Source: Anaerolineae bacterium
GTDB lineage: Bacteria; Chloroflexota; Anaerolineae; Caldilineales; Caldilineaceae
Direction of reading: 5' to 3'
NCBI GenBank assembly: GCA_030432295.1
Contig: JAUIHI010000002.1
Span: 186,001 to 250,000 of the forward strand
Length of the DNA stretch: 64,000 bases
Below, piece after piece: positions 1 through 64,000 of the stretch; positions within the stretch are counted from its first letter, which is position 1; every line of letters starts with the position of its first letter. Below the pieces are notes generated by a model. The model did not search any database and was not told the DNA's origin. It saw nothing but the letters and a program-made list of their open reading frames with translations. The translations under genes and the position numbers were made by a program.

Positions 1-32
1 ATGGGCGGGTGTTCCGTATTGCGTGCTGTGTC

Positions 33-1097
33 TTATTCATCCAGCGGCTCCAGCCGCAGCGTATAGGCGGTATGCACGGGCTTCTCCCGGTCGATGATGG
101 CGGTGATGCGTTGGCGCCACTGCTGCATCTGGGCATCGTCGTCGAGCAGGGCCGGGTCCAGCCGCACAATCACAGTAAAGGTGTGGGGCCGGTTTTCCCT
201 GCCCAGTGCGATGCTGTTGCCCAGATCCGCGGCCTGTCCTACCACAAAATTGTCGGCCCGGTGCTCGATGATCTGCACTTCGCCGCCGGTGTAGATTTCC
301 AGATACTCTCGCAGACCAGAGGCCGTGCCCCGTTTTTGATAGAGGCGGCGGGCCGATTTGAGCAGCGCCCGGCGCTGGGACTCGGGCCATTCCGGGTCCA
401 ATTGCAGATCGAGCCAGGAGGCCAGCCAGGGCAGCATATCTGTGGGCGTGACAGTTGGATCAAAAACGTAGGGAACCTGGCGAATCTGCTGGCTGATGGG
501 CGCCAGAAAGCTCTCGAAGAGCATCAGAAAACGGCCCATCAATTCGTCCCGGGTGTAGAGGGAGGGCAGATAGCGCACGTAGTTGCTCTTGGCCGAGATG
601 GCAATGGCCAGGGACTCCTCATCCCGGATGACGGGGCCGTCGGCAGTAGACCGAGCCAAAACCACCGCAGTCACATCCAGAACGAAATCGGCTGGGGCCG
701 GGGCCACGACCGTTTCCAGCACGTACTCATACGTATCCTTTTCCCCAGCACCCGCGGCAAAATCATAGCTCAGGTAGAGATCGCCGTCGATGTTCCTCGC
801 TGCGGGACGGGTTGGCCCGTCTCCTTGCAGGCAGACGCTCTCCACCAGCAGCAGCCCTTCGGGAATCCGCACCTCCACGCCACAGGAGGTCAGATCGATT
901 TCGGGTTCCAGGCGCACGTAAAGGAAGAGAGCTTCGCCGGGAAAACGGCGGTTGTGGTCCGCCACCAGCGAGACCCGGATTTCCTGGGGGCGGGGGATGG
1001 CTGGCCCGCCCGTGCGCTTGGCCGGCTGCGCGGTAATTGTACGCGCAGCTAATGCGTAGATTATTGATTCGTTGTCGCTTTGCCTTTGCTCTGCCAC
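33..1097 (-). CDS. Contractile injection system tail protein I-like baseplate protein
   Basis: This 354-residue protein fits the phage tail protein I / TIGR02242-like family, which joins the baseplate wedge to fibres at the distal end of contractile tails. The first ~170 residues look like a beta-rich domain. Residues ~175-270 hold the family block, starting near YLPSLYTRDELMGRF and running through DMLPWLASWLDL to KRGTASGLREYLEIYTG. The C-terminal end carries the usual DREKPVHTAYTL segment. The start is GTG with a weak TAGGA upstream. It is the last gene of the injection-system operon visible here, downstream of the baseplate J-like gene. Further tail genes may lie beyond base 1. Confidence 0.85.
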   Translation of the reverse strand: MAEQRQSDNESIIYALAARTITAQPAKRTGGPAIPRPQEIRVSLVADHNRRFPGEALFLYVRLEPEIDLTSCGVEVRIPEGLLLVESVCLQGDGPTRPAARNIDGDLYLSYDFAAGAGEKDTYEYVLETVVAPAPADFVLDVTAVVLARSTADGPVIRDEESLAIAISAKSNYVRYLPSLYTRDELMGRFLMLFESFLAPISQQIRQVPYVFDPTVTPTDMLPWLASWLDLQLDPEWPESQRRALLKSARRLYQKRGTASGLREYLEIYTGGEVQIIEHRADNFVVGQAADLGNSIALGRENRPHTFTVIVRLDPALLDDDAQMQQWRQRITAIIDREKPVHTAYTLRLEPLDE

Positions 1098-1104
1098 TAC
1101 ACAT

Positions 1105-1219
1105 CCTAACCTGGCGCAGCCAGGAGAAAAAGAGTTTGTTACACAGCCTTGTATACACGGATTGGGAAAAACACGGATATTTTTCTGTTCTATCTGTGTT
1201 CTTTCCTATCCGTGTATAC
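1105..1219. repeat. Dispersed intergenic palindrome, copy 1 (ACACGGAT family)
   Basis: The arms GTATACACGGAT (1151-1162) and ATCCGTGTATAC (1208-1219) are exact reverse complements, with further weaker pairing inside. The adjacent word CCTAACCTGGCGCAGCCAG (1105-1123) recurs with one change at 61146-61164, next to another copy of the same palindrome. It separates the tail I and baseplate J genes. Confidence 0.7.
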
Positions 1220-1239
1220 CAAAGGTTCTCCGGCGCAAC

Positions 1240-3438
1240 CTACCGATTGCGGCCATTGGTAGCCGGGATGGCCCGCCCATTGCCCTGGATGGCATGGCGA
1301 TTGGCGGACGCAGCAGCCGAGACCGGCGCGCCAGTCTGGGCATTGACAATCGTAATGGTGGGTTCCAGCACACAGAGAACGCCGTCCCCGCCTACAGACA
1401 ACATCTGACGAATGGGCACAGCCGCTTCCAGTCCCCGGTCGATGTCGGAAAGCAGGTCTTCGTCGTCGGGCAGGGCCTCGCGAGAGGGGACCACCCGCCT
1501 GCTCTCGGCCTGGACATCCTTCACGTGGCGCACGCCGGAGACCTTTTGCAGCAGGGCCAGAATCTCGGAAATGTAGAGGTCCCGGCCAAAGGGCCAACCC
1601 TCCCAACGGCCACCCACCACCGATTCGATAAATTCACTTTTGCCATCCAGGGGCAAAGGTGTGAGAAAGGCACGCAGGGCCTCCACCACCCGCACCCGCA
1701 CCACCTCCGGATTCAAATGATCCTCGGCGATAATTTCGGCGTAGACCCGCACGCCGATATAGGCCGGTTCCCGCACGAGGAGGGTTGTGGTCAGCAGGCG
1801 GTAGTCGTCCAGATAGGCCTGGACTTCGCGGACGAGTGCGGCAGGCATGGCAAGCCGGGAGAGGTCCCCCACGGCCAGAGCATTCCGGCATTCGGGTACA
1901 ACCAGCACCTCTACCATCCCTGGCGGGGGCGAAGCTGGCCCCTGGCCGGGAGCAAGCACTTTGACACGCGCCACCGCGCGGCTGGCCTTGCGGGTCAGTT
2001 CTTCGTAGTCCGCACCGGTGACAGCCCGCTCCTGTGCCCGCAATTCCTGGGGCACACGCAGTTTGGCCTCGTCCAGGGTTTCCGGGTCCCGGCCGCCGTC
2101 GGCTCCTCGCTGGTTGGAGACCGAATCGATGTAGGGCAGGGTTGCCAGCATCACATTGATGCGGCCCGCGGGCACATTGCCTTTGACACCGCCCCCAGCC
2201 CGATAGCGGGAAAAACGCACCAGCCGGTTGGCTTCGGGGATGCGTCCGTACTGCATAATTGTGCTGTCCCGTTGCCGGATGGCCGGCCCCAGGGCAATCT
2301 CACCGCTGGAGGTGTCGATGGTGTAGTGGCGGTCGTAGCGGGAGGAGTTGGAAAAGTTGGGAACCCGGGTCCAGGCCACGTAGACGGTCTCGCCAAAGAC
2401 CCGCTCTTCGATCTCCAGCACTTCGTCGCTCTCCGGTTCTAGAATCGGTACATTTTGCAGGCGGAAGGTCTGGCCCGCTTCGCCGGTAGTGCTGCTCAAT
2501 TCCTCGTTCTGGATCAGAATAGCGTTGGTTGCCGAAGTGGTTGCGCCCAATGCAAAGGCTTCCACGCCTTTCACCCGGGGCGAGCGGGTATAGGTCCCCT
2601 GGACGGCCCGGCGCTGCTCAAAACGGCAACGAATCCAATAGGCGCTGATGCCCTGGATGTCGTCGGGGCGGGCGGTCATCGGCAGATGGAAGTGAATCTG
2701 GCCGCTGGGATTGTTCAGGCCGCCGGTTGTGTCCTTTTCGCCGGGAGCCTGGCTGGGGGTCAGCTCGTGCCAGTTGCCTTCGCCCATAGAACATTCCCAG
2801 ACGAGAGGCGGATCATCCCGGCGGATACCCGTGGCCTGGGTGGGGATGTTTGTGAAACGCAGACGCAGAATGTAACCGGCCAGAGAGCGGTTCTCTTCAA
2901 AGCCCAGATAGAAGGTATCACCTTCCAGAGGGAACTGATCCCGAAAGACACGGGCATCTTCCAGAGCCAGGCGGGGCAGATAGTTCTTGGCAAAGTCCAC
3001 CTCCCGGCGCAGTTGGGTGAGCACTGGTCCCCGGATGGTGAGCGCCTCGTCGGTGGTAAAGATAATCTGCTCTTCGTTTTCCAGGGGGCGGGTGGCGACT
3101 TCGTAATGGCGGGGGACCACCGCGATGCTGTCTTCGTCTTCCCGCACGGGGAAGGGCACAGAGAGGCGGAAGGTGAGGTCTGTGCGGGCGCTGCTGGCGG
3201 GCTGCAATGTGATGCCCAGCAGGTCCATAAATTTGATGTAATTTTTTTCGGGAACCCGGTTCAACCGATAGAGCATCGTCTCGGTCATCCAGGCAAAGAG
3301 TTCAATCAGTGTGATGCCGGGGTCGCTGAGATTGTAGTCAGTCCATTCCGGGCAGTATTGTACAATCCGGCGACGGGCTTCGTCCACCAGGTCCCGTTGA
3401 AAGCGTAGATCGTCCAGATTGGGCGCGGGCAGCGACAC
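1240..3438 (-). CDS. Baseplate J/gp47-like assembly protein (TIGR02243-like)
   Basis: This 732-residue protein resembles the putative baseplate assembly family found in eCIS loci (Pvc11/gpJ-like). It is expected to form the wedge ring that triggers sheath contraction. The N-terminus has the typical run with WTDYNLSDPGITLIELFAWM and MLYRLNRVPEKNYIKFMDLL (residues ~30-75). The centre is a long beta-rich insertion, and residues ~430-640 match the gpJ core with ELRAQERAVTGADYEELT. The last ~90 residues are a poorly conserved tail. The start is GTG. It lies between the gp25 and tail I genes, the usual phage-tail order. Confidence 0.9.
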   Translation of the reverse strand: MSLPAPNLDDLRFQRDLVDEARRRIVQYCPEWTDYNLSDPGITLIELFAWMTETMLYRLNRVPEKNYIKFMDLLGITLQPASSARTDLTFRLSVPFPVREDEDSIAVVPRHYEVATRPLENEEQIIFTTDEALTIRGPVLTQLRREVDFAKNYLPRLALEDARVFRDQFPLEGDTFYLGFEENRSLAGYILRLRFTNIPTQATGIRRDDPPLVWECSMGEGNWHELTPSQAPGEKDTTGGLNNPSGQIHFHLPMTARPDDIQGISAYWIRCRFEQRRAVQGTYTRSPRVKGVEAFALGATTSATNAILIQNEELSSTTGEAGQTFRLQNVPILEPESDEVLEIEERVFGETVYVAWTRVPNFSNSSRYDRHYTIDTSSGEIALGPAIRQRDSTIMQYGRIPEANRLVRFSRYRAGGGVKGNVPAGRINVMLATLPYIDSVSNQRGADGGRDPETLDEAKLRVPQELRAQERAVTGADYEELTRKASRAVARVKVLAPGQGPASPPPGMVEVLVVPECRNALAVGDLSRLAMPAALVREVQAYLDDYRLLTTTLLVREPAYIGVRVYAEIIAEDHLNPEVVRVRVVEALRAFLTPLPLDGKSEFIESVVGGRWEGWPFGRDLYISEILALLQKVSGVRHVKDVQAESRRVVPSREALPDDEDLLSDIDRGLEAAVPIRQMLSVGGDGVLCVLEPTITIVNAQTGAPVSAAASANRHAIQGNGRAIPATNGRNR

Positions 3439-3539
3439 AGTTTAATACTCCTGATCTGAAAATAGGACGCCGATAACGCCGTCAAAATCTGCGTAAATCT
3501 GGTGTTCCTGCGTCCCTGTTGGTTTTTACGTTTGAAGGT

Positions 3540-3971
3540 CTAAAAGTCCTCGGCGGTGGGCGGCTCGTCCATAATATAGAAGGGATAGACGATACTGCGT
3601 TCGTCGTGGGTATTTTTGATCTGGTAGCGAATATCGGTCAGAATCACGCTGTCGTCATAACTGGTATTACGCAGAATCTCCACGGCGGTGACATCGACCC
3701 GGGGTTCCCACATACGCAGGGCTTCGTGGACATATTCGATCAACTGGGCTTCGGTGGCAGCGTTGCGGGGGGCAAACATCAACTCCCAGACCCGACAGCC
3801 AAACTCCGGGCGCATCACCCGCTCCCCGGGGATCGTCTCCAGAATAATGCGGATGGACTGCTCGATCTCCATCTGTCCCTGGGACATTGCGACGCCGCCC
3901 TGGGCGTTGAGTTGAAGCGGCCAGTTCAATCCCTGGCCGATAAATTCCCGGTTGCGTATATCCTCTGCCAT
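3540..3971 (-). CDS. gpW/gp25-like baseplate wedge protein
   Basis: This is a small (143 aa) member of the GPW_gp25 family, which nucleates the sheath at the baseplate. The core includes SIRIILETIPGERVMRPEFG and VWELMFAP, followed by a C-terminal strand pattern ending PFYIMDEPPTAEDF. The reading frame is open upstream to a TTG at 3986. The ATG at 3971 is preferred because GAGGA lies 6 bases upstream, while the intermediate ATG at 3977 touches that site. It sits between PAAR and baseplate J in the injection-system operon. Confidence 0.9.
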   Translation of the reverse strand: MAEDIRNREFIGQGLNWPLQLNAQGGVAMSQGQMEIEQSIRIILETIPGERVMRPEFGCRVWELMFAPRNAATEAQLIEYVHEALRMWEPRVDVTAVEILRNTSYDDSVILTDIRYQIKNTHDERSIVYPFYIMDEPPTAEDF

Positions 3972-3993
3972 TGCCATTCCTCGCAAAGAGCTT

Positions 3994-4060
3994 GTCTACA
4001 CGGATAAAAAAGAACACTGAACAGCCTGGAAATCTGTGTTCCCTAACTATCCGTCTATAC
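3994..4060. repeat. Dispersed intergenic palindrome, copy 2
   Basis: The arms GTCTACACGGAT (3994-4005) and ATCCGTCTATAC (4049-4060) form an imperfect palindrome of the same word family as 1151-1219 and 61179-61251. It lies between the PAAR and gp25 genes. Confidence 0.65.
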
Positions 4061-4127
4061 AGAATTTTCATCCCCCGGGGCGCGCTCGCCGCCTGGAGAA
4101 CTGATTACTGGTCACTGCCAACTTTTC

Positions 4128-4421
4128 CTACGGCCCAATCAGCACAGTGGGGAAACCCATCGCAATCGTCCCTGGCGGCCCCACACAGATGGTGACATCG
4201 CCCATGCGGGCTGCGGGTCGGCCACCGATTAGAACCGTAATCCCACCGGGCGGAGCAATCACACCGCCCACGTGGGGCACAAGCACCGTAACCAGTGGGC
4301 AGACGTGGGGGTCACCCACACAGGCGGCCGGTTGACCCCCGATCAGAACCGTCGGGTTGCCCATGACGATGGAACCGCCGTGGGCTGTCGGGTCGCCCAT
4401 ACGGGCTGCGGGTTGTGGCAT
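4128..4421 (-). CDS. PAAR-domain spike tip protein
   Basis: This 97-residue PAAR protein would form the sharpened tip that caps the VgrG spike. It contains repeated PAAR-type segments: PAARMGDPTAHGG near residue 4, PAACVGDPHVCP near 32 and PAARMGDVTICV near 69, alternating with GNPTVLIGG, GGITVLIGG and GFPTVLIG strands. The His and Cys residues of these turns are candidate metal ligands. The TGAGGA used as its Shine-Dalgarno overlaps the stop codon of the upstream VgrG gene, suggesting coupled translation. No effector domain is fused to it. Confidence 0.93.
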   Translation of the reverse strand: MPQPAARMGDPTAHGGSIVMGNPTVLIGGQPAACVGDPHVCPLVTVLVPHVGGVIAPPGGITVLIGGRPAARMGDVTICVGPPGTIAMGFPTVLIGP

Positions 4422-4432
4422 AGTATCGTTCC

Positions 4433-6265
4433 TCAGTTCAGTTTAATCAGCGCGCCCTGGACGACGACCATCGCTCCAGCTTTGAATGTGCCCATCGTAC
4501 TTGCGTTCACTTCGGTGGTCAAGCCCTTGGCAGTCAATGGCCCCTGGGATTCCAGATTCATAATCGCGCCCTTCATCTCGGCCTTGGCTGTAGCCTGCAT
4601 CGAATAATTAGCCCCAGCCTTGATCTTTGTGTCCATCGTACTCTCGATGTTGACCATCCCTTTGGCCTTGATGTTGACATTGCCACCGGCATCAATGTTG
4701 ATGTCCTGCTGGGCTGTAATGCTGATACTGTTGGTCTTGGTGTCGATGACAATCTCGTTCCGCTCCGACTTATCCCGGATCAGAATCTGCTCTTGACCGC
4801 TGGTGTCATTGAGGACAATAATGTGACCGCTGCGGGATTTGATGATGCGTTCGGTAATTCTGCTGCCGTCGTTGACCTGGCTGGTAGGCTTGGGCGGCGG
4901 ATCCTTCTTATTCCAGAGTGTGCCGATCATATAGGGCCGGTTGGGGTCCCCGTGTTCAAAGGCAATCAGCACCTCGTCGTCCACTTCCGGGATGTAGTAG
5001 AAGCCCCGATTCTTGCCCGCGGCCGGGGCAGCGATCCGTACCCAATCGCTCTCGATGGGCTGACTGTCTTTGTCGAGCAGCCAGGGGTACTGGACTTTGA
5101 TCCGCCCCAAATTTTCCGGGTCGGAAAAATTGGTTACCATCGCGGGCACAACCCCATTGAATCGATTGCCATAGAAGGCCCGCTCGTTGCCTGCTTCCAG
5201 CAGGCCAGTCAGGGAGTTGGTGCGACGACCCGTGACCGAAAAATGGGTCTCCCAGCGACCGGTACGCCGGTAGACGTGACGCACAGCGCTGACCACATAC
5301 TCGCCCGAATAGTCGGTCAATTTGGCTTCCCGGATATTGATCTTGACCGGACGCCCAACCTGAATCTCCGCATTGCCAAAGGCCACCCCTTCGGCCTGAG
5401 TAAATGCACTGTCCACATCGCTCATATAGCCAGCAGCAATCGCCTTGGCTGAGTTTACATCCTGCACGGGCATATTGACAATCGCGACCGGTGCGTCGTC
5501 TTTGAATGCGCTCTTGGCAAAGCTGCCACCTGCGCTATAGGTCGGCGCAGACTTCAATTTACTGTCCGGTGTCGCCTTACCGACGATCTCCTTCTTTTGC
5601 ACCTGATCCCAGCTATAGACAGAGACTTCCTTTGGCTGGTGTACAGCCGTAACCCGAGGCCGGAAGCTCAAGAGGTTGTCTCCCCAGGTCAGTTCCGTGG
5701 CCTGGCCTTCCTTCGACGAGGCGGGCATGAAGTTGAATTTGCCATCCTGCACAAAGACTTGGCAACCCAACTGCTCCGCCCGCATAAGCAACCATTCCAT
5801 GTTGGTCTGGTTGTACTGAATCATAAACGTATGGGTGATGACAGAGGGTAGCTCGATAGTGCCAATGGTGACTTTTGATTCCCCCAGCATCATCCGTATG
5901 ATGTCTGAATCCGACTGTTCCAGGAAAGTACGGGACTTTTTGCCCCGGTGCAGGCGATAGGACTTGTCGTAGGCCTGCACCATCAGGCTGGCCTTGCCCC
6001 CACGCCCGAAGTTTGGCTCCAACCCTGTAATCTCCCCGGTGAAGAGTACCGCGCCGCTGCCGTCGGCACCGGCCTTCACCTCAATTGGATCGCCGATCTT
6101 GAATTTGTCCACCACAGCCAGGTCTGGCGCATCGGAATGCAGGGTGATCGTACACATCTCCGGCACGCGCATGGAGGAATCGACGACGATCTCTTCAATG
6201 GCGTCAGCCAGGATCAGGTCACTGACGGCAAGATCGAATGTAAGTCGCTCTGGCAAATCGGCCAT
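4433..6265 (-). CDS. VgrG-like spike protein (late control D / gp5 fusion)
   Basis: This 610-residue protein resembles Pvc8/VgrG proteins, which form the trimeric needle hub at the tube end. Residues ~1-330 fit the gpD-like part, with VSVYSWDQVQKKEIVGKA. Residues ~370-450 contain the gp5 OB-fold core, with VTNFSDPENLGRIKVQYPWL and VDDEVLIAFEHGDPNRPYMI. The C-terminus is a repetitive beta-helix (DTKTNSISITAQQDINIDAG and following) typical of needle extensions. No C-terminal toxin is visible. The PAAR gene follows 11 bases downstream. Confidence 0.93.
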   Translation of the reverse strand: MADLPERLTFDLAVSDLILADAIEEIVVDSSMRVPEMCTITLHSDAPDLAVVDKFKIGDPIEVKAGADGSGAVLFTGEITGLEPNFGRGGKASLMVQAYDKSYRLHRGKKSRTFLEQSDSDIIRMMLGESKVTIGTIELPSVITHTFMIQYNQTNMEWLLMRAEQLGCQVFVQDGKFNFMPASSKEGQATELTWGDNLLSFRPRVTAVHQPKEVSVYSWDQVQKKEIVGKATPDSKLKSAPTYSAGGSFAKSAFKDDAPVAIVNMPVQDVNSAKAIAAGYMSDVDSAFTQAEGVAFGNAEIQVGRPVKINIREAKLTDYSGEYVVSAVRHVYRRTGRWETHFSVTGRRTNSLTGLLEAGNERAFYGNRFNGVVPAMVTNFSDPENLGRIKVQYPWLLDKDSQPIESDWVRIAAPAAGKNRGFYYIPEVDDEVLIAFEHGDPNRPYMIGTLWNKKDPPPKPTSQVNDGSRITERIIKSRSGHIIVLNDTSGQEQILIRDKSERNEIVIDTKTNSISITAQQDINIDAGGNVNIKAKGMVNIESTMDTKIKAGANYSMQATAKAEMKGAIMNLESQGPLTAKGLTTEVNASTMGTFKAGAMVVVQGALIKLN

Positions 6266-6500
6266 TGGGGAATCGCTGCTTGGCTATAGGGTGAACTTTA
6301 TTGGGTCTATACTTCACAGTTTAATGGTTTTGGGCCGTGTGTCAAGTAGCTCGCCCACCGCTCGTCGGCCCTGGAGTAGACCCCACACTTTGCAGGCCCG
6401 CTTCCCGCCAAGTCAGTGTTCATACCCAAACGGGCACGAACAGCAATGAAACAGGAATGCAGGTTTCACAGATTTTACCCGTGTTTATCAGTGGTTATTC

Positions 6501-7181
6501 TCAGGTCAGCGGGACCAACCGCAACACCTGGCCGGCCCGCACATCCGACGGATCGTCCAGATTGTTGGTCTCTGCGATGTGCCGCCAGGCCGCGGCCGAG
6601 CCATATTCCTGATACGCGATCCAGTCCAGCGTCTCGCCTTCCAACACAGTGCGCACTTTGCGCGCCAGGCTGCGCGAGGTGGGGTTCTGATAGGGCAGAG
6701 TATTGGCGTCATCTGCCTCCACAAAATCGACCGTCACCTTCGCCCGCAAGGGCTTGCCAGATGCATCGAACAATTCGTAGGTGACGGAGACCTGCTTGAC
6801 ATAGACCTCGTAGGATTTGTACTCACCCCACACGAACTGGCATTTGGGTGGTCTTGGCTCCTTTGCGTCGATCGTCTTATCGATTTCGGTAAAACGCACC
6901 AACTGTTCAATGTCAGTGGTAATATTTGTGCTGCCCTGCTTGCCCAATTCCTTCAATAGCGTTGGCATCGTTCCATCAAAGATCACATCACTGATCTTAA
7001 ATGTGCCCGACTTACCGCCACCGAAATCCATATCCGGATTGTCGCTGGTGGGTTTGCTTGTCTTTGTCCACTTCACCGCTTTGGAGAAAGTAACCGTCTC
7101 CGGGTTGAAGGTCAGATAGACCATTTTATTGGCATACTGGCCTTCTTTACACAAAATATAGGATTGCTTGAACTCTGACAT
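6501..7181 (-). CDS. LysM-containing CIS tube/hub protein (Pvc7-like)
   Basis: This 226-residue protein matches the injection-system tube-linker family that joins the tube initiator to the spike. The N-terminus reads KMVYLTFNPETVTFSKAVKW, the family start pattern. Residues ~170-226 form a LysM-like module beginning VRTVLEGETLDWIAYQEYG and ending AGQVLRLVPLT. In this family LysM probably acts as a structural module, not a peptidoglycan anchor. It lies between the giant DUF4157 gene and VgrG. A 235-base spacer (6266-6500) to VgrG carries no gene that I can see. Confidence 0.88.
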   Translation of the reverse strand: MSEFKQSYILCKEGQYANKMVYLTFNPETVTFSKAVKWTKTSKPTSDNPDMDFGGGKSGTFKISDVIFDGTMPTLLKELGKQGSTNITTDIEQLVRFTEIDKTIDAKEPRPPKCQFVWGEYKSYEVYVKQVSVTYELFDASGKPLRAKVTVDFVEADDANTLPYQNPTSRSLARKVRTVLEGETLDWIAYQEYGSAAAWRHIAETNNLDDPSDVRAGQVLRLVPLT

Positions 7182-7228
7182 ACGCTATATCCTCGCTCGC
7201 AATATATCTCCACTCACAATATATTTCA

Positions 7229-10200
7229 TCACAGTGGCCGCCGTTCTCGTTCCATCTCAATCATACGTCTGATCAGCGGGTATATTCTCTCCGCCAAACC
7301 ATCCCAGTCTGGTTCCTGATCGTTGTCCATCTCATCATCTATCTCGTCATCCACATCCGAGTCCCCGCCCTCGTCTGGGCTGCGCTGTATGCGCTCTTGC
7401 AAGGCTCGCTGCAACGGATAGTGGGTCGTCGCCCCAGTGGAGCCACCAGCCGGAGCCACAGCCGTCTGCGGATCGGAAGCGCCTGGTGTCCCTTCCGCCA
7501 ATCCATTTTGCGCCAGACTGGGCCGATCCAAAAAGCGCTGGACGACCGGCATCGATTCAGTGGAGACCCCGTCCAGCACCGGCCCCTCGGCCTCTGCCCG
7601 TTGGACATCCACCCCACCAGCGAGAGCAGGCAAAGAGGCAAGGGATTGCCCCAGCACGGCCCGACGCCGAACCACAGGCAGATCACCCGAAGCCGACGAG
7701 GCAAATCCACTCCCTGTCCCGCCGGAACCGACACGAGTGTCGATGCGGCCCTGACTGCCATTGCCCACCGCGCGGGTAGCCTTAACAGGGCCGGGGCTAC
7801 TGCCAGGCCCGTTGCTGGGACGGGGAGCCAGGGGTTCCCGCTGCACAGATCCCTGCCGCAGCAGAGCCTGGATGCCCTGCTCCACCTGCCCGGCAGCCTG
7901 CTCTTCCCGCTGTACACTCCCCCGTAGTTGATTGACAGAAGGCAGCGATAGGGGCATAAGCCCTGCCCCTTCCGCCCCGTTCTGGGGCTGAGCCATCTGT
8001 TCCGAGCGGCGCACGCTTGGATTCGTCCCCACCGCCACGTGGGTCAACTCATGGCCGAGCAGGGCCAAATTATCGGGCCGATCCAACTGGGCCAGCGCCG
8101 AACGCTGCAAATAGACCGTCTGGCCGTGGGCCGCCGCCTCCACTCCCAGGGGTTCCAGCCCCGCGGCCTGCAAGCGCACACCGCTAAAATCCCGCTGCAA
8201 GACCCGCTCCATTAGCGTGCGCGGACGCCGGGGCAAAGGCATCCCTCCGGAAGGTCCCCGTTGCAGTTCCGCCGCAGCCCGTTGTATGGCTGTCGTCCGC
8301 TGGTTGCCAGCGGACCGCTGCGCCCCTCTGGTAGGAGAAACGGGCGTCCCTTCCCTGCGCTTGAAACGCCAGCCCCGCTCCTCCAGCAGATCAACCGTCG
8401 CCGACGCGGAAACAGGCCCCGTCGAAGACCCCGTAGAGGCCCCCGCAGCAGAAGTAAAATCCTGGGCGGGCTGACCCAAAGAAGCCGATACAGCACGGCC
8501 GCTGGCAAGACCGGCTTGGCTCAAAGGCATCTCACCGCCAAAGTCACCACCCGCGGCCCCGCGCTGCACAGCCGCCGAGGGCGAGGCGGATGCCTGTTCG
8601 CCGCGGCTCAAACGCCAGCCAAGGGCATCCAACAGACCCACAGGCTCATCAGCCCCCGCGAAATCCTGGGCGGGCCAACTCTGGGAGACAGGGGCAAAAT
8701 GGCTGGTGGCAAGACGGCGTTGGGCCAAAGCAGCCACAGATCGACTGCCCGCGGCTATCGAAGCAGCTCGTTGCACCGGGCGGCGAGACGCAGAAGCGTT
8801 GACAGAAGCCGGAGTGCCCGGTGGGGAAATCCGCGGTGTAGGCGGTCGCTGTGCGGACGAACGCTGGGTAGACGGACCAGCGGTAGAAACCACTCCCCTC
8901 GGTTCTGCTCCCCTGCCCCGACGCATAACCGCCTCCACCTGTTCGGCGACACGCTCCTCCTCTGCCAGACTCATCTGCACCAACTGACGGGAGAGACGCT
9001 GGGTGAGGGAAGGCGCAAGCGGATGGGCCAGGGGCATATCCGTTCTATCGGGCGAACGCTGCACCCGATTCTCGGCCAGCAAAGGGGCGGCCCCGCCCGC
9101 GGCCACGTGGGTCAATTCGTGGCCGAGCAGGGCCAGCGAATCGGAGCGGTTCAGGTCCGCCTGTGCCCGATCCAAATAGACAGTATTTCCCTGGGCCGCG
9201 GCTTCGATCCCCAAAGGGCCAAGCGAGGCCATCTGCACCCGTACCCCTGCAAAATCCCGCTGCAAAACCCGCTCCAAAAGCGTGCGGGGTCGGTCAGGAA
9301 GGGGGTGGCTGTGGCCTGTCGCCAGCCCGGTCAACGCCCGCTGCACCCTTTCCACCGGGGCAGCCGAGGCATCCGGGACCGGGCGGGAACGCTTGAAGCG
9401 CCAACCGCCCGCTTCCAAGCGCTGCACAGCCGCGGCAGCGCTCTGGGTCGGCCCAATCCGGCCAGCCCCGGTCACAAGCGCACGCTGCCGGGGCGTTTGA
9501 GGCGAAATAGTTCCAGAGACGACGGTGCCTCGTCTTTGACTCGGGGCAGTTGCGCCAGCCCGCTGGGAAAGAGTGGGCGTATCAGCCGCCTCCCCAGCAG
9601 ACGGCGGCGCAGACTGGGCTGCTGATGACCCACCCGTATCCGTCCGGGTAGATGCGCGCAGCAATCGATTCAGGGCTAATTCCAAAGGAACGAAAGCCGC
9701 TGGAATCGAAGGCTGGGTGGCCTCCCGCGCTTCTGGCCGATTCCCAGGCGATGGCAACAACCCGCTAGGCCGCAACAACTCATCGCCGCTGATAGCAGCC
9801 GGACCAGCCAAATCCCGGCCAGAATGAACCGTTGACGATTCTAATGTCGGCGTCTCTAGCGTTGACGGCTCTGCGTCGTGGAGCAAATCAGACCGCCACA
9901 GATCAGAGACCGGCTGCACCTGGTGGCGGTTCTGCTGGCGGACTGTCAGGTTCGACGCCGAACGGCCAATTGCACCGGGCGAAAGGAGGGTCTTCGGCGT
10001 TGGCGCAACCTCATCCGCAAAGGCTTCCCCAGGGGCAAAGCGCTGCGCATCGATGGGTGCTGATCGTTGCAGCAACCTGCGTCGGATGTCGCCAAAATCC
10101 CGGCGCAACACCAGCTCGCTCAACGGACGCACCGGAGCAGAGGCCGGAGCAGGCCCAGAAAGAAATTGGGGAATGGAGCGAGAAGCGTCCAACCGCCAAC

Positions 10201-13200
10201 CAGGCGTAGGTATATCGCCGCGGCTCTTATCCGAAGTTCGCTGGCGAGGCAGACCAACAGCGTCGGTCGGTTGTCGGGTCAGATCGAGCAGTGTAGCCGT
10301 CAATTTCGCGCCCCGGACAGGTCTGTGTGCAGGTTTGGGGTCTTGCCGAACGTCCCCGGCGATTGTTACAGACCCCCGTTGCAGCGAAGCGGACTGGGCC
10401 GAGGGCGTTCTCCGAGCAGGAGTGGACACCGCTTCTGACTCCAGCGCTGCGTCCGCAGTGGCTGGCGACAGCACCTGTTGGGGTGAATCCAACCGGCCAG
10501 AAGCCACAGGTCGGCTCAGAGGCAGTTCCACCCGCTGGTTTAGCGCAGCGGATGTGGAGGAAACGGCCAGGCGCGCCGAAAGTTCGCTGGGCGGTGCAGA
10601 TGCGAAGAATTGGCCCAAAGAATCCAGCCGATCCGATACTGGGGCCGTGTCCCTTCGCTGGACAGGCTCGGCAGTCCACGCCGAGGAAGCGGGTGTAACG
10701 GAGACAACCCGACGAAGCTGCTGGCTCAGTTGGAGCGCGGCCTGGGCAGTCTCTCCGGGCTGGTGGCGGCGTTGCAGCAGTCGGGGCACGGGGAACACAC
10801 CCACAGAAGGGCGCTCTGTGCCCGCGGCCGGGAGCGGTTGCCTCTCTGCAACCGAAGCAGCAGCGGCTACGCGTTGGCCCGTCCCGCTCCTTACTTCCCT
10901 CTGCGGGGGGTAGACCCGTCGCTCCACCCGTTCCAGCAAAGTAGGCCCAGAGCCGGGAACAGAACGGGGCTGGGAACGCGCCACCACCTGCCGCTCAACA
11001 CTCGGCGCTGGTCGTCGGCGCACCTGGGCAGGACGGCCCACAGCCATCCGATCCACCAGCACCTCCCCCGCAGCCGGAAGCGCAGCAGATAGTACGCGAG
11101 GAGTGGCAGGCCCATCCGGTGACTGCGCCAGAAATTGGGCAGGAGATTGGGTCAGGGATTGAGCCGGGGACTGAGCAGCCCATCGATTGGCCGGGGCCAA
11201 AGGTAGAGGCGTATCCACGCCTGCCTGGGCCGTACTAAGCGCAATGCCAGTCGGGATCGACAACGCCGACTGGGCAAAAATGGCCGGTTCGGCCAAATCT
11301 GCCAATGGGGCCGGTCCAGCCGCAAAAGCAACGGATTCGGGGGGACGAACATCGCCGGTCAACTGTGCCGAGCGCCAGAGACGGGAGACAGGTTCCAGCC
11401 GCGTATGGGCCGCGGCCAGACGCTGGGCCACAACCCCACTTTCGCCCAAACGGGTAGTCCGGAGCGTAAAAGTTGGGAGGCCGGACATCGCCCCTACAAA
11501 GCGAGCAGGTGACTGTCGAGGAGAGGCCCCTGCCTCTGTCCCAGCCGAAACAGGTGCGCGGGCTGGTCGCCCCAGTCGGGCGGCGGGCGGCAGCGGGCGT
11601 TCAGATCGACGGGCGGGCAGACGCAACCCCCGGGGGCTGTCCTGTAATGTTGCGGGCTGTTCTGGCTGTGGCGTATGGGTGGCCCCGGCCCGCTGCAATA
11701 AAAGCCGGGTGTGGGCGCGGGCCGAAGTCGCAACCGGACGTTCATCCGTCCTGGAGACCGGGCGCAGGTGGAGAGGACGCAGTGGCGCAGCCGAGGGCTG
11801 AAGAGGTTGGCGTTGTAATGTAGCGCCACTCCCTGGGCCAGGCGATGGCGCATCCTCGGAGGAAAGGGTCTGCGGGCGTTGTGTCTGCGGACGTTCCATC
11901 CGCGGCTGTTCTGTGCGAAGGTGGGTGGATGCCGGTAGCGCGGCCAGGGCCAACGGTCCACGGCCAAGCAGGTCATTACGGGTTCCCGCAAAATCCCGGC
12001 CCGTCACCCGTTCAAGCAGCGTCGGCGCAGAACGGGTAGCCCCCGTTCTATTCACCCGTCGAGTGGGGGGCGCAGAGAGCCGCTGGAAGGCCGGTGCGGG
12101 GCGGGCAGTGGCTAGCGTCGGGGGAGCAGGCTGGGCCAACTCGCCGGATGCAGCAGGCGTTCGGTTGGCACGGCGAAAACGTGCCAGGTCCAACTCCAGA
12201 TCAGGCAGAAATGCGCGGCCGAGTCGGCTGGACGCAGATGTTTGTGCCTGCGAAAGTGGCGGACTCTGCGACCCCAGCAGAGCACCGGCATCGGGCCAAG
12301 TAGTGGCAAAAGCTGTAGACAAAGTTGTGGGTGAGCGGCGCAAAGGGCCATCCGACTCAGCGGGCAAAAGGGCAGATGCCACGGGTTGACTGCGCAGCAG
12401 CGTACTGCGCCACGCGCCAGAGACCGGCTCAAATTCATGCCGAAGTTCCGCCGGGCTAGGGAGCGCGTCCAACTCCAACCCGGCCAATCCAACCCGCTGG
12501 ACAGACTCTGCCCGTTCTGTATCCGCCGGTTCTTCTATGCCCGCCGACTGTCCTGCGCCCGCTGGATGTTGAGTGCCCACCGGCCGTTGAGTGACCACTG
12601 GCTGTTCAGTGACCACTGGCTGGACGCTAACCGGCTCTTCAGATCGGCTCTCGGCCTGGGCTTGGGCAGCCACATCGAACGGGGATGTGGCAACCAGGCG
12701 CATGACAGTGGGCAATGGACGCAGTAGAAGACGCTGTAATACGGACTGGGTGCGAGCACTTTCAAACGATTGCAGGGCGGCTGATTGGTGTGTGCCGGTT
12801 TGACTGCTCGGACGGAGCAAGGCAGAAGAGGGCGAATCATCGGGCGACCCATTGGTCAGCCTGGGCTGCACAGCGGCACGAGTCGCGGGTTGCTCAGCCG
12901 CGGGTCGCACAACCGCCTGTCCACGCCGGGATTCCCCTAGCTGGCGCGCAGGTGATTCTGGCTGGAAGCTACCCGGCGCTTCTGATTGGCTCTCTGCCAG
13001 GGCTGGTAGGGGCGTGTCGAAGGGCGCTATGTCTGCCAGGCGCATAACCGTAGGCGATGGACGCAGAGGAAGACTTTGCAATCGAGCCAGGGCAGGCGAG
13101 CGTTCGAGCGGCTGACGGGCGGCTGATTGACGAGCGGTTGATTGGCTGGTACTCGTCTGGCGGCGCGGACGAAACGGGGCAGAAGGTCGCGGCCCATCGG

Positions 13201-14989
13201 TCAATGTGCGCTGCACCACAGCGCGGGCAGCGGTTCGCACAGAGGCGGGTCGCTCAGAAGCGGGTCGTTGAGTAACCGGGCGCTGGGCCACGGGTTGCCG
13301 GGCCGCGGGCCGCACTTCGGCCTGTCCAGGCCGGGATTCCCCACTGCGCCGCGCAGGTGGTTCTGGTTGGTCAGGCGTATCAACAGGCGCTTCCGTTTGC
13401 GGGGGATCGACTCGCCACCGCAAACGCTGGGGCACAGCCAGGGCAAAATCGGCCAAACTCACCGGGGCCAGGCGCGATCCTCCTTCGGATTGACGCTGTA
13501 GCGGGCTGGCCTGTGGGGGCCGGTCTATCGCCGACAAGGCGGGAAGCATTGCATCGAGCGCCGATTCCGACACTGAGAGGGCAGGTGTGGACGACACATC
13601 CTGTGAAGCGGATTGATGCTGAAAATCAGGCTGGTATGGCAGAGCGTTCGGACCAGTAAGTGATGTGCGAGATGGACCGGTTGCCTGGCGATGGACGTGT
13701 TCGAGCAAAATTTGTGGTCGGCTGGCCAGGAGTTGGCCGGACGCGCTCAATGCCAGGCGACCAACCGCGCGCTGGGCAATGGACGGCACAGCGGGCTTGG
13801 ATGTGGCCCGATTTTCGGGCCGAGAGCCGATCCGAGGCCGGAGTCGGTTGGCGACCGGCTGTGAGGCTTGGGCTGGTCGTTGTCGGGTCAGGCTTCGCAC
13901 AAGATGTGGGCGCACAGCCTGTGCGCGCACCGACCGCCGAACAGAGCGCACGACGGTCGGTCTACTTTTGACAGGGCTAGAAAGTGGTGCCCCCGCAGGC
14001 AGGGTAGGCTGGGAGGTCGACGGCTGAGTGGCCTCTGCACTTGTGGGCGCAAACCAATCCGGGCCGCTATTTTCAGTCTCAGGGAAGAGCCAATCCAGAC
14101 CCGGCGGACCGGTGTCAAATTGGGGGGGTGGGGCAGCTTCGCTGTCGCCGCCACCCTCGCTTTCTCCGCCGTCCTCGCCCGCTGAGTCGGGAATCGAAAG
14201 GTATTCCACTTGGCGGGCCATGCGCCGACGCATCATCCGGGGTGAAGGTGTGGCGGGCTGTCCGCTAGGCTGTTGAGCAGCCGGTGGCGCTGGCGGTACG
14301 GGTGGCGTCTGCCCGGGAAGCTGGCGCGCGATGGGTTGATCGGTTGGCCGCGGGGGCGCGGGTCGAGCCGGTCGGTTGCTGGGGTGTTGAGCCACAGGCC
14401 GCACATCCGGCTTCTCCGTGTCCTGGGATTTGACAAAATTGGGTACGGAGGAGGGCGACAGAGATTCAAACTGACGGGCCTCGGCCACCCGGCGGCGAAT
14501 CTCTTCCATTGTCATGGCTGGCGCGGCGTTAGCTGGTGGGCGGGCCGGTGTAGCCGCAGGGCCGCCCACTTCGCCGGCCAGGGGCATTTCCAGGGCCTCC
14601 TCCTGGCGGTTGATCTTCAGAAGCGCGCTGATATTATTGGCCCCCATATCCCAATTCTTGAACATTTCTTCGGAGAATTTTTCGAAGAGATTGGGCGAAA
14701 CCGTGCCAACATTGGCCTTCCACGCGGTGGTGCGGGTAACGATGCGGTGAAAGCGGCGCAGAATTGCCAGGGTGGAGAGAAAGCTCACACTCTCGTCTGC
14801 CCGGCGACGCATCAGACGGCCCACCAGGGAGCCGCGATCAGCCGGGGTGTTGGCTCCATCCAACATCTCCCGCACCCAGGGAGAAAGGGACCGGGTCATG
14901 CGATCCGCGCTGTCGATGGCGCGCAGGGCAAAAGTGCCGTCGGTAGGACGTGCTGTGCCGCGGGGTCGATTCTCCGTTTGTTCCGCCAT
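7229..14989 (-). CDS. Giant modular DUF4157 (eCIS core domain) protein, 2586 aa
   Basis: The N-terminal ~140 residues are a folded helical domain, with SVSFLSTLAILRRFHRIVTR and EEMFKNWDMGANNISALLKI. A very long Pro/Gln/Arg/Ser/Ala-rich, probably disordered region follows. Five related 'ERVxxRDFAGVR' modules occur near residues 993, 1353, 1628, 1908 and 2263; the second is degenerate. Only the last two are followed by a zinc-peptidase-like HELTH motif, near residues 1956 and 2312, in the context LALLGHELTHVA. Other recurring words are PVSxxWRS and GWRFKR. The C-terminus is an acidic stretch and a charged helix. DUF4157 is the hallmark 'eCIS core' domain. Here the gene sits between tube and LysM genes, where phages encode the tape measure. 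A role as cargo protease, tape measure or both is inference. Confidence 0.85.
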   Translation of the reverse strand: MAEQTENRPRGTARPTDGTFALRAIDSADRMTRSLSPWVREMLDGANTPADRGSLVGRLMRRRADESVSFLSTLAILRRFHRIVTRTTAWKANVGTVSPNLFEKFSEEMFKNWDMGANNISALLKINRQEEALEMPLAGEVGGPAATPARPPANAAPAMTMEEIRRRVAEARQFESLSPSSVPNFVKSQDTEKPDVRPVAQHPSNRPARPAPPRPTDQPIARQLPGQTPPVPPAPPAAQQPSGQPATPSPRMMRRRMARQVEYLSIPDSAGEDGGESEGGGDSEAAPPPQFDTGPPGLDWLFPETENSGPDWFAPTSAEATQPSTSQPTLPAGAPLSSPVKSRPTVVRSVRRSVRAQAVRPHLVRSLTRQRPAQASQPVANRLRPRIGSRPENRATSKPAVPSIAQRAVGRLALSASGQLLASRPQILLEHVHRQATGPSRTSLTGPNALPYQPDFQHQSASQDVSSTPALSVSESALDAMLPALSAIDRPPQASPLQRQSEGGSRLAPVSLADFALAVPQRLRWRVDPPQTEAPVDTPDQPEPPARRSGESRPGQAEVRPAARQPVAQRPVTQRPASERPASVRTAARAVVQRTLTDGPRPSAPFRPRRQTSTSQSTARQSAARQPLERSPALARLQSLPLRPSPTVMRLADIAPFDTPLPALAESQSEAPGSFQPESPARQLGESRRGQAVVRPAAEQPATRAAVQPRLTNGSPDDSPSSALLRPSSQTGTHQSAALQSFESARTQSVLQRLLLRPLPTVMRLVATSPFDVAAQAQAESRSEEPVSVQPVVTEQPVVTQRPVGTQHPAGAGQSAGIEEPADTERAESVQRVGLAGLELDALPSPAELRHEFEPVSGAWRSTLLRSQPVASALLPAESDGPLRRSPTTLSTAFATTWPDAGALLGSQSPPLSQAQTSASSRLGRAFLPDLELDLARFRRANRTPAASGELAQPAPPTLATARPAPAFQRLSAPPTRRVNRTGATRSAPTLLERVTGRDFAGTRNDLLGRGPLALAALPASTHLRTEQPRMERPQTQRPQTLSSEDAPSPGPGSGATLQRQPLQPSAAPLRPLHLRPVSRTDERPVATSARAHTRLLLQRAGATHTPQPEQPATLQDSPRGLRLPARRSERPLPPAARLGRPARAPVSAGTEAGASPRQSPARFVGAMSGLPTFTLRTTRLGESGVVAQRLAAAHTRLEPVSRLWRSAQLTGDVRPPESVAFAAGPAPLADLAEPAIFAQSALSIPTGIALSTAQAGVDTPLPLAPANRWAAQSPAQSLTQSPAQFLAQSPDGPATPRVLSAALPAAGEVLVDRMAVGRPAQVRRRPAPSVERQVVARSQPRSVPGSGPTLLERVERRVYPPQREVRSGTGQRVAAAASVAERQPLPAAGTERPSVGVFPVPRLLQRRHQPGETAQAALQLSQQLRRVVSVTPASSAWTAEPVQRRDTAPVSDRLDSLGQFFASAPPSELSARLAVSSTSAALNQRVELPLSRPVASGRLDSPQQVLSPATADAALESEAVSTPARRTPSAQSASLQRGSVTIAGDVRQDPKPAHRPVRGAKLTATLLDLTRQPTDAVGLPRQRTSDKSRGDIPTPGWRLDASRSIPQFLSGPAPASAPVRPLSELVLRRDFGDIRRRLLQRSAPIDAQRFAPGEAFADEVAPTPKTLLSPGAIGRSASNLTVRQQNRHQVQPVSDLWRSDLLHDAEPSTLETPTLESSTVHSGRDLAGPAAISGDELLRPSGLLPSPGNRPEAREATQPSIPAAFVPLELALNRLLRASTRTDTGGSSAAQSAPPSAGEAADTPTLSQRAGATAPSQRRGTVVSGTISPQTPRQRALVTGAGRIGPTQSAAAAVQRLEAGGWRFKRSRPVPDASAAPVERVQRALTGLATGHSHPLPDRPRTLLERVLQRDFAGVRVQMASLGPLGIEAAAQGNTVYLDRAQADLNRSDSLALLGHELTHVAAGGAAPLLAENRVQRSPDRTDMPLAHPLAPSLTQRLSRQLVQMSLAEEERVAEQVEAVMRRGRGAEPRGVVSTAGPSTQRSSAQRPPTPRISPPGTPASVNASASRRPVQRAASIAAGSRSVAALAQRRLATSHFAPVSQSWPAQDFAGADEPVGLLDALGWRLSRGEQASASPSAAVQRGAAGGDFGGEMPLSQAGLASGRAVSASLGQPAQDFTSAAGASTGSSTGPVSASATVDLLEERGWRFKRREGTPVSPTRGAQRSAGNQRTTAIQRAAAELQRGPSGGMPLPRRPRTLMERVLQRDFSGVRLQAAGLEPLGVEAAAHGQTVYLQRSALAQLDRPDNLALLGHELTHVAVGTNPSVRRSEQMAQPQNGAEGAGLMPLSLPSVNQLRGSVQREEQAAGQVEQGIQALLRQGSVQREPLAPRPSNGPGSSPGPVKATRAVGNGSQGRIDTRVGSGGTGSGFASSASGDLPVVRRRAVLGQSLASLPALAGGVDVQRAEAEGPVLDGVSTESMPVVQRFLDRPSLAQNGLAEGTPGASDPQTAVAPAGGSTGATTHYPLQRALQERIQRSPDEGGDSDVDDEIDDEMDNDQEPDWDGLAERIYPLIRRMIEMERERRPL
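12640..13345 (-). repeat. Internal duplication within the giant DUF4157 gene
   Basis: Two successive segments encode related sequence. The first contains RRSGESRPGQAEVRPAA and LPLRPSPTVMRLADIAPFD. The second contains RQLGESRRGQAVVRPAA and LLLRPLPTVMRLVATSPFD. The offset is about 405 bases at the first word and about 342 at the second, so the copies differ by indels. The end of the second copy also contains short VVTEQPVVTQRPV-type repeats. Confidence 0.75.
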
Positions 14990-14994
14990 AGGGG

Positions 14995-15435
14995 TTATGC
15001 TTTCGCTATCTGAAAATAGGTGTAGGCCAATTCCAATTCTTCCATCGAGAGTTCGTTGCTGTCAGCTTTAAGCTGTGGCCCAGTCCATTTTACCGGGTAG
15101 GCGTGGAAAATATTCCACGTAAAGGCGGTTTCACCGGATTCGTTGGCCAGAGAGATAGTAATGTTCCTCAGGGTAGGCAGAACAGTGTTTGTACCGGCGT
15201 TTTCGAGCAACCAATCCAGCAACACCAGATCGATCAGCCCCCGTTTGAGGGTAACATTCGAATAGCTGAGGCGGCCCGGCAACTTCACTTCGTAATTGGT
15301 GCGCCCCCCCTCGGTGATGCCTTTGCTTTCCCGGGTCACAGTCAGGCCATTGCATTCCGTAAACTCGGCCGCGTTTACATTGTCGATCTCAACATAATAG
15401 CGCCAGGAAACCGCCCGGCTGACAATCTCGGACAT
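14995..15435 (-). CDS. Tail tube protein, gp19/TIGR02241-like (paralogue 3)
   Basis: This 146-residue protein is of the T4 gp19-like tube family, whose hexameric rings form the inner tube or its baseplate-proximal initiator. Family marks are FTECNGLTVTRESKGITEGG near residue 25, YSNVTLKRGLIDLVLLDWLL near residue 58 and ending PVKWTGPQLKADSNELSMEE. It ends 5 bases before the giant DUF4157 gene starts, implying translational coupling. By position between the other tube genes and the hub, it may be the tube initiator (Pvc5-like). Which paralogue is structural cannot be settled from sequence. Confidence 0.9.
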   Translation of the reverse strand: MSEIVSRAVSWRYYVEIDNVNAAEFTECNGLTVTRESKGITEGGRTNYEVKLPGRLSYSNVTLKRGLIDLVLLDWLLENAGTNTVLPTLRNITISLANESGETAFTWNIFHAYPVKWTGPQLKADSNELSMEELELAYTYFQIAKA

Positions 15436-15456
15436 CTATTTGCCTCGTTTCAAACC

Positions 15457-15633
15457 TCAACTGTGACGCCAACCGCCCCACTGGTCACCCAAACCGCTGC
15501 GCTCCCTCTCAAAGTGCAAGTCTCGCCCCAGCAGTTTCATCACCTTTTCAGCGATGATACGCAATTCCAATTCATCGAAATCCTCCAAGTCCACCCGGAG
15601 AAGCGCGTCGTCGTCCTCGTCGGGTTCTTCCAT
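15457..15633 (-). CDS. Small acidic injection-system protein (58 aa)
   Basis: This short ORF begins MEEPDEDDDALLRVDLEDFD and ends with a basic, Gly/Trp-rich tail (GDQWGGWRHS). The ATG is separated by one base from the stop codon of the upstream tube gene, and a strong GGGAGG lies 6 bases before it, so it is very likely translated. It occupies the place of the small Pvc6/Afp6-type proteins between tube paralogues, but I do not recognise the family by sequence. A predicted helix (EELELRIIAEKVMKLLG-like) covers the middle. Confidence 0.7.
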   Translation of the reverse strand: MEEPDEDDDALLRVDLEDFDELELRIIAEKVMKLLGRDLHFERERSGLGDQWGGWRHS

Positions 15634-15634
15634 A

Positions 15635-16510
15635 CTATCCTCCCTCGGCAGTGCTGAATGAGGTTGCTTCCACGCTGCCGCTGCCAGCAGCGACCGTGCG
15701 CGTAATAGATTCAAAGACGAGAGTAACCTCTTCGAAGGCGAAATCGCCACTTTTGCTATCAAATTGGGGACCGGCGATTTTGGAGGGCCACGCGTTGGTG
15801 AGTTCCCAACGAATGGCTTGGGTGGTGAAATCCCGGGTCCAGGCGGTGATTGTAACGGGCAAGCGCGCGGCTGCGTACTTTTTGGGGCTATAGCTGCCTG
15901 TGTTGAGCGATGGGCCTTCGTGGTCCATAAACCAGTCCCACATTGCCGTATCTGTGGTCAACAGTCGTTTCAATGTAATCGGCCCCCATTTGATCCGGCC
16001 AGGGATCATTTGGGTGACAGCCTGATACTGCTGGTTGACAAATTTGTGTTCGATGTAGTCCCGCTCGAAATCCAGGCCGCTCACATCCACGGCATAGGCG
16101 ACAAATTGGCCGGCGCCTGTGCCAAAGGTGATGCTGAATTGGTAGGCGATGAGCGGGTCGAGGCGCGTGCCTGTGATGCCCAGCGGCGCTTCTGTGCGGC
16201 TTACACTGGAGCCAAGCCCAGTGAATCCCCCACCGGTTGTGTTGGCGGGTGGGCCGCGAAAAGTGCCAGTGCCCCCGCCAGAAGTTGCAGTCGCCCCACC
16301 GCTAGTCGCGCTGCTACTAACTTCACCGGCAGCACTGCCTGTGCCGCTCTCGCCACCACCGGTTTCCGGGGCACTACCCGCGCCAGCAGCCGTAGAAGTG
16401 CTGCCGCCGCCATCCCCCGAAGCCGCGCCTGCGCCGCTGCCACCACCGGCACCGCCACCGCCCGCAGCACTACCACCACTGGCAGCCCCACCCGCTGTCG
16501 ATTCAGCCAT
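15635..16510 (-). CDS. Tail tube protein with Gly/Ala/Ser-rich N-terminal extension (paralogue 2)
   Basis: This 291-residue protein has two parts. Residues 1-~110 are an almost pure Gly/Ala/Ser/Thr tract (ASGGSAAGGGGAGGGSGAGA and similar). Residues ~118-291 form a gp19-like tube domain with VDVSGLDFERDYIEHKFVNQ, WGPITLKRLLTTDTAMWDWF and NAWPSKIAGPQFDSKSGDFA. A strong GGAGAGGAG lies ahead of the start. The low-complexity extension is unusual for a tube subunit and should project from the ring into the lumen or an end. It could cap, plug or bind cargo, but that is inference. Confidence 0.88.
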   Translation of the reverse strand: MAESTAGGAASGGSAAGGGGAGGGSGAGAASGDGGGSTSTAAGAGSAPETGGGESGTGSAAGEVSSSATSGGATATSGGGTGTFRGPPANTTGGGFTGLGSSVSRTEAPLGITGTRLDPLIAYQFSITFGTGAGQFVAYAVDVSGLDFERDYIEHKFVNQQYQAVTQMIPGRIKWGPITLKRLLTTDTAMWDWFMDHEGPSLNTGSYSPKKYAAARLPVTITAWTRDFTTQAIRWELTNAWPSKIAGPQFDSKSGDFAFEEVTLVFESITRTVAAGSGSVEATSFSTAEGG

Positions 16511-16543
16511 CTGTTATACTCCTCTCCATGCGCCAGAATCGGC

Positions 16544-16711
16544 TCACGAGCGTATAGTCTCGTTCAGCCTACGGTTGATTCTGGCGATCTGCCGCACCCA
16601 GATTTGTCGTTCGCCATGCTCCATAGACATCACCTGATCGTGGGGCCAATGAAAATGATAGGCGACGTAGGCTACCTCCTCCCGTAGGCGATCCAAGGGG
16701 TAGCCGGCTAC
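16544..16711 (-). CDS. DUF6760-like ORF, probably reached by -1 frameshift or a TTG start
   Basis: This 55-codon frame encodes GYPLDRLREEVAYVAYHFHW and a second part, EHGERQIWVRQIARINRRLN. It resembles short DUF6760-type proteins beside tail genes. The frame opens in -1 relative to the upstream gene, with its first codon sharing the last G of a G7 run. No ATG or GTG precedes the conserved part. The only possible independent start is a TTG at 16696, which has no good Shine-Dalgarno. Frameshifting on G-GGG-GGG would fuse it to the zinc-ribbon protein, like lambda G/GT tail chaperones. Confidence 0.75.
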   Translation of the reverse strand, partial: VAGYPLDRLREEVAYVAYHFHWPHDQVMSMEHGERQIWVRQIARINRRLNETIRS

Positions 16712-16717
16712 CCCCCC
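16697..16717 (-). promoter_or_regulatory. Candidate -1 ribosomal frameshift site: G7 slippery run plus stop-codon palindrome
   Basis: On the minus strand the chaperone gene ends GAT CTG GGG GGG TAG. The seven G bases (16711-16717) are phased as G-GGG-GGG, exactly the X-XXY-YYZ pattern. Slippage by -1 reads G-TA GCC and enters the next ORF. An 18-base perfect palindrome, GGGGTAGCCGGCTACCCC (16697-16714), spans the stop codon and could form a 7-bp hairpin with a CCGG loop. No classical downstream pseudoknot is obvious. Confidence 0.65.
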
Positions 16718-17073
16718 AGATCGGCCAGGTCCACAGCAAATTCAGAGCCGCACTCAGGGCAGGTGACTTGGATAGTGGTGCGGCCCTCTTCGTTGATCGT
16801 GCGGTACAGAGCCTGCAAATAGGCCAGGTCCGCGGCGAAGAGATTTTCGACGATGCTGGGGGAGATGCTTTCCAGGGTTCCCAGACGGGTGACGACCCGG
16901 GCCAGAAGGGTGATCACCAGATAGGCCTGGTTGGTGCGCACCCGCATATCGCGCAGGGGGGCGATCTCGTCCATGGCCGTGGCCAGACGCATAGTGCCCT
17001 TTTTGTGGACATTGCCTTCCTGATCGATATAGCCCATAGGAAGGGTAAAATCAAACTCGGTTTGGAAGCTCAT
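16708..17073 (-). CDS. Zinc-ribbon tail assembly chaperone-like protein
   Basis: This 121-residue protein belongs to the 'phage tail assembly protein' type seen beside eCIS tube genes. It has a N-terminal FTLPMGYIDQEGNVHKKGTM segment, a helical core LLARVVTRLGTLESISPSIV and a C-terminal CPECG half zinc ribbon. The ATG at 17073 follows AAGGAG by 7 bases; the frame is also open from a TTG at 17076. In phages the gene at this position makes the chaperone that assembles tube on the tape measure, with a frameshifted longer form. The G7 run before its stop codon supports that reading here. Confidence 0.75.
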   Translation of the reverse strand: MSFQTEFDFTLPMGYIDQEGNVHKKGTMRLATAMDEIAPLRDMRVRTNQAYLVITLLARVVTRLGTLESISPSIVENLFAADLAYLQALYRTINEEGRTTIQVTCPECGSEFAVDLADLGG

Positions 17074-17236
17074 CAACGAACTCCTTGTACGTGGGAGCGA
17101 ATAGTAGATGCTTAGGAAGCTGTGAAAACCACAGCGGTTCAGTTGTTGGATGTATCAGCAGTATAACGCCAACTGAAAAAGAGGGCAACTGAGCGCTATG
17201 AATCGTCTGTGGGGAGAGCAAAGTCTGGGCACGATC

Positions 17237-17272
17237 AAAAAAGAGTCCGGGAAGCTTGGCTCCCCGGACTCT
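17237..17272 (-). terminator. Intrinsic terminator inside the injection-system operon
   Basis: A perfect 10-bp stem (17242-17251 with 17263-17272, AGAGTCCGGG) with an 11-base loop is followed on the minus strand by six T (17242 down to 17237). It lies 11 bases after the first tube gene and ahead of the chaperone gene. Partial termination here would favour the ATPase, DUF4255, sheath and tube messages over the baseplate messages. Confidence 0.85.
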
Positions 17273-17283
17273 CTGTGCCGGAA

Positions 17284-17778
17284 TTACTTCTCCCGGTAGA
17301 AGCCTTCGTGGACGAGTGTAACCTCTTCCACACCGAAATCATTGCCACTCGAAGTCAGGTCCGGGCCGCTGACTTTGGAGGGCCAGGCGTTGTAGAAGTT
17401 CCAACGGGAGACCTCGCGAAAGTTACGGTCGTACATAATAATCGAGCAATTCTTGCGGATTTCTTTGAAATCGCCCCGCTCCACATCGGCCCGCCAATCC
17501 CAAATCTGCATATCGGCGGTGATGCCGCGCTTGAGGGTCACATCGTTGTATTTGATGATACCCGGCGCTTTGAAGACAAAGGACTTGCCATTCTTGTTGA
17601 CCAGTTGGGATTCCACGATGTCGTGTTCCGAACCGATGCCGCTACAATCCGAGAAGTAGCCTTCCAGCACGCCGTCGATCTCCAGCCCGAAGTTGAATAC
17701 AATCAGCGGATCGTCGGTAATCCCAGCGCCTGTCCCAGTACGAGTACCTTCGGGGACCAGTGGTTGTTCTGTTGCCAT
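17284..17778 (-). CDS. Tail tube protein, gp19-like (paralogue 1)
   Basis: This 164-residue tube protein lies immediately after the sheath gene and is the best candidate for the main inner-tube subunit. Marks are CSGIGSEHDIVESQLVNKNG near residue 45, YNDVTLKRGITADMQIWDWR and NAWPSKVSGPDLTSSGNDFG near the end. AAGGAG lies 10 bases before the ATG. The following terminator (17237-17272) isolates it with the upstream sheath gene, which fits a need for many copies of both proteins. Confidence 0.92.
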   Translation of the reverse strand: MATEQPLVPEGTRTGTGAGITDDPLIVFNFGLEIDGVLEGYFSDCSGIGSEHDIVESQLVNKNGKSFVFKAPGIIKYNDVTLKRGITADMQIWDWRADVERGDFKEIRKNCSIIMYDRNFREVSRWNFYNAWPSKVSGPDLTSSGNDFGVEEVTLVHEGFYREK

Positions 17779-17818
17779 AGTGTCAATTCTCCTTGATCAA
17801 AGATTGAAGATGTATCGC

Positions 17819-19438
17819 TTACGCGCTCAGTTCCGGATTCCATTGGCTGATGCGGAAGATGACAAACTCGGCGGGCTTCACCGGCGCAATGCCGACTTCG
17901 ACCACCACCCGGCCCAACTCCCGGCTCTCAGCCGGATTGGTCTGCTCGTCACACTTCACATAAAAAGCCTGGGATGGCGAAGCGCCATACAGAGCGCCTG
18001 CGTTCCACTGGGTTGTGAGGAAGGAACCCACATCCCGGCGAATCTTGCCCCACAGTCGGGGATCGTTCGGCTCGAAGACAGTCCATTGGGTGCTGTTTTC
18101 GATGGTCGTCTCGATCATATTGAAGAGACGGCGCACAGAGACGTAGCGCCAGAGTGCGTTGCTGGTCAGCGTACGCGCACCCCAGACTCGAATGCCCATC
18201 CCGGCGAAAGAGCGGATGCAGTTGACGCCGATGGGGTTCAGAATATCCTGCTCACCTTTGGTCACACTGTAGGACAAGCCGGTCGTGCCCATCACCACTT
18301 CATTGGCCGGGGCCTTGTGGACACCCCGGGTATTGTCGGTGCGTGCCCAGACACCCGCCATAAAGCCGGACGGAGGCATATTGATGGAACGGTCCGTGGA
18401 GAGGTCCATCACTTCGATCCAGGGGTAGTACATCACCGCGTAGGCGCTGTCGAAGCCAGTGATGTCCTGCCGCCAGGCTTTGACTTCCTGGGGGTTGAGG
18501 TTGGGCGGCGTGTCGAGAATCGCCATCCGATCACCCAGCCGCTCGCAATGGCCCACCAGTGCGGTCTGCACAGCCTTCACCATCTTCAGGTCCAACTTCT
18601 CGCCAGGCATCGTTGTCATCAGATCAGGCACGCAGATTATGCGGGCATCGTCCAGCACTTCCAAGCCCTCGACACCGGTACGGGCGGCCACATCCCCGCG
18701 GAATTCGCTGGGGGTGGGAGCAGCCAGGAGCTTCTGCTCGATGGAGAGAGATTGCTGCTGCTCTGTAGGCCACAGTTCGGCCAAGGAGCGGGACTGGTCG
18801 GGGATCACAATGTCGATCAGTTCCGAGGCTTTGTTGCTACGATAGGCAACCCGCACCTGGCGAGCGCCCTCTTCGGTCTCGGTCTCTTCCAGCCGCACTT
18901 CCTTGCGGACATCCTTCACCTGCCAGTCGCCTGCGTTGGTGCGCTTTTCGACAATCACATCAAAGGGTGCCAGACCGTCAGCATCCTCTTCTTCATCGGC
19001 AATGCCACCGGCCCCATTGGCCGAGGTGGCAATGCGGACCCGGTAATCCATACCGCCCAGACCCGACTTGCGGGAGCGGGCGATCAGAGCCGGTTCGCTA
19101 TCCCCGTTGAGCAGACCCGCCTGGGCTGGCGGAATCTGGCGCAGACTGACGATGTAGCAGCGGGAACCACCGTTGGCAAAGAAGCCCTGCACGGACAGAG
19201 GCAGATAGGCCCCATCCACCAGCCCGCCGAACTTCTGGGAATACTGAATCCAGTTGGTGATGAACGTCGGTTGGTTGGTCAAATCGGTGACGATCTGCTC
19301 CCCATCCACCAACCGTACATCCTCAGCCTTTTCGGTGAAACCGACAAAGACAGCCGTGGACGTATTGGTCGCTTCAATTGGGCGGGGGCCGGTGTCAATC
19401 TCTTCGACGTAGACACCTGGCGAAAGATATTCAGGCAT
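17819..19438 (-). CDS. Contractile tail sheath protein
   Basis: This 539-residue sheath protein contracts around the tube to drive it through a target membrane. The N-terminus, MPEYLSPGVYVEEIDTGPRP, is the sheath signature, and GFFANGGSRCYIVSLR lies near residue 80. The C-terminal third has TRGVHKAPANEVVMGTTGLS, INCIRSFAGMGIRVWGARTL-like sequence and ends VEVGIAPVKPAEFVIFRISQ, again typical. Only one sheath gene is in this window, while Afp/PVC-type systems carry several. It is 40 bases upstream of the first tube gene. Confidence 0.96.
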   Translation of the reverse strand: MPEYLSPGVYVEEIDTGPRPIEATNTSTAVFVGFTEKAEDVRLVDGEQIVTDLTNQPTFITNWIQYSQKFGGLVDGAYLPLSVQGFFANGGSRCYIVSLRQIPPAQAGLLNGDSEPALIARSRKSGLGGMDYRVRIATSANGAGGIADEEEDADGLAPFDVIVEKRTNAGDWQVKDVRKEVRLEETETEEGARQVRVAYRSNKASELIDIVIPDQSRSLAELWPTEQQQSLSIEQKLLAAPTPSEFRGDVAARTGVEGLEVLDDARIICVPDLMTTMPGEKLDLKMVKAVQTALVGHCERLGDRMAILDTPPNLNPQEVKAWRQDITGFDSAYAVMYYPWIEVMDLSTDRSINMPPSGFMAGVWARTDNTRGVHKAPANEVVMGTTGLSYSVTKGEQDILNPIGVNCIRSFAGMGIRVWGARTLTSNALWRYVSVRRLFNMIETTIENSTQWTVFEPNDPRLWGKIRRDVGSFLTTQWNAGALYGASPSQAFYVKCDEQTNPAESRELGRVVVEVGIAPVKPAEFVIFRISQWNPELSA

Positions 19439-19507
19439 TGCTTTTCCCTTTCTGCAAATTGGGTGGTAAAAAGTAGATAGTAGAGATTCGGTAGTAATGG
19501 TTTGGCC

Positions 19508-19576
19508 GTAAAACGGTAATCAGTAATCAGTGCTGGCGAACAGACGAACTCGCACTGTTTACTGTTCACCGTTTAC
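19508..19576. repeat. Imperfect intergenic palindrome
   Basis: The arms at 19508-19532 (GTAAAACGGTAATCAGTAAT and five more bases) and 19553-19576 are largely complementary. It lies between the DUF4255 gene, whose stop it touches, and the sheath gene. Confidence 0.6.
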
Positions 19577-20439
19577 TCTTGTATGTCGTAATCCTCGGAA
19601 GGCACATTAATCACACGACGAACGGATTCTTCTTTCCCTCGGCTAATTTCCAGTGTATACGCTCCTTCCCGCAGATTACCGATTACAAATGTGCCATCTG
19701 CGGCCACAGGCACATCCCGTTCCAGTTCCAGCACAGACATCTGAACATCTTGCAATGAGGCATACTGCAAGCGCCCCCCAATCGTCCAGCGCTTCTCCGG
19801 CTCCGGCAGATCCGTCTCCTCGCCCGATTGCGTGGGCAGGCGGCGCTTCTGCTCGCGCAGGGAACTCACCACCATATCCTCCACACGCAGTTCCCGCACC
19901 CGCACCAGCGGCACAGTAATCGGCAGGTGTGGGTCCATCGTCAACGTCACCATACAATTGAGGCAGGGACGCAGTTCGTTGTCCATCACGCCCCACAGGT
20001 CAGGCGGGTTGAAGGTCGTGTCGTATTGGGCCACACTCAGCGCCACCGGACGGGGCTGCCTGCGCAACGGTGCGGGCAAAAAGGACTCTGGAATCTCCCG
20101 GTGTCGCAAAAAGGCAAGCAGCGTGCGGGCCAACAGCCGGTGTTCATCGTCCGGCTCGGATGCCCAGGCCGTAATCATATAGTGCAGGTCCACTCGTGCT
20201 TCGGGCCGTTGCAGTGCCGTCTGTCGCCGGTCCGGGTGCTGCTGTTGCCGCTGGGTGTAACTCTGGCGTAGCTGGGCGTTCTCCCGCACATCGTGCAAAA
20301 AAATGTTCAGCGTGGGCCGATTCAGCCGGGCCGACCACTCCCGGCGGGGCTGGTCAAAGGCAATCTCGATCTCGTTGTTGCGGATGGGAATCTCTTCGAT
20401 GAGCAGCCGCCGCAGGGTTTCGTCGATTTCGTCAAACAT
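19573..20439 (-). CDS. DUF4255 / Pvc16-like tail terminator protein
   Basis: This 288-residue protein matches the DUF4255 (Pvc16 N-terminal) family, which caps the top of the sheath and tube and stabilises the particle. The N-terminal part reads IEIAFDQPRREWSARLNRPT and NIFLHDVRENAQLRQ, and TAWASEPDDEHRLLARTLLA follows near residue 92. Residues ~240-285 resemble a small beta-sandwich of the carboxypeptidase-regulatory kind (VPVAADGTFVIGNLREGAYT). That extra domain is common in this family. It is encoded between the ATPase and sheath genes. Confidence 0.9.
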   Translation of the reverse strand: MFDEIDETLRRLLIEEIPIRNNEIEIAFDQPRREWSARLNRPTLNIFLHDVRENAQLRQSYTQRQQQHPDRRQTALQRPEARVDLHYMITAWASEPDDEHRLLARTLLAFLRHREIPESFLPAPLRRQPRPVALSVAQYDTTFNPPDLWGVMDNELRPCLNCMVTLTMDPHLPITVPLVRVRELRVEDMVVSSLREQKRRLPTQSGEETDLPEPEKRWTIGGRLQYASLQDVQMSVLELERDVPVAADGTFVIGNLREGAYTLEISRGKEESVRRVINVPSEDYDIQE

Positions 20440-20527
20440 AAGAGTTGCGAGTTGCGGGTTGCGAATGGCGAGTTATCGTGACGCTGACAGGTTCTTCATT
20501 CCGCATTCCGCGCTCTCCATTCCCCAT

Positions 20528-22714
20528 TCAATAGGTCAGGTCCAAATCCGAAACCAGCCGCCCCATTTTTTGCAGTTCGCGGCGGGTTCCATGCAACAGG
20601 TGTTCCATTGTCACCTGTCCGCCATTGGCCGCAGCCAGGTAGGCGGCACTGACAATAATGTTGCGGATATTGCCCCCGGCCAGTTTGAAGCGGCTGGCAA
20701 AGAGCGCCAGATCGATGTCCGCTGCCTGGGGCAGGTCCACTGGGAAGAGAGTCTGCCAGATGCGCATCCGGTCGTCCTCGTCGGGGAAGGGGAAGTCCAC
20801 AATGAACTGCATCCGCCGGGTAAAGGCTTCGTCCATATTGGCCCGCAGATTGGTGGCCAGGATTGTCACCCCGTCGTACTGCTCCATCCGTTGCAGCAGA
20901 TAGCTGACTTCCATATTGGCGTAGCGGTCGTGGGAATCCTTCACCTCCGAGCGCTTGCCAAAGATGGCATCGGCTTCGTCGAAGAAGAGAACCGCACTGC
21001 TGCTCTGGGCCTCGTCGAAAATACGCCCCAGATTCTTTTCCGTCTCCCCAATAAATTTGCTGACGACTGTGGAGAGGTCCAGCTTGTAGAGGTCCAGCCC
21101 CAGATCACTGGTGATGACCTCGGCGGCCATCGTCTTGCCCGTGCCGGGAGGGCCAGCGAAGAGAACCGTCACCCCGGCGCTGGTCTTGAGCTTGCGCCCT
21201 ACGCCCCACTCTTCCATCACCACACCCCGGCCTTTGACCATCTGCACCAACTCCTGCAACATCTCCTTCTGGTCGCCAGGCACAATCAGGTCTTCCCAGT
21301 CGTAGCGGGGTTCGATCTTCTGGGCCAGACCGGAGAGGTTCGGGCTGGAGTGGGCACGAGCAGCGGCGATCAAATCCCGGCGCTGGATGACATCCTTGCG
21401 TTGCAGAGCCGCGTCTCTGGCCGTGGATACAGAGTCCTGTATCTGGCGGCTGGTCAGGGCGAACTGGCTGGCGATGGGCTGGACATCCACACCTTCGGCC
21501 ACCGGGAAGTCGATATTTTCCAGATAGTATTGCCAGAATCCCAGGCGGTGGCGATAGCTGGGACGTTCGAGGGTAATGCGCAGCATAGAATCAGGGCGAT
21601 CAACGCCGTGGCTGTGCCACATCTTATCGCTGCTTACAATCAACGGGCAATTGGCCCCAAAGAGCAACTTCACCATTTCGGGCGAGGGCGGGCCAGCCTC
21701 CAGGCAGACATCCCAGCCCTCGACAAAGAGCACAGAACCGGTCAACCGGGCGTCGCGAATCGCGGTGGCCAGCGCTTCGCTGTTGGGCACGCCCGCGGCC
21801 ACAGCCAGTTCAATGTTAAAGGTCATCAGAGGAAGGTTGGTGGATGCAGCCAACAGCCGGGCTGTGGCGATCTGCACACCGATATCCGGTCCATGAAAAA
21901 GGGCGACCGACTGACCGTTGAGAGCCTCAAAGACAGTCTCCCAAGCCTCGCCAGCCAGCAAACGATCTTCATCGGTGGGTTCGGGTGGATAGAGTTCAAT
22001 GAACTGCTGCAGGCGGCTGTCCGGTTCGTATTGGCCCAGCAGCCAGGCTACCACACACTCGTCCGCCACCAGTTGACGGGAGAGGAGCGGGCCGGGGTCG
22101 TCCCGCTCACCCGTTATACGCACCAGCCGATTGTGGATCAGCCGGTTGTTCTTCAAAAAGGCGGGCAAGAGACGCAGGCGTTCCTCGAAATCGCCCATCA
22201 ACACCTGCAAAATCGTATTGACAGTCGGTCGGCGCAGGGTCACATCGTCCTGAATATAGCCGAATATCCGTTCGTAGCGCAGGTCGAGAGATGGGGCCAG
22301 ACAGAGGAGGAAGGCGTCGTACTCAAAAACGTTGAGACGGAAGGCGTCGGCCAGTTGAGCCAGGCGGGGTACAAATCCCTGCTCTTCGGCACCTTCCAGG
22401 GCAGCCGAGACCGCACCCTGGGCCTCGCGATAGAGACCGTCAAAGAGGGCAAAACGTTCTTCGCCGTTGTCTGCAACGCCATTGTCCGCAACGCCGTTGT
22501 CCGCAACGCCGTTGTCCGCCGGTTGCTCGGCAAAAAGCTGGTCGATCTCGCCAGGAGAGATAACCAGGCCCGCCATCTGCTCATCCCGATTGCGGGCCGA
22601 GCTAATATCGGCAATCACCCTTTGCAAGAGGATATTTACACGCGCCAGGTCTGCATTGAGATGGCGATGGCTATAATAGAGTTCAGTTTCTGATGCAGCG
22701 GACATGGCAACCAT
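20528..22714 (-). CDS. AAA+ ATPase of the injection system (Pvc15-like)
   Basis: This 728-residue ATPase is the family always found with eCIS loci, thought to help assembly or cargo loading. The active module is C-terminal: Walker A GPPGTGKT near residue 521, Walker B AVLFFDEADAIFG near 574, sensor TILATNLR and arginine-finger region DEAFTRRMQF near 630. An upstream AAA-like segment (residues ~265-345) keeps GPDIGVQIATARLLAA and LFVEGWDVCLE but lacks the GKT lysine, so it is probably inactive. A five-residue repeat (ADNGV) lies near residue 70. It is the first gene of the operon; the frame also permits an ATG at 22705. Confidence 0.93.
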   Translation of the reverse strand: MVAMSAASETELYYSHRHLNADLARVNILLQRVIADISSARNRDEQMAGLVISPGEIDQLFAEQPADNGVADNGVADNGVADNGEERFALFDGLYREAQGAVSAALEGAEEQGFVPRLAQLADAFRLNVFEYDAFLLCLAPSLDLRYERIFGYIQDDVTLRRPTVNTILQVLMGDFEERLRLLPAFLKNNRLIHNRLVRITGERDDPGPLLSRQLVADECVVAWLLGQYEPDSRLQQFIELYPPEPTDEDRLLAGEAWETVFEALNGQSVALFHGPDIGVQIATARLLAASTNLPLMTFNIELAVAAGVPNSEALATAIRDARLTGSVLFVEGWDVCLEAGPPSPEMVKLLFGANCPLIVSSDKMWHSHGVDRPDSMLRITLERPSYRHRLGFWQYYLENIDFPVAEGVDVQPIASQFALTSRQIQDSVSTARDAALQRKDVIQRRDLIAAARAHSSPNLSGLAQKIEPRYDWEDLIVPGDQKEMLQELVQMVKGRGVVMEEWGVGRKLKTSAGVTVLFAGPPGTGKTMAAEVITSDLGLDLYKLDLSTVVSKFIGETEKNLGRIFDEAQSSSAVLFFDEADAIFGKRSEVKDSHDRYANMEVSYLLQRMEQYDGVTILATNLRANMDEAFTRRMQFIVDFPFPDEDDRMRIWQTLFPVDLPQAADIDLALFASRFKLAGGNIRNIIVSAAYLAAANGGQVTMEHLLHGTRRELQKMGRLVSDLDLTY
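22463..22520 (-). repeat. 15-bp coding tandem repeat in the ATPase gene
   Basis: Three full 15-base units and a partial fourth (unit GCCGTTGTCCGCAAC on the plus strand) encode ADNGV repeats. They are nearly identical in sequence, so the tract could vary in copy number without shifting frame. Confidence 0.85.
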
Positions 22715-22760
22715 ACAGCATAGCTTTCAGGTGTCAGTCGGGGTTATATTTATTGACTCC

Positions 22761-22849
22761 ACTGCAAAAAGACTAAAAACCGAGTTTTTGAGACCGAATC
22801 ACGCCTGGAAATCTGGGGCGATCTGCACGAAAAATTCGGTTTTTGCAGT
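22761..22849. repeat. MITE-like inverted repeat
   Basis: The left end ACTGCAAAAAGACTAAAAAC, continuing CGAGTTTTT to 22789, mirrors the right end AAAAATTCGGTTTTTGCAGT (22830-22849) apart from a 9-base insertion and one mismatch. The ~89-base element has no coding capacity. No clean target-site duplication adjoins these ends. Confidence 0.5.
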
Positions 22850-23054
22850 AGGCTCATTTTTATTGAAAAGAGGAACGACGATCAGCATACGCCGCTTGTC
22901 TTCGCAAAGTCTTCGCAAATGGTCGAGATCGGTATAAATGATCACAAACGCACCACAAAAGTCTTCGCAAAGTCTTCGGCACTTTGTATTTTACCAGCGG
23001 GAGAACTGCACTATTCGGAGAAAAGAGGAGGAGAAAAATACCAAAGGAAATGAA

Positions 23055-23100
23055 AGATGGGGGTGGCGTAGCGGTCTCAATCCTACGCTCACCCCCATCT
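23055..23100 (-). terminator. Terminator after the DUF4432 gene
   Basis: A 17-bp stem with one bulge (AGATGGGGGTGGCGTAG at 23055-23071 with 23083-23100) lies 22 bases beyond the DUF4432 stop codon. T-rich sequence follows on both sides, with TTTTT on the plus strand and TTTCATTT on the minus strand, so it may work in both directions. Confidence 0.7.
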
Positions 23101-23122
23101 TTTTGATTTCATATAGCCCCGG

Positions 23123-24205
23123 TCAGCCGATGGCGTCAAGCCGCTCTTCAAAGGCAGCGATCTCTTCTGCACCGTCCAGCACACCGATTTCCAGATGGAA
23201 GTCCCGCACTTCGCCGGGCTGGATGTGCTGCAAATAGCCGTGCTTTCGGTTCCAGGCCCGCCCCAGCATGGAGACATTGCCCGGCTCGATGCCAGTGACG
23301 TACGTGCCCCGGTGGAAGTGCTGCCACTGGTTGAGCAAAGGCATCTCCGCCACAGAAAACTTCCAGTAGAGGCCCAACCCTAGGCTGTCATTGATCAGCC
23401 CGATCAGCGCGTTGCCGTCGGCGTCGGCCAGGGGGCGATGGACAAATACAGTATCACTCACTTTGGGCTGGGGAGGCAGCGCGCTCGTATAGACATCCGG
23501 CCCCACTTCCGCGTCGGCCAGCCATTCGGTCGTCTTTTCGCTGCGGATTGCCAGCCGCGTGCCCCCGTCCAGCAGGGGGAAGCCCGGATTGGTGTGATAG
23601 ACAAACATCAGGGGCGAGGGATCCACACTCTGGTTTTCGATACGGTCGTGGATGCGCAGCCGCTTCTCGCCCAGCACAGTGACGATCTCTCGGCGCAGTT
23701 CCAGATTCGTGCCAAAGACGACAGCCTCGCGCATCCGACCCCGGATGCGGGTGATGTATTCTTCACCCTCCCAGCCGCTCTCCGCCACGACGTGTTTGGC
23801 GGGCAGATAGGCCAGCCGTCCGTGCAGCCCCAATTCCTCGTTCTCCTCTTCCGGGTCCACTTCCGGGTGACCGGTGAAGGTCATCCCGCAGGTGGTGGTC
23901 AGCCCACCAAAGAAGCCCCGCATCCAGCCATAGCCCTGGGGTTCATAGAAGGCCGGCCCCACATCGCCGACGTTGCCCCGGAAGCAGAGAGACATCCCTT
24001 TGTAGTGGGCCGAGGCGATGTCCAGTGAACGTCCCGGCAGCACAGAAAAACAGAGACCCGAGGCGTCAAATACTTCGATCAGATCCGCGCCCCGTTCGAT
24101 GCCCTCGATCATCTCCGCCCTCCGGGTGTGGGCCACCTGGGACATATCCCCCACCAGATCGAGGATTTCCCGTTTGCTGTAATTTCGGCCAAAAAGTGTC
24201 GGCAT
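23123..24205 (-). CDS. DUF4432 family, aldose 1-epimerase-like protein
   Basis: This 360-residue protein has the galactose-mutarotase-like fold of DUF4432. Recognisable segments are SVLPGRSLDIASAHYKGMSL near residue 53, GGLTTTCGMTFTG with a likely catalytic His region near 100, VYHTNPGFPLLDGGTRL near 200 and NQWQHFHRGTYVTGIEPGN near 305. Sugar-ring epimerisation or binding is known for the superfamily; the substrate here is unknown. GGAGG lies 6 bases before the ATG. The longer open frame upstream runs into the neighbouring aminotransferase gene and is not the real start. It may be co-transcribed with that gene. Confidence 0.85.
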   Translation of the reverse strand: MPTLFGRNYSKREILDLVGDMSQVAHTRRAEMIEGIERGADLIEVFDASGLCFSVLPGRSLDIASAHYKGMSLCFRGNVGDVGPAFYEPQGYGWMRGFFGGLTTTCGMTFTGHPEVDPEEENEELGLHGRLAYLPAKHVVAESGWEGEEYITRIRGRMREAVVFGTNLELRREIVTVLGEKRLRIHDRIENQSVDPSPLMFVYHTNPGFPLLDGGTRLAIRSEKTTEWLADAEVGPDVYTSALPPQPKVSDTVFVHRPLADADGNALIGLINDSLGLGLYWKFSVAEMPLLNQWQHFHRGTYVTGIEPGNVSMLGRAWNRKHGYLQHIQPGEVRDFHLEIGVLDGAEEIAAFEERLDAIG

Positions 24206-24360
24206 ATCGCCTCCTTGTGTAGGGCGGAAGGTGCTCCGCCTGGAATTGACCGCGGACCGCAGACGACGGACCGCTGAGATGCAGGGGCGGTCGACGGTCC
24301 GCCGTCCGCTGTCTATTGATTGCCGGGCGGAATGGGATTCCGCTCGCAAGAAATTGTCCG

Positions 24361-25533
24361 CTAATACCAGCGATCCTCTGCTTCCAACCCCACCAGACTG
24401 GCCCCCATCGGCACAGCAATGCCCTTTTGTGTCCGCAGGAATTCCTCCACCGCCAGAAGCAGGGGAATCACATAGCCCTGGGTTCCGGCCTTGCCCATAT
24501 GGCTGATGCGGGCGACTGTCCCCGCCAGTGGCCCGCCAGAGGTGGAGATGAGGGTGTGGTGTTCGTCGCGCAGATAGTCGCGCAGTTCTTCGATGCTCTC
24601 CATCTGGGCGTGCTTGTAGACGGTGGTAACTGTGGGCGAGGCCACTGCATCCGGTGCGACGGACGGGAAGCCAATCGCGGCCAGACCCGTGCGCACCACC
24701 CGTTGTGCCCAGGCGTAGCGCGCCCAATGACCTTCCAGTGTCTCCACTTCCAAAATCCGTTTCAGGCTGGCGTGGAGACCGGCGATGCTGGCCGTGGCCG
24801 GGGTGGTGGGGAAGGGAAAGGTCGGGCGTTCCAGGGCTTCCCGCCAGGTGTGCAGATTGAGATACCAGCCCCGGTTGGCCGTGGGCGTCTTACGATCCAC
24901 TACCGCCCAGCCCCGCTCGCTGGCCGAGATGATGCCCAGACCGGGAGCCATTTCCAGGGCTTTGTTAGAGGAAGTCGCCACCACATCCAGCCCCCAACTG
25001 TCCGTCGGAATGTCGTAGCCACCCATCCCGGAGACCAAATCGGCCAGTATCGGCACATCCCGCTCGTGGGCCATATGGGCCAGTTCCTGCACGGGATTGC
25101 GCACACCGGTTCCGGTCTCGTTGCCGACGACCGCAATGCCGTCGATGCCAGGCTGTTGGCGGATTACATCAGCCACTTTGTCCAGATCGATGGCCTCTCC
25201 CCACGGACCTTCCACGGCGATGACTTCGCAGCGGTAGGCGTTGAGGAGTTGAATCAGCCGCTCGGCAAACATTCCGTTGCGGATCGTCACCACCCGATCC
25301 CCGGCCTGGAAGAGACTGGCGACGCCGGTCTCGATTGCGCCGGAGCCGGGCGAGGTTGCCATAAAGACCCGATGTTTTGTCTGGAAGATCTGCTGAAGCA
25401 TCTGGCCCGTTTCCACCTGCAAAGCCACCCATTCCGGGTGCATCATATAAGGAACCGGCCCGCTGAGTGCAGCCAGCGTCTCCTCGAAGACATCGACCGG
25501 GCCGGGGGTGAAGAGTTTCGGTTGGTTGGGCAT
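24361..25533 (-). CDS. Class V PLP aminotransferase (alanine-glyoxylate/serine-pyruvate type)
   Basis: This 390-residue fold-type I PLP enzyme starts KLFTPGPVDVFEETLAALSG, the family's substrate-binding entry. SPGSGAIETGVASLF (~residue 60) binds cofactor phosphate, and DLVSGMGGYDIPTDSWGLDV (~165) is followed by the PLP lysine in ATSSNKALEMAPGLGIIS (~190). Alanine-glyoxylate, serine-glyoxylate and related phosphonate transaminases share this pattern, so the amino donor is not certain. It is upstream of the DUF4432 gene on the same strand with a 155-base gap containing GC-rich imperfect palindromes. Confidence 0.85.
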   Translation of the reverse strand: MPNQPKLFTPGPVDVFEETLAALSGPVPYMMHPEWVALQVETGQMLQQIFQTKHRVFMATSPGSGAIETGVASLFQAGDRVVTIRNGMFAERLIQLLNAYRCEVIAVEGPWGEAIDLDKVADVIRQQPGIDGIAVVGNETGTGVRNPVQELAHMAHERDVPILADLVSGMGGYDIPTDSWGLDVVATSSNKALEMAPGLGIISASERGWAVVDRKTPTANRGWYLNLHTWREALERPTFPFPTTPATASIAGLHASLKRILEVETLEGHWARYAWAQRVVRTGLAAIGFPSVAPDAVASPTVTTVYKHAQMESIEELRDYLRDEHHTLISTSGGPLAGTVARISHMGKAGTQGYVIPLLLAVEEFLRTQKGIAVPMGASLVGLEAEDRWY

Positions 25534-25912
25534 ACGACTTGTGGTTTCCTTTTTGGTGTGGGTGTTGTGAGGCGTGCAAAGGCGTGGGCCCCCTGTGGGT
25601 GTGGGACATTCTGATTTTCGCGTCTTTCGGGAAATTCGTCAACGCGGGCGGATTGCCGCGCCAGCTCACAGGTATGGAGAACGGATATGGGGAGACCTGC
25701 CCGGTTTTCTGAAACCGGGCAGGTCTGATCTCCCGAATTTGAAATAGACCCGATTGCCGCGGCAGATTGGGACCTGCCGCGAGGGGGATTTTTGTTGCGC
25801 TTGACGGAACGGGGAATCGCGTGCATCATTCCAGAGGCTTAACACACGGGTCGCTGCTTTCCGTCGATCCGCGACTCTCCATCCATCCCCCACCCCAACT
25901 CAGGAGCATCCA
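25534..25912. other. Divergent intergenic region with two hairpins
   Basis: No gene is visible. A perfect 15-bp stem (AGACCTGCCCGGTTT, 25693-25707, with 25712-25726) has a four-base loop and no T run, so it looks like a REP-type palindrome more than a terminator. A second, 8-bp stem lies at 25758-25781. The region must contain promoters for the divergent aminotransferase and ThuA genes, but none stands out. Confidence 0.55.
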
Positions 25913-26674
25913 ATGCCCAGCAAAGCCACCGCCTTCGCCCTGATCGGCGACCGCTATCACAATTCCGACTACATCCGCACAGCCCTGCGCCGCACGCTTG
26001 TCCAGGGCGTAGACCTGTCGATTGATTTCACCGACGACGTGAACCAACTCAACGCCGAGAATCTGGCCGGATACCGGTTGCTGATCGTCTTCCGGGATGG
26101 GATGACCTGGCCCAACGGCTACGGGGAGACGGCATTCTGGAATGGGCGGGCCGATGTGGTTCCCATCACCAGCGAGCCGCCTGTGCCCCAGGAAGAAGTC
26201 CGTATGGAATATTGGATGACCGCGGAGCAGGGCCAGGCCGTGCGCGCCTTTGTGGAAGGGGGCGGCAGCGCGCTGCTCATGCACAATGTGACGTACATCG
26301 CCACCAAAAATGCCGATTTTCGCCACACGCTGGGCGCGGCCACCGAAGGCCATCCGCCTGTACGCCCCTTCAGAGTGGAGATCACCAATCCGGCCCATCC
26401 GATTACCGCAGGGGCCAGCGATTTTGTGGTCACGGATGAGCAGCACTATATGACCTACGACGGCGACCCGGCCCACGTGCTGATGCGCAGCCACAACGAA
26501 GACGGCCTGACTTTCAAAGAGTTGGGTACATCCTGCGAAGCGGGCTGGGCCTACGACTACGGCCAGGGACGGGTCTGCTATCTGGCGCCGGGCCACACGA
26601 TTCCCGCGCTGTGGAATCCCACGTATGTGAGCATCCAACAGAACGCGGTGCGCTGGCTGTTGCGTCAGATTTAG
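25913..26674 (+). CDS. ThuA-like (trehalose utilisation) glutamine-amidotransferase-fold protein
   Basis: This 253-residue protein resembles the ThuA family: a class I amidotransferase-like fold linked in some bacteria to disaccharide or keto-sugar metabolism. Typical segments are FALIGDRYHNSDYIRTALRR at the start, LIVFRDGMTWPNGY near 55, GGGSALLMHNVTYIA near 115, and VTDEQHYMTYDGDP followed by GRVCYLAPGHTIPALWNP near the end. No glutaminase Cys-His-Glu triad is evident. Its proximity to the DUF4432 sugar-epimerase-like gene suggests a carbohydrate context, which is inference. Confidence 0.8.
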   Translation: MPSKATAFALIGDRYHNSDYIRTALRRTLVQGVDLSIDFTDDVNQLNAENLAGYRLLIVFRDGMTWPNGYGETAFWNGRADVVPITSEPPVPQEEVRMEYWMTAEQGQAVRAFVEGGGSALLMHNVTYIATKNADFRHTLGAATEGHPPVRPFRVEITNPAHPITAGASDFVVTDEQHYMTYDGDPAHVLMRSHNEDGLTFKELGTSCEAGWAYDYGQGRVCYLAPGHTIPALWNPTYVSIQQNAVRWLLRQI

Positions 26675-26683
26675 GAAAAGTTG

Positions 26684-26754
26684 AGCCACTGATGAACGCT
26701 GATGAACACGGATAAAATCAGCGTTTATCAGTGTTCATCAGTGGCTATTTTTTT
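26684..26754 (+). terminator. Terminator after the ThuA-like gene (also a dispersed palindrome)
   Basis: The arms AGCCACTGATGAAC (26684-26697) and GTTCATCAGTGGCT (26733-26746) are perfectly complementary, with further imperfect pairing between them. ATTTTTTT follows, giving a good intrinsic terminator. The inner sequence contains ACACGGAT, the word shared by other palindromes in the window. Confidence 0.8.
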
Positions 26755-26786
26755 GAGCAGATTCCAAACGTTTCAGGAGACGAGAG

Positions 26787-27107
26787 ATGATTCTACTACA
26801 AATCTACTTTGCGGTGGCGGATGAGCAGGCCAGCGCCTTTGAAGCGATGTTTGCCGACGCCTACGCGCCCGCTATGGAAAAGCAGCCGGGCTATCTGGGG
26901 TTCACCCTCCTGCGCCTCTTCCCCGCACCGGTGGCCCAGGAGATCGGTGGAGCCGAAACCCCCTTCAACTACCAGATGGAGCTGCGCTTCGACACCGAAG
27001 CCAACCGGCGGCTGTGGGCGGCCAGCGATGAGCACGCGGTGGTCTGGCCGATGGCCCAGGAAATGTCCAGCGCAGTGGCCTGGCGCGGGTACGATGTGGT
27101 GGGGTAG
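26787..27107 (+). CDS. ABM-fold (antibiotic biosynthesis monooxygenase-like) small protein
   Basis: This 106-residue protein has the pattern of the dimeric alpha-beta barrel superfamily: ILLQIYFAVADEQASAFEAM, then KQPGYLGFTLLRL and NYQMELRFDTEANRRLWAAS. Members include quinol monooxygenases and many proteins with no proven reaction. GGAGACGAGAG precedes the ATG. It lies between the ThuA-like and PutA genes and could be independent of both. Enzymatic function is not established. Confidence 0.65.
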   Translation: MILLQIYFAVADEQASAFEAMFADAYAPAMEKQPGYLGFTLLRLFPAPVAQEIGGAETPFNYQMELRFDTEANRRLWAASDEHAVVWPMAQEMSSAVAWRGYDVVG

Positions 27108-27251
27108 ACGTATCGCTTGTACCCCAGCCGAAGGAAGCTTCAAAATGGTGAGAGGATGGGGAACTGTGACCTATCCTCCCACCATCCGCTTCCAATGGTA
27201 TACTGGTAGACAGTTCTGTGCTTTCATCCTACCAGTACAGGAGCGACGACG

Positions 27252-30200
27252 ATGCCCCGCGCACCCTTTGAATTGCCCCCCGCCGAACTTGCACAAGAAG
27301 CCGTGGCACTGGCCGAAAAGCTGCTCATCCAGGCCCGCAGCCAGCAGACCAGCGACGAGAAGGAACAGTCCGAGCGGCTGGCCCGGCTGATGAACGATCC
27401 CCTGGGCAAGGAGTTGACAATCGCAATGGTGGACCAGGCCTTTCGCAGCCACCAGCCCGCCCGCATCGCCGACCAGATTTCCCACCTGCTCGACGAATAC
27501 GGCACGCCCCACTATATGGACTGGTGGGAGCGGGCCGCGCTGACCGTCGGCGGGGTGATGGGCCACTACCTGCCCGCGGTCGTCGTGCCGCCGATTATCG
27601 CCCGGCTGCGCCAGGAGACCCGCACGGTCATCCTCCCCGGCGAGGAGGGGGATCTGCGCCGCTATCTGCAAAAGCGGCGGGCGGGTGGTGTGCGCCTCAA
27701 CCTCAACCAACTGGGCGAAGCGATTCTGGGCGAGGAGGAAGCGGCCCGGCGTATGGCCGCCTATCTGGCCCTGCTGGCCCGGCCCGATGTGGAGTACATC
27801 TCCGTCAAAGTCTCCTCCGTCTTCAGCCAGATCAATCTGACCGCCTACCGCCACACTGTCGAACTGGTGAAGGAGCGGCTGTGCACCCTCTACCGCCAGG
27901 CGATGGCCCACAGCTACACCCACCCCGACGGGCACACTTCTCACAAATTCGTCAATCTGGATATGGAGGAGTATCGGGACCTGCACCTGACTCTCGACGC
28001 CTTCAAAGAGGTGTTGGACGAGGCCGAGTTTATGCCCCTCTCCGCGGGGATTGTGCTGCAAGCCTACATTCCCGACAGCTTCCACGAGCAGCAAAAGCTG
28101 ACCGATTGGGCGCTGCAACGCACAGGCCGGGGCGGCGCGCCCATCAAAATCCGCATCGTCAAAGGCGCGAATCTGGCAATGGAGCGGGTGGAGGCCGCGC
28201 TCCACGACTGGCCCCAGGCCCCCTACGCCGTCAAACCGGAGGTGGACGCCAACTTCAAACGGATGGCGGCCTACGGCTGCCACCCGGAGCGGGCACGGGC
28301 CGTGCGGATCGGCGTCGCCAGCCACAATCTCTTCGACATCGCCTACGGGCTGCTCCTGCGCCAGCGGGCCGGGGTGGAAGAATTTGTGGAGTTTGAGATG
28401 CTGGAAGGGATGGCGAACCACCAGGCCAGGGCCGTGCAGGCCGAGGCCGATGGCCTGCTGCTCTACGCGCCGGTGGTCAAGACGGCAGATTTTCACAGCG
28501 CCATCGCCTATCTGGTGCGCCGCCTGGACGAGAACACCGCGCCGGAGAACTTTCTCCACGACCTCTTTGGGATGGAGCCAGGCAGCGAAGAGTGGCAGAA
28601 GCAGCGGGAGCAGTTTCTCCACGCCTGTTCGCTGATGGAGAAAGCGAAGGCTGTCCCCAACCGCACCCAGAATCGTCTGGGCGAACAGCCCCAGCCCCAT
28701 CCTGGCTTCCACAACGAGCCGGACACGGACTGGGCGCTGCCTGCCAACCAGCGCTGGATTGCCGACATCGCCGACGAATGGCGACAGAAAGCAATCGAGC
28801 CGATTCCCCTGCAAGTGGCGGGCGAGTTTGTCCACACAGACGAAATGGGCGACGGCATCGACCCCTCCCGGCCCGATGCGGTCTCCTTCCGTTACAGCCT
28901 GGCCACACCGGAGTTGGTGGAACGAGCGCTGGCGACGGGCGTCGAAGCCCAGAAGAGTTGGGGCAATCGCTCGGTCTCCGAGCGCAAGACGATTCTGCTA
29001 GCGGTGGCCGACGAACTGGCCCGACGCCGGGGCGATCTGATCGGGGCGATGCTGCGGGAGGCGTCCAAGACCCCCAGCGAAGGCGACCCGGAAGTCTCCG
29101 AAGGCATCGACTTTGCCCTCTACTACGCCCGCAGCCTGGACAAACTGGCCGATCAGCCGGATGTCACTTTTGCCCCGTTGGGCGTCGTCGTCGTGACGCC
29201 GCCCTGGAACTTCCCTTTTGCCATCCCCGCGGGGGGTGTACTGGCCGCGCTGATGGCGGGCAATTCTGTCATCTTCAAACCCGCACCGGAAGCAGTGCTG
29301 ACCGGCTGGCAGATCGCCCAGGCATTGTGGGCCGCGGGCGTGCCCAAAGATGTGCTGCAATTTCTCCCCGCGCCGGACAACGAAATCGGTCGTCAACTGA
29401 TTGTGGACGAACGCACCGCAGCGGTGATTTTGACGGGCAGCATCGAAACGGCCCGGCTCTTCCAGGGCTGGCGACCGGAGCTGCGCCTCTTCGCCGAAAC
29501 CAGCGGCAAAGATTCGCTGATTATCACCGCCCTGGCCGACCGGGACCAGGCCATCAAAGATTTGGTGCGCTCGGCTTTCGGCCACAACGGGCAGAAATGC
29601 TCGGCGGCCAGCCTGGCGATTCTGGAAGCGGAGGTCTACGACGATCCCGATTTTCGCCGTCAACTGCGGGACGCCGCGGCCAGCCGGGCGGTGGGTTCGG
29701 CCTGGGAGTTGGCGTCGTTGCAGACGCCCCTGACCCAGCCACCCAGCCCCAAACTGCTGCGCGCGCTGACGACACTCGATCCGGGGGAAGAGTGGCTGCT
29801 GGAACCGAAACCGCTGGCAACTGCCGGTCAGGAGATCGGCGATCCCGCGCTGCACCGACTCTGGTCGCCGGGGATTAAGTTGGGCGTGCAGCCGGGTTCG
29901 TTCTTTCACACTACCGAATGCTTTGGCCCGGTGTTAGGGCTGATGCGGGCACAGGATTTGGACGAAGCCATCGACTTTGCCAACGCAGTTGATTTCGGGC
30001 TGACCGGTGGCATCCACAGCCTGGACGACCGGGAGGTGGAGCGCTGGCTGGAACGGGTGGAGGTGGGCAACGCCTATGTCAATCGCCACATCACCGGCGC
30101 TATTGTGCGTCGCCAGCCCTTCGGCGGTTGGAAGGCATCCAGCGTCGGGCCGGGAGCCAAGGCGAGCGGTCCGAATTACGTCCACCAGTTCGGCCACTTC

Positions 30201-30812
30201 CAGCAGACAGCCCTGCCCAAAAAGCTGGCCCGCCCCGCGCCGGGGGTGGCGAGCCTGTTGCAGCGGTTGGAGCCGCTGGTGGAACCGGAAGCTGTGGCAA
30301 TCCTGCGCGCGGCCGCGGGTTCCTATGCCTGGGCCTGGGCCGAACACTTCAGCCAGGAGCACGACCCCAGCCAGATTCTGGGCGAGCGCAATATCTTCCG
30401 CTACCGGCCACTGACCGGCCTGCTCCTGCGCGCGGACAAAGAGACCGAGCCGTCCGCGTTGGCCCTGGCTCTGCTGGCCGCGGCGACGGTGCGGGCGACG
30501 GTCCATCTCAGCATCGGGCCGGGGATGGAAGGCTGGCATTGGTTGAGCCGGGTGGAGGGCTTTGTGCTGGTGGAGGAGGGGGAGAGCAATCTGGTCTCCC
30601 AGCTACAGGTGACGCCGCCCCGGGTGGATCGTCTGCGGGCGCTGGCCCCGCTGGACGCAGAGTTGCGCCGGGCGCTCAACAACGGGGGCATCAGTGTCGT
30701 GGAAGGACCGGTGCTGGCCAATGGCCGTCTGGAATTGGGCCACTATCTGCGCGAGCAGGCCGTCAGCCAGACGGTGCATCGCTACGGGAATGTGCTGGCG
30801 AAGTGGCGTTGA
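27252..30812 (+). CDS. putA: Bifunctional proline dehydrogenase / L-glutamate gamma-semialdehyde dehydrogenase
   Basis: This 1186-residue PutA converts proline to glutamate in two steps, via an FAD (betaalpha)8 barrel and an NAD aldehyde dehydrogenase. Residues ~60-440 hold the barrel, with YISVKVSSVFSQINLTAYRH, then RLVKGANLAMERV-like IRIVKGANLAMERVEAAL and AVKPEVDANFKRM. Residues ~530-1010 hold the dehydrogenase, with TPPWNFPFAIPAGGVLAALM, the glutamate region FAETSGKDSLI and the catalytic Cys in GHNGQKCSAASLAI near residue 785. There is no N-terminal ribbon-helix-helix DNA-binding domain, so it should not self-regulate as E. coli PutA does. The last ~170 residues are a weaker C-terminal domain. 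Confidence 0.94.
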   Translation: MPRAPFELPPAELAQEAVALAEKLLIQARSQQTSDEKEQSERLARLMNDPLGKELTIAMVDQAFRSHQPARIADQISHLLDEYGTPHYMDWWERAALTVGGVMGHYLPAVVVPPIIARLRQETRTVILPGEEGDLRRYLQKRRAGGVRLNLNQLGEAILGEEEAARRMAAYLALLARPDVEYISVKVSSVFSQINLTAYRHTVELVKERLCTLYRQAMAHSYTHPDGHTSHKFVNLDMEEYRDLHLTLDAFKEVLDEAEFMPLSAGIVLQAYIPDSFHEQQKLTDWALQRTGRGGAPIKIRIVKGANLAMERVEAALHDWPQAPYAVKPEVDANFKRMAAYGCHPERARAVRIGVASHNLFDIAYGLLLRQRAGVEEFVEFEMLEGMANHQARAVQAEADGLLLYAPVVKTADFHSAIAYLVRRLDENTAPENFLHDLFGMEPGSEEWQKQREQFLHACSLMEKAKAVPNRTQNRLGEQPQPHPGFHNEPDTDWALPANQRWIADIADEWRQKAIEPIPLQVAGEFVHTDEMGDGIDPSRPDAVSFRYSLATPELVERALATGVEAQKSWGNRSVSERKTILLAVADELARRRGDLIGAMLREASKTPSEGDPEVSEGIDFALYYARSLDKLADQPDVTFAPLGVVVVTPPWNFPFAIPAGGVLAALMAGNSVIFKPAPEAVLTGWQIAQALWAAGVPKDVLQFLPAPDNEIGRQLIVDERTAAVILTGSIETARLFQGWRPELRLFAETSGKDSLIITALADRDQAIKDLVRSAFGHNGQKCSAASLAILEAEVYDDPDFRRQLRDAAASRAVGSAWELASLQTPLTQPPSPKLLRALTTLDPGEEWLLEPKPLATAGQEIGDPALHRLWSPGIKLGVQPGSFFHTTECFGPVLGLMRAQDLDEAIDFANAVDFGLTGGIHSLDDREVERWLERVEVGNAYVNRHITGAIVRRQPFGGWKASSVGPGAKASGPNYVHQFGHFQQTALPKKLARPAPGVASLLQRLEPLVEPEAVAILRAAAGSYAWAWAEHFSQEHDPSQILGERNIFRYRPLTGLLLRADKETEPSALALALLAAATVRATVHLSIGPGMEGWHWLSRVEGFVLVEEGESNLVSQLQVTPPRVDRLRALAPLDAELRRALNNGGISVVEGPVLANGRLELGHYLREQAVSQTVHRYGNVLAKWR

Positions 30813-30835
30813 CACAGTAATTCCGATAAACAGGA

Positions 30836-31153
30836 TTACGCCTGTTCACGTATCATTACAGCACGTAGAACAGCGTTGATTTCGGTTTGATAGGAGGCCA
30901 TATCGGTCCGTTCGGCCCGCTCTGTGAAAAAGGCAAGGACATCGCTGTCCAAAAGTATGGCTACATTCACTTTGCCAGATGCAGATATCTCCTCTGGCGT
31001 TGCGCGATGGCGAGCCAGAAAGCCACCGCGCCGAAAGATGTGTCGGCCCGGACGCAAGACTTCATCTTCCGTCAACCCAGATTCCAGATCGGCCTGGAAT
31101 TCTTCTTCTGTGACTTCAACGACGATCTCCTGCGACTCAATTTTGTTCTTCAT
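30836..31153 (-). CDS. BrnA-like antitoxin domain protein, apparently orphan
   Basis: The 105-residue product ends with KVNVAILLDSDVLAFF and YQTEINAVLRAVM, the C-terminal pattern of BrnA/CopG-type antitoxins. The N-terminal half has an EEFQADLESGLTEDEVL acidic segment instead of a short linker. BrnA normally follows a brnT ribonuclease gene. The 637 bases upstream on this strand have no BrnT-like frame, so the toxin is missing or elsewhere. It points towards putA on the opposite strand, with only 23 bases between the two stop codons. Confidence 0.65.
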   Translation of the reverse strand: MKNKIESQEIVVEVTEEEFQADLESGLTEDEVLRPGRHIFRRGGFLARHRATPEEISASGKVNVAILLDSDVLAFFTERAERTDMASYQTEINAVLRAVMIREQA

Positions 31154-31790
31154 TTTTGTTCAGGTTCCAAGTGAAGTGCATGGCTGTAGTGTAGAAAATC
31201 TATGGATGGATGTCAATCTTAAATTGTATTGGTCAGGAGTATGCTGGAAAAGAATTGGGACGCTGATTCAGAAGGCAAAAACCCCTGTTCCTCTGCGTTT
31301 ATCTACGTATAGCTTTTGCAATCCTGACCTTACTCTCTACACTTTGTCGATCTTTCGTTTACGTTCTTCGACTATTTGGACTATTTGAACGTCTATATCG
31401 GCGGGCGACGGAGAAGGAACGGTTGTATACGGACATTATTTCGCAATGCATACTGAATAGTCAAGCAAAATAAGATAACCACCCAAACACTTGCGGAATC
31501 CTATCCTTTCGGGTACGATACGGATCGCCGCACATACTCAACTCCTATTATCACATACTCAACTCCTATTATAGAGAACCACCCTCGTGATCATTCCCAT
31601 TGCAATTTTCCAGTCAATACGAATCGAATGCACCAATAAAAAGATAGGATAGCGCTTGCTTCGGAGGCTTGATGGCAGGCATTTTTTGAGCAGAAGAGCT
31701 GGTGCAGAATATTCATAGTTGGACAATCAACCAACACAAGACATAGTGGGACAAAAGTGGAATCTACAGGAATAGGAAGTCAAAACTGTT
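31154..31790. other. AT-rich intergenic region at the left edge of the defence island
   Basis: No gene is visible in this 637-base stretch. Composition shifts from GC-rich to AT-rich at roughly 31200, marking the likely island edge. It contains a tandem 21-bp duplication (31531-31572). No integrase, tRNA or clear flanking direct repeat was found. A promoter for the methyltransferase gene is expected here but is not obvious. Confidence 0.6.
31531..31572. repeat. Two tandem 21-bp repeats upstream of the methyltransferase gene
   Basis: The unit begins CACATACTCAACTCCTATTA and ends with a T. It is present twice with no mismatch, at 31531-31551 and 31552-31572, about 220 bases before the methyltransferase start. 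It could be a regulator-binding pair or a scar of insertion. Confidence 0.9.
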
Positions 31791-32792
31791 ATGAAGAACC
31801 AGTTATACAATACAAAATACGGCAAAATGATAGTTGGGGATACAATTCGATTATCCAGAAGCTACCTGAAGCGTTATTACAAGAACAAATTCAATCTGAT
31901 CGTCACCTCGCCTCCATTTCCCCTTAACAACAAGAAGAAATATGGAAATTTGATTGGTCAAGAGTATTTGGATTGGTTTGCTCAGTTAGGTTCCATTTTT
32001 TCCGAATTATTGACCGAAGATGGTTCTGTAGTTATTGAAATTGGTAACGCGTGGGAACCAAATAGGCCAGTACAATCACTGCTTCATTTAGAGTGTCTAT
32101 TACGGCTAGTAAACAATTCGAGATCCGAGTTAAGATTAATTCAAGAGTTTATTTCATATAATCCAGCTCGGCTTCCGTCACCTGCACAATGGGTTACAGT
32201 AGACAGGATTCGAGTAGTCGATAGCTACACGCATGTCTGGTGGCTTTCAAAGACCGACTTCCCAAAGGCCGATAATCGTAAAGTGTTACGCCCATATAGT
32301 CGAAGCATGCAACGTCTGCTTGATACGAAGAAATTTAATGCTGGCAGACGGCCATCAGAACATATCGTAAGCGAAAAAGCATTTGCGAAAGATAACGGCG
32401 GCAGTATAGCTCACAATCTCTTCGAAATGGAAGCAATCGACGACACAAGAGATGTTCGATTACCCCACAGCGTACTAAGTTTCTCTAACACCAATTCAAA
32501 TGACTTCTATCTCACATCTTGCCGAGAACAAAACATCAAACCTCATCCAGCCCGAATGCACGGTGGATTGGTAAATTTCTTCATCGAATTCTTGACTGAT
32601 AAAAACGACCTAATACTGGACCCATTTGCCGGAAGTAATACTACTGGCTACTGTGCTGAGAAACTAGAGCGCAGATGGATTTCGATGGAGGCCAATGAAC
32701 AGTATGCAAGTGATTCAAGAATCAGATTCACAGACCCAACATTGGACGCCAAACTGACTCTCACTGAAGATAGGGAGAAAAAAAATGATTGA
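31791..32792 (+). CDS. Beta-class DNA methyltransferase of the HerA-NurA cassette
   Basis: This 333-residue amino-methyltransferase has catalytic motif IV, TSPPF (residues ~39-43), near the N-terminus. The AdoMet motif DPFAGSNTTG (~278) lies near the C-terminus. The order IV-then-I defines the beta class, and the TSPPF form is commonest in N4-cytosine enzymes, though N6-adenine cannot be excluded. Residues ~100-250 would hold target recognition. Its stop overlaps the HerA start by 8 bases, so the two are translated together. Codon use is AT-rich compared with flanking genes. It probably protects host DNA from the partner nuclease. Confidence 0.9.
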   Translation: MKNQLYNTKYGKMIVGDTIRLSRSYLKRYYKNKFNLIVTSPPFPLNNKKKYGNLIGQEYLDWFAQLGSIFSELLTEDGSVVIEIGNAWEPNRPVQSLLHLECLLRLVNNSRSELRLIQEFISYNPARLPSPAQWVTVDRIRVVDSYTHVWWLSKTDFPKADNRKVLRPYSRSMQRLLDTKKFNAGRRPSEHIVSEKAFAKDNGGSIAHNLFEMEAIDDTRDVRLPHSVLSFSNTNSNDFYLTSCREQNIKPHPARMHGGLVNFFIEFLTDKNDLILDPFAGSNTTGYCAEKLERRWISMEANEQYASDSRIRFTDPTLDAKLTLTEDREKKND

Positions 32793-34866
32793 ACAAAGCA
32801 TTCGCGATATAGCTGATGTGGACATCTTTGCAGAAGGTCGAAGCGACAATTTATTCATCGGCCGTCCCTTTTATTTAGGATATGACAAAGCAATATTGCT
32901 TGTGTCAGATGCCTGGAAACACAGAGTTAAGGGGATTCCCCAAGGTGCGCTGCTTCTGGCCTTCTACGACGGCGAAGACAATGTTGACGAAGCCTTGCTT
33001 CTGAGAGCGCTATCTCCATCGAAGTTACCGACAGACAACGATGTTGTGAGTTCAATGATCGAATATTATAAAGAAGGTACGGACATTAGCGGGCGCGCTG
33101 GTAGTAATGGAATAAGCAAATTAGATGACTTTACGCGTTATGAATTCAGCTTTTCAGGTTTGGAATGTCGTGTTCTTGGCTCATTTTACCGATTAAGAAG
33201 AACCGTTGATGACGAAGAAACGTCGGTAACTGAATTTGGAGCTGATATTGAAAATTTCTACTCACCGAACAATTACAGTGTCTACAAGGCAACAGGGAGT
33301 GTTCTCAGAAAGATCGTAAATCAGCGAGATGGAGAGAATATTGCGGGCAATGAAAATGAATTTCGCATTGGTCATGTCAGATTTAGCTCTAGTCGTAGAT
33401 TTCAAATGCAAGAAGAATTGGTGGAAGTGTACATCAGTCCACAAGATTTCATTGGGAAAAGGACAGCGCTATTCGGTATGACTAGAACCGGGAAGTCAAA
33501 TACCGTCAAGAAGCTGATTGAGGCAACCGCAGAAATTTCAAAAAAAGCTCCAGGCGAAGAACTTCCGAATGCCACTCAGAGTGAACAGCATAAACAGCCA
33601 CCTCTACTCAAACAAGCGCAGGCTAACGAGCCATTGATGAAGAATGGCTCTCCTGCATATCCAGTAGGACAGATCATTTTTGATGTAAATGGAGAATACG
33701 CTAATGATAATCTTCAAGATGATGGTACAGCGATCTTCGAGCTTTACCGAAACGACGTGACAAGATACAGCGTCCTTGAGAAACCTGATTTTGAAGTGAT
33801 GAAAGTCAATTTTTACACGGAGGTTGAAACAGGGTTTGATCTCATTAGGAGCTATCTTGATGATAGACGGATTACCGGGGACTATGTGAACAATTTCGAA
33901 GCTGTTGATCTTTCGATACCAGAAAGTCAGAGTGATGACTTCTCTGCTAGCATACGCTCTGGCAGAATTCGAGCTGCCTATCTTTGCTGCTTAAGAAAAG
34001 CAGGTTTTTTGCCACCCAATAATTTTCGAGTCAAGTTTTCTGGAAAAGCAGAAATAAACGCCAAAGTAAAGGAAGGAGGCATTGATCCTGCGAAAAACAT
34101 CACTATCGATGAGGCAGTCTCCTGGTTTGAATGGGTTTGGAGGAATTATGATAGCGAAGAATTCTTTAAGAAATACGAACAAACTAAAGGCCATGAATGG
34201 GCAGATGACGATCTGAAAGCGCTGCTCATTTTTCTAACGGGCTACAAGCAGCCTGGCGAGAAGAACTCCGTAAGCGGCTACAAGAAAATCAGGGGTAAGG
34301 AACTACAGGATTTACACACAAGCACGTCCGATAAAGCCTTTGAGATAGAAATTCCTAAAAAGCTGAGGGCAGGAAAGATAGTTATCGTAGACCTTTCACA
34401 AGGTTCAGCTACCGTTCAGAAGTTGTATTCCGAGCGAATTTGTAGAGCTTTATTTGCCAATTCAATGGACAGATTTGTCAAAAACCTGCCGAATAATTTC
34501 ATTCAGTTTTATTTTGAAGAGGCCCATAATTTGTTCCCGAAAAAGGAGGAACGAGACTTAAGTGACATATATAATCGGATAGCGAAGGAAGGAGCAAAAT
34601 TGCATTTAGGCATGATTTATGCCACCCAAGAGGTTAGCTCGATCAGTTCAAACATTCTCAAAAACACACAGAATTGGTTTATTGCCCACCTCAATAACGA
34701 CGACGAACTCAGAGAATTAAAAAAATACTACGACTTCGCTGATTTTGTACCATCCTTGCTTCGATTCAGCGCAGGTAGTGATAAGGGATATGTCCGTATG
34801 AAGACCTATACGAATCCCTTCGTAGTACCTGTACAGATTGATAGATTCTTGGCGAACAGGAAATAG
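32785..34866 (+). CDS. HerA-like DNA-translocating ATPase
   Basis: This 693-residue FtsK/HerA-superfamily ATPase has Walker A in LFGMTRTGKSNTVKKLIE near residue 230. The HerA-type aspartate motif IFDVNGEYAND is near 300 and Walker B FYFEEAHNLFPKKEERD near 575. A sensor-like segment MIYATQEVSSISSNILKNTQ follows near 610. The N-terminal ~200 residues look like the HerA beta-barrel (HAS) domain. HerA forms hexamers that pump DNA and activates NurA in archaeal end resection and in several bacterial defence systems. It sits directly between the methyltransferase and NurA genes. Confidence 0.9.
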   Translation: MIEQSIRDIADVDIFAEGRSDNLFIGRPFYLGYDKAILLVSDAWKHRVKGIPQGALLLAFYDGEDNVDEALLLRALSPSKLPTDNDVVSSMIEYYKEGTDISGRAGSNGISKLDDFTRYEFSFSGLECRVLGSFYRLRRTVDDEETSVTEFGADIENFYSPNNYSVYKATGSVLRKIVNQRDGENIAGNENEFRIGHVRFSSSRRFQMQEELVEVYISPQDFIGKRTALFGMTRTGKSNTVKKLIEATAEISKKAPGEELPNATQSEQHKQPPLLKQAQANEPLMKNGSPAYPVGQIIFDVNGEYANDNLQDDGTAIFELYRNDVTRYSVLEKPDFEVMKVNFYTEVETGFDLIRSYLDDRRITGDYVNNFEAVDLSIPESQSDDFSASIRSGRIRAAYLCCLRKAGFLPPNNFRVKFSGKAEINAKVKEGGIDPAKNITIDEAVSWFEWVWRNYDSEEFFKKYEQTKGHEWADDDLKALLIFLTGYKQPGEKNSVSGYKKIRGKELQDLHTSTSDKAFEIEIPKKLRAGKIVIVDLSQGSATVQKLYSERICRALFANSMDRFVKNLPNNFIQFYFEEAHNLFPKKEERDLSDIYNRIAKEGAKLHLGMIYATQEVSSISSNILKNTQNWFIAHLNNDDELRELKKYYDFADFVPSLLRFSAGSDKGYVRMKTYTNPFVVPVQIDRFLANRK

Positions 34867-34870
34867 AGCT

Positions 34871-36241
34871 ATGGCAATACGTACGCGAAGTCCAAAGCCA
34901 AGCGAATGGGCGGCAAAAACAAATCACACTCACATCATCAATGATCCTTTCGTAAAGTCGTTTCTTGAAACCTGTGATCCGCCACCAGATTCATTCGACG
35001 AAGAATCTGGTGATTTTGATTCGATTCAAGACTTTGACAGTTCGATCCCCAATCCGATTCGGCATATTCTGGTAATTGACGGAGGATACACAACAGTCGA
35101 AGTAAAAAAGAACTTTCCCTCTTCACAGATCGCTTTTTTCCAATTCGGCGCGGTAATGTTTCGAGTAAAAGATTTGGAGGCATTATCGGAAAAGTCATTC
35201 ATTTTCCCAGAAGATATGCGCAAACTCCATAATCTCCAACGCTTTAAGCTTGCATTGCCAATAAGAAATCTAAAAACCCGGGCTCAAGAGTCCCTAACAA
35301 ACTCAGTTCGCAAGGCAATTTATGATTTTTTTATGCAGGATCGGGATAGCTCAAGTTTCATGGAGACCTTGAAATGGTTTGTTTTTGAAGAATACAGACC
35401 GAGCCCTTTACAGAGTTATACACTGGGATCTGATCCGAATCTAGAGGAAGCCGGCAGCACAATTGAGCTACATCGCACAGATATCAGCAGCAAATACACC
35501 TTTTCAACAAAAAATGGACTCGTATATTTGACCGATGTATTCCGCCTCCACGAAGCAATTGACGACGATCAAGGCGCAGGGGGAATTCTTGGATATGTGA
35601 CGCGATTGATTGAGCAACTTATTTTGGTACATTTTATAAAGACGATAATGCGAATTCAGCCATCATTGTTGAGTGAGTTCATTTTCATCGTAGATGGACC
35701 GCTCAGTTTTTCTGGTCAAACTGCGAATATGCACAAGCCCATGCGCGATCTCTGTAACTTTCTTTACCAGAATCGAAACCTCTATCTTGTTGGAATCGAG
35801 AAAAGCGGTGCATTTGTCGAACACGCGCAACAGGTATGTCAATCAGATAACAACGATTCAGTAATTGGTCGAGGAAAATATCTTCTACTGAGCAACAGAT
35901 ATATTTACAAATATATTATGCCTGGCAATTCAGATAGAATGCACTATGGGTCTACTTCGTACTATGGAGGAAAAGTCATTTTTCATTCAAACGACGGCCA
36001 AATACTAGTGTTGACAGTGCCGACGCCGGACAAAGAGGCGATACTCGCTCCAAAATTGAGCGAGTATCACAATCTAAACGCTGTGTTGACGAATGTTCAG
36101 AAACTTCGTTGTGCAATGTATGATGATGCCATTGTTCCTGTTGCATTGGCTAACAAACTGGTTTCTTTAGCCAATCACCCTAGCAAAGTTCTTTTGGAGA
36201 AATTTGCCCTTTCATCCATGGCTTCCTCTAGCGGAGCTTGA
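34871..36241 (+). CDS. NurA-domain nuclease
   Basis: This 456-residue protein carries NurA marks: an RNaseH-like aspartate in ILVIDGGYTTVEV near residue 70, a second in FIFIVDGPLSFSGQ near 272 and the C-terminal YDDAIVPVALANKLVSLA helix near 417. NurA is a Mn-dependent 5'-3' nuclease working with HerA. The frame is also open from an ATG at 34838 inside the HerA gene. The ATG at 34871 is preferred because it lies 4 bases after the HerA stop, with AGGA upstream. The AT-rich composition matches its two partners and not the next gene. Confidence 0.85.
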   Translation: MAIRTRSPKPSEWAAKTNHTHIINDPFVKSFLETCDPPPDSFDEESGDFDSIQDFDSSIPNPIRHILVIDGGYTTVEVKKNFPSSQIAFFQFGAVMFRVKDLEALSEKSFIFPEDMRKLHNLQRFKLALPIRNLKTRAQESLTNSVRKAIYDFFMQDRDSSSFMETLKWFVFEEYRPSPLQSYTLGSDPNLEEAGSTIELHRTDISSKYTFSTKNGLVYLTDVFRLHEAIDDDQGAGGILGYVTRLIEQLILVHFIKTIMRIQPSLLSEFIFIVDGPLSFSGQTANMHKPMRDLCNFLYQNRNLYLVGIEKSGAFVEHAQQVCQSDNNDSVIGRGKYLLLSNRYIYKYIMPGNSDRMHYGSTSYYGGKVIFHSNDGQILVLTVPTPDKEAILAPKLSEYHNLNAVLTNVQKLRCAMYDDAIVPVALANKLVSLANHPSKVLLEKFALSSMASSSGA

Positions 36242-36268
36242 ATCCGAGACTTCATAAACCCCCCCCAA

Positions 36269-37459
36269 ATGAAAATCACCGACCTGCAAACTTTCGTCGT
36301 CGCCAACCCGCCGCCCCACTTCGGCGGGTTATACTTTATCTTCGTCAAGCTGACCACCGACAGCGGCGTGACCGGCTACGGCGAAGTCTATTCTGTGCCC
36401 TTCCACCCCCGGGTGGTGGAGCAGATGATCGCGGATGTGGCCGAGCGTTACGTCATCGGCGCGGACCCGTCCCAGATCGAGCGGCTCTGGCGCATCCTCT
36501 ATTCCAGCGGCTTCACCCAGCGCCCGGACACGTCGATGATGGGTATTCTCAGCGGCATCGAAATGGCCTGCTGGGACATCCTCGGCAAGGAGGTGGGCAA
36601 GCCGGTCTATGCCCTGCTGGGCGGGCAAGTGCATGAAAAATTGCGCTCCTACAGCTATCTCTACCCCAGGGACGGGGACCGTACAAGTGTCTACAAAGAC
36701 CCGAAACTGGCCGCCGAGCGGGCCGCGGAGTATATATACCTGGGCTTCACCGCCATCAAGTTTGACCCGGTAACCCCCTACTCCGCCTTCGATCCCCGCC
36801 AGCTTTCGCTGGAGCATCTGGACCTGGCCGAACGCTTCTGCAAACTGCTACGCGAAGCCGTCGGCAGCAAGGCCGATCTGCTCTTCGGAACCCACGGCCA
36901 GATGACCCCATCCAGCGCCATCCGTCTGGCCCGCCGCCTGGAAGCCTACGATCCCCTCTGGCTGGAGGAGCCGACCCCGCCGGACAATATCGAAGAGATG
37001 GCCCAGGTCGCGCGTTCCACGACGATACCCATCGCCACCGGCGAGCGGCTGACCACCAAATACGAGTTTGTGCGGGTATTGGAAAGCAAAGCAGCCTCGA
37101 TTTTGCAGATGGCCCTGGGCCGGGTCGGCGGCATTCTGGAAGCCAAGAAGATCGCGGGGATGGCCGAGGCCCATTACGCGCAGATTGCCCCCCACCTCTA
37201 CTGCGGCCCCATCGAAGGCGCGGCCAATATTCAGCTGGCCGCGTGCAGCCCCAACTTTCTCCTGCTGGAAAGCATCCAGACCTGGGGCGGCTTTCACAGC
37301 CAGATTCTCAAAAAGCCGATTGTGTGGCAGGATGGCTATGTGATTCCGCCCACGGAGCCGGGGCTGGGGGTGGAACTGGACGAAGCGGTAGCTCTGGCCC
37401 ACCCCTATTCGGGCAAGCGGCTGCATCTGGAGATGACCGACGAGCCGGTATACGAGTGA
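36269..37459 (+). CDS. Enolase-superfamily sugar-acid dehydratase (mandelate racemase/galactonate dehydratase-like)
   Basis: This 396-residue enzyme has the MR/MLE layout: a capping domain starting MKITDLQTFVVANPPPHFGG, then a beta-barrel with FGTHGQMTPSSAIRLARRLE, DPLWLEEPTPPDNIEEMA near 230 and metal ligand region PIATGERLTTKYEF near 255. The catalytic His region QIAPHLYCGPIEGAANI is near 310. This pattern fits acid-sugar dehydratases (galactonate or related), which remove water to give 2-keto-3-deoxy acids. The exact sugar cannot be told. It is GC-rich like the chromosome and marks the right edge of the AT-rich island. Confidence 0.85.
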   Translation: MKITDLQTFVVANPPPHFGGLYFIFVKLTTDSGVTGYGEVYSVPFHPRVVEQMIADVAERYVIGADPSQIERLWRILYSSGFTQRPDTSMMGILSGIEMACWDILGKEVGKPVYALLGGQVHEKLRSYSYLYPRDGDRTSVYKDPKLAAERAAEYIYLGFTAIKFDPVTPYSAFDPRQLSLEHLDLAERFCKLLREAVGSKADLLFGTHGQMTPSSAIRLARRLEAYDPLWLEEPTPPDNIEEMAQVARSTTIPIATGERLTTKYEFVRVLESKAASILQMALGRVGGILEAKKIAGMAEAHYAQIAPHLYCGPIEGAANIQLAACSPNFLLLESIQTWGGFHSQILKKPIVWQDGYVIPPTEPGLGVELDEAVALAHPYSGKRLHLEMTDEPVYE

Positions 37460-37548
37460 CATCTTTGCTCCTCTCTAAAATTGCCGGTGCGTCGTGTGCG
37501 AACTGATACACGAACTGCCCTCTACGCCTACAACACTGAGCTTCCCCA

Positions 37549-39333
37549 ATGAACTTGCCCACCCCCGCCACCCGCATCGCCGCCCTGCAAGCACAACTGC
37601 GCCAGACAGAAGTCGCTGCCTGGATTGTCCCCAGCGCCGACCCCCACCAGAGCGAATACGTGGCCGAACACTGGCAGGACCGGGCCTGGCTCTCCGGCTT
37701 CAGCGGCTCCGCAGGAACGCTTGTCGTCACCCAATCTGAGGCCGGGCTGTGGACCGATCCCCGCTATCACCTGCGCGGCGAGAGCGAGCTGGCCGGGTCG
37801 GGCATTGGGCTGCATCGGGCCGGGCTGGCGGGCGTGCCCTCCTACGCCGAGTGGCTGGCGACGCATCTGGCCGACGGCGACCGGCTGGGCTTCAACGCCG
37901 AGCGGCTGTCGCTCGTCGAAGTTGAACGGCTGAAACGGGCGTTTGGCCGCAAGAAAATTGAGATTTTCACCCATTCAGACCTGGCGGGCGACCTGTGGAT
38001 GGATCGCCCACCCCTGCCCCCTGGCCCCCTGCGCCTCTACGACGAACGCTTTGCCGGAGAAACCCGCACACAAAAGCTGGCCCGCATCCGCGCCGAAATG
38101 ACGAAGGCAGGCGTGGACGGCTATCTGCTCACCGCCCTGGACGACATCGCCTGGACTTTCAACATCCGCGGCAGGGATGTGGCCTACAATCCGGTCGTCA
38201 TCGCCTACGCCTTCATTTCACTACACGAAGCACACCTGTTTGTCCATCCCAGCAAAGTAGAGCAGGCCAGCCGCGCCGCCCTGGCTGGCGACGGCATAAC
38301 CCTGCTTGACTACACGCAGATTGTCCCCTTCTGGGCCGGTCTCCCCGCCAACAGCCGGGTGCTGATCGACCCGACAAAGACCAGCTATCACTTTCTGGCA
38401 ACCGCCCCGGAGGGCTGCCATCTGCAGCGGGCGCAGAGCATTGCGGCCCGGCTGAAGGCGGTGAAGAATGGAGTGGAGGTGGAAGGTTTTCGCCGTGCCC
38501 ACCTGCGGGATGGAGTGGCGCTGGTGCGCTGGCTCATCTGGCTGGAAGAGGCGGTGAAGAGTGAGAGCCACACAGAAATTTCCCTGGGCGAAAAGCTGGC
38601 CGAGCTGCGCAGCCGGGGCCAACGCTACCGGGGCGAGAGTTTCGGGACAATCACCGGCTACGGGCCGAACTCCGCGGTGGGCCACTACAGCCCCCGGCCA
38701 GAGACGACGCCGTTCGTGCGCCCTGCGGGTCTGCTCCTCAGCGATTCGGGGGGCCAGTACGAGGACGGAACCACCGACATCACCCGCACAATCGCGCTCG
38801 GCCCGCCCAGCGAGGAAGCGCGCCAGGTCTACACGACAGTCCTCAAATGTCACATCCGCCTGGCCACAGCCCGCTTTCCCCAGGGCACAACCGGCAGCCA
38901 GTTGGACGTGCTTGCGCGAGAGTTTCTGTGGCGGGAAGGCTGGAACTGTCGCCACGGCATCGGCCACGGGGTGGGCCACTTTTTGAATGTCCACGAAGGG
39001 CCGCAACGTTTCAATACCGATAATCGGGTGGCACTGCAACCGGGAATGGTCACATCCAACGAGCCGGGAGTCTACTTTGCCGGGAAGTTCGGCGTGCGTC
39101 TGGAGAATCTGCTGCTCTGCGTGGCGGACAGCACCACCGATTTCGGCGACTTCTATTGTTTCGAGACCCTTGGCCTCTGCCCGTTCGATCGGCAACTGGT
39201 GGACAGCAGCCGACTGGACACCAGAGAAATCGCGTGGTTGAACAATTATCATCGGCGGGTGTATGATAGTCTGGCCCCTTTGCTCAACCCAGCCGAACGG
39301 GCCTGGCTGCAAGAGGCTACACACACTCTTTAG
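37549..39333 (+). CDS. M24B Xaa-Pro aminopeptidase
   Basis: This 594-residue creatinase-like metallopeptidase removes N-terminal residues before proline. Two N-terminal creatinase domains begin RIAALQAQLRQTEVAAWIVP. The catalytic domain keeps all five dinuclear-metal ligands: two Asp in SDSGGQYEDGTTDITRT near residue 405, His in RHGIGHGVGHFLNVHEGP near 470, and two Glu in TSNEPGVYFAGKFGVRLEN near 505-520. Its length, about 600, fits the eukaryote-like XPNPEP type rather than short PepP. It is followed 17 bases later by the cupin gene. Confidence 0.93.
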   Translation: MNLPTPATRIAALQAQLRQTEVAAWIVPSADPHQSEYVAEHWQDRAWLSGFSGSAGTLVVTQSEAGLWTDPRYHLRGESELAGSGIGLHRAGLAGVPSYAEWLATHLADGDRLGFNAERLSLVEVERLKRAFGRKKIEIFTHSDLAGDLWMDRPPLPPGPLRLYDERFAGETRTQKLARIRAEMTKAGVDGYLLTALDDIAWTFNIRGRDVAYNPVVIAYAFISLHEAHLFVHPSKVEQASRAALAGDGITLLDYTQIVPFWAGLPANSRVLIDPTKTSYHFLATAPEGCHLQRAQSIAARLKAVKNGVEVEGFRRAHLRDGVALVRWLIWLEEAVKSESHTEISLGEKLAELRSRGQRYRGESFGTITGYGPNSAVGHYSPRPETTPFVRPAGLLLSDSGGQYEDGTTDITRTIALGPPSEEARQVYTTVLKCHIRLATARFPQGTTGSQLDVLAREFLWREGWNCRHGIGHGVGHFLNVHEGPQRFNTDNRVALQPGMVTSNEPGVYFAGKFGVRLENLLLCVADSTTDFGDFYCFETLGLCPFDRQLVDSSRLDTREIAWLNNYHRRVYDSLAPLLNPAERAWLQEATHTL

Positions 39334-39350
39334 AAGAGAGAAGGAAAGCA

Positions 39351-39827
39351 ATGGAGAATTCGACGCAGGCACCGGTATTGGTCCCGGCAGGCGAAGACCG
39401 CTTCGGCGAGCAGCGCGGGCTGGGGGTGAGCAGTCTGCGCTTCAAAATGAGCAGCGCGGAGAGCAGCGATCTCTTTGTGGTGCAGAACGAATTTCACCGT
39501 CCGGGTGGCCCGGCCCGCCATCTGCACTACAGCCAGGACGAATGGTTCTATGCGGTGGAGGGCGAGTTTGCGATGGAAGTGGGTGAAGAACGTTTTACAA
39601 TGCGTGCGGGTGATTCCGTCTTTGCCCCGCGCAATGTGCCCCACGTTTGGGCCTGCACCAGCTCGACGGGCGGGCGAATGCTCGTCACTTTTGCCCCCGC
39701 CGGCCAGATGGAAGCCTTCTTCCGGGAGGTGACGAAGGCCAACGCCATGCCACCCCAGGACCCGGCGCTCTGGCGCGCCCACGGGATGGAATTGCTGGGG
39801 CCACCGTTGCCGCTGGCTACCGACTGA
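39351..39827 (+). CDS. Cupin-domain protein
   Basis: This 158-residue single cupin has motif 1 near residue 58 (GGPARHLHYSQDEWFYAVEG), with two His and a Glu as metal ligands. Motif 2 is near residue 95 (APRNVPHVWACTSSTGGRML), with the third His. Such proteins may be dioxygenases, isomerases or binding proteins, and no substrate can be assigned. GAGAAGGAAAG precedes the ATG. It lies close behind the aminopeptidase gene and 48 bases before the PARG-like gene, suggesting one transcript. Confidence 0.85.
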   Translation: MENSTQAPVLVPAGEDRFGEQRGLGVSSLRFKMSSAESSDLFVVQNEFHRPGGPARHLHYSQDEWFYAVEGEFAMEVGEERFTMRAGDSVFAPRNVPHVWACTSSTGGRMLVTFAPAGQMEAFFREVTKANAMPPQDPALWRAHGMELLGPPLPLATD

Positions 39828-39875
39828 TTTCAGAAAGCAGCCAACGGCCTGTCGTGGCGGGGAAGCGAGAAGGAT

Positions 39876-40715
39876 ATGGAACGCCAGGAGCGAGCAGCAA
39901 TCGCCCAGGAAACGATCTCCATTCTGCAGAGCGGAGCCTATGCCGCGCCCAATGGCGTGGAAATTTCCATCCGGGAAAGGGTGGCCGCTGCGTGCGCTGG
40001 GACGCGGCTCTATCCGCCCGACCAATTGGGCTGGCTGATGGAAGGCCGGGATGGGTGGGCTGCATTCCCGGAAACCCAATTCGGTGTCAGCAATCGCACT
40101 ACACTGGCCGCCGGTCGGGCACTGGCGGAAGAGTTTCCCGCCCTCGCCTGTCTCAACTTCGCCTCGGCCAAGCGGCCTGGGGGTGGCTTTTTGAATGGAA
40201 GCGCCGCCCAGGAGGAGAGTCTGGCCCGTTCGTCGGGTCTCTATGCGACCCTGCAAACCCAGCCCGAATTTTATACCTATCACCGGCGACTGGGGACCAG
40301 CTTCTATTCCAGCCATGTGATTTTTTCTCCGTCTGTGCCTGTCTTTCGGGATGACGCGGGACGGCTGTTGGAACAGCCCTGGACGACTTCATTTTTGACA
40401 GCGGCCGCGGTCAACGCGGGCGCATTGGGGAGCAGAGGACGCGGCCGCCAGGAAAAAATCGCGGCGGCGATGGAAGAGCGGATGCGGATGGTGCTGGCTG
40501 TTGCGGCCCATCACCGCTGCGAGGCGCTGGTGTTGGGAGCGTGGGGTTGTGGCGTCTTCCGCAACGATCCCCAGCAGATTGCGAGCCTCTTTGGCAAAGT
40601 GCTGACGGGCCCACCCTTTGCCAATCGTTTCCGCCACATCGAGTTTGCGGTCTACGATCCCACGCCCAACCAAACCGTCATTACACCCTTTACGAAGGTA
40701 TTTCAATGGACATAA
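39876..40715 (+). CDS. Microbial-type poly(ADP-ribose) glycohydrolase (TIGR02452/DUF2263)
   Basis: This 279-residue macrodomain-type protein has the PARG signature GGGFLNGSAAQEESLAR near residue 106, in which the paired Glu residues cleave ribose-ribose bonds. A preceding CLNFASAKRPGGG segment and a later LVLGAWGCGVFRNDPQQIA (near 215) bind the ADP-ribose phosphates. Bacterial PARGs remove ADP-ribose chains from proteins or act in NAD salvage. No ADP-ribosyltransferase is nearby. The end overlaps the GNAT gene by 10 bases. Confidence 0.9.
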   Translation: MERQERAAIAQETISILQSGAYAAPNGVEISIRERVAAACAGTRLYPPDQLGWLMEGRDGWAAFPETQFGVSNRTTLAAGRALAEEFPALACLNFASAKRPGGGFLNGSAAQEESLARSSGLYATLQTQPEFYTYHRRLGTSFYSSHVIFSPSVPVFRDDAGRLLEQPWTTSFLTAAAVNAGALGSRGRGRQEKIAAAMEERMRMVLAVAAHHRCEALVLGAWGCGVFRNDPQQIASLFGKVLTGPPFANRFRHIEFAVYDPTPNQTVITPFTKVFQWT

Positions 40716-41266
40716 ACAGCGAAACAATTGTCGAGACCGAACGCCTGCGCATCCGCCAACTGATCGAAGCGGATATCCCCGCGCTCTACGCCATCTTCAG
40801 TCACCCAGAGGTGATGCGCTATTGGGGGTCGCCCCCCTGGGCTTCCATCACCGAGGCCGAAGGACGGCTGGCCCGCGTCAAGGAGGGGTATCTCTCGGAA
40901 GAGAATTTTCAGTGGGGGATCGAGCGCAAGGCAGACGGCGCACTGCTGGGGACCTGTTCGCTCTTCAGTTTCAACCGACCCAGCCGCCGCTGCGAGTTGG
41001 GCTACGCGCTGGGCCGTCCCTATTGGGGCCAGGGCTATATGGGTGAGGCATTGCAGGCGCTGGTAGCCTACGCCTTTGAGACGCTCGACCTGAACCGGCT
41101 GGAAGCGGACATCGATCCCCGCAACGAAGGCTCGGCCAAGACGCTGGAGCGGCTGGGTTTTCAGAAGGAGGGTCTTATGCCCGAACGCTGGATTGTGGCG
41201 GGTGAGGTCTCCGATACCTGGTTCTACGGTCTGCTGCGGCGCAACTGGCAGCCAGAGGGGCGCTGA
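40706..41266 (+). CDS. GNAT N-acetyltransferase (RimJ/RimL-like)
   Basis: This 186-residue acetyltransferase starts within the last codons of the PARG-like gene (ATG at 40706). TERLRIRQLIEADIPALYAI (N-terminus), CELGYALGRPYWGQGYMGEA (acetyl-CoA loop, near residue 92) and LDLNRLEADIDPRNEGSAKT followed by LERLGFQKEG (near 130) are classic for the RimJ/RimL group that acetylates protein N-termini or small amines. The acceptor is unknown. A longer open frame upstream is only the overlapped gene read in another phase. Confidence 0.88.
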   Translation: MDINSETIVETERLRIRQLIEADIPALYAIFSHPEVMRYWGSPPWASITEAEGRLARVKEGYLSEENFQWGIERKADGALLGTCSLFSFNRPSRRCELGYALGRPYWGQGYMGEALQALVAYAFETLDLNRLEADIDPRNEGSAKTLERLGFQKEGLMPERWIVAGEVSDTWFYGLLRRNWQPEGR

Positions 41267-41349
41267 TGACACAGAAACGGCTGATTGCCGCGGCGGTCGG
41301 CGGTCCGTCGTCAGCGGTCTTCCATTGTGCATCGCGCCCAAATTCATAG

Positions 41350-41377
41350 TTGCAAATATCACAAAGTTCTGTATAAT
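41350..41377 (+). promoter_or_regulatory. Sigma-70-type promoter for the ilv-leu operon
   Basis: TTGCAA (41350-41355) and TATAAT (41372-41377) are separated by 16 bases, predicting transcription from about 41384. That start gives a ~237-base leader holding the leader peptide and attenuator ahead of ilvB. Confidence 0.75.
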
Positions 41378-41422
41378 GACTTTCAACAGGGACGTCCGTT
41401 TCTGAAATTTCACGGTCCAACT

Positions 41423-41533
41423 ATGAAATCGCACTCTGATTCTCTTCTTAGCGTAGTCGTATCCGGTCTCGTAGTCGTACTTGTAGACGACTTGGGACTT
41501 TGTCCGGTTGGAGAAGAGAGTAGGGCGTTGTAA
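41423..41533 (+). CDS. Val/Leu-rich leader peptide of the ilvB operon
   Basis: This 36-codon ORF has 8 valine and 7 leucine codons clustered as SLLSVVVSGLVVVLVDDLGL. That is the signature of a branched-chain amino acid attenuation leader. It starts about 40 bases after the predicted transcription start and ends 24 bases before the terminator stem. No strong Shine-Dalgarno is seen. There are no isoleucine codons, so the sensed amino acids should be valine and leucine. The first Val run lies just after attenuator segment 1. Confidence 0.85.
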   Translation: MKSHSDSLLSVVVSGLVVVLVDDLGLCPVGEESRAL

Positions 41534-41589
41534 CCCCTGATTCTCAGGTCAGTGCAGACCCTTCCCCAACTGGGGAGGGGTCTTTTTTT
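41441..41589 (+). promoter_or_regulatory. Transcription attenuator upstream of ilvB
   Basis: Three competing pairings are visible. Segment 1, TCTCTTCT (41441-41448), matches segment 2, AGAAGAGA (41512-41519), perfectly. GTTGGAGAAG (41507-41516) pairs 9 of 10 with CTTCCCCAAC (41561-41570) as antiterminator. The terminator stem is 41557-41567 with 41572-41582, an 11-bp stem with one G-T pair and an AACT loop, followed by seven T. Ribosome stalling at the Val codons would cover segment 1, free segment 2 and block the terminator. Confidence 0.85.
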
Positions 41590-41620
41590 ATCTATTCTAT
41601 TTCAGGAGGAGGATTTTCGA

Positions 41621-43423
41621 ATGACTCGCTCCAAAGCAAAACAAGTGGACAGTCACAGGCAAAGCTTGAACAGTACGCCCAGAGAAATGACCGGCGCTCA
41701 GATGGTCTGGGAAGCGTTGGTAGCCGAGGGTACGACCGTCGTCTTTGGTCATCCGGGCGGAGCCATTCTGCCCACCTATGACGCCCTGGCCCCTTTCGAG
41801 GCCAGCGGTGCCATCCATCACGTGCTGGTGCGCCACGAACAGTGCGCGGGCCACATGGCGGATGGCTATGCCAGGGCTACCGGTGATGTCGGCGTCTGTA
41901 TCGCCACCAGCGGACCCGGTGCCACCAATCTGGTGACAGGGCTGGCCACAGCCCAGATGGACAGCATACCCATCGTCGCCATCACCGGCCAGGTTCCCAC
42001 CAATCTGCTGGGAACCGACGCCTTCCAGGAGTCAGATGTGATCGGCGTGACCCAGCCGGTCTGCAAACACAACTATCTGGTCACAGACGTTAACGAACTC
42101 CCCCTCATCCTCAAAGAAGCCTTTTATATTGCCAGAGAGGGTCGCCCAGGCCCGGTGCTCATCGACATCTGCAAAGATGTGCAGAACGCCAAAGGCATCT
42201 TCCGCTACGATTTTGAAATTGACCTGCCCGGCTTTGAGCCTTGGCCCTCCTACGATCTGGGCAGCCTGCTGGATGCGGCCCAGATTATCAACGCAGCCGA
42301 ACGCCCGCTGATTATGGCCGGCCACGGGGTAAAGTTGGCCGGGATGAGCCAGGAATTGCTGGAACTGGTCGAAAAGGCCGAAATCCCAGTAGTGACGACT
42401 CTGTTGGGCACGGGCGACATCCCAGAGACCCATCCGCTTAGCCTGGGCATGGGTGGGATGCACGGCGAGGCTTTCGCCAATATGGCCGTGCAGGGTTGCG
42501 ATGTGCTGATTGCTATGGGCATGCGTTTCGACGACCGCATCACAGGCCGTCTGGACAAATTTGCCAAGCAGGCCAAAATCATCCACTTTGAACTGGACAA
42601 GGCCGAAGTGGGCAAGAATGTGATGCCCACTGTGGCGGTTATCGGCGATCTGGGCGAGACGCTGCCCGCGCTGCTGCCTCTGGTGAGCGAACGGCGTCAC
42701 CAAAACTGGACCCAGACATTGCAGGCGTGGAGGGGTGACACGGCCGATTCCGACATCATCAACTACGAAGGGGACGAGTTGACGCCACCGTTTGTGATTC
42801 GCCAGTTGTGGCACGCCACCAACACGGCCAAGCAGCAACGGGTGCTGGTGGTGACGGATGTGGGCCAACACCAGATGTGGGAAAGCCAATACTTCATCCA
42901 CGAAAAGGCGGGGCAGTTGCTCACCAGCGGCGGATTGGGGACGATGGGTTTTGCTCTGCCCGCGGCCATCGGCGCGCAGATGTCGGACCGGAACGCGCTG
43001 GTCTGGGCGGTTGCGGGCGACGGCGGCTTTCAGATGACTTTGCAGGAGTTGATCGTTCTGCAACAGGAGAAACTGCCGGTGAAGATCGCCATCATCAACA
43101 ACGGCTTTTTGGGGATGGTGCGCCAGTGGCAGCAGATATTCTATGACAAGCGCTATGTGGGCACGCCCATCCTCACACCGGATTTGGTGAAGCTGGCCGA
43201 GGCCTACAGTATTCCTGCCCTGCGGGTGACAAAGCCGGAACAGGTGGTGGCGGCCTATGAGCAGGCCCACGCCACCCCTGGCCCCTTCCTCATCGACTTC
43301 CGGGTGAAGGAAGAGGTGAACGTCTACCCGATGGTGCCCCCCGGCGCGGCGGTGGATGAACTGATCCGCCGTCCCAAACCAGGGATGGTGCAGGGATACA
43401 GCGGCGTGCAGCCCAGTTGGTAG
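41621..43423 (+). CDS. ilvB: Acetolactate synthase large subunit
   Basis: This 600-residue ThDP enzyme makes acetolactate or acetohydroxybutyrate, the first shared step to Val, Leu and Ile. It has the entry segment [20 protein letters not shown], the catalytic Glu in [17 protein letters not shown] near residue 72, FAD/central domain [20 protein letters not shown], and the ThDP-Mg motif [12 protein letters not shown] ... [11 protein letters not shown] near 466-500. GGAGGAGG lies 8 bases before the ATG at 41621. The frame is open upstream but only through the attenuator. It is the first structural gene of ilvB-ilvN-ilvC-leuA. Confidence 0.97.
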
Positions 43424-43521
43424 AAGCTGGTTGATTGGTTGACTGCCTGGCTACGGCAGAATCGTTCAACCAATCAACGAATCGACCAATCATCATTTAT
43501 GAACGAAGCGAGGAACCAACT

Positions 43522-44097
43522 ATGAAATATACTCTCGTGGCCTGGATGCGGGACAAGCCAGGCGTGTTGAGCCGGGTTTCCGGGATGTTACGCAGGCGCA
43601 ATTTCAACATCGACAGTTTGCAGGTGAGCCACAGCGAGACACCCGGCATCAGTCGGATGACATTTGTGGTGGACGGTGACGAGCGGGTGGTGGATCAGGT
43701 GCTCAAACAGATGCAAAAAGTGGTAGACGTCACCCGTGTGGAGAACATCTCTGACCAGCCTACAATCCTGCGGGAACTGGCGCTGATTCGGGTGCGTACC
43801 ACCGCTGATACCCGCAGAGAAATTATGCAATTTGCCGAAATCTACCGGGCGCAGATTGTGGACATCTCCGCCGACAGTCTGGTGATCCAGATTGTCGGGG
43901 CCGAGGACAAAGTGGATTCCCTCATCGATCTGCTGGACCGCTTTGGCATCGAAGAGATGGTACGCACAGGCCGGGTGGCCCTGGCCCGGGGGATGCGGAT
44001 AGGCAGCCACAAAGCCGTATCCTCCGTCTGGAAGGCACGCTCCACACCTGTCGCCAACGGCAATCGCAGCGAGCGGGAAAAGACGGGCGGCGTTTAG
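43522..44097 (+). CDS. ilvN: Acetolactate synthase small (regulatory) subunit
   Basis: This 191-residue regulatory subunit binds valine through its ACT domain and adjusts IlvB. The N-terminal ACT reads [20 protein letters not shown] and [20 protein letters not shown]; the C-terminal domain has [20 protein letters not shown] and [20 protein letters not shown]. The ATG at 43522 is chosen because the ACT domain starts there. The upstream part of the open frame translates an intergenic palindrome (about 43430-43495). Confidence 0.95.
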
Positions 44098-44111
44098 TTT
44101 AAGAGTATCGG

Positions 44112-44170
44112 GTGTCAAGTGTCAGGTGTCATCCTGACTGGCGCTTGACACCCGACACCTGACACTTTTT
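44112..44170 (+). terminator. Palindrome with T run between ilvN and ilvC
   Basis: The arms GTGTCAAGTGTCAGGTGTC (44112-44130) and GACACCCGACACCTGACAC (44147-44165) pair with few mismatches and are followed by five T. It may be a partial terminator or mRNA-stabilising hairpin within the operon. Confidence 0.55.
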
Positions 44171-44224
44171 CAATATCCAATACCTACTTTCCAATACCAA
44201 CCCAACTGGAGAAAACAGGAACCC

Positions 44225-45226
44225 ATGGCAACGATTTACTACGAAAAGGACGCGGACCTTTCCCTGCTGGACGACAAGAAGATCGCCATCATCGGCTACG
44301 GCAGCCAGGGCCACGCCCACGCGCTCAATCTGAAAGACAGCGGCGCGGATGTGCGCATCGGCCTGCACGCGGGCAGCAAAAGCAAAGCCAAAGCCGAGGC
44401 CGACGGTCTGCGAGTGCTGAGTGTGGCAGATGCGGCCAAAGAAGCCAATGTCATTATGATTGTTATCCCTGATCCCATCCAGGCCAACGTCTACGAGGCG
44501 GAGATTGCCCCCAACCTGAATCCCGGCGATACACTAATGTTTGCCCACGGCTTCAACATTCGCTTCGGCTTCATCCAGGCCCCGGCCAATGTGGATGTGT
44601 CGATGGTGGCCCCCAAGGCCCCCGGCCATCGGGTGCGGGAAGTCTTCAAAGAAGGCTCCGGCGTGCCCGCGCTGGTGGCTGTCCATCAGGACGCGTCGGG
44701 CAAAGCCAAAGCCAATGCGCTTGCCTATGCGAAGGGCATCGGCTCTGCTCGCGCTGGCGTGCTGGAAACCACCTTTGCCGAAGAGACGGAAACAGACCTC
44801 TTCGGTGAGCAGGCTGTCCTCTGTGGTGGGGCCAGCGAACTGGTCAAGGCCGGTTTCGAGACGCTTGTGGAAGCGGGCTACCAGCCTGAGATCGCTTACT
44901 TTGAATGTCTGCACGAGCTGAAGCTGATCGTCGATCTGATGTACCAGGGCGGTCTGAACTATATGCGCTACAGCGTCAGCGACACCGCGGAGTGGGGCGA
45001 CTACAAGTCCGGCCAGCGGGTGATCACCGACGAGACAAAGCAGGCGATGAAGAAAATCCTGGGCGAAATCCAGTCCGGCGCCTTTGCCGAAGAGTGGATG
45101 GACGAATATCACAACGGCGGCAAAGTCTACTACGCCCGCCGGGACCGGGAACAGCACCAGCAGTTGGAAACCGTCGGCAAGCAACTGCGCGGGATGATGA
45201 GTTTCCTGGACGCCAAAGAAGTGTAG
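44225..45226 (+). CDS. ilvC: Ketol-acid reductoisomerase (class I)
   Basis: The 333-residue length fits the short class I enzyme. The NADPH-binding Rossmann motif [20 protein letters not shown] is near residue 20. The C-terminal knotted domain keeps [20 protein letters not shown] and [17 protein letters not shown], whose Glu residues hold the Mg ions. It rearranges and reduces acetolactate to dihydroxyisovalerate, directly after IlvBN in the pathway. The downstream intergenic region holds a purine-rich palindrome. Confidence 0.97.
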
Positions 45227-45228
45227 GA

Positions 45229-45319
45229 AAGGCAAAAGGCAAAAGGGGAAGGCAAAAATCGCAGACAAAGAGACGGGAGACCCGTAACTTTTGCCTTTTG
45301 CCTTTCCACTTTTGCCTTC
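45229..45319. repeat. Imperfect palindrome between ilvC and leuA
   Basis: AGGCAAAAGGCAAAAGGGGA-type sequence (45229-45258) faces its complement CTTTTGCCTTTTGCCTTTCC (about 45289-45308), which is followed by a further CTTTTGCCTT. Confidence 0.6.
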
Positions 45320-45423
45320 AGAAAGGGGGTGATTGACGTGGACGATGGCCTTAGTGACCTTTTGTGGAACACAACGCGCAGTATCAAATTCTTTCCAAAT
45401 CAATTACTCCCCGGAGAAGTGCA

Positions 45424-47187
45424 ATGAGCCAGACAAATGGAAGCCAGGAAATCCCTGTAGAAATTAGTGCAGAGACCGACGCCGAAGTAGACGTAGCCAG
45501 CTTTGCCATCCCCGACATCGCGGCCTGGGCACGGGAGATCGCCCACGGCAACAAAGTCATCGTCTTTGACACGACTTTGCGCGACGGCGAGCAGTCCCCT
45601 GGCGCGACACTGAACGAGCAGGAAAAGCTGGAGATCGCCCGCCAGCTCGCCCGCCTGGGCGTGGATGTGATGGAAGCGGGCTTCCCCGCAGCCTCCCCCG
45701 GCGATCTGGCCGCGGTCAAAAAGATCGCCGAGACCGTCGGGCGCACCCCCCGCATCGACAAATCCGGTGCGATTGCCCCGCCGCCGATTGTGACCGGGCT
45801 GGCCCGCGCCTTCAAAAACGACATCGACAAAGCCTGGGAAGCGGTCGCGCCGGCCGTGCGCCCCCGCATCCACATTTTCTTGGCCACCAGCGACATCCAT
45901 ATGCAGCACAAACTGCGCATGAGCCGGGACGAAGTGCTGGAAAGCGTGGGCGATATGGTCCTGTACGCCAGCAGCCTGTGCGACGATGTGGAGTTCAGTC
46001 CAGAGGACGCGGGACGCAGCGATCCCGATTTTCTGGTGCAGGTACTGGGTGTGGCCATCAAAGCTGGAGCCACAACACTGAACATCCCCGATACAGTCGG
46101 CTACACCACCCCGGAGGAATTCGGCGGACTGATCCGCAGGTTGCGGGAGGAGACCGAAGGCGGCAAGGATGTAATTTTCAGCGTCCACTGCCACAACGAT
46201 CTGGGAATGGCAACCTCCAACACCCTGGCCGGTGTCCAGAACGGCGCACGCCAGATCGAAGTCACCATCAACGGCATCGGCGAGCGGGCGGGCAACACCA
46301 GCCTGGAAGAGACGGTCATGGCCCTCTACACCCGCCAGAGCGTCTTCGGAATGGAGACGAATATCGTCACCCCGGAGATTCACCGCACCAGCGATATGGT
46401 CAGCCGTTACACGGGCATTGTGATCCAGCCCAACAAAGCGATTGTGGGGTCCAACGCCTTTGCCCACGAGGCGGGCATCCATCAGGACGGGATGCTGAAA
46501 AACAAGAACACCTACGAAATTATGGATGCAGCCACCATCGGTCTGAACCAGAGCCGTCTGGTGTTGGGCAAACATTCGGGTCGGGCTGCCCTGCGCGCCC
46601 GGCTGGAAGAGATGGGCTATCATCTGAACGACGAGGAACTGCGGGATATTTTCAAGCGTTTCAAAGATGTGGCGGACAAGAAAAAGACCGTCACCGACGC
46701 GGATCTGGAAGCCCTGGCCGGTGACGAACTCTACCAGCCGGTGGAGATATGGGAGATGACCGGGCTGCAAGTCCTGTGCGGAACGGCGGTCAAACCGACT
46801 GCGGTCGTCACCCTGCGCAACAACCAGACCGGCGAAGAGATCACCGAAGCGGGCTTCGGCACAGGCCCGGTGGATGCGGTCTATCAGGGCATCAACCGCA
46901 TTGTGCAGGTCCCCGGCAACCTGACTGAATTTCTGGTACAGGCCGTGACCGAAGGCATCGACGCCACCGGCGACGTGACCATCCGGCTGGAAGTGCCGGA
47001 GAGCCGGGGCTTCAGCCAAACGGCCCAGGGCCGCCATCGCCGCCAGTTGTTCAGCGGGCGGGGCGTGGACACGGATATTATCGTGGCCAGCGCCAAAGCC
47101 TATATGCAGGGGCTGAACAAAATCATCGCCGCCCAGAGCGGCTCGGACAGTTCCGAGGTATCGATTGCCGCGGTTGAGAAGGTATAG
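45424..47187 (+). CDS. leuA: 2-isopropylmalate synthase
   Basis: This 587-residue enzyme condenses 2-ketoisovalerate with acetyl-CoA, the first leucine-specific step. The TIM barrel starts [20 protein letters not shown] near residue 46 and has the metal-binding [16 protein letters not shown] near 256 and [20 protein letters not shown] near 353. Residues ~440-560 form the LeuA dimerisation domain for leucine feedback ([20 protein letters not shown]). The N-terminal ~35 residues are an acidic extension not usual in the family. The ATG at 45424 has CCGGAGAAG upstream. leuBCD and ilvD are not in this window. Confidence 0.95.
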
Positions 47188-47253
47188 TTGATTGGTTGAG
47201 TAGTTGATTGGGGTGATCCTGCCAAATCATCCCAATCAACTACTCAACCAAAC
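47187..47253. repeat. Long palindrome after leuA
   Basis: ATTGGTTGAGTAGTTGATTG continuing to 47217 pairs almost perfectly with 47226-47253 over about 27 bases. There is no clear T run, so it is more likely an end-of-operon mRNA hairpin or a repeated element than a standard terminator. Confidence 0.65.
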
Positions 47254-47413
47254 CCCGAAAGAAAGCCCCGCATCCCCCCCTCGCTAGGCCCCCCGTTTCC
47301 CCTAGTGGACTATACTGTCCATATTTTCGCATCCTGCCCCGGTGCGAGTATCATAGACCCATTGAACTGTGCCATAAATCGCACTGCATGCCGACATATT
47401 GGACCCGAAAACA

Positions 47414-49285
47414 ATGCGACGTTCTCTCCTTTCCGCTATTCTCATTGCTGCCATCTTCTGCACGCTGCTGCCGGGGCCAACACTGCACGCCCAGGAACCG
47501 CCTCCGTCCGTCTACACTTTTCAGGAGTGCGAGACGGTGGAGGAGGCAAAGCTGCGGGATGAATTGAACGGCATCACCCAATTTGTCTTTGCTGCCGAGC
47601 AGAACAAACTGGACATTGCCGCAATGGTGGACCTGGCCTGGTTCGAGCAAAATGTGGATGCTGTGGTAGACGCGCAGGTGGACGCTGCGGTGGACCGGGT
47701 GCGCAACGAAGAGGACTATTGGAGCCGCTTTCTCTCTGGCTGGTCTGCGGAGAAGGCCGAGGAACTGACGACAAAAGTCGCCAACTACGCCTTTGGCTCC
47801 GACGCCTTTCGCCAGGAGATCGACGGGCTGTCGGCCTCGATTGCCGATGAACTGGCCCGGGAGGTCGGAGCGATGACAGCCCGTTCAGCGTCGTCGGCCC
47901 TGCTCTGTGTCCAGGAATTTATCGGCGACACCTTCTCCGAAACGATGATTGCCGTCTTTCAGGAGGACATCGAACAGAAGGTGACTGATGCGGATGTGGG
48001 CCAGGATTCCGAGACCGATTTTACGGTCATTCTGGACACCCGCACCAAATCCCTGGCCGGTGTGGGTGTGATTATTGCCAGCCAGATTGCCAAGAGTCTG
48101 GCCAAGAAAGTGGCTCAGCGGGTGGCTGGCAAAGTCGCCGGGCGCATTCTGGGCAAGGCGGCCACATCCATCATTCCCCTGGCTGGCTGGATTATCGGCG
48201 GCGGGCTGATTATCTGGGATATGATTGAGGCGGGCGAAGGTTCTCTGCCCCAGATTCGAGAGTCTTTGAAGGGAGCAGAAGTGAAGGCCGCGATCCGGGC
48301 GCAGGTGGCCGAAGTGGTGGAAACGGAACTGGGCGTGGAGATGCCCGAGCTGGCCCGTTCGGTCTCCAACGACATCTACGCGGCCTGGCTGGATTTCCGC
48401 ACCAAATTCAGCCGGGTGCTGGACCTGGCCGAGGCAAATCCCCGCTTCCAGACGCTGCTGGACAACACCACCGCGGATCAGGTGCAGAAGCTGGCTTCGC
48501 TGGTGGCGGTGGCCGACGCCCAACTTTCGCCGGAGCAGATCGACGAGGAGATCAACAGCGGGACATTCGAGCGCATCTTCTATCTGCCCGACCTCTCCTT
48601 CGAGATTCTGCGCACCACCGGCGACCCCCAGACGGTCATCGCCTGGGCCAATCTGGCCGGGGAATCCATTGCAGGCGTGGCCGAAACCGAACTCTACAAA
48701 ATCGCCACGCCCGAAGATTTCGCCGACCGGCAAGCGCTGGAAGCGGTGCTGGCCCTGGGCGATGGGGCGGCCATCCGCTCGCTGATGGAAATCAACCAGT
48801 TGGAGCGGGAGATTCTGTTGGGGCTGCCCGCGGAGCAGTTGCGCGACGCAGTAACCACATTCAGCCCGGACGATCTGCGCTGGCTGGCGAGTTACATCAC
48901 ACAGATGGCTCCCCAGGAGAGCAACCGGTTGGTCTCCCAACTGCTGCGGGAACCGGCGCTGATGTCCAAACTCAAATTCGAGGACATCCGCAAAGCGCTG
49001 GTGGAGAGCGACAATGTGGACGAGACCCTGGCCTTTCTCTCCGAACAGGCCGAGGCCGCTTCCAATCCGGTCGAGACAATGACGGGTGTCATTGAGGATA
49101 CCCAGCGGGTGATGGGCGGCGAGGTCCCCTGGCAGCTATTCTGGCGCAAATACGCCACCCGGCAGAATGCGATTTATCTGGGCATTGGGCTGCTGCTGCT
49201 CTTCCTGCTCTGGCGGCTCTTCTTTCGTCGCAGCCCCGGCGTCAATGTGACGGTCAACATCCCGGACAACCGGGACAAAAGATAG
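47414..49285 (+). CDS. Secreted, C-terminally membrane-anchored protein of unknown function
   Basis: I do not recognise this 623-residue protein. It starts with a clear signal peptide (MRRSLLSAILIAAIFCTLLP, then an Ala-Gln cleavage region near residue 26). It has a hydrophobic central stretch (IIPLAGWIIGGGLIIWDM near 255) preceded by a Lys/Arg-rich amphipathic segment. It ends with a membrane helix (YLGIGLLLLFLLWRLFF) and a short basic tail. Most of the rest is predicted alpha-helical and acidic, with TTKVANYAFGSDAFRQEIDG-like segments. A TTG at 47399 is also in frame, but the ATG gives the signal peptide directly. The YbjQ-like gene follows after a palindrome. Confidence 0.75.
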   Translation: MRRSLLSAILIAAIFCTLLPGPTLHAQEPPPSVYTFQECETVEEAKLRDELNGITQFVFAAEQNKLDIAAMVDLAWFEQNVDAVVDAQVDAAVDRVRNEEDYWSRFLSGWSAEKAEELTTKVANYAFGSDAFRQEIDGLSASIADELAREVGAMTARSASSALLCVQEFIGDTFSETMIAVFQEDIEQKVTDADVGQDSETDFTVILDTRTKSLAGVGVIIASQIAKSLAKKVAQRVAGKVAGRILGKAATSIIPLAGWIIGGGLIIWDMIEAGEGSLPQIRESLKGAEVKAAIRAQVAEVVETELGVEMPELARSVSNDIYAAWLDFRTKFSRVLDLAEANPRFQTLLDNTTADQVQKLASLVAVADAQLSPEQIDEEINSGTFERIFYLPDLSFEILRTTGDPQTVIAWANLAGESIAGVAETELYKIATPEDFADRQALEAVLALGDGAAIRSLMEINQLEREILLGLPAEQLRDAVTTFSPDDLRWLASYITQMAPQESNRLVSQLLREPALMSKLKFEDIRKALVESDNVDETLAFLSEQAEAASNPVETMTGVIEDTQRVMGGEVPWQLFWRKYATRQNAIYLGIGLLLLFLLWRLFFRRSPGVNVTVNIPDNRDKR

Positions 49286-49365
49286 AACGCGGATGACGCG
49301 GAAACAACGGATTTGCGCGGATAAAAAATCCGCGTGAATCCGCCCAATCCGCGTCATCCGCGTTC
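49285..49365. repeat. Dispersed intergenic palindrome with an 18-bp perfect arm
   Basis: GAACGCGGATGACGCGGA (49285-49302) is the exact complement of TCCGCGTCATCCGCGTTC (49348-49365). Inner CGCGGAT and ATCCGCG words pair again. It separates the unknown membrane protein from the YbjQ-like gene. Confidence 0.75.
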
Positions 49366-49385
49366 CATTCTTCAGGAGATATTCT

Positions 49386-49703
49386 GTGCTGATTGCTCTG
49401 GACCAACCCCATCGGGACGATATAGAAGTCGGCGAGTTTCTGGTCGTCGTGACGGTTTACGCCGCCAATATCGTGCAGGACGTGCGGGAGAATATCCGCA
49501 ATCTGGTGGGTGGGCGCATGGCCCACTACGAGCGGCTGATCCAGGCTGCGGTGGAGCAGGCCCTAGCCGATCTGGAAACGAAAGCGTCCGACAAAGGCTA
49601 CGACGGCGTGCTGGGGGTGAAGATCAGCCACCCCACTGTCGTGGACGGCGGGGTGGAGGTGGTGGTCTATGGCAACGGGTATCGGGTGCGGCGTGCGGAG
49701 TAA
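49386..49703 (+). CDS. YbjQ/UPF0145-like heavy-metal-binding-type domain protein
   Basis: This 105-residue protein fits the UPF0145 pattern: [20 protein letters not shown], then [20 protein letters not shown] and [20 protein letters not shown], ending in a strand with YGNGYRVRR. Members form ring-shaped oligomers of unclear role, and a link to metal binding is only by name. The start is GTG, with CAGGAG upstream. It may be co-transcribed with the membrane protein gene ahead of it. Confidence 0.7.
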
Positions 49704-49836
49704 CGGATGCCCAATGGGGAATGTAGAGTAGCTCTCGCCGCTGGCTGCGGACCAGCGGTGAGTACCCGTCACGGCCTTGCGACAGTTGTAGAATCTAACG
49801 AATGCTGTGTTGAACGGCATTCGTTTTGTGGGGTCC

Positions 49837-50376
49837 TCATTGCCTGTGGTTCTGGATCAGCCTTTTGTATGCGCCAATAAACCTCGCCAATTCGTCCTCT
49901 GTTTTCTGGTCAGTGATGCTTCCCTGCTCATCTACCTTGCCCTTAACTCCCTGGACCAATAAAGTCGTCTCGTCTGTGAATCTAGCCATTACAGTTCTCA
50001 TTATCAGTTGCAATTCTTCATGGCCTTTTTGTCCATGGGCCGAAGCAGTGATGAGGCCAACGGGTTTTTCGGAAAAAACGGTCGTTGACACACACCATTC
50101 AATGGCATTTTTGAGTCCACTTGGAATGCTAAACACATATTCGGGTGTGCAAATCAAAACCCCATCCGCGCAACTTATATTATCTCTCAATTCGGTGATT
50201 ACTGCGGGTGGATTATTGGCTGATAACTCTGGATCAAAATGGGGGAGCATTTTTAGTTCATTGAATATCTTTACATCAAACTCATCTCGGATCATTTTTT
50301 CGAAATTATCCACCAACACGCTGTTTGCTGAATTTCGACTTGCACTTCCAATGATTGCCAATATCTTTTGTTTCAT
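49837..50376 (-). CDS. NADPH-dependent FMN reductase-like flavoprotein
   Basis: This 179-residue flavodoxin-like protein has the FMN phosphate loop IIGSASRNSANSVLVDNF and the flavin-contacting ICTPEYVFSIPSGLKNAIEW near residue 75, then GLITASAHGQKGHEELQLIM. Relatives reduce quinones, azo compounds or FMN. It is less GC-rich than the ilv-leu genes and belongs to the run of unrelated minus-strand genes at 49.8-53.0 kb that resembles an integron cassette array. A G7-type tract and attC-like cores lie upstream (50377-50572). Confidence 0.85.
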   Translation of the reverse strand: MKQKILAIIGSASRNSANSVLVDNFEKMIRDEFDVKIFNELKMLPHFDPELSANNPPAVITELRDNISCADGVLICTPEYVFSIPSGLKNAIEWCVSTTVFSEKPVGLITASAHGQKGHEELQLIMRTVMARFTDETTLLVQGVKGKVDEQGSITDQKTEDELARFIGAYKRLIQNHRQ

Positions 50377-50572
50377 ACGAGTGATTTTTCCTGCTTCACA
50401 AGGAGCTTCCTTGCCATTTTTTTTGGGGGGGGTGTAAGATGTCTCTCACCGCTTCGGACAGGGTGGAGCCATCCAACGTCGGACAGGGGTTCAGCGAACT
50501 GATCCCGATGCTCACTGCATTTCCTCTGGTCGCAGCCTAACATCTAACGATGTCGGGTCCGCGGCCTGGATG
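50377..50572 (-). other. Gene-free spacer with attC-like core sites
   Basis: Read on the minus strand this spacer contains GTTAGGC (50535-50541) and GTTGGAT (50471-50477), both fitting the GTTRRRY core of integron attC sites. No full attC fold could be drawn by eye, so these may be chance or degraded sites. Confidence 0.4.
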
Positions 50573-50749
50573 TCATTTTTCATTCTCTTGTTTGTTAGAA
50601 ATAACGAAAAAAACGATGCCAAGGACAAAGAAGGCTAATCCGATAGCCCGAAAGACTCCCAATTGATTAGCCAGGCTGACCGCGAAAAAGATTATGCCAC
50701 ACAACAAAAACAGTATGGCCGTGATTCGTAGAAATTTTGTTGAGTTCAT
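50573..50749 (-). CDS. Small two-helix membrane protein (58 aa)
   Basis: This short ORF encodes two transmembrane helices (ITAILFLLCGIIFFAVSLAN and AIGLAFFVLGIVFFVI) and a charged tail, SNKQENEK. It starts with ATG, with AGGATTGCACCT just upstream, and lies alone between two spacers of ~200 bases. Small membrane proteins of this kind are common in integron cassettes. A core-like GTTAAGC on the same strand (50770-50776) lies about 20 bases before its start. No function is known. Confidence 0.65.
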   Translation of the reverse strand: MNSTKFLRITAILFLLCGIIFFAVSLANQLGVFRAIGLAFFVLGIVFFVISNKQENEK

Positions 50750-50983
50750 AGGTGCAATCCTGTTATGGAGCTTAACGGTCGAGTTCAGTTATAGGCACAA
50801 TTTTTTGGATTTCTGCGTTGCACCCAACCCATTGTTCAGTCATCCGCGCACTCTCGAAAGTTGTCGCCGGCCTCACTGCTATTATCAGGCAACTGAACAA
50901 ACGCCCCCTGAAGTTCCCCGCCCCATACGCCGTTTATGGTTTGCGGCCATGCCCGCAGCACCCGCTCAACCTTAGCCGTACTG

Positions 50984-51568
50984 TTAAAAATCGCATCCGG
51001 CTGGCTGAGGCGGCTCAGCCTCTACGCCATCTGCGAAGTCTGGTGTCAGTTCGTTCGCCACAAAGCCAGATTGAACGGTCCCCTGCCAGCTTTTCCCTCC
51101 ATATCCGGCAGGATGCAGATGCGCCCGAACGATGACAACCCTATCAGCTTCGATGGCAACCGGCCCGCCAGCCCGGGTAAACGGCTGCTCGTTCACGTGG
51201 CTATGGGTTAGAATTCGCCGGTAGATCAATTCCCCCTGTTCGGTAAGGACTTCCCACCAGTCGGCATACTGTTCACATCCCGTGTCGGGGCTGGCAATTT
51301 CGACCGAAAATTGATACGCTCCCCTGCTGCCCGTCACTTGCACCGAAAGGACATCGGCTTTGGCTGTCTCTGTGGCCGCCTCTATGGCCGCTGGCTGATC
51401 TGGCTGATCTGGCTGATCTGGCGGGCTGCTGTCTTGATTGTTGCTTTCCACGGGAGCAGTGGCGTTGGGCGTGGGCAAGCTGCTGGCACAACCCCACAGC
51501 GAAAGTGAGATTCCCAGCAAAAAAAGAATGAGCCAGAATGTTCGAGCTCTTCGTTGTGACAACTTCAT
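50984..51568 (-). CDS. Putative lipoprotein of unknown function
   Basis: This 194-residue protein has a lipoprotein signal (TFWLILFLLGISLSLWGCAS, lipobox Cys near residue 27). A low-complexity linker with three DQP repeats follows. A ~120-residue beta-rich domain follows, with VTGSRGAYQFSVEIASPDTG and HLHPAGYGGKSWQGTVQSGF. Two Cys (in TGCEQYADWW and near the C-terminus PAGCDF) could form a disulphide. It should sit on the outer face of the membrane. I do not recognise the domain. GGAGGAATG overlaps the start region. Confidence 0.75.
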   Translation of the reverse strand: MKLSQRRARTFWLILFLLGISLSLWGCASSLPTPNATAPVESNNQDSSPPDQPDQPDQPAAIEAATETAKADVLSVQVTGSRGAYQFSVEIASPDTGCEQYADWWEVLTEQGELIYRRILTHSHVNEQPFTRAGGPVAIEADRVVIVRAHLHPAGYGGKSWQGTVQSGFVANELTPDFADGVEAEPPQPAGCDF

Positions 51569-51661
51569 TCCTCCTCTATCTCCGCTCAGACCGCTGATAT
51601 TGCCAGATTCCCCGCAGCATCCCGGCCCGGCGGAGCCGTTAGGCCGTTCAAGATTTTATCT

Positions 51662-51720
51662 ATCCACAGATTTCAGTCCTGATTCTCGGTTATCTGTGAA
51701 AATCCGTGCCATCTGTGGAT
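51662..51720. repeat. Imperfect palindrome between the lipoprotein and GyrI-like genes
   Basis: ATCCACAGAT (51662-51671) and ATCTGTGGAT (51711-51720) are exact complements, with inner ATCTGTG/CACGGAT-like words. It lies between an attC-like half site (51753-51764) and a GTTAGGC core in the opposite orientation (51638-51644), as if inserted in an attC. Confidence 0.6.
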
Positions 51721-51765
51721 CGTTATTTCTTTGGAAAAGCCTTAGTCACCGTGCATGGTTAGCCG

Positions 51766-52374
51766 TCATCTCATTGGTTGCCGGATGATTGTCTTCCATT
51801 TCATTGGGTCTGCGCGCCGAATATCGGTCAGGTAAATCTCGTGATGCTTTCCGGTGAGGCTTGAATGGGTGCCAATATACTCATGCAGCTTTGCAATCGT
51901 TGGACCCTCTGCTGAAAATGGGCCGATGTGCAAAATCTGGGCGCACCGGCCCTCGGAAAATTCCTCCAACCGCAGTTTATGGAGGGCGGGAAGATTCTTC
52001 TTCCTGCCGACCGTAGAAATAGCATCCTGGATGGTTTCGTCAGGTACGAAAGACGGCTGCAAAATCATCATCGTCCAATTCCAGTTCGCTTTGTCGCTGG
52101 TAGTGAAGGCGGATAAGTCATCAGCCCACCAGAGTCCTTCGAGCGGCATCACAGCGTAGTCGATCTTCTGAGCCCCCTTTTTCACGGCAAATTTTGCCGT
52201 GTAGGAGACTGAAAATAGAGCCTCAACGGCTTGCGCATACTCCTGGGACGTGTTCGGGTCGCCCTTGCCATCAACCATCAGGTATTTGAGCGGCGGCACA
52301 GTGACTTGCACGATTTCTTTAGCGGAGACTTTGTAGAGCTGTTTCAGCTCCTTCTTGAGGTCGATTTTATTCAT
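51766..52374 (-). CDS. GyrI-like small-molecule-binding protein
   Basis: This 202-residue protein matches the GyrI-like family: VTVPPLKYLMVDGKGDPNTS near residue 25, YAVMPLEGLWWADDLSAFTT near 72 and HIGPFSAEGPTIAKLHEYIG near 150. These domains bind hydrophobic compounds, some hydrolysing or sequestering toxins. It starts 18 bases after the end of a well-formed attC-like site (52392-52490) and ends next to another half site, as expected of a cassette gene. Confidence 0.8.
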   Translation of the reverse strand: MNKIDLKKELKQLYKVSAKEIVQVTVPPLKYLMVDGKGDPNTSQEYAQAVEALFSVSYTAKFAVKKGAQKIDYAVMPLEGLWWADDLSAFTTSDKANWNWTMMILQPSFVPDETIQDAISTVGRKKNLPALHKLRLEEFSEGRCAQILHIGPFSAEGPTIAKLHEYIGTHSSLTGKHHEIYLTDIRRADPMKWKTIIRQPMR

Positions 52375-52391
52375 GGATGCTCGCTATGGCG

Positions 52392-52490
52392 GTTAACGTC
52401 CGCGCTGTGCGGCCAACCCGCTACTCCGATAAAATATCGAGTCTAGGTAAATCCGGCCGATTCCCAGGTCCGCTCCAGCGCATGGTTAGC
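52392..52490 (-). mobile_element. attC-like integron recombination site
   Basis: On the minus strand the site runs GCTAACCATGCGCTGGAGCG ... GCGCGGACGTTAACC. The two ends are an imperfect palindrome. The TAAC/GTTA boxes pair, then three unpaired bases, then GCGCTG pairs, then an extra unpaired base, then GCGG pairs and a further extra base. Box-spacer-box with extrahelical bases is the attC architecture. The cores deviate by one base from RYYYAAC and GTTRRRY. It lies after the 170-aa gene and directly before the GyrI-like gene. Confidence 0.65.
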
Positions 52491-52508
52491 TTGCTCTTTC
52501 AAATCAAC

Positions 52509-53021
52509 TCAGCAACTCCCTTGATGCTGTTGCATGTCTCTCCACAATGGTGACCTCCGGATTTTCTTGTGCCTGATCAAATAGCGAATATCCTGCAAAT
52601 TATCATGACTCAACTGGTAATTATAGTAGTTTATGTATTCCAGAACGCTAAAGATGTATAGCAAATGCGACCAGATTGTAATTTGAAAATCCACATGAGA
52701 TATTACCTTGCCTAAAACAAACAACACGGGGTACACCGCCAGGATAAGCAGATTAGCTTTTTTAAAAAACGGGAAAACTCGATAGCTGTACGGTGGTAAA
52801 GACGTTTCGTTCTGGCGAATAGACTGTAACTTCAAATGCCAATAAAACACGCCCTGTGCCAAAATGATACAGATGCTAAACATGCTCACTACATACGGCT
52901 GCCAATGTATGGTTTCCCTGCCCGACAAGATAAAATACATACATGCTGGCAAGAAGAAGATATTGAACAATTCTAAATTGCGCAGAGAACGCAATCGCTT
53001 AATCAGCTTTACTCGTTGCAT
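52509..53021 (-). CDS. Integral membrane protein of unknown function (170 aa)
   Basis: Four hydrophobic segments are visible: LFNIFFLPACMYFILSG, YVVSMFSICIILAQGVFYW, LLILAVYPVLFVLGKVIS and IWSHLLYIFSVLEYINYY. The termini are basic (MQRVKLIKRLRSLRNLE and IRYLIRHKKIRRSPLWR). No family is recognised. It is AT-rich compared with the chromosomal genes and is followed by an attC-like site, so it reads as an integron-type cassette gene. Confidence 0.7.
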   Translation of the reverse strand: MQRVKLIKRLRSLRNLELFNIFFLPACMYFILSGRETIHWQPYVVSMFSICIILAQGVFYWHLKLQSIRQNETSLPPYSYRVFPFFKKANLLILAVYPVLFVLGKVISHVDFQITIWSHLLYIFSVLEYINYYNYQLSHDNLQDIRYLIRHKKIRRSPLWRDMQQHQGSC

Positions 53022-53143
53022 ACCCCTATCTCATTATTGAATTGAACATCACCAGTTTTGTATAGCCACCCAACTATTATTATCCAGCAGTTGACAGAAC
53101 AACTGTAGCAGAGAACGCATTGTTCCGCAACAGATTCCCAAAC

Positions 53144-53203
53144 AGACGTACCGGAAAAGGCGGGTAACGGGGATCCCCGTCGCCCGCCTTTTCCGGTACG
53201 TCT
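53144..53203. repeat. 30-bp near-perfect inverted repeat
   Basis: AGACGTACCGGAAAAGGCGG continuing to 53173 is mirrored by 53174-53203 with two mismatches in 30 and no loop. Its AAAAGGCGGG...CCCGCCTTTT core is shared with the MarR terminator at 54076-54114. Confidence 0.8.
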
Positions 53204-53239
53204 CATCCAGGGCCTGGGCTTCCAAGTCCGTATTTTCAG

Positions 53240-53479
53240 TTACTTGTCTTCGGGAAGAGCAGCAAAGTCCTTCCTTGTTTGCAGATACCACCCCATGCCT
53301 TTTAGGGGGTTTTTCCACCTGCCCTTCATCATCTCCAAAGCACTTTTGTGCGTTTCATCCCCGCTGGCTACCATTTCTCTTAAGTGGGCATCTTGTGCTT
53401 TTATAACATCATCAGCCGTCTTTCCCTGAAATGGGGTATCACAGGGTCCACCCATTTGAGCACAAGTCATTGTTTTCAT
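53240..53479 (-). CDS. Small DUF1059-like protein (79 aa)
   Basis: The N-terminus TMTCAQMGGPCDTPFQGKTA followed by DDVIKAQDAHLREMV resembles DUF1059-type small proteins with paired cysteines, and GWYLQTRKDFAALPED follows. The ATG at 53479 lies 9 bases after AAGGAG; the ATG at 53488 touches that site and is less likely. It is transcribed divergently from the MarR gene and is a natural candidate for its control. Function unknown. Confidence 0.65.
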   Translation of the reverse strand: MKTMTCAQMGGPCDTPFQGKTADDVIKAQDAHLREMVASGDETHKSALEMMKGRWKNPLKGMGWYLQTRKDFAALPEDK

Positions 53480-53526
53480 AACTCTCATCTCCTTAACCTA
53501 CTCTGATTTGGGATTGCTTCCATATC

Positions 53527-53555
53527 TTGCATCTAAACCATTTTACCTTTATAAT
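53527..53555 (+). promoter_or_regulatory. Sigma-70-type promoter of the MarR gene
   Basis: TTGCAT (53527-53532) and TATAAT (53550-53555) are 17 bases apart, predicting a start near 53562. TATCTT and AAGATA flank the promoter as an inverted pair and could be part of a MarR operator in this 108-base divergent region. Confidence 0.7.
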
Positions 53556-53596
53556 AAAGATACTTCAAAATAGAGATAATGTCAAGGATAGTTTCT

Positions 53597-54064
53597 ATGG
53601 CGGAATCAACAAAGACATACCTGAAAAAACGAGCCTTGATGGCAGTAAGGGATTATGGCGTTACCTTGACCCAGTTCCGAAATGCCATCAACGAATGGGC
53701 GGGACTCAACGCAACCGATATGGAATGTCTTAGGCTGCTATTCCTCAAAGGCATTGCCACCCCCACGGAACTTTCCAGGCATACAGGGCTTACGTCTGGT
53801 GCGACGACTGCCATGCTTGATCGGCTCGAAAAGGCAGATTTAATTGAACGGCGACCCAATCCTGATGATCGCCGCGGAGTTCTGATTACCCCCGCAAAAT
53901 CGGCCACCGAAAAAGCTGCGTCATGGTTTGAATCAGCGAGAAAAGCGCAAGACGAATTGATTTCAAGTTACTCGGAAAGTGAACTGGAAATCATTTCTGA
54001 TGTCTTTGAACGATTTTCAAACCTATGGGCCCAGGAACGCGAGAAGTTACGAAAAGATCAGTAG
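53597..54064 (+). CDS. MarR-family transcriptional regulator
   Basis: This 155-residue winged-helix regulator has GLNATDMECLRLLFLKGIAT, recognition-helix region TPTELSRHTGLTSGATTAML and wing DRLEKADLIERRPNPDDRRG, as usual in MarR. MarR proteins bind palindromic operators and release on ligand binding or oxidation. The ATG at 53597 is preferred because AAGGA lies 8 bases upstream; an in-frame ATG at 53579 would add six residues. The terminator follows 12 bases after the stop codon, so it is monocistronic. Confidence 0.92.
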   Translation: MAESTKTYLKKRALMAVRDYGVTLTQFRNAINEWAGLNATDMECLRLLFLKGIATPTELSRHTGLTSGATTAMLDRLEKADLIERRPNPDDRRGVLITPAKSATEKAASWFESARKAQDELISSYSESELEIISDVFERFSNLWAQEREKLRKDQ

Positions 54065-54075
54065 AGACAAAATGG

Positions 54076-54114
54076 AAAAGGCGGGCGACGAAAATTTCCG
54101 TCGCCCGCCTTTTT
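54076..54114 (+). terminator. Intrinsic terminator of the MarR gene
   Basis: A perfect 15-bp stem, AAAAGGCGGGCGACG (54076-54090) with 54099-54113, an 8-base loop and five T at the end. It may also serve the converging NarL-type regulator. Confidence 0.88.
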
Positions 54115-54142
54115 CGTCTTGGGTCACCCTGGGTACCGGGAG

Positions 54143-54778
54143 TCAACGAATGCCGTGTTGAACGGCAATCACAGCCGCCTGGGTGCGGTCCGACACATCG
54201 AGCTTGGCGAGGATGGCGCTGATGTGATTGCGCACGGTCCCTTCGGACAGGTGCAGCGTTTCGGCAATGGCCGCATTGTTGAGGCCCCGGGAGAGGACGC
54301 GCAGGACATCAAGTTCGCGCTCGGTGAGCTTGTCGGTGATCTGCGTGGCCTGCTGGGGCTGCTGATTGGCGACGGCACGGAGCAATTTTTCGGTGACGGA
54401 TGGATCCGTATAGGCTCTGCCCGCCAGCGTCCCTTTGATGGCAGCCACAACCTCGGCGTGGGGCGTATCCTTCAGAAGATAGCCGGACGCGCCGGCGCGA
54501 ATGGCGTCAAAAACCCACTCGTCATCGTCATAGGTAGTCAGCACCAACACTTTCACGTTGGGAAATCTGGCGCGGATGCGGCGGGTCGCTTCGATACCGT
54601 TGACGCCTGGCATTTTCAAATCCATCAGCACCAAATCTGGCGATTCTTTCTCCACGAGTTCCACAGCCTGCAACCCATCCTCGGCACGGCCCACCACTTC
54701 AATTTCCCGATCCAGCTTGAGCAACATAGCCAGTCCATCGCGCACGATGGCCTGGTCGTCGCAGATTACGACTCTCAT
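54143..54778 (-). CDS. NarL/LuxR-type response regulator
   Basis: This 211-residue regulator has a receiver domain with VVICDDQAIVRDGLAMLL, phospho-acceptor Asp in DLVLMDLKMPGVNG near residue 53 and LLKDTPHAEVVAAI. It ends with a LuxR-type helix-turn-helix: LTERELDVLRVLSRGLNNAA and LHLSEGTVRNHISAILAKLD. Its ATG overlaps the stop codon of the histidine kinase gene by ATGA, so the pair is made together. Likely targets are its own operon and the divergent YHYH gene. Confidence 0.95.
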   Translation of the reverse strand: MRVVICDDQAIVRDGLAMLLKLDREIEVVGRAEDGLQAVELVEKESPDLVLMDLKMPGVNGIEATRRIRARFPNVKVLVLTTYDDDEWVFDAIRAGASGYLLKDTPHAEVVAAIKGTLAGRAYTDPSVTEKLLRAVANQQPQQATQITDKLTERELDVLRVLSRGLNNAAIAETLHLSEGTVRNHISAILAKLDVSDRTQAAVIAVQHGIR

Positions 54779-56058
54779 ATTGATTTCTCCACCAAAGACG
54801 GCTCTGGAATATGCAGGTTGACGGTTGTGCCACAGTCAACCTGACTCTCAATCGATAAGTGACCGCCAGCCAGTTGCGCGCGCTCAGCCATGCCCTCCAA
54901 GCCCCAGTGGTTTGGGTGCGCCTGGTTGGGATCAAAGCCCATGCCATCATCGGCAACCGTCAACTGTGTGCCATCCCCGTTCGATTTGACGGTCACAGAT
55001 AGGGTCCTGGCATTGGCGTGATAGACCACATTCGTGATGGCTTCTTGGGCCACGCGGTAGAGGCAATGGGTCACATCGGGCGGGAGGAGGGGGAGCGGGT
55101 CTGTGATGGATAGCTGTAAGTTGAGATTCGCCCGGTCTGCCGCAGCCTCTGCCTGTTGGCGAATCGCGATAGCCAACCCCAGGTCATCCAACGGGGTGGC
55201 ACGCAGCGCTTTGAGTGCCTTCCTGGTCTCGGTCAGCCCCGCTCGTGTGGCAGCGAGGGCATCGTCCAATTCCTCTTGTGCCGTTGCCGGTTCAATATCC
55301 CAATAGGCTTTGATGGCCTGCAACTGCACTGTCAGGCCGCTGAGCGTGTGGGCCAATGTGTCGTGGAGTTCACGGGCCATGCGGTTGCGCTCGCGGCTGA
55401 TGGTTAGCTCGACCTGTGTGCTGGCCTGATCGCGCAACTGGGTGTTGGCCGCTTCCAGCGCATTCTGCTGTGCCCGCACACGGCTGACGAGGTCGCTCGT
55501 CGCATAGCCTACGATCAGTAGAATAATGGTTTGGACGACGGTCAGGAGGATCCCTGTATCAGCCGACGCGGGCAGACTCAGCTCAGGCCCGACGATGACC
55601 ATAACGTTCAGCACGGCAGTACCCAGGCAATAGAGCACGACATGACGCCACTTGTAGCTCCAGACCGTCACCAGCAGCCCCAGCAGCAGAATAGGCATCA
55701 GGCGCAATGTCATTGCGGTTGGGGAGACCAATGATTCTCCAGGCCCCGCAGGGCCGTCCGGTCCGATGAGTACGAACATACGGATCATCACATGGACAGT
55801 GAGCGTGGGCAGACTTGCCATCAGCGCGATCACAATAGGCAGCATAGCGCGGGGGGACCACCGTCGCCAAGGGAGCAGGGTCACCCCGAGAATCAGTAGG
55901 CCATTCAGTGCCTGGGCCATATAGTAGAACAACAAGCCAATGTTGTTCAAAATATAGGGCAGATCGACCAAACCCAGGACAAAAAAATAGCCAACCCACA
56001 GGATGAGCGCGTTGCGTACTGTCTTTTGTGTATCCAAGAAGATTTGCGGTGTGAACAT
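54775..56058 (-). CDS. NarL-partner sensor histidine kinase (HisKA_3)
   Basis: The 427-residue kinase has about six hydrophobic segments in the first ~190 residues (for example NALILWVGYFFVLGLVDLPY and MTLRLMPILLLGLLVTVWSY). A short coiled region leads to the HisKA_3 box, ERNRMARELHDTLAHTLSGL, with the phospho-accepting His near residue 236. The ATPase domain has HCLYRVAQEAITNVVYHANA and DDGMGFDPN with WGLEGMAERAQLAGG. With no large outer loop, it may sense the membrane or a membrane partner. The ATG at 56058 is chosen over an in-frame GTG at 56082. Confidence 0.93.
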   Translation of the reverse strand: MFTPQIFLDTQKTVRNALILWVGYFFVLGLVDLPYILNNIGLLFYYMAQALNGLLILGVTLLPWRRWSPRAMLPIVIALMASLPTLTVHVMIRMFVLIGPDGPAGPGESLVSPTAMTLRLMPILLLGLLVTVWSYKWRHVVLYCLGTAVLNVMVIVGPELSLPASADTGILLTVVQTIILLIVGYATSDLVSRVRAQQNALEAANTQLRDQASTQVELTISRERNRMARELHDTLAHTLSGLTVQLQAIKAYWDIEPATAQEELDDALAATRAGLTETRKALKALRATPLDDLGLAIAIRQQAEAAADRANLNLQLSITDPLPLLPPDVTHCLYRVAQEAITNVVYHANARTLSVTVKSNGDGTQLTVADDGMGFDPNQAHPNHWGLEGMAERAQLAGGHLSIESQVDCGTTVNLHIPEPSLVEKSI

Positions 56059-56082
56059 AGGCCAATTGTACACAATCCACAC

Positions 56083-56403
56083 GAATAATGCATGTGATAG
56101 CTGCCATTAGTTTGCACGCTGGTCCATGACATCTGTCATGGGTGCCCATGCCTGGAATCACGGTGTGACGACACAACCCGTGATCCTGAGCACTAGCCTG
56201 TGGGCAGAAATCCGCATAGACTGCATCCCTGTTTGGTTAGGATTAGGACGTGATGCGCATCCATTGTACAGTGAAAGCTCTTCCGGAAAATCTCAAACAG
56301 ACACCTTACGCCCACGGCTGCTACTATCCCCGGGCATACCCAGTTTACAGGTTGCGCACGAAGTGTATCGGAACCAACAAGTGAGTATGCGCTGAAATGG
56401 AGA
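56083..56403. other. Divergent control region between kinase and YHYH genes
   Basis: No gene is visible in these 321 bases. Two inverted repeats stand out: CATGACA-TC-TGTCATG (56125-56140), a form typical of NarL/LuxR-type regulator sites, and ATCACGG ... CCGTGAT (56157-56183). Both lie 65-125 bases upstream of the kinase start. Confidence 0.5.
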
Positions 56404-57495
56404 ATGAACTTAATGTATCGATATGTCACCTTGACCGTAATCATTGTCCTCACTTTTGTGATGACAGCGTGTGGAAGCAGTACCGAGACAACGGCCCAGG
56501 AACCAGCGGCAGAGACAGCCCTAATCGCGGCTACGGATGAAGCCCAGGAAATGACAGTAGGCAGCGCAGATTCGGTGATTGATCTGGCCTTTTTCGACAG
56601 TGCCGGGCTGGTGCAGGACCCAACTGTCGTGGACTGCACCCTCACCGACGGTACCGAAACCCAGTGCGCCGAAGTGGTCGTCAAATATCTTCCCGACAAC
56701 TTGGAAATCGGCCCCTTCTGCCCAGACAACATCTATGAAGACGAGGGCGGCATCTGGGAGTGGGACGGCGAGAATCCCGGCGTCTATCGGCTCAATGAAG
56801 CATTCTTCACCATGCTCAAAGCCCAAGGGTTCGACTTCTATGACGCTGATGGCAATGTCTATATCGGCGATCCGGCCGGGGCGCTTGTGGCTGATGTGAA
56901 CAACTGCCTGGAAGCCGTGGCCGATGAAATGGTGGAGATGACGGTGCGCATCCCGTTGCTGCCCGTGATGGCAGAGACGCCCATTGAATTGGGTACGGTC
57001 GCCCAAGTGGGGTTGGCGATTGACGCTGTGCCGATCTTCGCGGATGCGCCCTCTGTGCTCGATCGGGGGCATCTGCCCGCGCTGGACCTGTGCGGCGGTC
57101 ACATCGACCCCGGTGGCTGGTATCACTGGCACGCCACCACCACGGATATTGATGCCTCCTTTGCCTTCGAAGAAGTGGACGCAGCCTGTCAGCTCGCCCA
57201 ATCTGGTTCCAGCTTGTTCGGCTATGCCTTCGATGGCTTTCCCATGTATGGCAGCACGGATCAAGATGGCACGATGCCGACGGATCTGGATGGGTGCAAC
57301 GGGCATGTAGCCGCAACCACGGAGTATCCCGACGGCGTCTACCACTACCACGCCGGTCTGGCGTTCCCGAACCTACCCACCTGTTTGGTGGGCGTCACGG
57401 CCAACAACGCCTTTGCGACCACAGCAAGTGCGGGTGTTGGGGCAGGCGGCGGCCCTGGCGGTGACGGTGGCCCCGGTGGCGGCGGGCGACCGTAA
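56404..57495 (+). CDS. YHYH-domain secreted lipoprotein
   Basis: This 363-residue protein begins with a lipoprotein signal (VTLTVIIVLTFVMTACGSST, Cys near residue 23). The YHYH domain follows, with LDLCGGHIDPGGWYHWHATT near residue 235, GYAFDGFPMYG near 280 and YPDGVYHYHAGLAFPNLPTC near 310. Its conserved His/Tyr/Cys pattern looks like a metal or ligand site, but the family has no proven function. It ends in a Gly-rich tail (GGGPGGDGGPGGGGRP). The next gene's frame starts at its stop codon (TAATG). A shorter version from the ATG at 56413 is possible. Confidence 0.85.
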   Translation: MNLMYRYVTLTVIIVLTFVMTACGSSTETTAQEPAAETALIAATDEAQEMTVGSADSVIDLAFFDSAGLVQDPTVVDCTLTDGTETQCAEVVVKYLPDNLEIGPFCPDNIYEDEGGIWEWDGENPGVYRLNEAFFTMLKAQGFDFYDADGNVYIGDPAGALVADVNNCLEAVADEMVEMTVRIPLLPVMAETPIELGTVAQVGLAIDAVPIFADAPSVLDRGHLPALDLCGGHIDPGGWYHWHATTTDIDASFAFEEVDAACQLAQSGSSLFGYAFDGFPMYGSTDQDGTMPTDLDGCNGHVAATTEYPDGVYHYHAGLAFPNLPTCLVGVTANNAFATTASAGVGAGGGPGGDGGPGGGGRP

Positions 57496-57548
57496 TGGCG
57501 ACCGTAATGACGACAGTGACAGTGCGAAGCAAGAAGGCAGGGTTTGAT

Positions 57549-58634
57549 ATGAAACGTATTGGGTTGTTGATGCTGATCCTATGGTTCACTTTTGGGCAGA
57601 TGAACATGGCGTCCGCGCACGGGCTGGAAGCCGGGCAGGTGAGTGTCCTGATCGACAACGTCAACGCGGCGGTGATCATCGCACCGTATGCCTCCGCCTT
57701 CCCTTTTGCCGACGAGAACGGGGATGGCCTGTTGTCAGCCGCTGAAGTTGACACGCACAAGGATGCGATTGAGGCCCTGGTGATGGAGCGGGTGATTCTG
57801 CGCAACGAGGCGGGCCAGGCAGCGACCGTGCGCACCATGGACGCGTCTGCCCCGGCCAGTGCCAGCGGCGAAGGGGAGCAAGTTGGCGCAGACTTTGTCC
57901 AGATTTCCATGCGAGTCGCCTGGCAAACCGTGCCAGCGGTTGTGGATGTTGAGTACACCCTGTTTGGTTCGGCAGATGAGAGCATCCACTACTTGATGCT
58001 GGACAATGACAGTGAGGCGAAAGAGGTGATCGAGGGGACCTTTAACTCCACCGTAACCGTCACCCGCTTGCGGGGCGAAGGCACACCCACCCAAACGGGC
58101 AACGCCATCTGGCTTTCGGGCATCGAACATGTGCTGTCGGGCTACGACCACATTCTCTTTATCCTCGCGCTGGTGCTGGCGACCGCGGGGCTGCGCAAAC
58201 TGCTCGTTCCCTTGACCGCCTTTACCCTGGCCCACACCATCACCCTGGCCGCCGTCGCCTTTGGCTTTGAGCCCCCCGTCCCGCCCTGGCTGATCGAAGC
58301 GACCATTGCGGCCTCCATCGCCATCCTGGCAGCCATCTACCTGTTCGGCATCAAAGTGGATGTTTGGTGGGTGGCCGCGCTGCTCGGACTGGTGCATGGG
58401 CTTGGCTTCGGGCAGGCCCTGACCGCTTCCCTGGGCAGTCTGCAACAGTGGGGATCAACCTTGATCGCCATCACCTTCGGCGTCGAGTTGACCCATCTTG
58501 CCATCGCGCTGGTAGGACTTGGGGCGTTGTGGCTGGTGCGCAAACCGCGCCACGATGTGGCCGTTCGCTATGCCGCCAGCATTGCCATCTTCTGCATCGG
58601 CTTGTACTGGACGCTGGAGCGAATTCCCATCTAA
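57549..58634 (+). CDS. HupE/UreJ_2-family membrane protein with EF-hand-like loop
   Basis: This 361-residue protein has a signal peptide (MKRIGLLMLILWFTFGQMNM, cleavage after ASA). Its outer domain holds a calcium-type loop DENGDGLLSAAEVD near residue 58. The C-terminal half is a HupE/UreJ_2 domain with ~6 membrane helices and conserved His residues: GIEHVLSGYDHILFILALVL, TLAHTITLAAVAFGF and LGLVHGLGFGQALTASLG. Relatives are thought to handle nickel or similar metals. The frame opens at 57495, overlapping the YHYH stop, but the ATG at 57549 gives a proper signal peptide. Confidence 0.85.
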   Translation: MKRIGLLMLILWFTFGQMNMASAHGLEAGQVSVLIDNVNAAVIIAPYASAFPFADENGDGLLSAAEVDTHKDAIEALVMERVILRNEAGQAATVRTMDASAPASASGEGEQVGADFVQISMRVAWQTVPAVVDVEYTLFGSADESIHYLMLDNDSEAKEVIEGTFNSTVTVTRLRGEGTPTQTGNAIWLSGIEHVLSGYDHILFILALVLATAGLRKLLVPLTAFTLAHTITLAAVAFGFEPPVPPWLIEATIAASIAILAAIYLFGIKVDVWWVAALLGLVHGLGFGQALTASLGSLQQWGSTLIAITFGVELTHLAIALVGLGALWLVRKPRHDVAVRYAASIAIFCIGLYWTLERIPI

Positions 58635-58665
58635 CAAATTCCCATCTGATAAGGAAGTTATGCGC

Positions 58666-58785
58666 AAATCAGACGGGTGTGTTCAAAATGAATTGGAGGA
58701 GTTCGCACCCCCTGGTGCGAACGGGTCTGCGCCAGGGGGCGCAGACTCCTCGGTCTAACTCAAATTGAACACACCCAAATCAGAC
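58666..58785. mobile_element. 102-bp MITE with 9-bp target-site duplication
   Basis: AAATCAGAC occurs at 58666-58674 and again at 58777-58785. Between them lies a 102-base element with terminal inverted repeats: GGGTGTGTTCAAAATGAATT at the left (58675-58694) and AAATTGAACACACCC at the right (58762-58776). Inside are GGAGGAGT/ACTCCTC arms enclosing two GC-rich hairpins. It carries no gene and needs a transposase in trans. It sits between the HupE-like and second YHYH genes. Confidence 0.85.
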
Positions 58786-58880
58786 ACACGACCTCCAGAT
58801 CTAGAATCTGCTGTAGACCTTAAGAACGAACGACCGTAGAAGTTACCTATCGATAACCATCGAAATCTGAAAGGATCACA

Positions 58881-60977
58881 ATGAAGAAATTACCGCTTTT
58901 ACTCACATTGATGTTGCTCTTGCTGCTGGCCGCGTGCGGTAGCACAGAGTCGACGGCAACACCCACGGCTGAACCCGTGGCTGCAACCGCAGTACCCGCT
59001 GATTCAGGCGATGAAGCTGATGCCACACAGGCAACGACAGATGGTCTTGACATCAGCCTTTTCTTTGACGGCGCCCTGGCCGAAGAGGCCACCATTCAGG
59101 ACTGCACCCTCTCCGACGGGACGGAAACCACCTGCTACGCGATCACGATTGCGGGCTATCCAGCAGACTACGACGTGGGGCCATTTTGCCCGCCGACCAT
59201 TGAGTCCACTGCGGAAGAGGGCGGCATCTGGCTCGACGGCACCAACGTTTACGATGTTGATGGCGAATTTATTCTCAGCCTGGCCGACATCTATAACGAC
59301 GACAACTGGAAGCTGTACGACGACGACGGCAACGTCAACATCACCGATACGGCAGAAGAATTTGAAGCAGCAGCACGCCCGGATGTGGATCCATCCTTGC
59401 AAAATCACTGTGTCGAAGGCCGCATCGAGTGGCTTGACAACGGCGAGCCAGTTCCCACAACGGTCCTGATCCCGACCACGCCCGTGATGGCCGACAGCCC
59501 TTCCTCTGGGGGCAACTGGGGTGTGACCCTCGACGGTGTGATTATTGCGGCACAGGCACCCGTGCAGGCCATTTTGAGCGCATACACGATTGCGGCATTT
59601 GACGACTGTGGCGGACACATCAATCCTGTGGATGGCTACCATCTCCACGGCGCCCGGGGCTGCTCGGAAGTCGGCGACGCGGCTGATGGAGAGACCCCGA
59701 TCTTTGCCTACGCGCTGGACGGCTACCCCATCCACAGCCCGCTGGATGCCGAGGTTGAAGCAGCGACCGAACTCGATGCCTGCAACGGCCATACCACCGA
59801 GGCGTTTGGCTACCACTATCACGCCAACCCTGCCGAAGAGAATGGGGTCCTCAGTTGTTTCGTGGGGCTTACCACCCAAGCCCAAGGCGGCGATGGTGGC
59901 CCGCCCGCTGGCGGTGATCGGCCTGAAGGCAATCAGCCCGGCGGCGCACCCGACTTCGCAGCGGCCGCCGGAATCTTGGGCATCACAGAACAAGAACTAA
60001 TGGACGCGCTGGGCCAACCTCCCCTGGACCTTGCTGCCACGGCAGCTGCATTGAACATCAGCGAGGAAGCGCTTCAGGCTGCGCTTGACGGCGAAACTAC
60101 GAACGAAGCTATGGACGAAGCGACCCTCTTTGCCATCCCCGGTGAAGTGGTCTTCCCCGAGGGGGTTTCCTACGACCCGGCAACCGGCAACTTCTACGTT
60201 GGCTCGACCACAGACGGCACACTCTACGTGGGGAACATCAACGGCGCAAATGAAATGGTGGTCTTCTCGGAGGGTGGCGCGGATGGGCGCACGGCTGCCA
60301 TTGGCACAAAAGTGGACGGTGACAGTTTGCTTTGGGTAGCCGGCGGCGGCACAGGGCAGGTCTTTGTCTATGACACGGCCGACGGCTCCCACGTTGCTAC
60401 CTTCACGACACCTGCAGCCGATGCCACCTTTATCAATGATCTGGCGATCACCGACAGCGGCGTCTACTTCACCGATTCGTTCCGCCCGATTCTCTGGCGG
60501 GCCAGCGGTGTCGAGGGCGGCGAGGCAGAAGCCTGGCTCGACTTCACCGGCACCGTCCTGACCTACGTGGACGGCTTCAACCTCAACGGCATCGTCCCCA
60601 CCGTAGATGGCGGCGACCTGATCGTTGTCCATTCTGGCGAAGGTGTACTCTATCGCATTAATATTGAAACCCAGGAGGTCTCGGCCATTGACACCGGCGA
60701 CGCAGCCCTGAACGCGGGCGACGGCCTGGCCCTGGTGGGCAGCACGCTCTACGTCACGCGCAACAGCTTTGGCGAGATCGTGCCCGTTGCGCTTTCCGAC
60801 GATCTGAGCACGGGCAGCGCTGGCACGGGGATCACGTCCGACCTCTTCATCTACCCGACGACCATTGCCTATACGGGCAGCAGCTTCTTGGTCGCCAACT
60901 CCCAGTTCAACAACCGCCAAGGCTCGCCCGAACTGCCCTTCACCATCGCAGAGATTCCCTTTGCGTCGGGTGAATAG
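58881..60977 (+). CDS. YHYH-domain lipoprotein fused to a beta-propeller-like domain
   Basis: The 698-residue protein has a lipobox (LLLLLAACGSTESTATPTAE, Cys near 19). Its YHYH domain (residues ~55-340) parallels the first YHYH protein, with FDDCGGHINPVDGYHLHGAR, FAYALDGYPIHSPLD and AFGYHYHANPAEENGVLSCF. A Gly/Pro linker and a short helical segment (AAAAGILGITEQELMDALGQ) follow. Residues ~415-695 form a repeat domain of SMP-30/NHL type (EGVSYDPATGNFYVGSTTDG, FINDLAITDSGVYFTDSFRP). Such propellers bind ligands or hydrolyse lactones. The fusion suggests recognition of an extracellular molecule, which is inference. Confidence 0.85.
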   Translation: MKKLPLLLTLMLLLLLAACGSTESTATPTAEPVAATAVPADSGDEADATQATTDGLDISLFFDGALAEEATIQDCTLSDGTETTCYAITIAGYPADYDVGPFCPPTIESTAEEGGIWLDGTNVYDVDGEFILSLADIYNDDNWKLYDDDGNVNITDTAEEFEAAARPDVDPSLQNHCVEGRIEWLDNGEPVPTTVLIPTTPVMADSPSSGGNWGVTLDGVIIAAQAPVQAILSAYTIAAFDDCGGHINPVDGYHLHGARGCSEVGDAADGETPIFAYALDGYPIHSPLDAEVEAATELDACNGHTTEAFGYHYHANPAEENGVLSCFVGLTTQAQGGDGGPPAGGDRPEGNQPGGAPDFAAAAGILGITEQELMDALGQPPLDLAATAAALNISEEALQAALDGETTNEAMDEATLFAIPGEVVFPEGVSYDPATGNFYVGSTTDGTLYVGNINGANEMVVFSEGGADGRTAAIGTKVDGDSLLWVAGGGTGQVFVYDTADGSHVATFTTPAADATFINDLAITDSGVYFTDSFRPILWRASGVEGGEAEAWLDFTGTVLTYVDGFNLNGIVPTVDGGDLIVVHSGEGVLYRINIETQEVSAIDTGDAALNAGDGLALVGSTLYVTRNSFGEIVPVALSDDLSTGSAGTGITSDLFIYPTTIAYTGSSFLVANSQFNNRQGSPELPFTIAEIPFASGE

Positions 60978-61050
60978 CACGCAAGGCGTGAGCGTTCTTG
61001 AGCAGACGACCTTGCTCGCAGACGCTTGACATCTTCTCGCTTGCAACACA

Positions 61051-61110
61051 AAGGACGCTAGGATTAAGAACCAATTTCTGGACAGGTTCTTAATCCTAGC
61101 GTCCTTTTTC
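61051..61110 (+). terminator. Strong intrinsic terminator after the second YHYH gene
   Basis: AAGGACGCTAGGATTAAGAA plus CC (61051-61072) pairs perfectly over 22 bases with 61085-61106, with a 12-base loop, followed by TTT. Confidence 0.88.
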
Positions 61111-61145
61111 TGTTCAACGCTTGGCGCAGAAATGTCTGGATGAAC

Positions 61146-61251
61146 CCTAACCTGGCGTAGCCAGAACCAAAGAAGAATTTGTATACACGGATGAAAAGGA
61201 ACACGGATAGGATACAAAGCTATCCGTGTTCCTTTTCATCCGTGTATACAA
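61146..61251. repeat. Dispersed intergenic palindrome, 31-bp perfect stem
   Basis: TTGTATACACGGATGAAAAG continuing to 61209 is the exact complement of 61221-61251. The leading CCTAACCTGGCGTAGCCAG (61146-61164) is shared with the copy at 1105-1219, 60 kb away, so the two are copies of one element of about 110 bases. Confidence 0.85.
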
Positions 61252-61285
61252 AAAATCACCACATTCTTGCACAACTGGTTGAGTA

Positions 61286-62689
61286 CTAAAGGGAAGGAGA
61301 AGCGCTTGGCAGGGACAGAGTAAACAGACTCCCCTTTCCAAGGGCACTCTCGACAGTCACTGTACCGTCCTGCGCTGTGATCAACTCTTTGGCAATCGCC
61401 AGCCCCAAACCGGTCCCCGGCCCCGTGCGTACAGCATCGCCCCGGTAGAAGCGTTCAAAGATATGGGGAAGTACCGCCGGGTCAATGCCCGGACCGTTGT
61501 CTTGCACACGAATAACGACCGCATCGTCATTCGTCGCCGCAGAGACAGTTGCGGTACTTTCCTGCGGCGTGTGCTTGACTGCGTTGTCCAGCAGAATGAG
61601 CAGAATCTGTTTGAGCGCATCGGCATTGCCCATCACCGCAAGTTCCCCAGCGGGTTGACAGAGAATCGTGTGCCGGGTGTTCCAGTGCTGTGCCTGGCGA
61701 CAGACATCCTCCAACAGGGGCTGCACTGGCAGTGGGCCGGTTGGAAGCGTTTGCTGGGTATCGGTGCGGGCCAACGTCAGAAGCTCGCTCACCAGGCGGG
61801 TCAGGCGATCGGTCTCGCCAATCGTGTCAGCCAGAATATCCGTGCGTTCTTCGGCATCGAGTGCTGGCTGGTGCTGAAGCAATTCCATATTGCCACGAAT
61901 CGTAGTGAGGGGCGTGCGCAGCTCATGGGAAGCATCCGCCACGAAGCGACGCTGGGCCTGTAACGACTGTTCGACTGTCACATAGGCGTCCTGAAGCTGG
62001 GCGAGCATCGCATTAAATGTTTTCGCCAACTGACCGATCTCATCATCAGGCCCGATGTGGTTAACTCGGCGGCTAAAGTCCTGTTCCTCGCCCACAGTTT
62101 GGGCCGTCTGCATAATTTGCTGAATGGGCCGCAGCGTCCATCTGGCGTAGGTCCAGCCGAGACCAAAGGCCAGGAAGATCACGATGGCGTCGCCGATGAC
62201 GAGCATATTGCGCAGTTCACGCAAATACGCAATCTCATCGCTCACCGATTCTGCAACCTGTACAATGGCCGTTGCGGTCTCTTCCGTCGCACCCAACTGA
62301 CTACGGATGAGAAACCATTCGTCGTCCAGCGTGACCCGCTCGAACCAGACTTGGCCTTGGGCTACTGCCTGGGCACCGGCATCGCTCAGGGGCAGTACCA
62401 CATCGCCCAGGTTATCAGATTGATAGATAATCGTCTCATCCTGGCTGCGAATCTGGACAAGCGGTGGACTGAAGTTGTTTGTGGTGATTTCTGCCAGAGC
62501 AGGCGGAGGTTCCCCATCACGTCCAGACAGATCGACAGTAGTGATCCGGCCATAGTCATGCTCCAGGCGGCTTGTCACGATGTTCAATGTGGTTTGGCTT
62601 TGGAAGGAATAGAGCAGCAGACTGAAGACGATCACCACCAGCGTCAGGATCATTGTATAGATGAGGGTTAGCTTGAGACGAATTGTCAT
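61286..62689 (-). CDS. OmpR-partner sensor histidine kinase
   Basis: This 467-residue kinase has two membrane helices (IYTMILTLVVIVFSLLLYSF and LVIGDAIVIFLAFGLGWTYA) around a ~130-residue outer sensor domain. HAMP linker follows near residue 200, then HisKA FVADASHELRTPLTTIRGNM with the His near 258. HATPase_c has VIRVQDNGPGIDPAVLPHIF, FYRGDAVRTGPGTGLGLAIA and a C-terminal segment. This is the standard membrane sensor plan; the ligand is unknown. It lies 15 bases downstream of the response regulator gene in one operon. Confidence 0.95.
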   Translation of the reverse strand: MTIRLKLTLIYTMILTLVVIVFSLLLYSFQSQTTLNIVTSRLEHDYGRITTVDLSGRDGEPPPALAEITTNNFSPPLVQIRSQDETIIYQSDNLGDVVLPLSDAGAQAVAQGQVWFERVTLDDEWFLIRSQLGATEETATAIVQVAESVSDEIAYLRELRNMLVIGDAIVIFLAFGLGWTYARWTLRPIQQIMQTAQTVGEEQDFSRRVNHIGPDDEIGQLAKTFNAMLAQLQDAYVTVEQSLQAQRRFVADASHELRTPLTTIRGNMELLQHQPALDAEERTDILADTIGETDRLTRLVSELLTLARTDTQQTLPTGPLPVQPLLEDVCRQAQHWNTRHTILCQPAGELAVMGNADALKQILLILLDNAVKHTPQESTATVSAATNDDAVVIRVQDNGPGIDPAVLPHIFERFYRGDAVRTGPGTGLGLAIAKELITAQDGTVTVESALGKGSLFTLSLPSASPSL

Positions 62690-62704
62690 TTTATTTGCAG
62701 GCCC

Positions 62705-63385
62705 TTATTCTTCGCGCAACGCGTAGCCAACTCCACGGATGGTTTGGATCAGGCGCGGTTCGCCGCCGGCCTCTGTCTTCTTGCGCAGATAGCCGATATA
62801 GACTTCGAGCACATTATCCTCCCCGCCAAAATCGTAGCCCCACACCTCCTCCAGAATACGATCGCGCACCAATACCTGCCGTGGATTGCGCAGAAACAGA
62901 TGCAGCAGATCGAACTCGCGGGGCGTCAATTCAAATGGACGTTTGCCCCGGTGGGTCTCGCGGGTAGTCAAATCCAGATGTAGATCCGCGTAGGTCAACG
63001 ACTTCTCGACACTCGTGCTCTTTTCAAAGCGGCGCAACAGCGCGTGGAGCCGTGCCAGCAGTTCGGACGGGGCAAAGGGCTTGACCAGATAGTCGTCGGC
63101 CCCTCGGTTCAGTCCCTCCACCCGATCCTCCACAGCATCCCGCGCGGTTAGCATGAGAATAGGCATCTCATCATTGGCCGCGCGCATAAGCGTCATAACC
63201 TCCAGCCCATCCAGTTCCGGCATCATCCAGTCGAGGATGACCAAGTCTGGTGCGTGTGCCTGGGCCAGCGTAAGTGCTTCGCGCCCGTTCAACGCTGTGA
63301 CGACTTGAAATCCGTCGTAGATCAGCGTGCGCCGCAGCATCTTCAACAGCTTTTCGTCATCATCGGCCACAAGTATGGTGGTCAT
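62705..63385 (-). CDS. OmpR/PhoB-type response regulator
   Basis: This 226-residue regulator has a receiver domain with ILVADDDEKLLKMLRRTLIY, phospho-acceptor Asp in DLVILDWMMPELDG near residue 53 and DDYLVKPFAPSELLARLHAL. The winged helix reads RPFELTPREFDLLHLFLRNP and GGEDNVLEVYIGYLRKKTEA, ending TIRGVGYALREE. GAGGAG precedes the ATG. It is the first gene of the operon and divergent from the membrane-anchored gene at 63609, with a repeated operator-like motif between them. Confidence 0.96.
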   Translation of the reverse strand: MTTILVADDDEKLLKMLRRTLIYDGFQVVTALNGREALTLAQAHAPDLVILDWMMPELDGLEVMTLMRAANDEMPILMLTARDAVEDRVEGLNRGADDYLVKPFAPSELLARLHALLRRFEKSTSVEKSLTYADLHLDLTTRETHRGKRPFELTPREFDLLHLFLRNPRQVLVRDRILEEVWGYDFGGEDNVLEVYIGYLRKKTEAGGEPRLIQTIRGVGYALREE

Positions 63386-63446
63386 CGGTCAATCTCCTCT
63401 CAGCACATCCTTTTACGAATGATTTACAAAACCCATTCTACAGGCG

Positions 63447-63532
63447 TTTCCTGAGAAAATGCTGAGAATCCGGCCTTTCTCAGGAAACTCACAGCATTTT
63501 CTTGCCCATCTATCAGGCGGCCTCTTTAGAAT
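63447..63532 (+). promoter_or_regulatory. Operator-like repeats and promoter upstream of the last gene
   Basis: TTTCCTGAGAAAATGCTGAG (63447-63466) is mirrored by TTTCTCAGGAAA (63476-63487) and CAGCATTTTC (63492-63501). TTGCCC (63503-63508) and TAGAAT (63527-63532) follow with an 18-base spacer, a plausible promoter. The divergent OmpR-type regulator is the likely binder. Confidence 0.55.
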
Positions 63533-63608
63533 GATAAACGAAGTCGCAGTTCAAGCAAGTGCAGCAGCGTACGGCTGTTGCATAGCATCGATGAATGAGG
63601 AGATTACT

Positions 63609-64000
63609 ATGACTACCTACTCACAAACCATACAACAGCATTCCCCAAACAGACCGCATTTCACCGTGCGCTGGGTTGTCATCGCACTGGTCGCCGTCAC
63701 TGTGCTGGGCACGGGGGCCTGGATGCTGTGGAATACGCCGGACCTGTCCAGTGTGCCCACAGTAAATGTGCCAGCCGACGCGGTAACGCTGAATGCAGAC
63801 ACCGCCGATGCACAAGTGCCCGGCTCTCGTCCCGCATCCGCACAAGCGGATACTGCTACTTTGGCAGCAGCCGAGGAACCCGTCACAGCCGCTGATGAGG
63901 TGATAGCTACAGAGAGCGAAGCCGTGAGCGAAAGCTCTCAGGCGTCCCTCCATATTATGGCCATTGCCGGAACATACGGCACAGTCGTGTGGCCCACTGC
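63609..64000 (+). CDS. Membrane-anchored protein, truncated by the window end
   Basis: The 130 visible codons begin MTTYSQTIQQHSPNRPHFTV, then one membrane helix, WVVIALVAVTVLGTGAWMLW. An Ala/Thr/Asp-rich linker follows, typical of surface proteins, and then the start of a domain, SLHIMAIAGTYGTVVWPT. The reading frame is open to base 64000. GAGGAG precedes the ATG by about 8 bases. The linker resembles those of the two YHYH proteins, but the folded part lies outside the window, so the family cannot be named. Confidence 0.75.
   Translation, partial: MTTYSQTIQQHSPNRPHFTVRWVVIALVAVTVLGTGAWMLWNTPDLSSVPTVNVPADAVTLNADTADAQVPGSRPASAQADTATLAAAEEPVTAADEVIATESEAVSESSQASLHIMAIAGTYGTVVWPT

What the first reader, a model, noticed from the sequence alone, without database searches (positions are those of the whole stretch)
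7229..14989. 2586-residue modular DUF4157 protein in the tape-measure slot
Tail operons usually run sheath, tube, chaperone, tape measure, LysM, spike, gp25, J, I. This cluster keeps that order, but the tape-measure place is filled by a giant eCIS-core protein: a conserved N-terminal domain, ~1700 residues of disordered linker with repeats, two HELTH metallopeptidase-like modules and a charged C-terminal helix. It may set tail length, be the tube cargo, or both. No other long tape-measure-like gene is visible here.
Basis: partly seen in the sequence, partly recalled or inferred. Interest (0 to 1): 0.72.

Follow-up and report, generated by a model that had tools for sequence, protein, structure and literature searches.

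The report
Likely tape measure of an injection machine
A giant, mostly unstructured bacterial protein sits where phages keep the ruler that sets their tail length, behind a phage-type ruler chaperone with a conserved ribosomal frameshift signal, so it probably sets the length of a bacterial injection machine whose ruler was thought to be missing.

Summary
The ORF is real (minus strand, 14989 to 7229, 2586 aa) and lies in a complete contractile injection system (CIS) operon of a Caldilineaceae (Chloroflexota) genome. (1) The slot, next to the LysM hub, holds a long low-complexity protein in about 40 Chloroflexota CIS loci (602-2628 aa) and in Nostoc, Haloferax, Paenibacillus and Streptomyces. 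These proteins share only a ~30-residue C-terminal helix. The eCIS-core (DUF4157) modules are optional (20 of 42). (2) Upstream lies a phage tail-assembly-chaperone homologue (PHROG_508) that ends on a slippery heptamer. The -1 frame encodes DUF6760, as in phage lambda G/GT, whose products load the tape measure. 39 of 40 such loci, over several phyla, keep the heptamer, against 3 of 552 other CIS genes. I found no report of this for CIS. (3) AFP-like loci of the same phylum lack both and instead carry an Afp14-position gene, which window-type loci lack. Best reading: a phage-style tape-measure system in CISs said to lack one, here with two eCIS-core modules as probable extra payload. Not shown: frameshifting in vivo, length control, ejection. 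Against: proline-rich, no detectable TMP homology, 4-fold length range.

The parts
7229..14989 (-). Slot protein X, 2586 aa, proposed tape measure
   Evidence: ORF and translation; slot and order
14555..14989 (-). N-terminal domain of X (aa 1-145), conserved in the genus/family only
   Evidence: AF2 low confidence
9350..14554 (-). Disordered Pro/Ala/Arg/Ser-rich linker of X (about aa 146-1880)
   Evidence: composition; diverges with many indels between relatives
9098..9307 (-). eCIS_core module 1 of X (about aa 1895-1963, HELTH)
8033..8245 (-). eCIS_core module 2 of X (about aa 2249-2319, HELTH)
7235..7324 (-). C-terminal helix of X (aa 2556-2585), the part shared by all slot proteins
16708..17073 (-). 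Tail assembly chaperone (G-like), 121 aa, with C-terminal CxxC pair
   Evidence: PHROG_508 E=2.7e-8; 12 of 13 relatives
16711..16717 (-). Slippery heptamer GGGGGGG directly before the TAG stop
16544..16711 (-). -1-frame extension encoding DUF6760 (T-like), 55 codons plus stop, no own start codon ahead of the domain
   Evidence: PF20546 E=3.7e-14
15457..15633 (-). 58-aa protein whose C-terminal helix is related to that of X
14995..15435 (-). Tube initiator (gp19 family)
   Evidence: PF06841
6501..7181 (-). LysM hub (CIS_tube + LysM)
   Evidence: PF19266
15635..16510 (-). Tube paralogue with Gly-rich N-terminus
   Evidence: PF06841
17284..17778 (-). Tube protein
   Evidence: PF06841
17819..19438 (-). 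Sheath protein
   Evidence: sequence and own sheath profile
19573..20439 (-). Pvc16-type terminator (DUF4255)
   Evidence: PF14065
20528..22714 (-). AAA ATPase
   Evidence: PF00004
4433..6265 (-). VgrG-type spike
   Evidence: PF04717, PF05954
4128..4421 (-). PAAR-like tip
   Evidence: sequence, profile
3540..3986 (-). gp25-like baseplate protein
   Evidence: sequence; weak TssE match
1240..3438 (-). Baseplate J-like protein
   Evidence: sequence and order
33..1097 (-). Tail protein I
   Evidence: PF09684

Best explanation
X works as the tape measure of this CIS. Inferred steps: the chaperone (G-like) and its rarer -1-frameshift fusion to DUF6760 (GT-like) keep the unfolded X soluble and bring tube subunits to it. 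X docks by its C-terminal helix in the trimeric hub/spike, the rest threads through the lumen, and the tube polymerises along it until X ends and the Pvc16-type cap closes. On contraction X leaves with the spike. In this family X also carries two eCIS-core modules near its hub end, so it is probably delivered material as well as ruler. Shown by sequence: the operon, the chaperone homology, the slippery site and -1 ORF with their conservation, the shared C-terminal helix, and the absence of an Afp14-position gene. Everything about assembly, length and ejection is inference.
For: Gene order as in phage tails and largest ORF of the CIS operon. Chaperone match to PHROG_508, 12 of 13 relatives. Slippery heptamer in 33 of 46 chaperone genes against 3 of 552 other CIS genes of the same loci, and in 39 of 40 loci with DUF6760 in the -1 frame, including cyanobacterial, actinobacterial, Paenibacillus and proteobacterial ones. 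G and GT bind the tape measure and recruit tube protein in lambda (PMC5009743); GGGGGAA is a phage chaperone shift site (PMC10885494). C-terminal helix universal in X; diffocin, 80alpha and T5 TMPs are ordered as trimers in just their last 20-35 residues, in diffocin against the spike (PMC10996793). AFP-like loci have an Afp14-position gene and lack X and chaperone; window-type loci have no match to it even at E=10. Five of six family copies stay within 2472-2628 aa despite large indels.
Against: X has no TMP match in PHROGs, Pfam or NCBIfam. It is Pro-rich and not a coiled coil. One family copy is 2137 aa, and slot proteins range 602-2628 aa over the phylum. About a dozen loci keep the chaperone but lack DUF6760 and the heptamer. 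Rhodococcus and Embleya have chaperone and DUF6760, but no X was seen in the stretch; Treponema has neither. No frameshift product or particle has been observed.
Confidence: 0.62

Rival explanations
1. X is only cargo, a Tme-like effector held in the lumen, and length is set another way (terminator, sheath, or an unknown gene).
For: eCIS-core proteins fill the lumen in AlgoCIS (PMC8894135), and Tme of S. davawensis co-purifies with spike and tube initiator and acts as an endonuclease (PMC11126660). Two eCIS-core modules with HELTH are present.
Against: No toxin domain by Pfam. Half of the slot proteins have no eCIS core. The slot is filled in nearly every locus while effector genes vary, and the genome has five separate eCIS-core proteins elsewhere. 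A cargo role does not explain the G/GT-type chaperone.
Confidence: 0.22
2. X is an overgrown Cis6/Alg6 spike plug: the C-terminal helix seals the spike as a trimer and the rest is incidental lumen filler that does not measure length.
For: X lies between Cis5 and Cis7, the Cis6 position; Alg6 is a strand plus C-terminal helix, trimeric in the spike cavity (PMC8894135). Short plug-like ORFs hold that position in AFP-like loci.
Against: No profile match between X helices and short plugs (hhalign probability 0.4), DUF5908 or PDB chains. In the second subtype X lies before Cis5. The plug model does not explain the chaperone.
Confidence: 0.12
3. The slippery heptamer is a relic or codon-level coincidence and DUF6760 is made by re-initiation, so the chaperone pair says little about X.
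For: In the Streptomyces-like subtype a GTG overlaps the stop (GTGA) in most loci.
Against: In the window and about a dozen other loci the -1 frame has no ATG/GTG/TTG before the domain, yet the heptamer is kept; 33 of 46 against 3 of 552.
Confidence: 0.12

Closest known systems
Phage tape measure protein with G/GT tail assembly chaperones (lambda G/GT, P2 E/E', mycobacteriophage TACs)
   Same: Gene order, chaperone homology (PHROG_508), -1 slippery site, long ORF, conserved C-terminal helix
   Different: X is Pro-rich and mostly disordered, has no detectable TMP homology, may carry eCIS-core modules; a tube initiator and a small helix gene lie between chaperone and X
Tme, tapemeasure-related effector of Streptomyces davawensis (PMC11126660)
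   Same: Largest ORF, next to baseplate genes, DUF4157, about 70% disordered, proposed TMP ancestry, conserved in several phyla
   Different: DUF4157 near the N-terminus there, near the C-terminus and doubled here; no transmembrane helices or nuclease domain here; Tme not tested for length control in the text read
Cis6/Afp6/Alg6 spike plug
   Same: Position between tube initiator and hub; C-terminal helix
   Different: Plugs are short (about 65 aa); no sequence match found
Afp14-type CIS tape measure (CIS_TMP)
   Same: Proposed function
   Different: Different position; no homologue in window-type loci
Sle1/Sle2 of Streptomyces lividans (PMC13277306)
   Same: TMP-like lumen protein linked with a DUF4157 partner
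   Different: Encoded upstream of the sheath, coiled-coil, separate from DUF4157

Membership tests
Phage tape measure protein | Lies after tail assembly chaperone and before hub/baseplate genes | tested here: met
Phage tape measure protein | Sequence homology to known TMP families | tested here: not met
   PHROGs, Pfam, NCBIfam
Phage tape measure protein | Long alpha-helical / coiled-coil body | tested here: not met
   13% Pro in the linker
Phage tape measure protein | C-terminal helix docking as a trimer on the hub/spike | tested here: inconclusive
   Helix conserved; trimer and docking not testable here
Phage tape measure protein | Protein length sets tail length | not testable with these tools
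   No particle data for this organism
G/GT tail assembly chaperone | Homology to phage chaperone families | tested here: met
   PHROG_508
G/GT tail assembly chaperone | Slippery site and -1-frame extension | tested here: met
G/GT tail assembly chaperone | Frameshift product made in cells | not testable with these tools
   needs proteomics
Tme effector | Long ORF, DUF4157 in the N-terminal region, conserved synteny | tested here: not met
   Length and synteny fit, but DUF4157 lies at aa 1895-2319 of 2586
Tme effector | Transmembrane helices and C-terminal nuclease domain | tested here: not met
   Maximum 19-residue hydropathy 1.31; no domain
Cis6/Alg6/DUF5908 plug | Sequence homology and small size | tested here: not met
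eCIS_core (DUF4157) proteins | PF13699 over its cut-off with HExxH | tested here: met
   72 bits against a cut-off of 22
Afp14 / CIS_TMP | Homology to CIS_TMP or to the Afp14-position family | tested here: not met
   the PF19268 genome scan rang nowhere and is uninformative

The most novel reading that the evidence does not exclude
The many CISs said to have no tape measure (Streptomyces, haloarchaea, Chloroflexota) do have one: a fast-evolving, mostly disordered protein recognisable only by its C-terminal docking helix and by a G/GT chaperone made through a programmed -1 frameshift conserved across phyla. In some lineages this disordered ruler has absorbed effector modules and is both ruler and payload.
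Probability: 0.5. Interest if true: 0.85.

Novelty: new variant of a known kind. Interest (0 to 1): 0.74.

Why it matters
Structural work on Streptomyces CIS found all particles identical in length and noted that the tape-measure gene is absent (PMC12237407); the archaeal CIS was reported to lack both plug and tape measure (PMC11566945). This analysis gives a concrete candidate with its chaperone and a conserved frameshift signal, testable by one in-frame deletion in a laboratory Streptomyces. A mostly disordered ruler would be unusual, since the phage rulers resolved so far are helical, and it would explain how effector domains can be inserted into it.

Tried and rejected
Looked for a conventional tape measure left of base 1: none. 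Tried to place the X C-terminus in Alg6/Cis6 by PDB profile search, DUF5908 and profile-profile comparison with short plugs: negative. AF2 of the N-terminal domain (pLDDT 51) and of the chaperone (pLDDT 57, no fold match) gave nothing usable. PF19268 over 400 genomes rang nowhere, so it cannot show absence. The N-terminal domain as a family marker was rejected because it is confined to the genus/family. I first took DUF6760 for the small helix protein; their sequences differ. In A1 the first residue of the window row was mistyped; A2 has it right and is what later steps used. Length-compensation test: net/expected indel ratio below 0.7 for all ten pairs without L134, but up to 2.9 with it, so suggestive only.

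Full report
OBSERVATION. The ORF at 7229-14989 is on the minus strand, 2586 aa from ATG, inside a complete CIS operon: AAA ATPase, Pvc16-type cap, sheath, three gp19 tube paralogues, LysM hub, VgrG spike, PAAR, gp25, J and I. Pfam finds two eCIS_core domains and nothing else over cut-off. The genome (6.7 Mb, 61 contigs) has no other gp19 tube genes, so it appears to have one CIS, but it has five further eCIS_core proteins of 599-1141 aa elsewhere. Named relatives of the hub are Caldilineaceae/Litorilinea MAGs. The 20 kb left of base 1 hold methyltransferase-, VWA- and FHA-like proteins (named from sequence), and no tape measure.

THE SLOT. I fetched about 60 CIS loci of the phylum and relatives and labelled genes by iterated profiles. 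In the window type the slot between tube initiator and hub holds one long low-complexity protein X, 602 to 2628 aa. N-termini are unrelated between groups; the C-terminus ends in a ~30-residue helix, consensus PDLDxLARxVYxxLKxRLxxERER. A profile of it finds X in locus after locus and also a small protein of about 58-110 aa upstream of the tube initiator (profile-profile probability 97.6). A second subtype has X one gene earlier, before the tube initiator, with a related helix (E=9e-9). The Streptomyces plasmid loci have that arrangement. X with a C-terminal helix of this kind is also found in Nostoc (524 aa), Paenibacillus and Paraburkholderia, and as an unannotated 2322-aa frame next to the hub in Haloferax larsenii. 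eCIS_core occurs in 20 of 42 complete X proteins: it is a passenger, not the defining part.

THE CHAPERONE AND FRAMESHIFT. The gene at 16708-17073 matches the phage tail-assembly-chaperone family PHROG_508 at E=2.7e-8, and 12 of 13 aligned relatives match it too. It ends CTG GGG GGG TAG. The -1 frame, entered at the G run, reads straight into DUF6760 (PF20546, E=3.7e-14 at 16544-16690), with no ATG, GTG or TTG codon ahead of the domain. Over 46 chaperone genes of the phylum set, 33 have an in-phase slippery heptamer in the last 24 nt; of 552 other CIS genes in the same loci, 3 do. Of 40 loci whose -1 frame encodes DUF6760, 39 have GGGGGGG, GGGGGGA, GGGGGAA or GGGGGAG ending 0 or 3 nt before the stop; these include loci of other phyla read from plasmids. 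GGGGGAA is an established phage chaperone shift motif (PMC10885494). In lambda, gpG and gpGT bind the tape measure and recruit tube subunits (PMC5009743). Text searches for frameshift or DUF6760 in connection with CIS found nothing relevant in the held library; subscription papers were not searched. The 46 genes are related by descent, so the counts are not independent trials; the control is that neighbouring genes with the same relatedness lack the motif.

THE OTHER CIS TYPE. AFP-like loci in the same phylum (two sheath genes, AAA after the baseplate) have neither chaperone nor X. They carry a gene at the Afp14 position, before the AAA ATPase, in 6 of 6 loci with a fetched downstream flank. 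A profile of it finds nothing in the window-type loci or in the window and its left flank, even at E=10. The Pfam CIS_TMP match of this gene is marginal (E=0.08 in one of six), so 'Afp14' rests on position.

LENGTH. Family copies of X are 2586, 2589, 2472, 2530, 2628 and 2137 aa; a seventh (L131) is split by a frame change that may be an assembly error. The first ~300 residues, both cores and the C-terminus are conserved, while the linker diverges with 300-1600 residues of indels between pairs. Five of six staying within 6% suggests selection on length; the sixth argues against a strict rule. Across the phylum the range is 4-fold, which a ruler model allows only if particle lengths differ.

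MECHANISM. The best-supported model is a disordered ruler: chaperoned by a G/GT pair, docked by its C-terminal helix at the hub, threaded through the tube, expelled on firing. TMPs of diffocin, 80alpha and T5 were resolved only in their last 20-35 residues, as trimers (PMC10996793), which fits a protein conserved only there. The two cores next to the hub end would leave with it, and a dual role as payload is plausible (eCIS-core cargo: PMC8894135; Tme: PMC11126660) but not shown. I do not file X as a TMP family member, because homology and coiled-coil content were tested and not met; the claim is that it works like one.

NOVELTY. Tape measures, G/GT chaperones and DUF4157 effectors are all known, and Tme was already proposed as tape-measure-derived. 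What appears new is the conserved frameshifted chaperone in CIS operons across phyla, the recognition of X by its C-terminal helix independent of DUF4157, and the complementary distribution with the Afp14-position gene. This bears on a stated puzzle: uniform particle length without a tape-measure gene in Streptomyces (PMC12237407) and the reported absence of plug and tape measure in a haloarchaeal CIS (PMC11566945). That S. coelicolor itself has this arrangement is inferred from plasmid-borne Streptomyces loci and from the unmodelled genes SCO4249-4251 between tube and initiator; I could not read its sequence.

Noticed in passing
L011 9277-18388 (own genome contig C10) and L012 9427-12852 (C55): Five stand-alone eCIS_core proteins (599-1141 aa, each with HExxH), four of them clustered, far from the CIS operon: likely orphan cargo.
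   Followed up: partly
L131 12093-18000 and L132 2-4681 (Litorilinea MAGs): After the hub gene the operon continues with an AAA ATPase and an eCIS_core protein instead of the spike: a cargo insertion or a split operon.
   Followed up: no
L189 1851-8819 (Haloferax larsenii plasmid): A 2322-aa open frame directly before the LysM hub, ending in the X-type helix, is annotated only as a 177-aa fragment; it may be the missing tape measure/plug of haloarchaeal CIS.
   Followed up: partly
window 15635-16510: One of three tube paralogues has a ~100-residue Gly/Ser/Ala-rich N-terminal extension, odd for a tube subunit.
   Followed up: no
window 15457-15633: A small gene between tube paralogue and tube initiator has a C-terminal helix related to that of X; in three relatives (L058, L061, L062) it starts with a strand-like segment as described for Alg6, so it may be the true spike plug of this CIS type.
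   Followed up: partly
window 32000-36200 and 50000-54000: Two low-GC islands (41-50% against about 58%) with a run of plus-strand ORFs 31791-36241, possibly acquired DNA.
   Followed up: no
L085 5069-5638: In this relative the small helix gene is fused to an eCIS_core domain, another sign that these modules are plugged onto tail parts.
   Followed up: no

Follow-up and report, generated by a model that had tools for sequence, protein, structure and literature searches.

The DNA analysed here, which we call the window, is a stretch of 64,000 nt from an Anaerolineae bacterium (GCA_030432295.1, contig JAUIHI010000002.1, positions 186,001-250,000 of the forward strand; GTDB lineage Bacteria; Chloroflexota; Anaerolineae; Caldilineales; Caldilineaceae). 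Three genes follow each other on its plus strand and encode a DNA methyltransferase, a HerA-type translocase and a NurA-family nuclease. An earlier reading, made without database searches (below, the sequence-only reading), had placed all three genes there, and had also given the junctions between them correctly: the methyltransferase and HerA genes overlap by 8 bases (32785-32792), and 4 bases separate HerA from NurA (34867-34870). The features are as follows:

31221..36238, no strand: extent of the insert, missing from the same-genus genome G304, which has 265 bp instead (blastn against locus L135)
31221..31790, plus strand: low-GC leader of the insert, presumably the promoter region
31791..32792, plus strand: beta-class DNA methyltransferase, M.PvuII-like, putative modification subunit (333 aa; PF01555, 98.7 bits)
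32785..34866, plus strand: HerA-type hexameric DNA translocase, TdpA-like (693 aa; DUF87/HerA, 51 bits)
34871..36241, plus strand: NurA-family RNase H-like nuclease, TdpB-like (456 aa; PF09376, 24.1 bits, cut-off 21); the likely start is the ATG at 34871, the first in-frame start being a TTG at 34838

The cassette lies in an AT-rich island among GC-rich genes, as had been noted before, with a GC content of about 0.41-0.44 (31-36 kb) compared to 0.57-0.65 on each side. In G304 (locus L135), the window segments 30591-31133, 31155-31220 and 36239-37447 are collinear by blastn, and 265 bp replace the 5,018 bp found between 31220 and 36239 in the window. Since the same-genus genome has both flanks and only 265 bp between them, we conclude that the cassette is an insertion. 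Neither flanking repeats nor an integrase were seen at the edges of the insert in the window. The leader upstream of the methyltransferase gene contains a perfect 21-nt tandem duplication (31531-31572). The neighbours of the cassette in the window are metabolic genes and an orphan BrnA antitoxin gene (30836-31153, minus strand) that has no BrnT toxin gene beside it; L135 retains BrnT at 9484-9756, and it appears that the toxin was lost beside the cassette insertion. A second low-GC stretch of the window (50001-54000, GC of 0.46 in three of its four kilobases) is perhaps another insertion.

The assignment of the methyltransferase to the beta class, already made in the sequence-only reading, holds: SPPF lies before DPFAGSNTT, and the best solved match is M.PvuII (1boo, E 1.2e-70). 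PADLOC reports a type II methyltransferase (PDLC03323, 281 bits), and the identity with the PvuII m4C methyltransferase is about 41% (tblastn). The product is probably N4-methylcytosine. We did not adopt CAGCTG as the target by analogy with M.PvuII, because the methyltransferases of the cassettes share a conserved insert of about 18 aa relative to M.PvuII in the putative target-recognition region.

For HerA, a profile search of the PDB gives TdpA as the top match (8wet, E 8e-36; runner-up 2e-19), and the predicted model (pLDDT 83) also matches TdpA best by fold (Z 29.7 over 518 residues; next Z 27.4). TdpA is well ahead of other HerAs in the sequence comparison but only narrowly so in the fold comparison. 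Walker A, the EE of Walker B, R598 and Q615 are invariant in 29 of 29 aligned homologs.

The identity of NurA was the weak point of the earlier assignment (24 bits). A profile search of the PDB returned only zinc-finger chains with weak E-values, and the fold was therefore predicted (pLDDT 88). The top match of the model is TdpB (8wfd_G, Z 21.1), and NurA structures follow with Z 10-14, the archaeal NurA 2ygk reaching 14.0; these matches settle the question in favour of NurA. D70, D222 and E248 are invariant in all of the 34 homologs, and D275 in 33 of them. The catalytic residues of both proteins are thus intact, if, as we assume from knowledge of the families, the invariant residues of HerA and NurA have the expected catalytic roles. 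A zinc ribbon (CPxC...CxxC) was considered as a general feature of NurA and rejected, given that several aligned NurAs lack its cysteines. In the window NurA (residues 178-224) the zinc-ribbon cysteines of many homologs are absent, and they are also absent in its near relatives.

We asked how often the three genes occur together. A family scan of genome contigs gave at least 511 relatives, of which the best 80 were surveyed, so the counts describe the near relatives of the window and not the whole family. These nearest loci come from about 15 phyla and include one archaeon. Among the carriers of the family are cultured bacteria such as Alcanivorax nanhaiticus and Mucilaginibacter straminoryzae. 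A PvuII-like beta-class methyltransferase gene directly flanks HerA-NurA in 67 of the best 80 loci: in 64 it is upstream on the same strand, in two upstream on the opposite strand, and in one downstream. The distance between the methyltransferase and HerA genes has a median of 1 nt, with 27 overlaps, for 59 same-strand cases among the best 80. The conserved three-gene neighbourhood that the sequence-only reading had anticipated is therefore found, and the association is more than chance.

NurA was surveyed with a profile in 99 loci (L016-L024 and L026-L114). It was missing from two loci only, L096 and L114, whose sequence stops at HerA or shortly beyond it. In most loci from L026 to L114 it lies closely 3' of HerA; of the 75 loci in L026-L105 with one HerA and one NurA ORF, 72 have a gap of 25 nt or less, and in L076 it is 371 nt. 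NurA consists of two ORFs at L088 and also at L024, whereas the contig edge leaves only part of it in L109 and L110. The loci L021 and L024 lie on the minus strand. Over 61 cassettes, the evolutionary distances of HerA and NurA covary strongly (r = 0.88) and those of the methyltransferase and HerA less so (r = 0.41, or 0.57 without four outliers).

Among the loci for which no PvuII-like methyltransferase was called, L052 and L097 have less than 1 kb of upstream sequence, and none was detected in L085. Four loci of a cyanobacterial clade (L046, L059, L065, L069) have an ORF of 82-90 aa just upstream of HerA and no adjacent methyltransferase; in L046 this ORF is an HTH protein according to Pfam. 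L037 and L092 have a permuted-type methyltransferase immediately upstream (in L092 by motifs in the translation). In L098 there are a D12 and another methyltransferase downstream on the opposite strand. L081 has, upstream, a methyltransferase gene and one resembling ResIII/TnsA; a profile hit and its position placed L082 and L083 in the same group. Both the D12 methyltransferase of L098 and the type III-like genes found in L081-L083 may be neighbours in their own right and not exchanged partners. In viral contigs, an ORF with DPPY or DPPF is found directly upstream of HerA in seven of nine cases; the two that were scanned with Pfam (L108, L112) are D12 methyltransferases, and in L106 a D12 gene lies some 2 kb downstream. 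A temperate Vibrio phage carries HerA (as two ORFs), NurA and a D12 methyltransferase between its integrase and its excisionase/repressor genes. In summary, the trio of methyltransferase, HerA and NurA recurs in bacteria, archaea and prophages, and other branches pair HerA-NurA with different methyltransferases, that is, D12, permuted N6/N4 or type III-associated ones. A quick HerA tree of 97 rows requires eight changes of partner type. The tree places the window beside Pseudomonadota and Cyanobacteria and not with its own phylum, which is consistent with horizontal transfer; its fine placements are uncertain, since the search was short and some branches are long. In L022 (10419-18783), HerA-NurA is followed by ORFs of 888 aa and 288 aa (PDDEXK) and by type III-like Mod and Res genes, and an integrase lies upstream.

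Copies of the cassette family are found on several plasmids, in a phage and in a Tn7-like element; for example, L037 adjoins TnsD/TnsE genes. In a plasmid copy of Deferribacter (L017, 9345-11124), an IS200/IS605 element with TnpB splits HerA. The 88 immediate neighbours of PvuII-type cassettes include matches to Septu PtuA/PtuB, AbiEii and Kiwa KwaB with two to three members each (PADLOC, Pfam), as well as three integrases; the Pfam tally covers the 25 families listed of 127. L065 adjoins DncV-like and SAVED genes (CBASS). The 88 neighbour proteins matched 230 PADLOC families, versus 36 for 57 controls, a rough comparison in which the control includes the L135 methyltransferase and 25 families are listed. 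The defence-island context expected by the sequence-only reading is thus suggested by Septu, AbiEii, Kiwa and CBASS genes beside other copies, judged against a weak control, but not by the window itself, where no further defence gene was recognised among the genes adjoining the cassette.

We consider it likely that the cassette is a restriction-modification-like system against invading DNA, in which HerA-NurA destroys DNA that does not carry the methyl mark. This reading is favoured by the recurrent methyltransferase linkage, the different methyltransferases of other branches, the covariation of HerA and NurA, their kinship with TdpAB, the insertion with its empty site, the sporadic occurrence despite housekeeping copies and the defence genes near other copies; the cyanobacterial clade and L085, the loose tracking of HerA by the methyltransferase and the metabolic neighbours in the window count against it. 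The methyltransferase would methylate a fixed motif in the host DNA, probably yielding N4-methylcytosine. Together, the hexameric HerA ring and NurA would act as a motor-nuclease: the ring would drive duplex DNA into NurA, which would degrade it. TdpABC is a characterised phosphorothioate-based system, and phosphorothioate is reported to prevent loading of the TdpAB motor or to stall it, so that modified DNA is spared; a methyl mark on self DNA might block loading or stall the motor in the same manner, and only unmarked incoming DNA would be destroyed. A further possibility, which we put forward tentatively, is that HerA-NurA is a chassis with exchangeable base-modification gates (m4C, m6A), the ring itself reading the absence of the mark and no site-specific endonuclease being involved. 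In neither HerA nor NurA did we identify a DNA-recognition domain or anything else that reads a target site.

On the other hand, the cassette could be a classical restriction-modification system, in which NurA, alone or with HerA, cleaves DNA at the unmethylated site of the methyltransferase or close to it, ATP-dependent like type I or III enzymes but not processive. From cassette to cassette the target region of the methyltransferase keeps a high conservation (0.70-0.75 per 20 aa), and one constant nuclease could read one constant site; moreover, Iyer and colleagues reportedly predicted in 2004 that a NurA-superfamily protein is the endonuclease of a novel restriction-modification system. However, the failure to identify a recognition domain, the solved relatives, which are motor-nuclease complexes, and the occurrence of the same HerA family next to different methyltransferase classes make this rather unlikely.

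A role in DNA donation or as a module of a mobile element is suggested by ICETh1 of Thermus thermophilus, where one operon encodes a type IIG restriction-modification enzyme, a NurA-like nuclease, TdtA of the FtsK-HerA superfamily and an N4/N6 methylase, and where efficient transjugation depends on TdtA, on the NurA-like protein and on the restriction enzyme (PMC5365140). The methylase of ICETh1 has only a minor effect on transjugation (PMC7767461). The mobility of the cassette family would fit such a role, but the cassette has no type IIG enzyme, neither an integrase nor a conjugation gene was found among the window genes examined, and the position of the phage copy between integrase and repressor favours immunity. 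We regard this explanation as improbable. We give still less weight to a selfish addiction module, in which the methyltransferase would guard against post-segregational killing by HerA-NurA and thereby stabilise the element, defence being secondary. Restriction-modification systems can act as addiction modules and several copies of the cassette are on plasmids; such a role would, however, be compatible with defence.

Near-universality in a clade is expected of a housekeeping HerA-NurA repair pair. Ordinary NurA (Pfam) is present in 128 of 150 genomes of the class, whereas a cassette-type HerA at E < 1e-40 was found in 11 of 400 genomes of the phylum and the cassette NurA protein in 8 of 301. 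Furthermore, the host carries an unlinked housekeeping HerA on contig 61 and NurA on contig 15. The pair is thus not the universal repair pair with a rarely adjacent methyltransferase that the sequence-only reading had named as evidence against its proposal. Although HerA-NurA has a link to repair in archaea and in Deinococcus, an ordinary double-strand break repair pair with a methylase neighbour by chance was discarded as scarcely credible on account of the sporadic distribution, the insertion, the separate host copies and the recurrent methyltransferase linkage.

Most likely, then, this widespread and mobile restriction-like cassette degrades DNA under the control of methylation; the trio probably forms an immune system that puts a methyl mark on the DNA of the cell and breaks down invading DNA that has none. 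If this is true, a broadly distributed kind of restriction is gained, the NurA of which has no match among PADLOC models, and two questions can be put to the test: by what means a translocating ring detects something as small as a methyl mark at sparse sites, and whether the system requires free DNA ends.

Several known systems share parts of this design. Sir2-HerA and HerA-DUF4297, named in the sequence-only reading, also combine a HerA motor with a partner effector, but in the cassette the partner is NurA with a methyltransferase and not Sir2 or DUF4297, and the HerAs of both systems score below TdpA against the cassette HerA. The nearest relative is TdpAB. The PvuII type II system (pPvu1) has a related m4C methyltransferase, and a cognate enzyme of this kind is predicted for the cassette (1boo, E 1e-70). 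The two differ in the insert in the methyltransferase target region and in the PvuII endonuclease gene of pPvu1, as no gene for a separate site-specific restriction endonuclease was recognised in our insert. The NurA-type restriction-modification family predicted in 2004 is plausibly the present cassette family, and we know of no experiment on it. The tdtA operon of ICETh1, likened here by description, shares with the cassette a HerA/FtsK ATPase, a NurA-like nuclease and an N4/N6 methylase, but has the extra type IIG enzyme, another gene order and a demonstrated role in DNA donation. Given TdpABC, the 2004 prediction and the similar genes of ICETh1, the cassette is a variant of an already known kind. 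Calling it under-described, as before, overstated its novelty; the conserved, mobile, restriction-like three-gene unit remains. A methylation-based cousin of the known systems seems to have no experimental precedent. For T. kodakarensis, HerA-NurA has been found to degrade dsDNA on both strands, and the authors of that work propose a role in antiviral defence (PMC12977600).

The closest comparison is with TdpABC (structures 8wet and 8wfd), whose HerA-type motor and NurA-fold nuclease are the nearest solved relatives of both cassette proteins, at identities of 22-23% for HerA and 11% for NurA in structural alignments. The TdpAB chains have 586 and 358 residues, whereas the cassette HerA and NurA are longer (693 and 456 aa). 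A study by An and colleagues (2025, Nat Chem Biol) ties Tdp to phosphorothioation in its title. The sulfur-inserting TdpC is replaced by a DNA methyltransferase in the cassette; no phosphorothioation enzyme was found in the insert of about 5 kb, where the methyltransferase, HerA and NurA are the only recognised genes, and we therefore do not file the cassette as a member of TdpABC. Modification-gated degradation, which is reported for TdpABC and which we propose for the cassette, would be common to both, and the principle of TdpAB would then extend from backbone to base modification.
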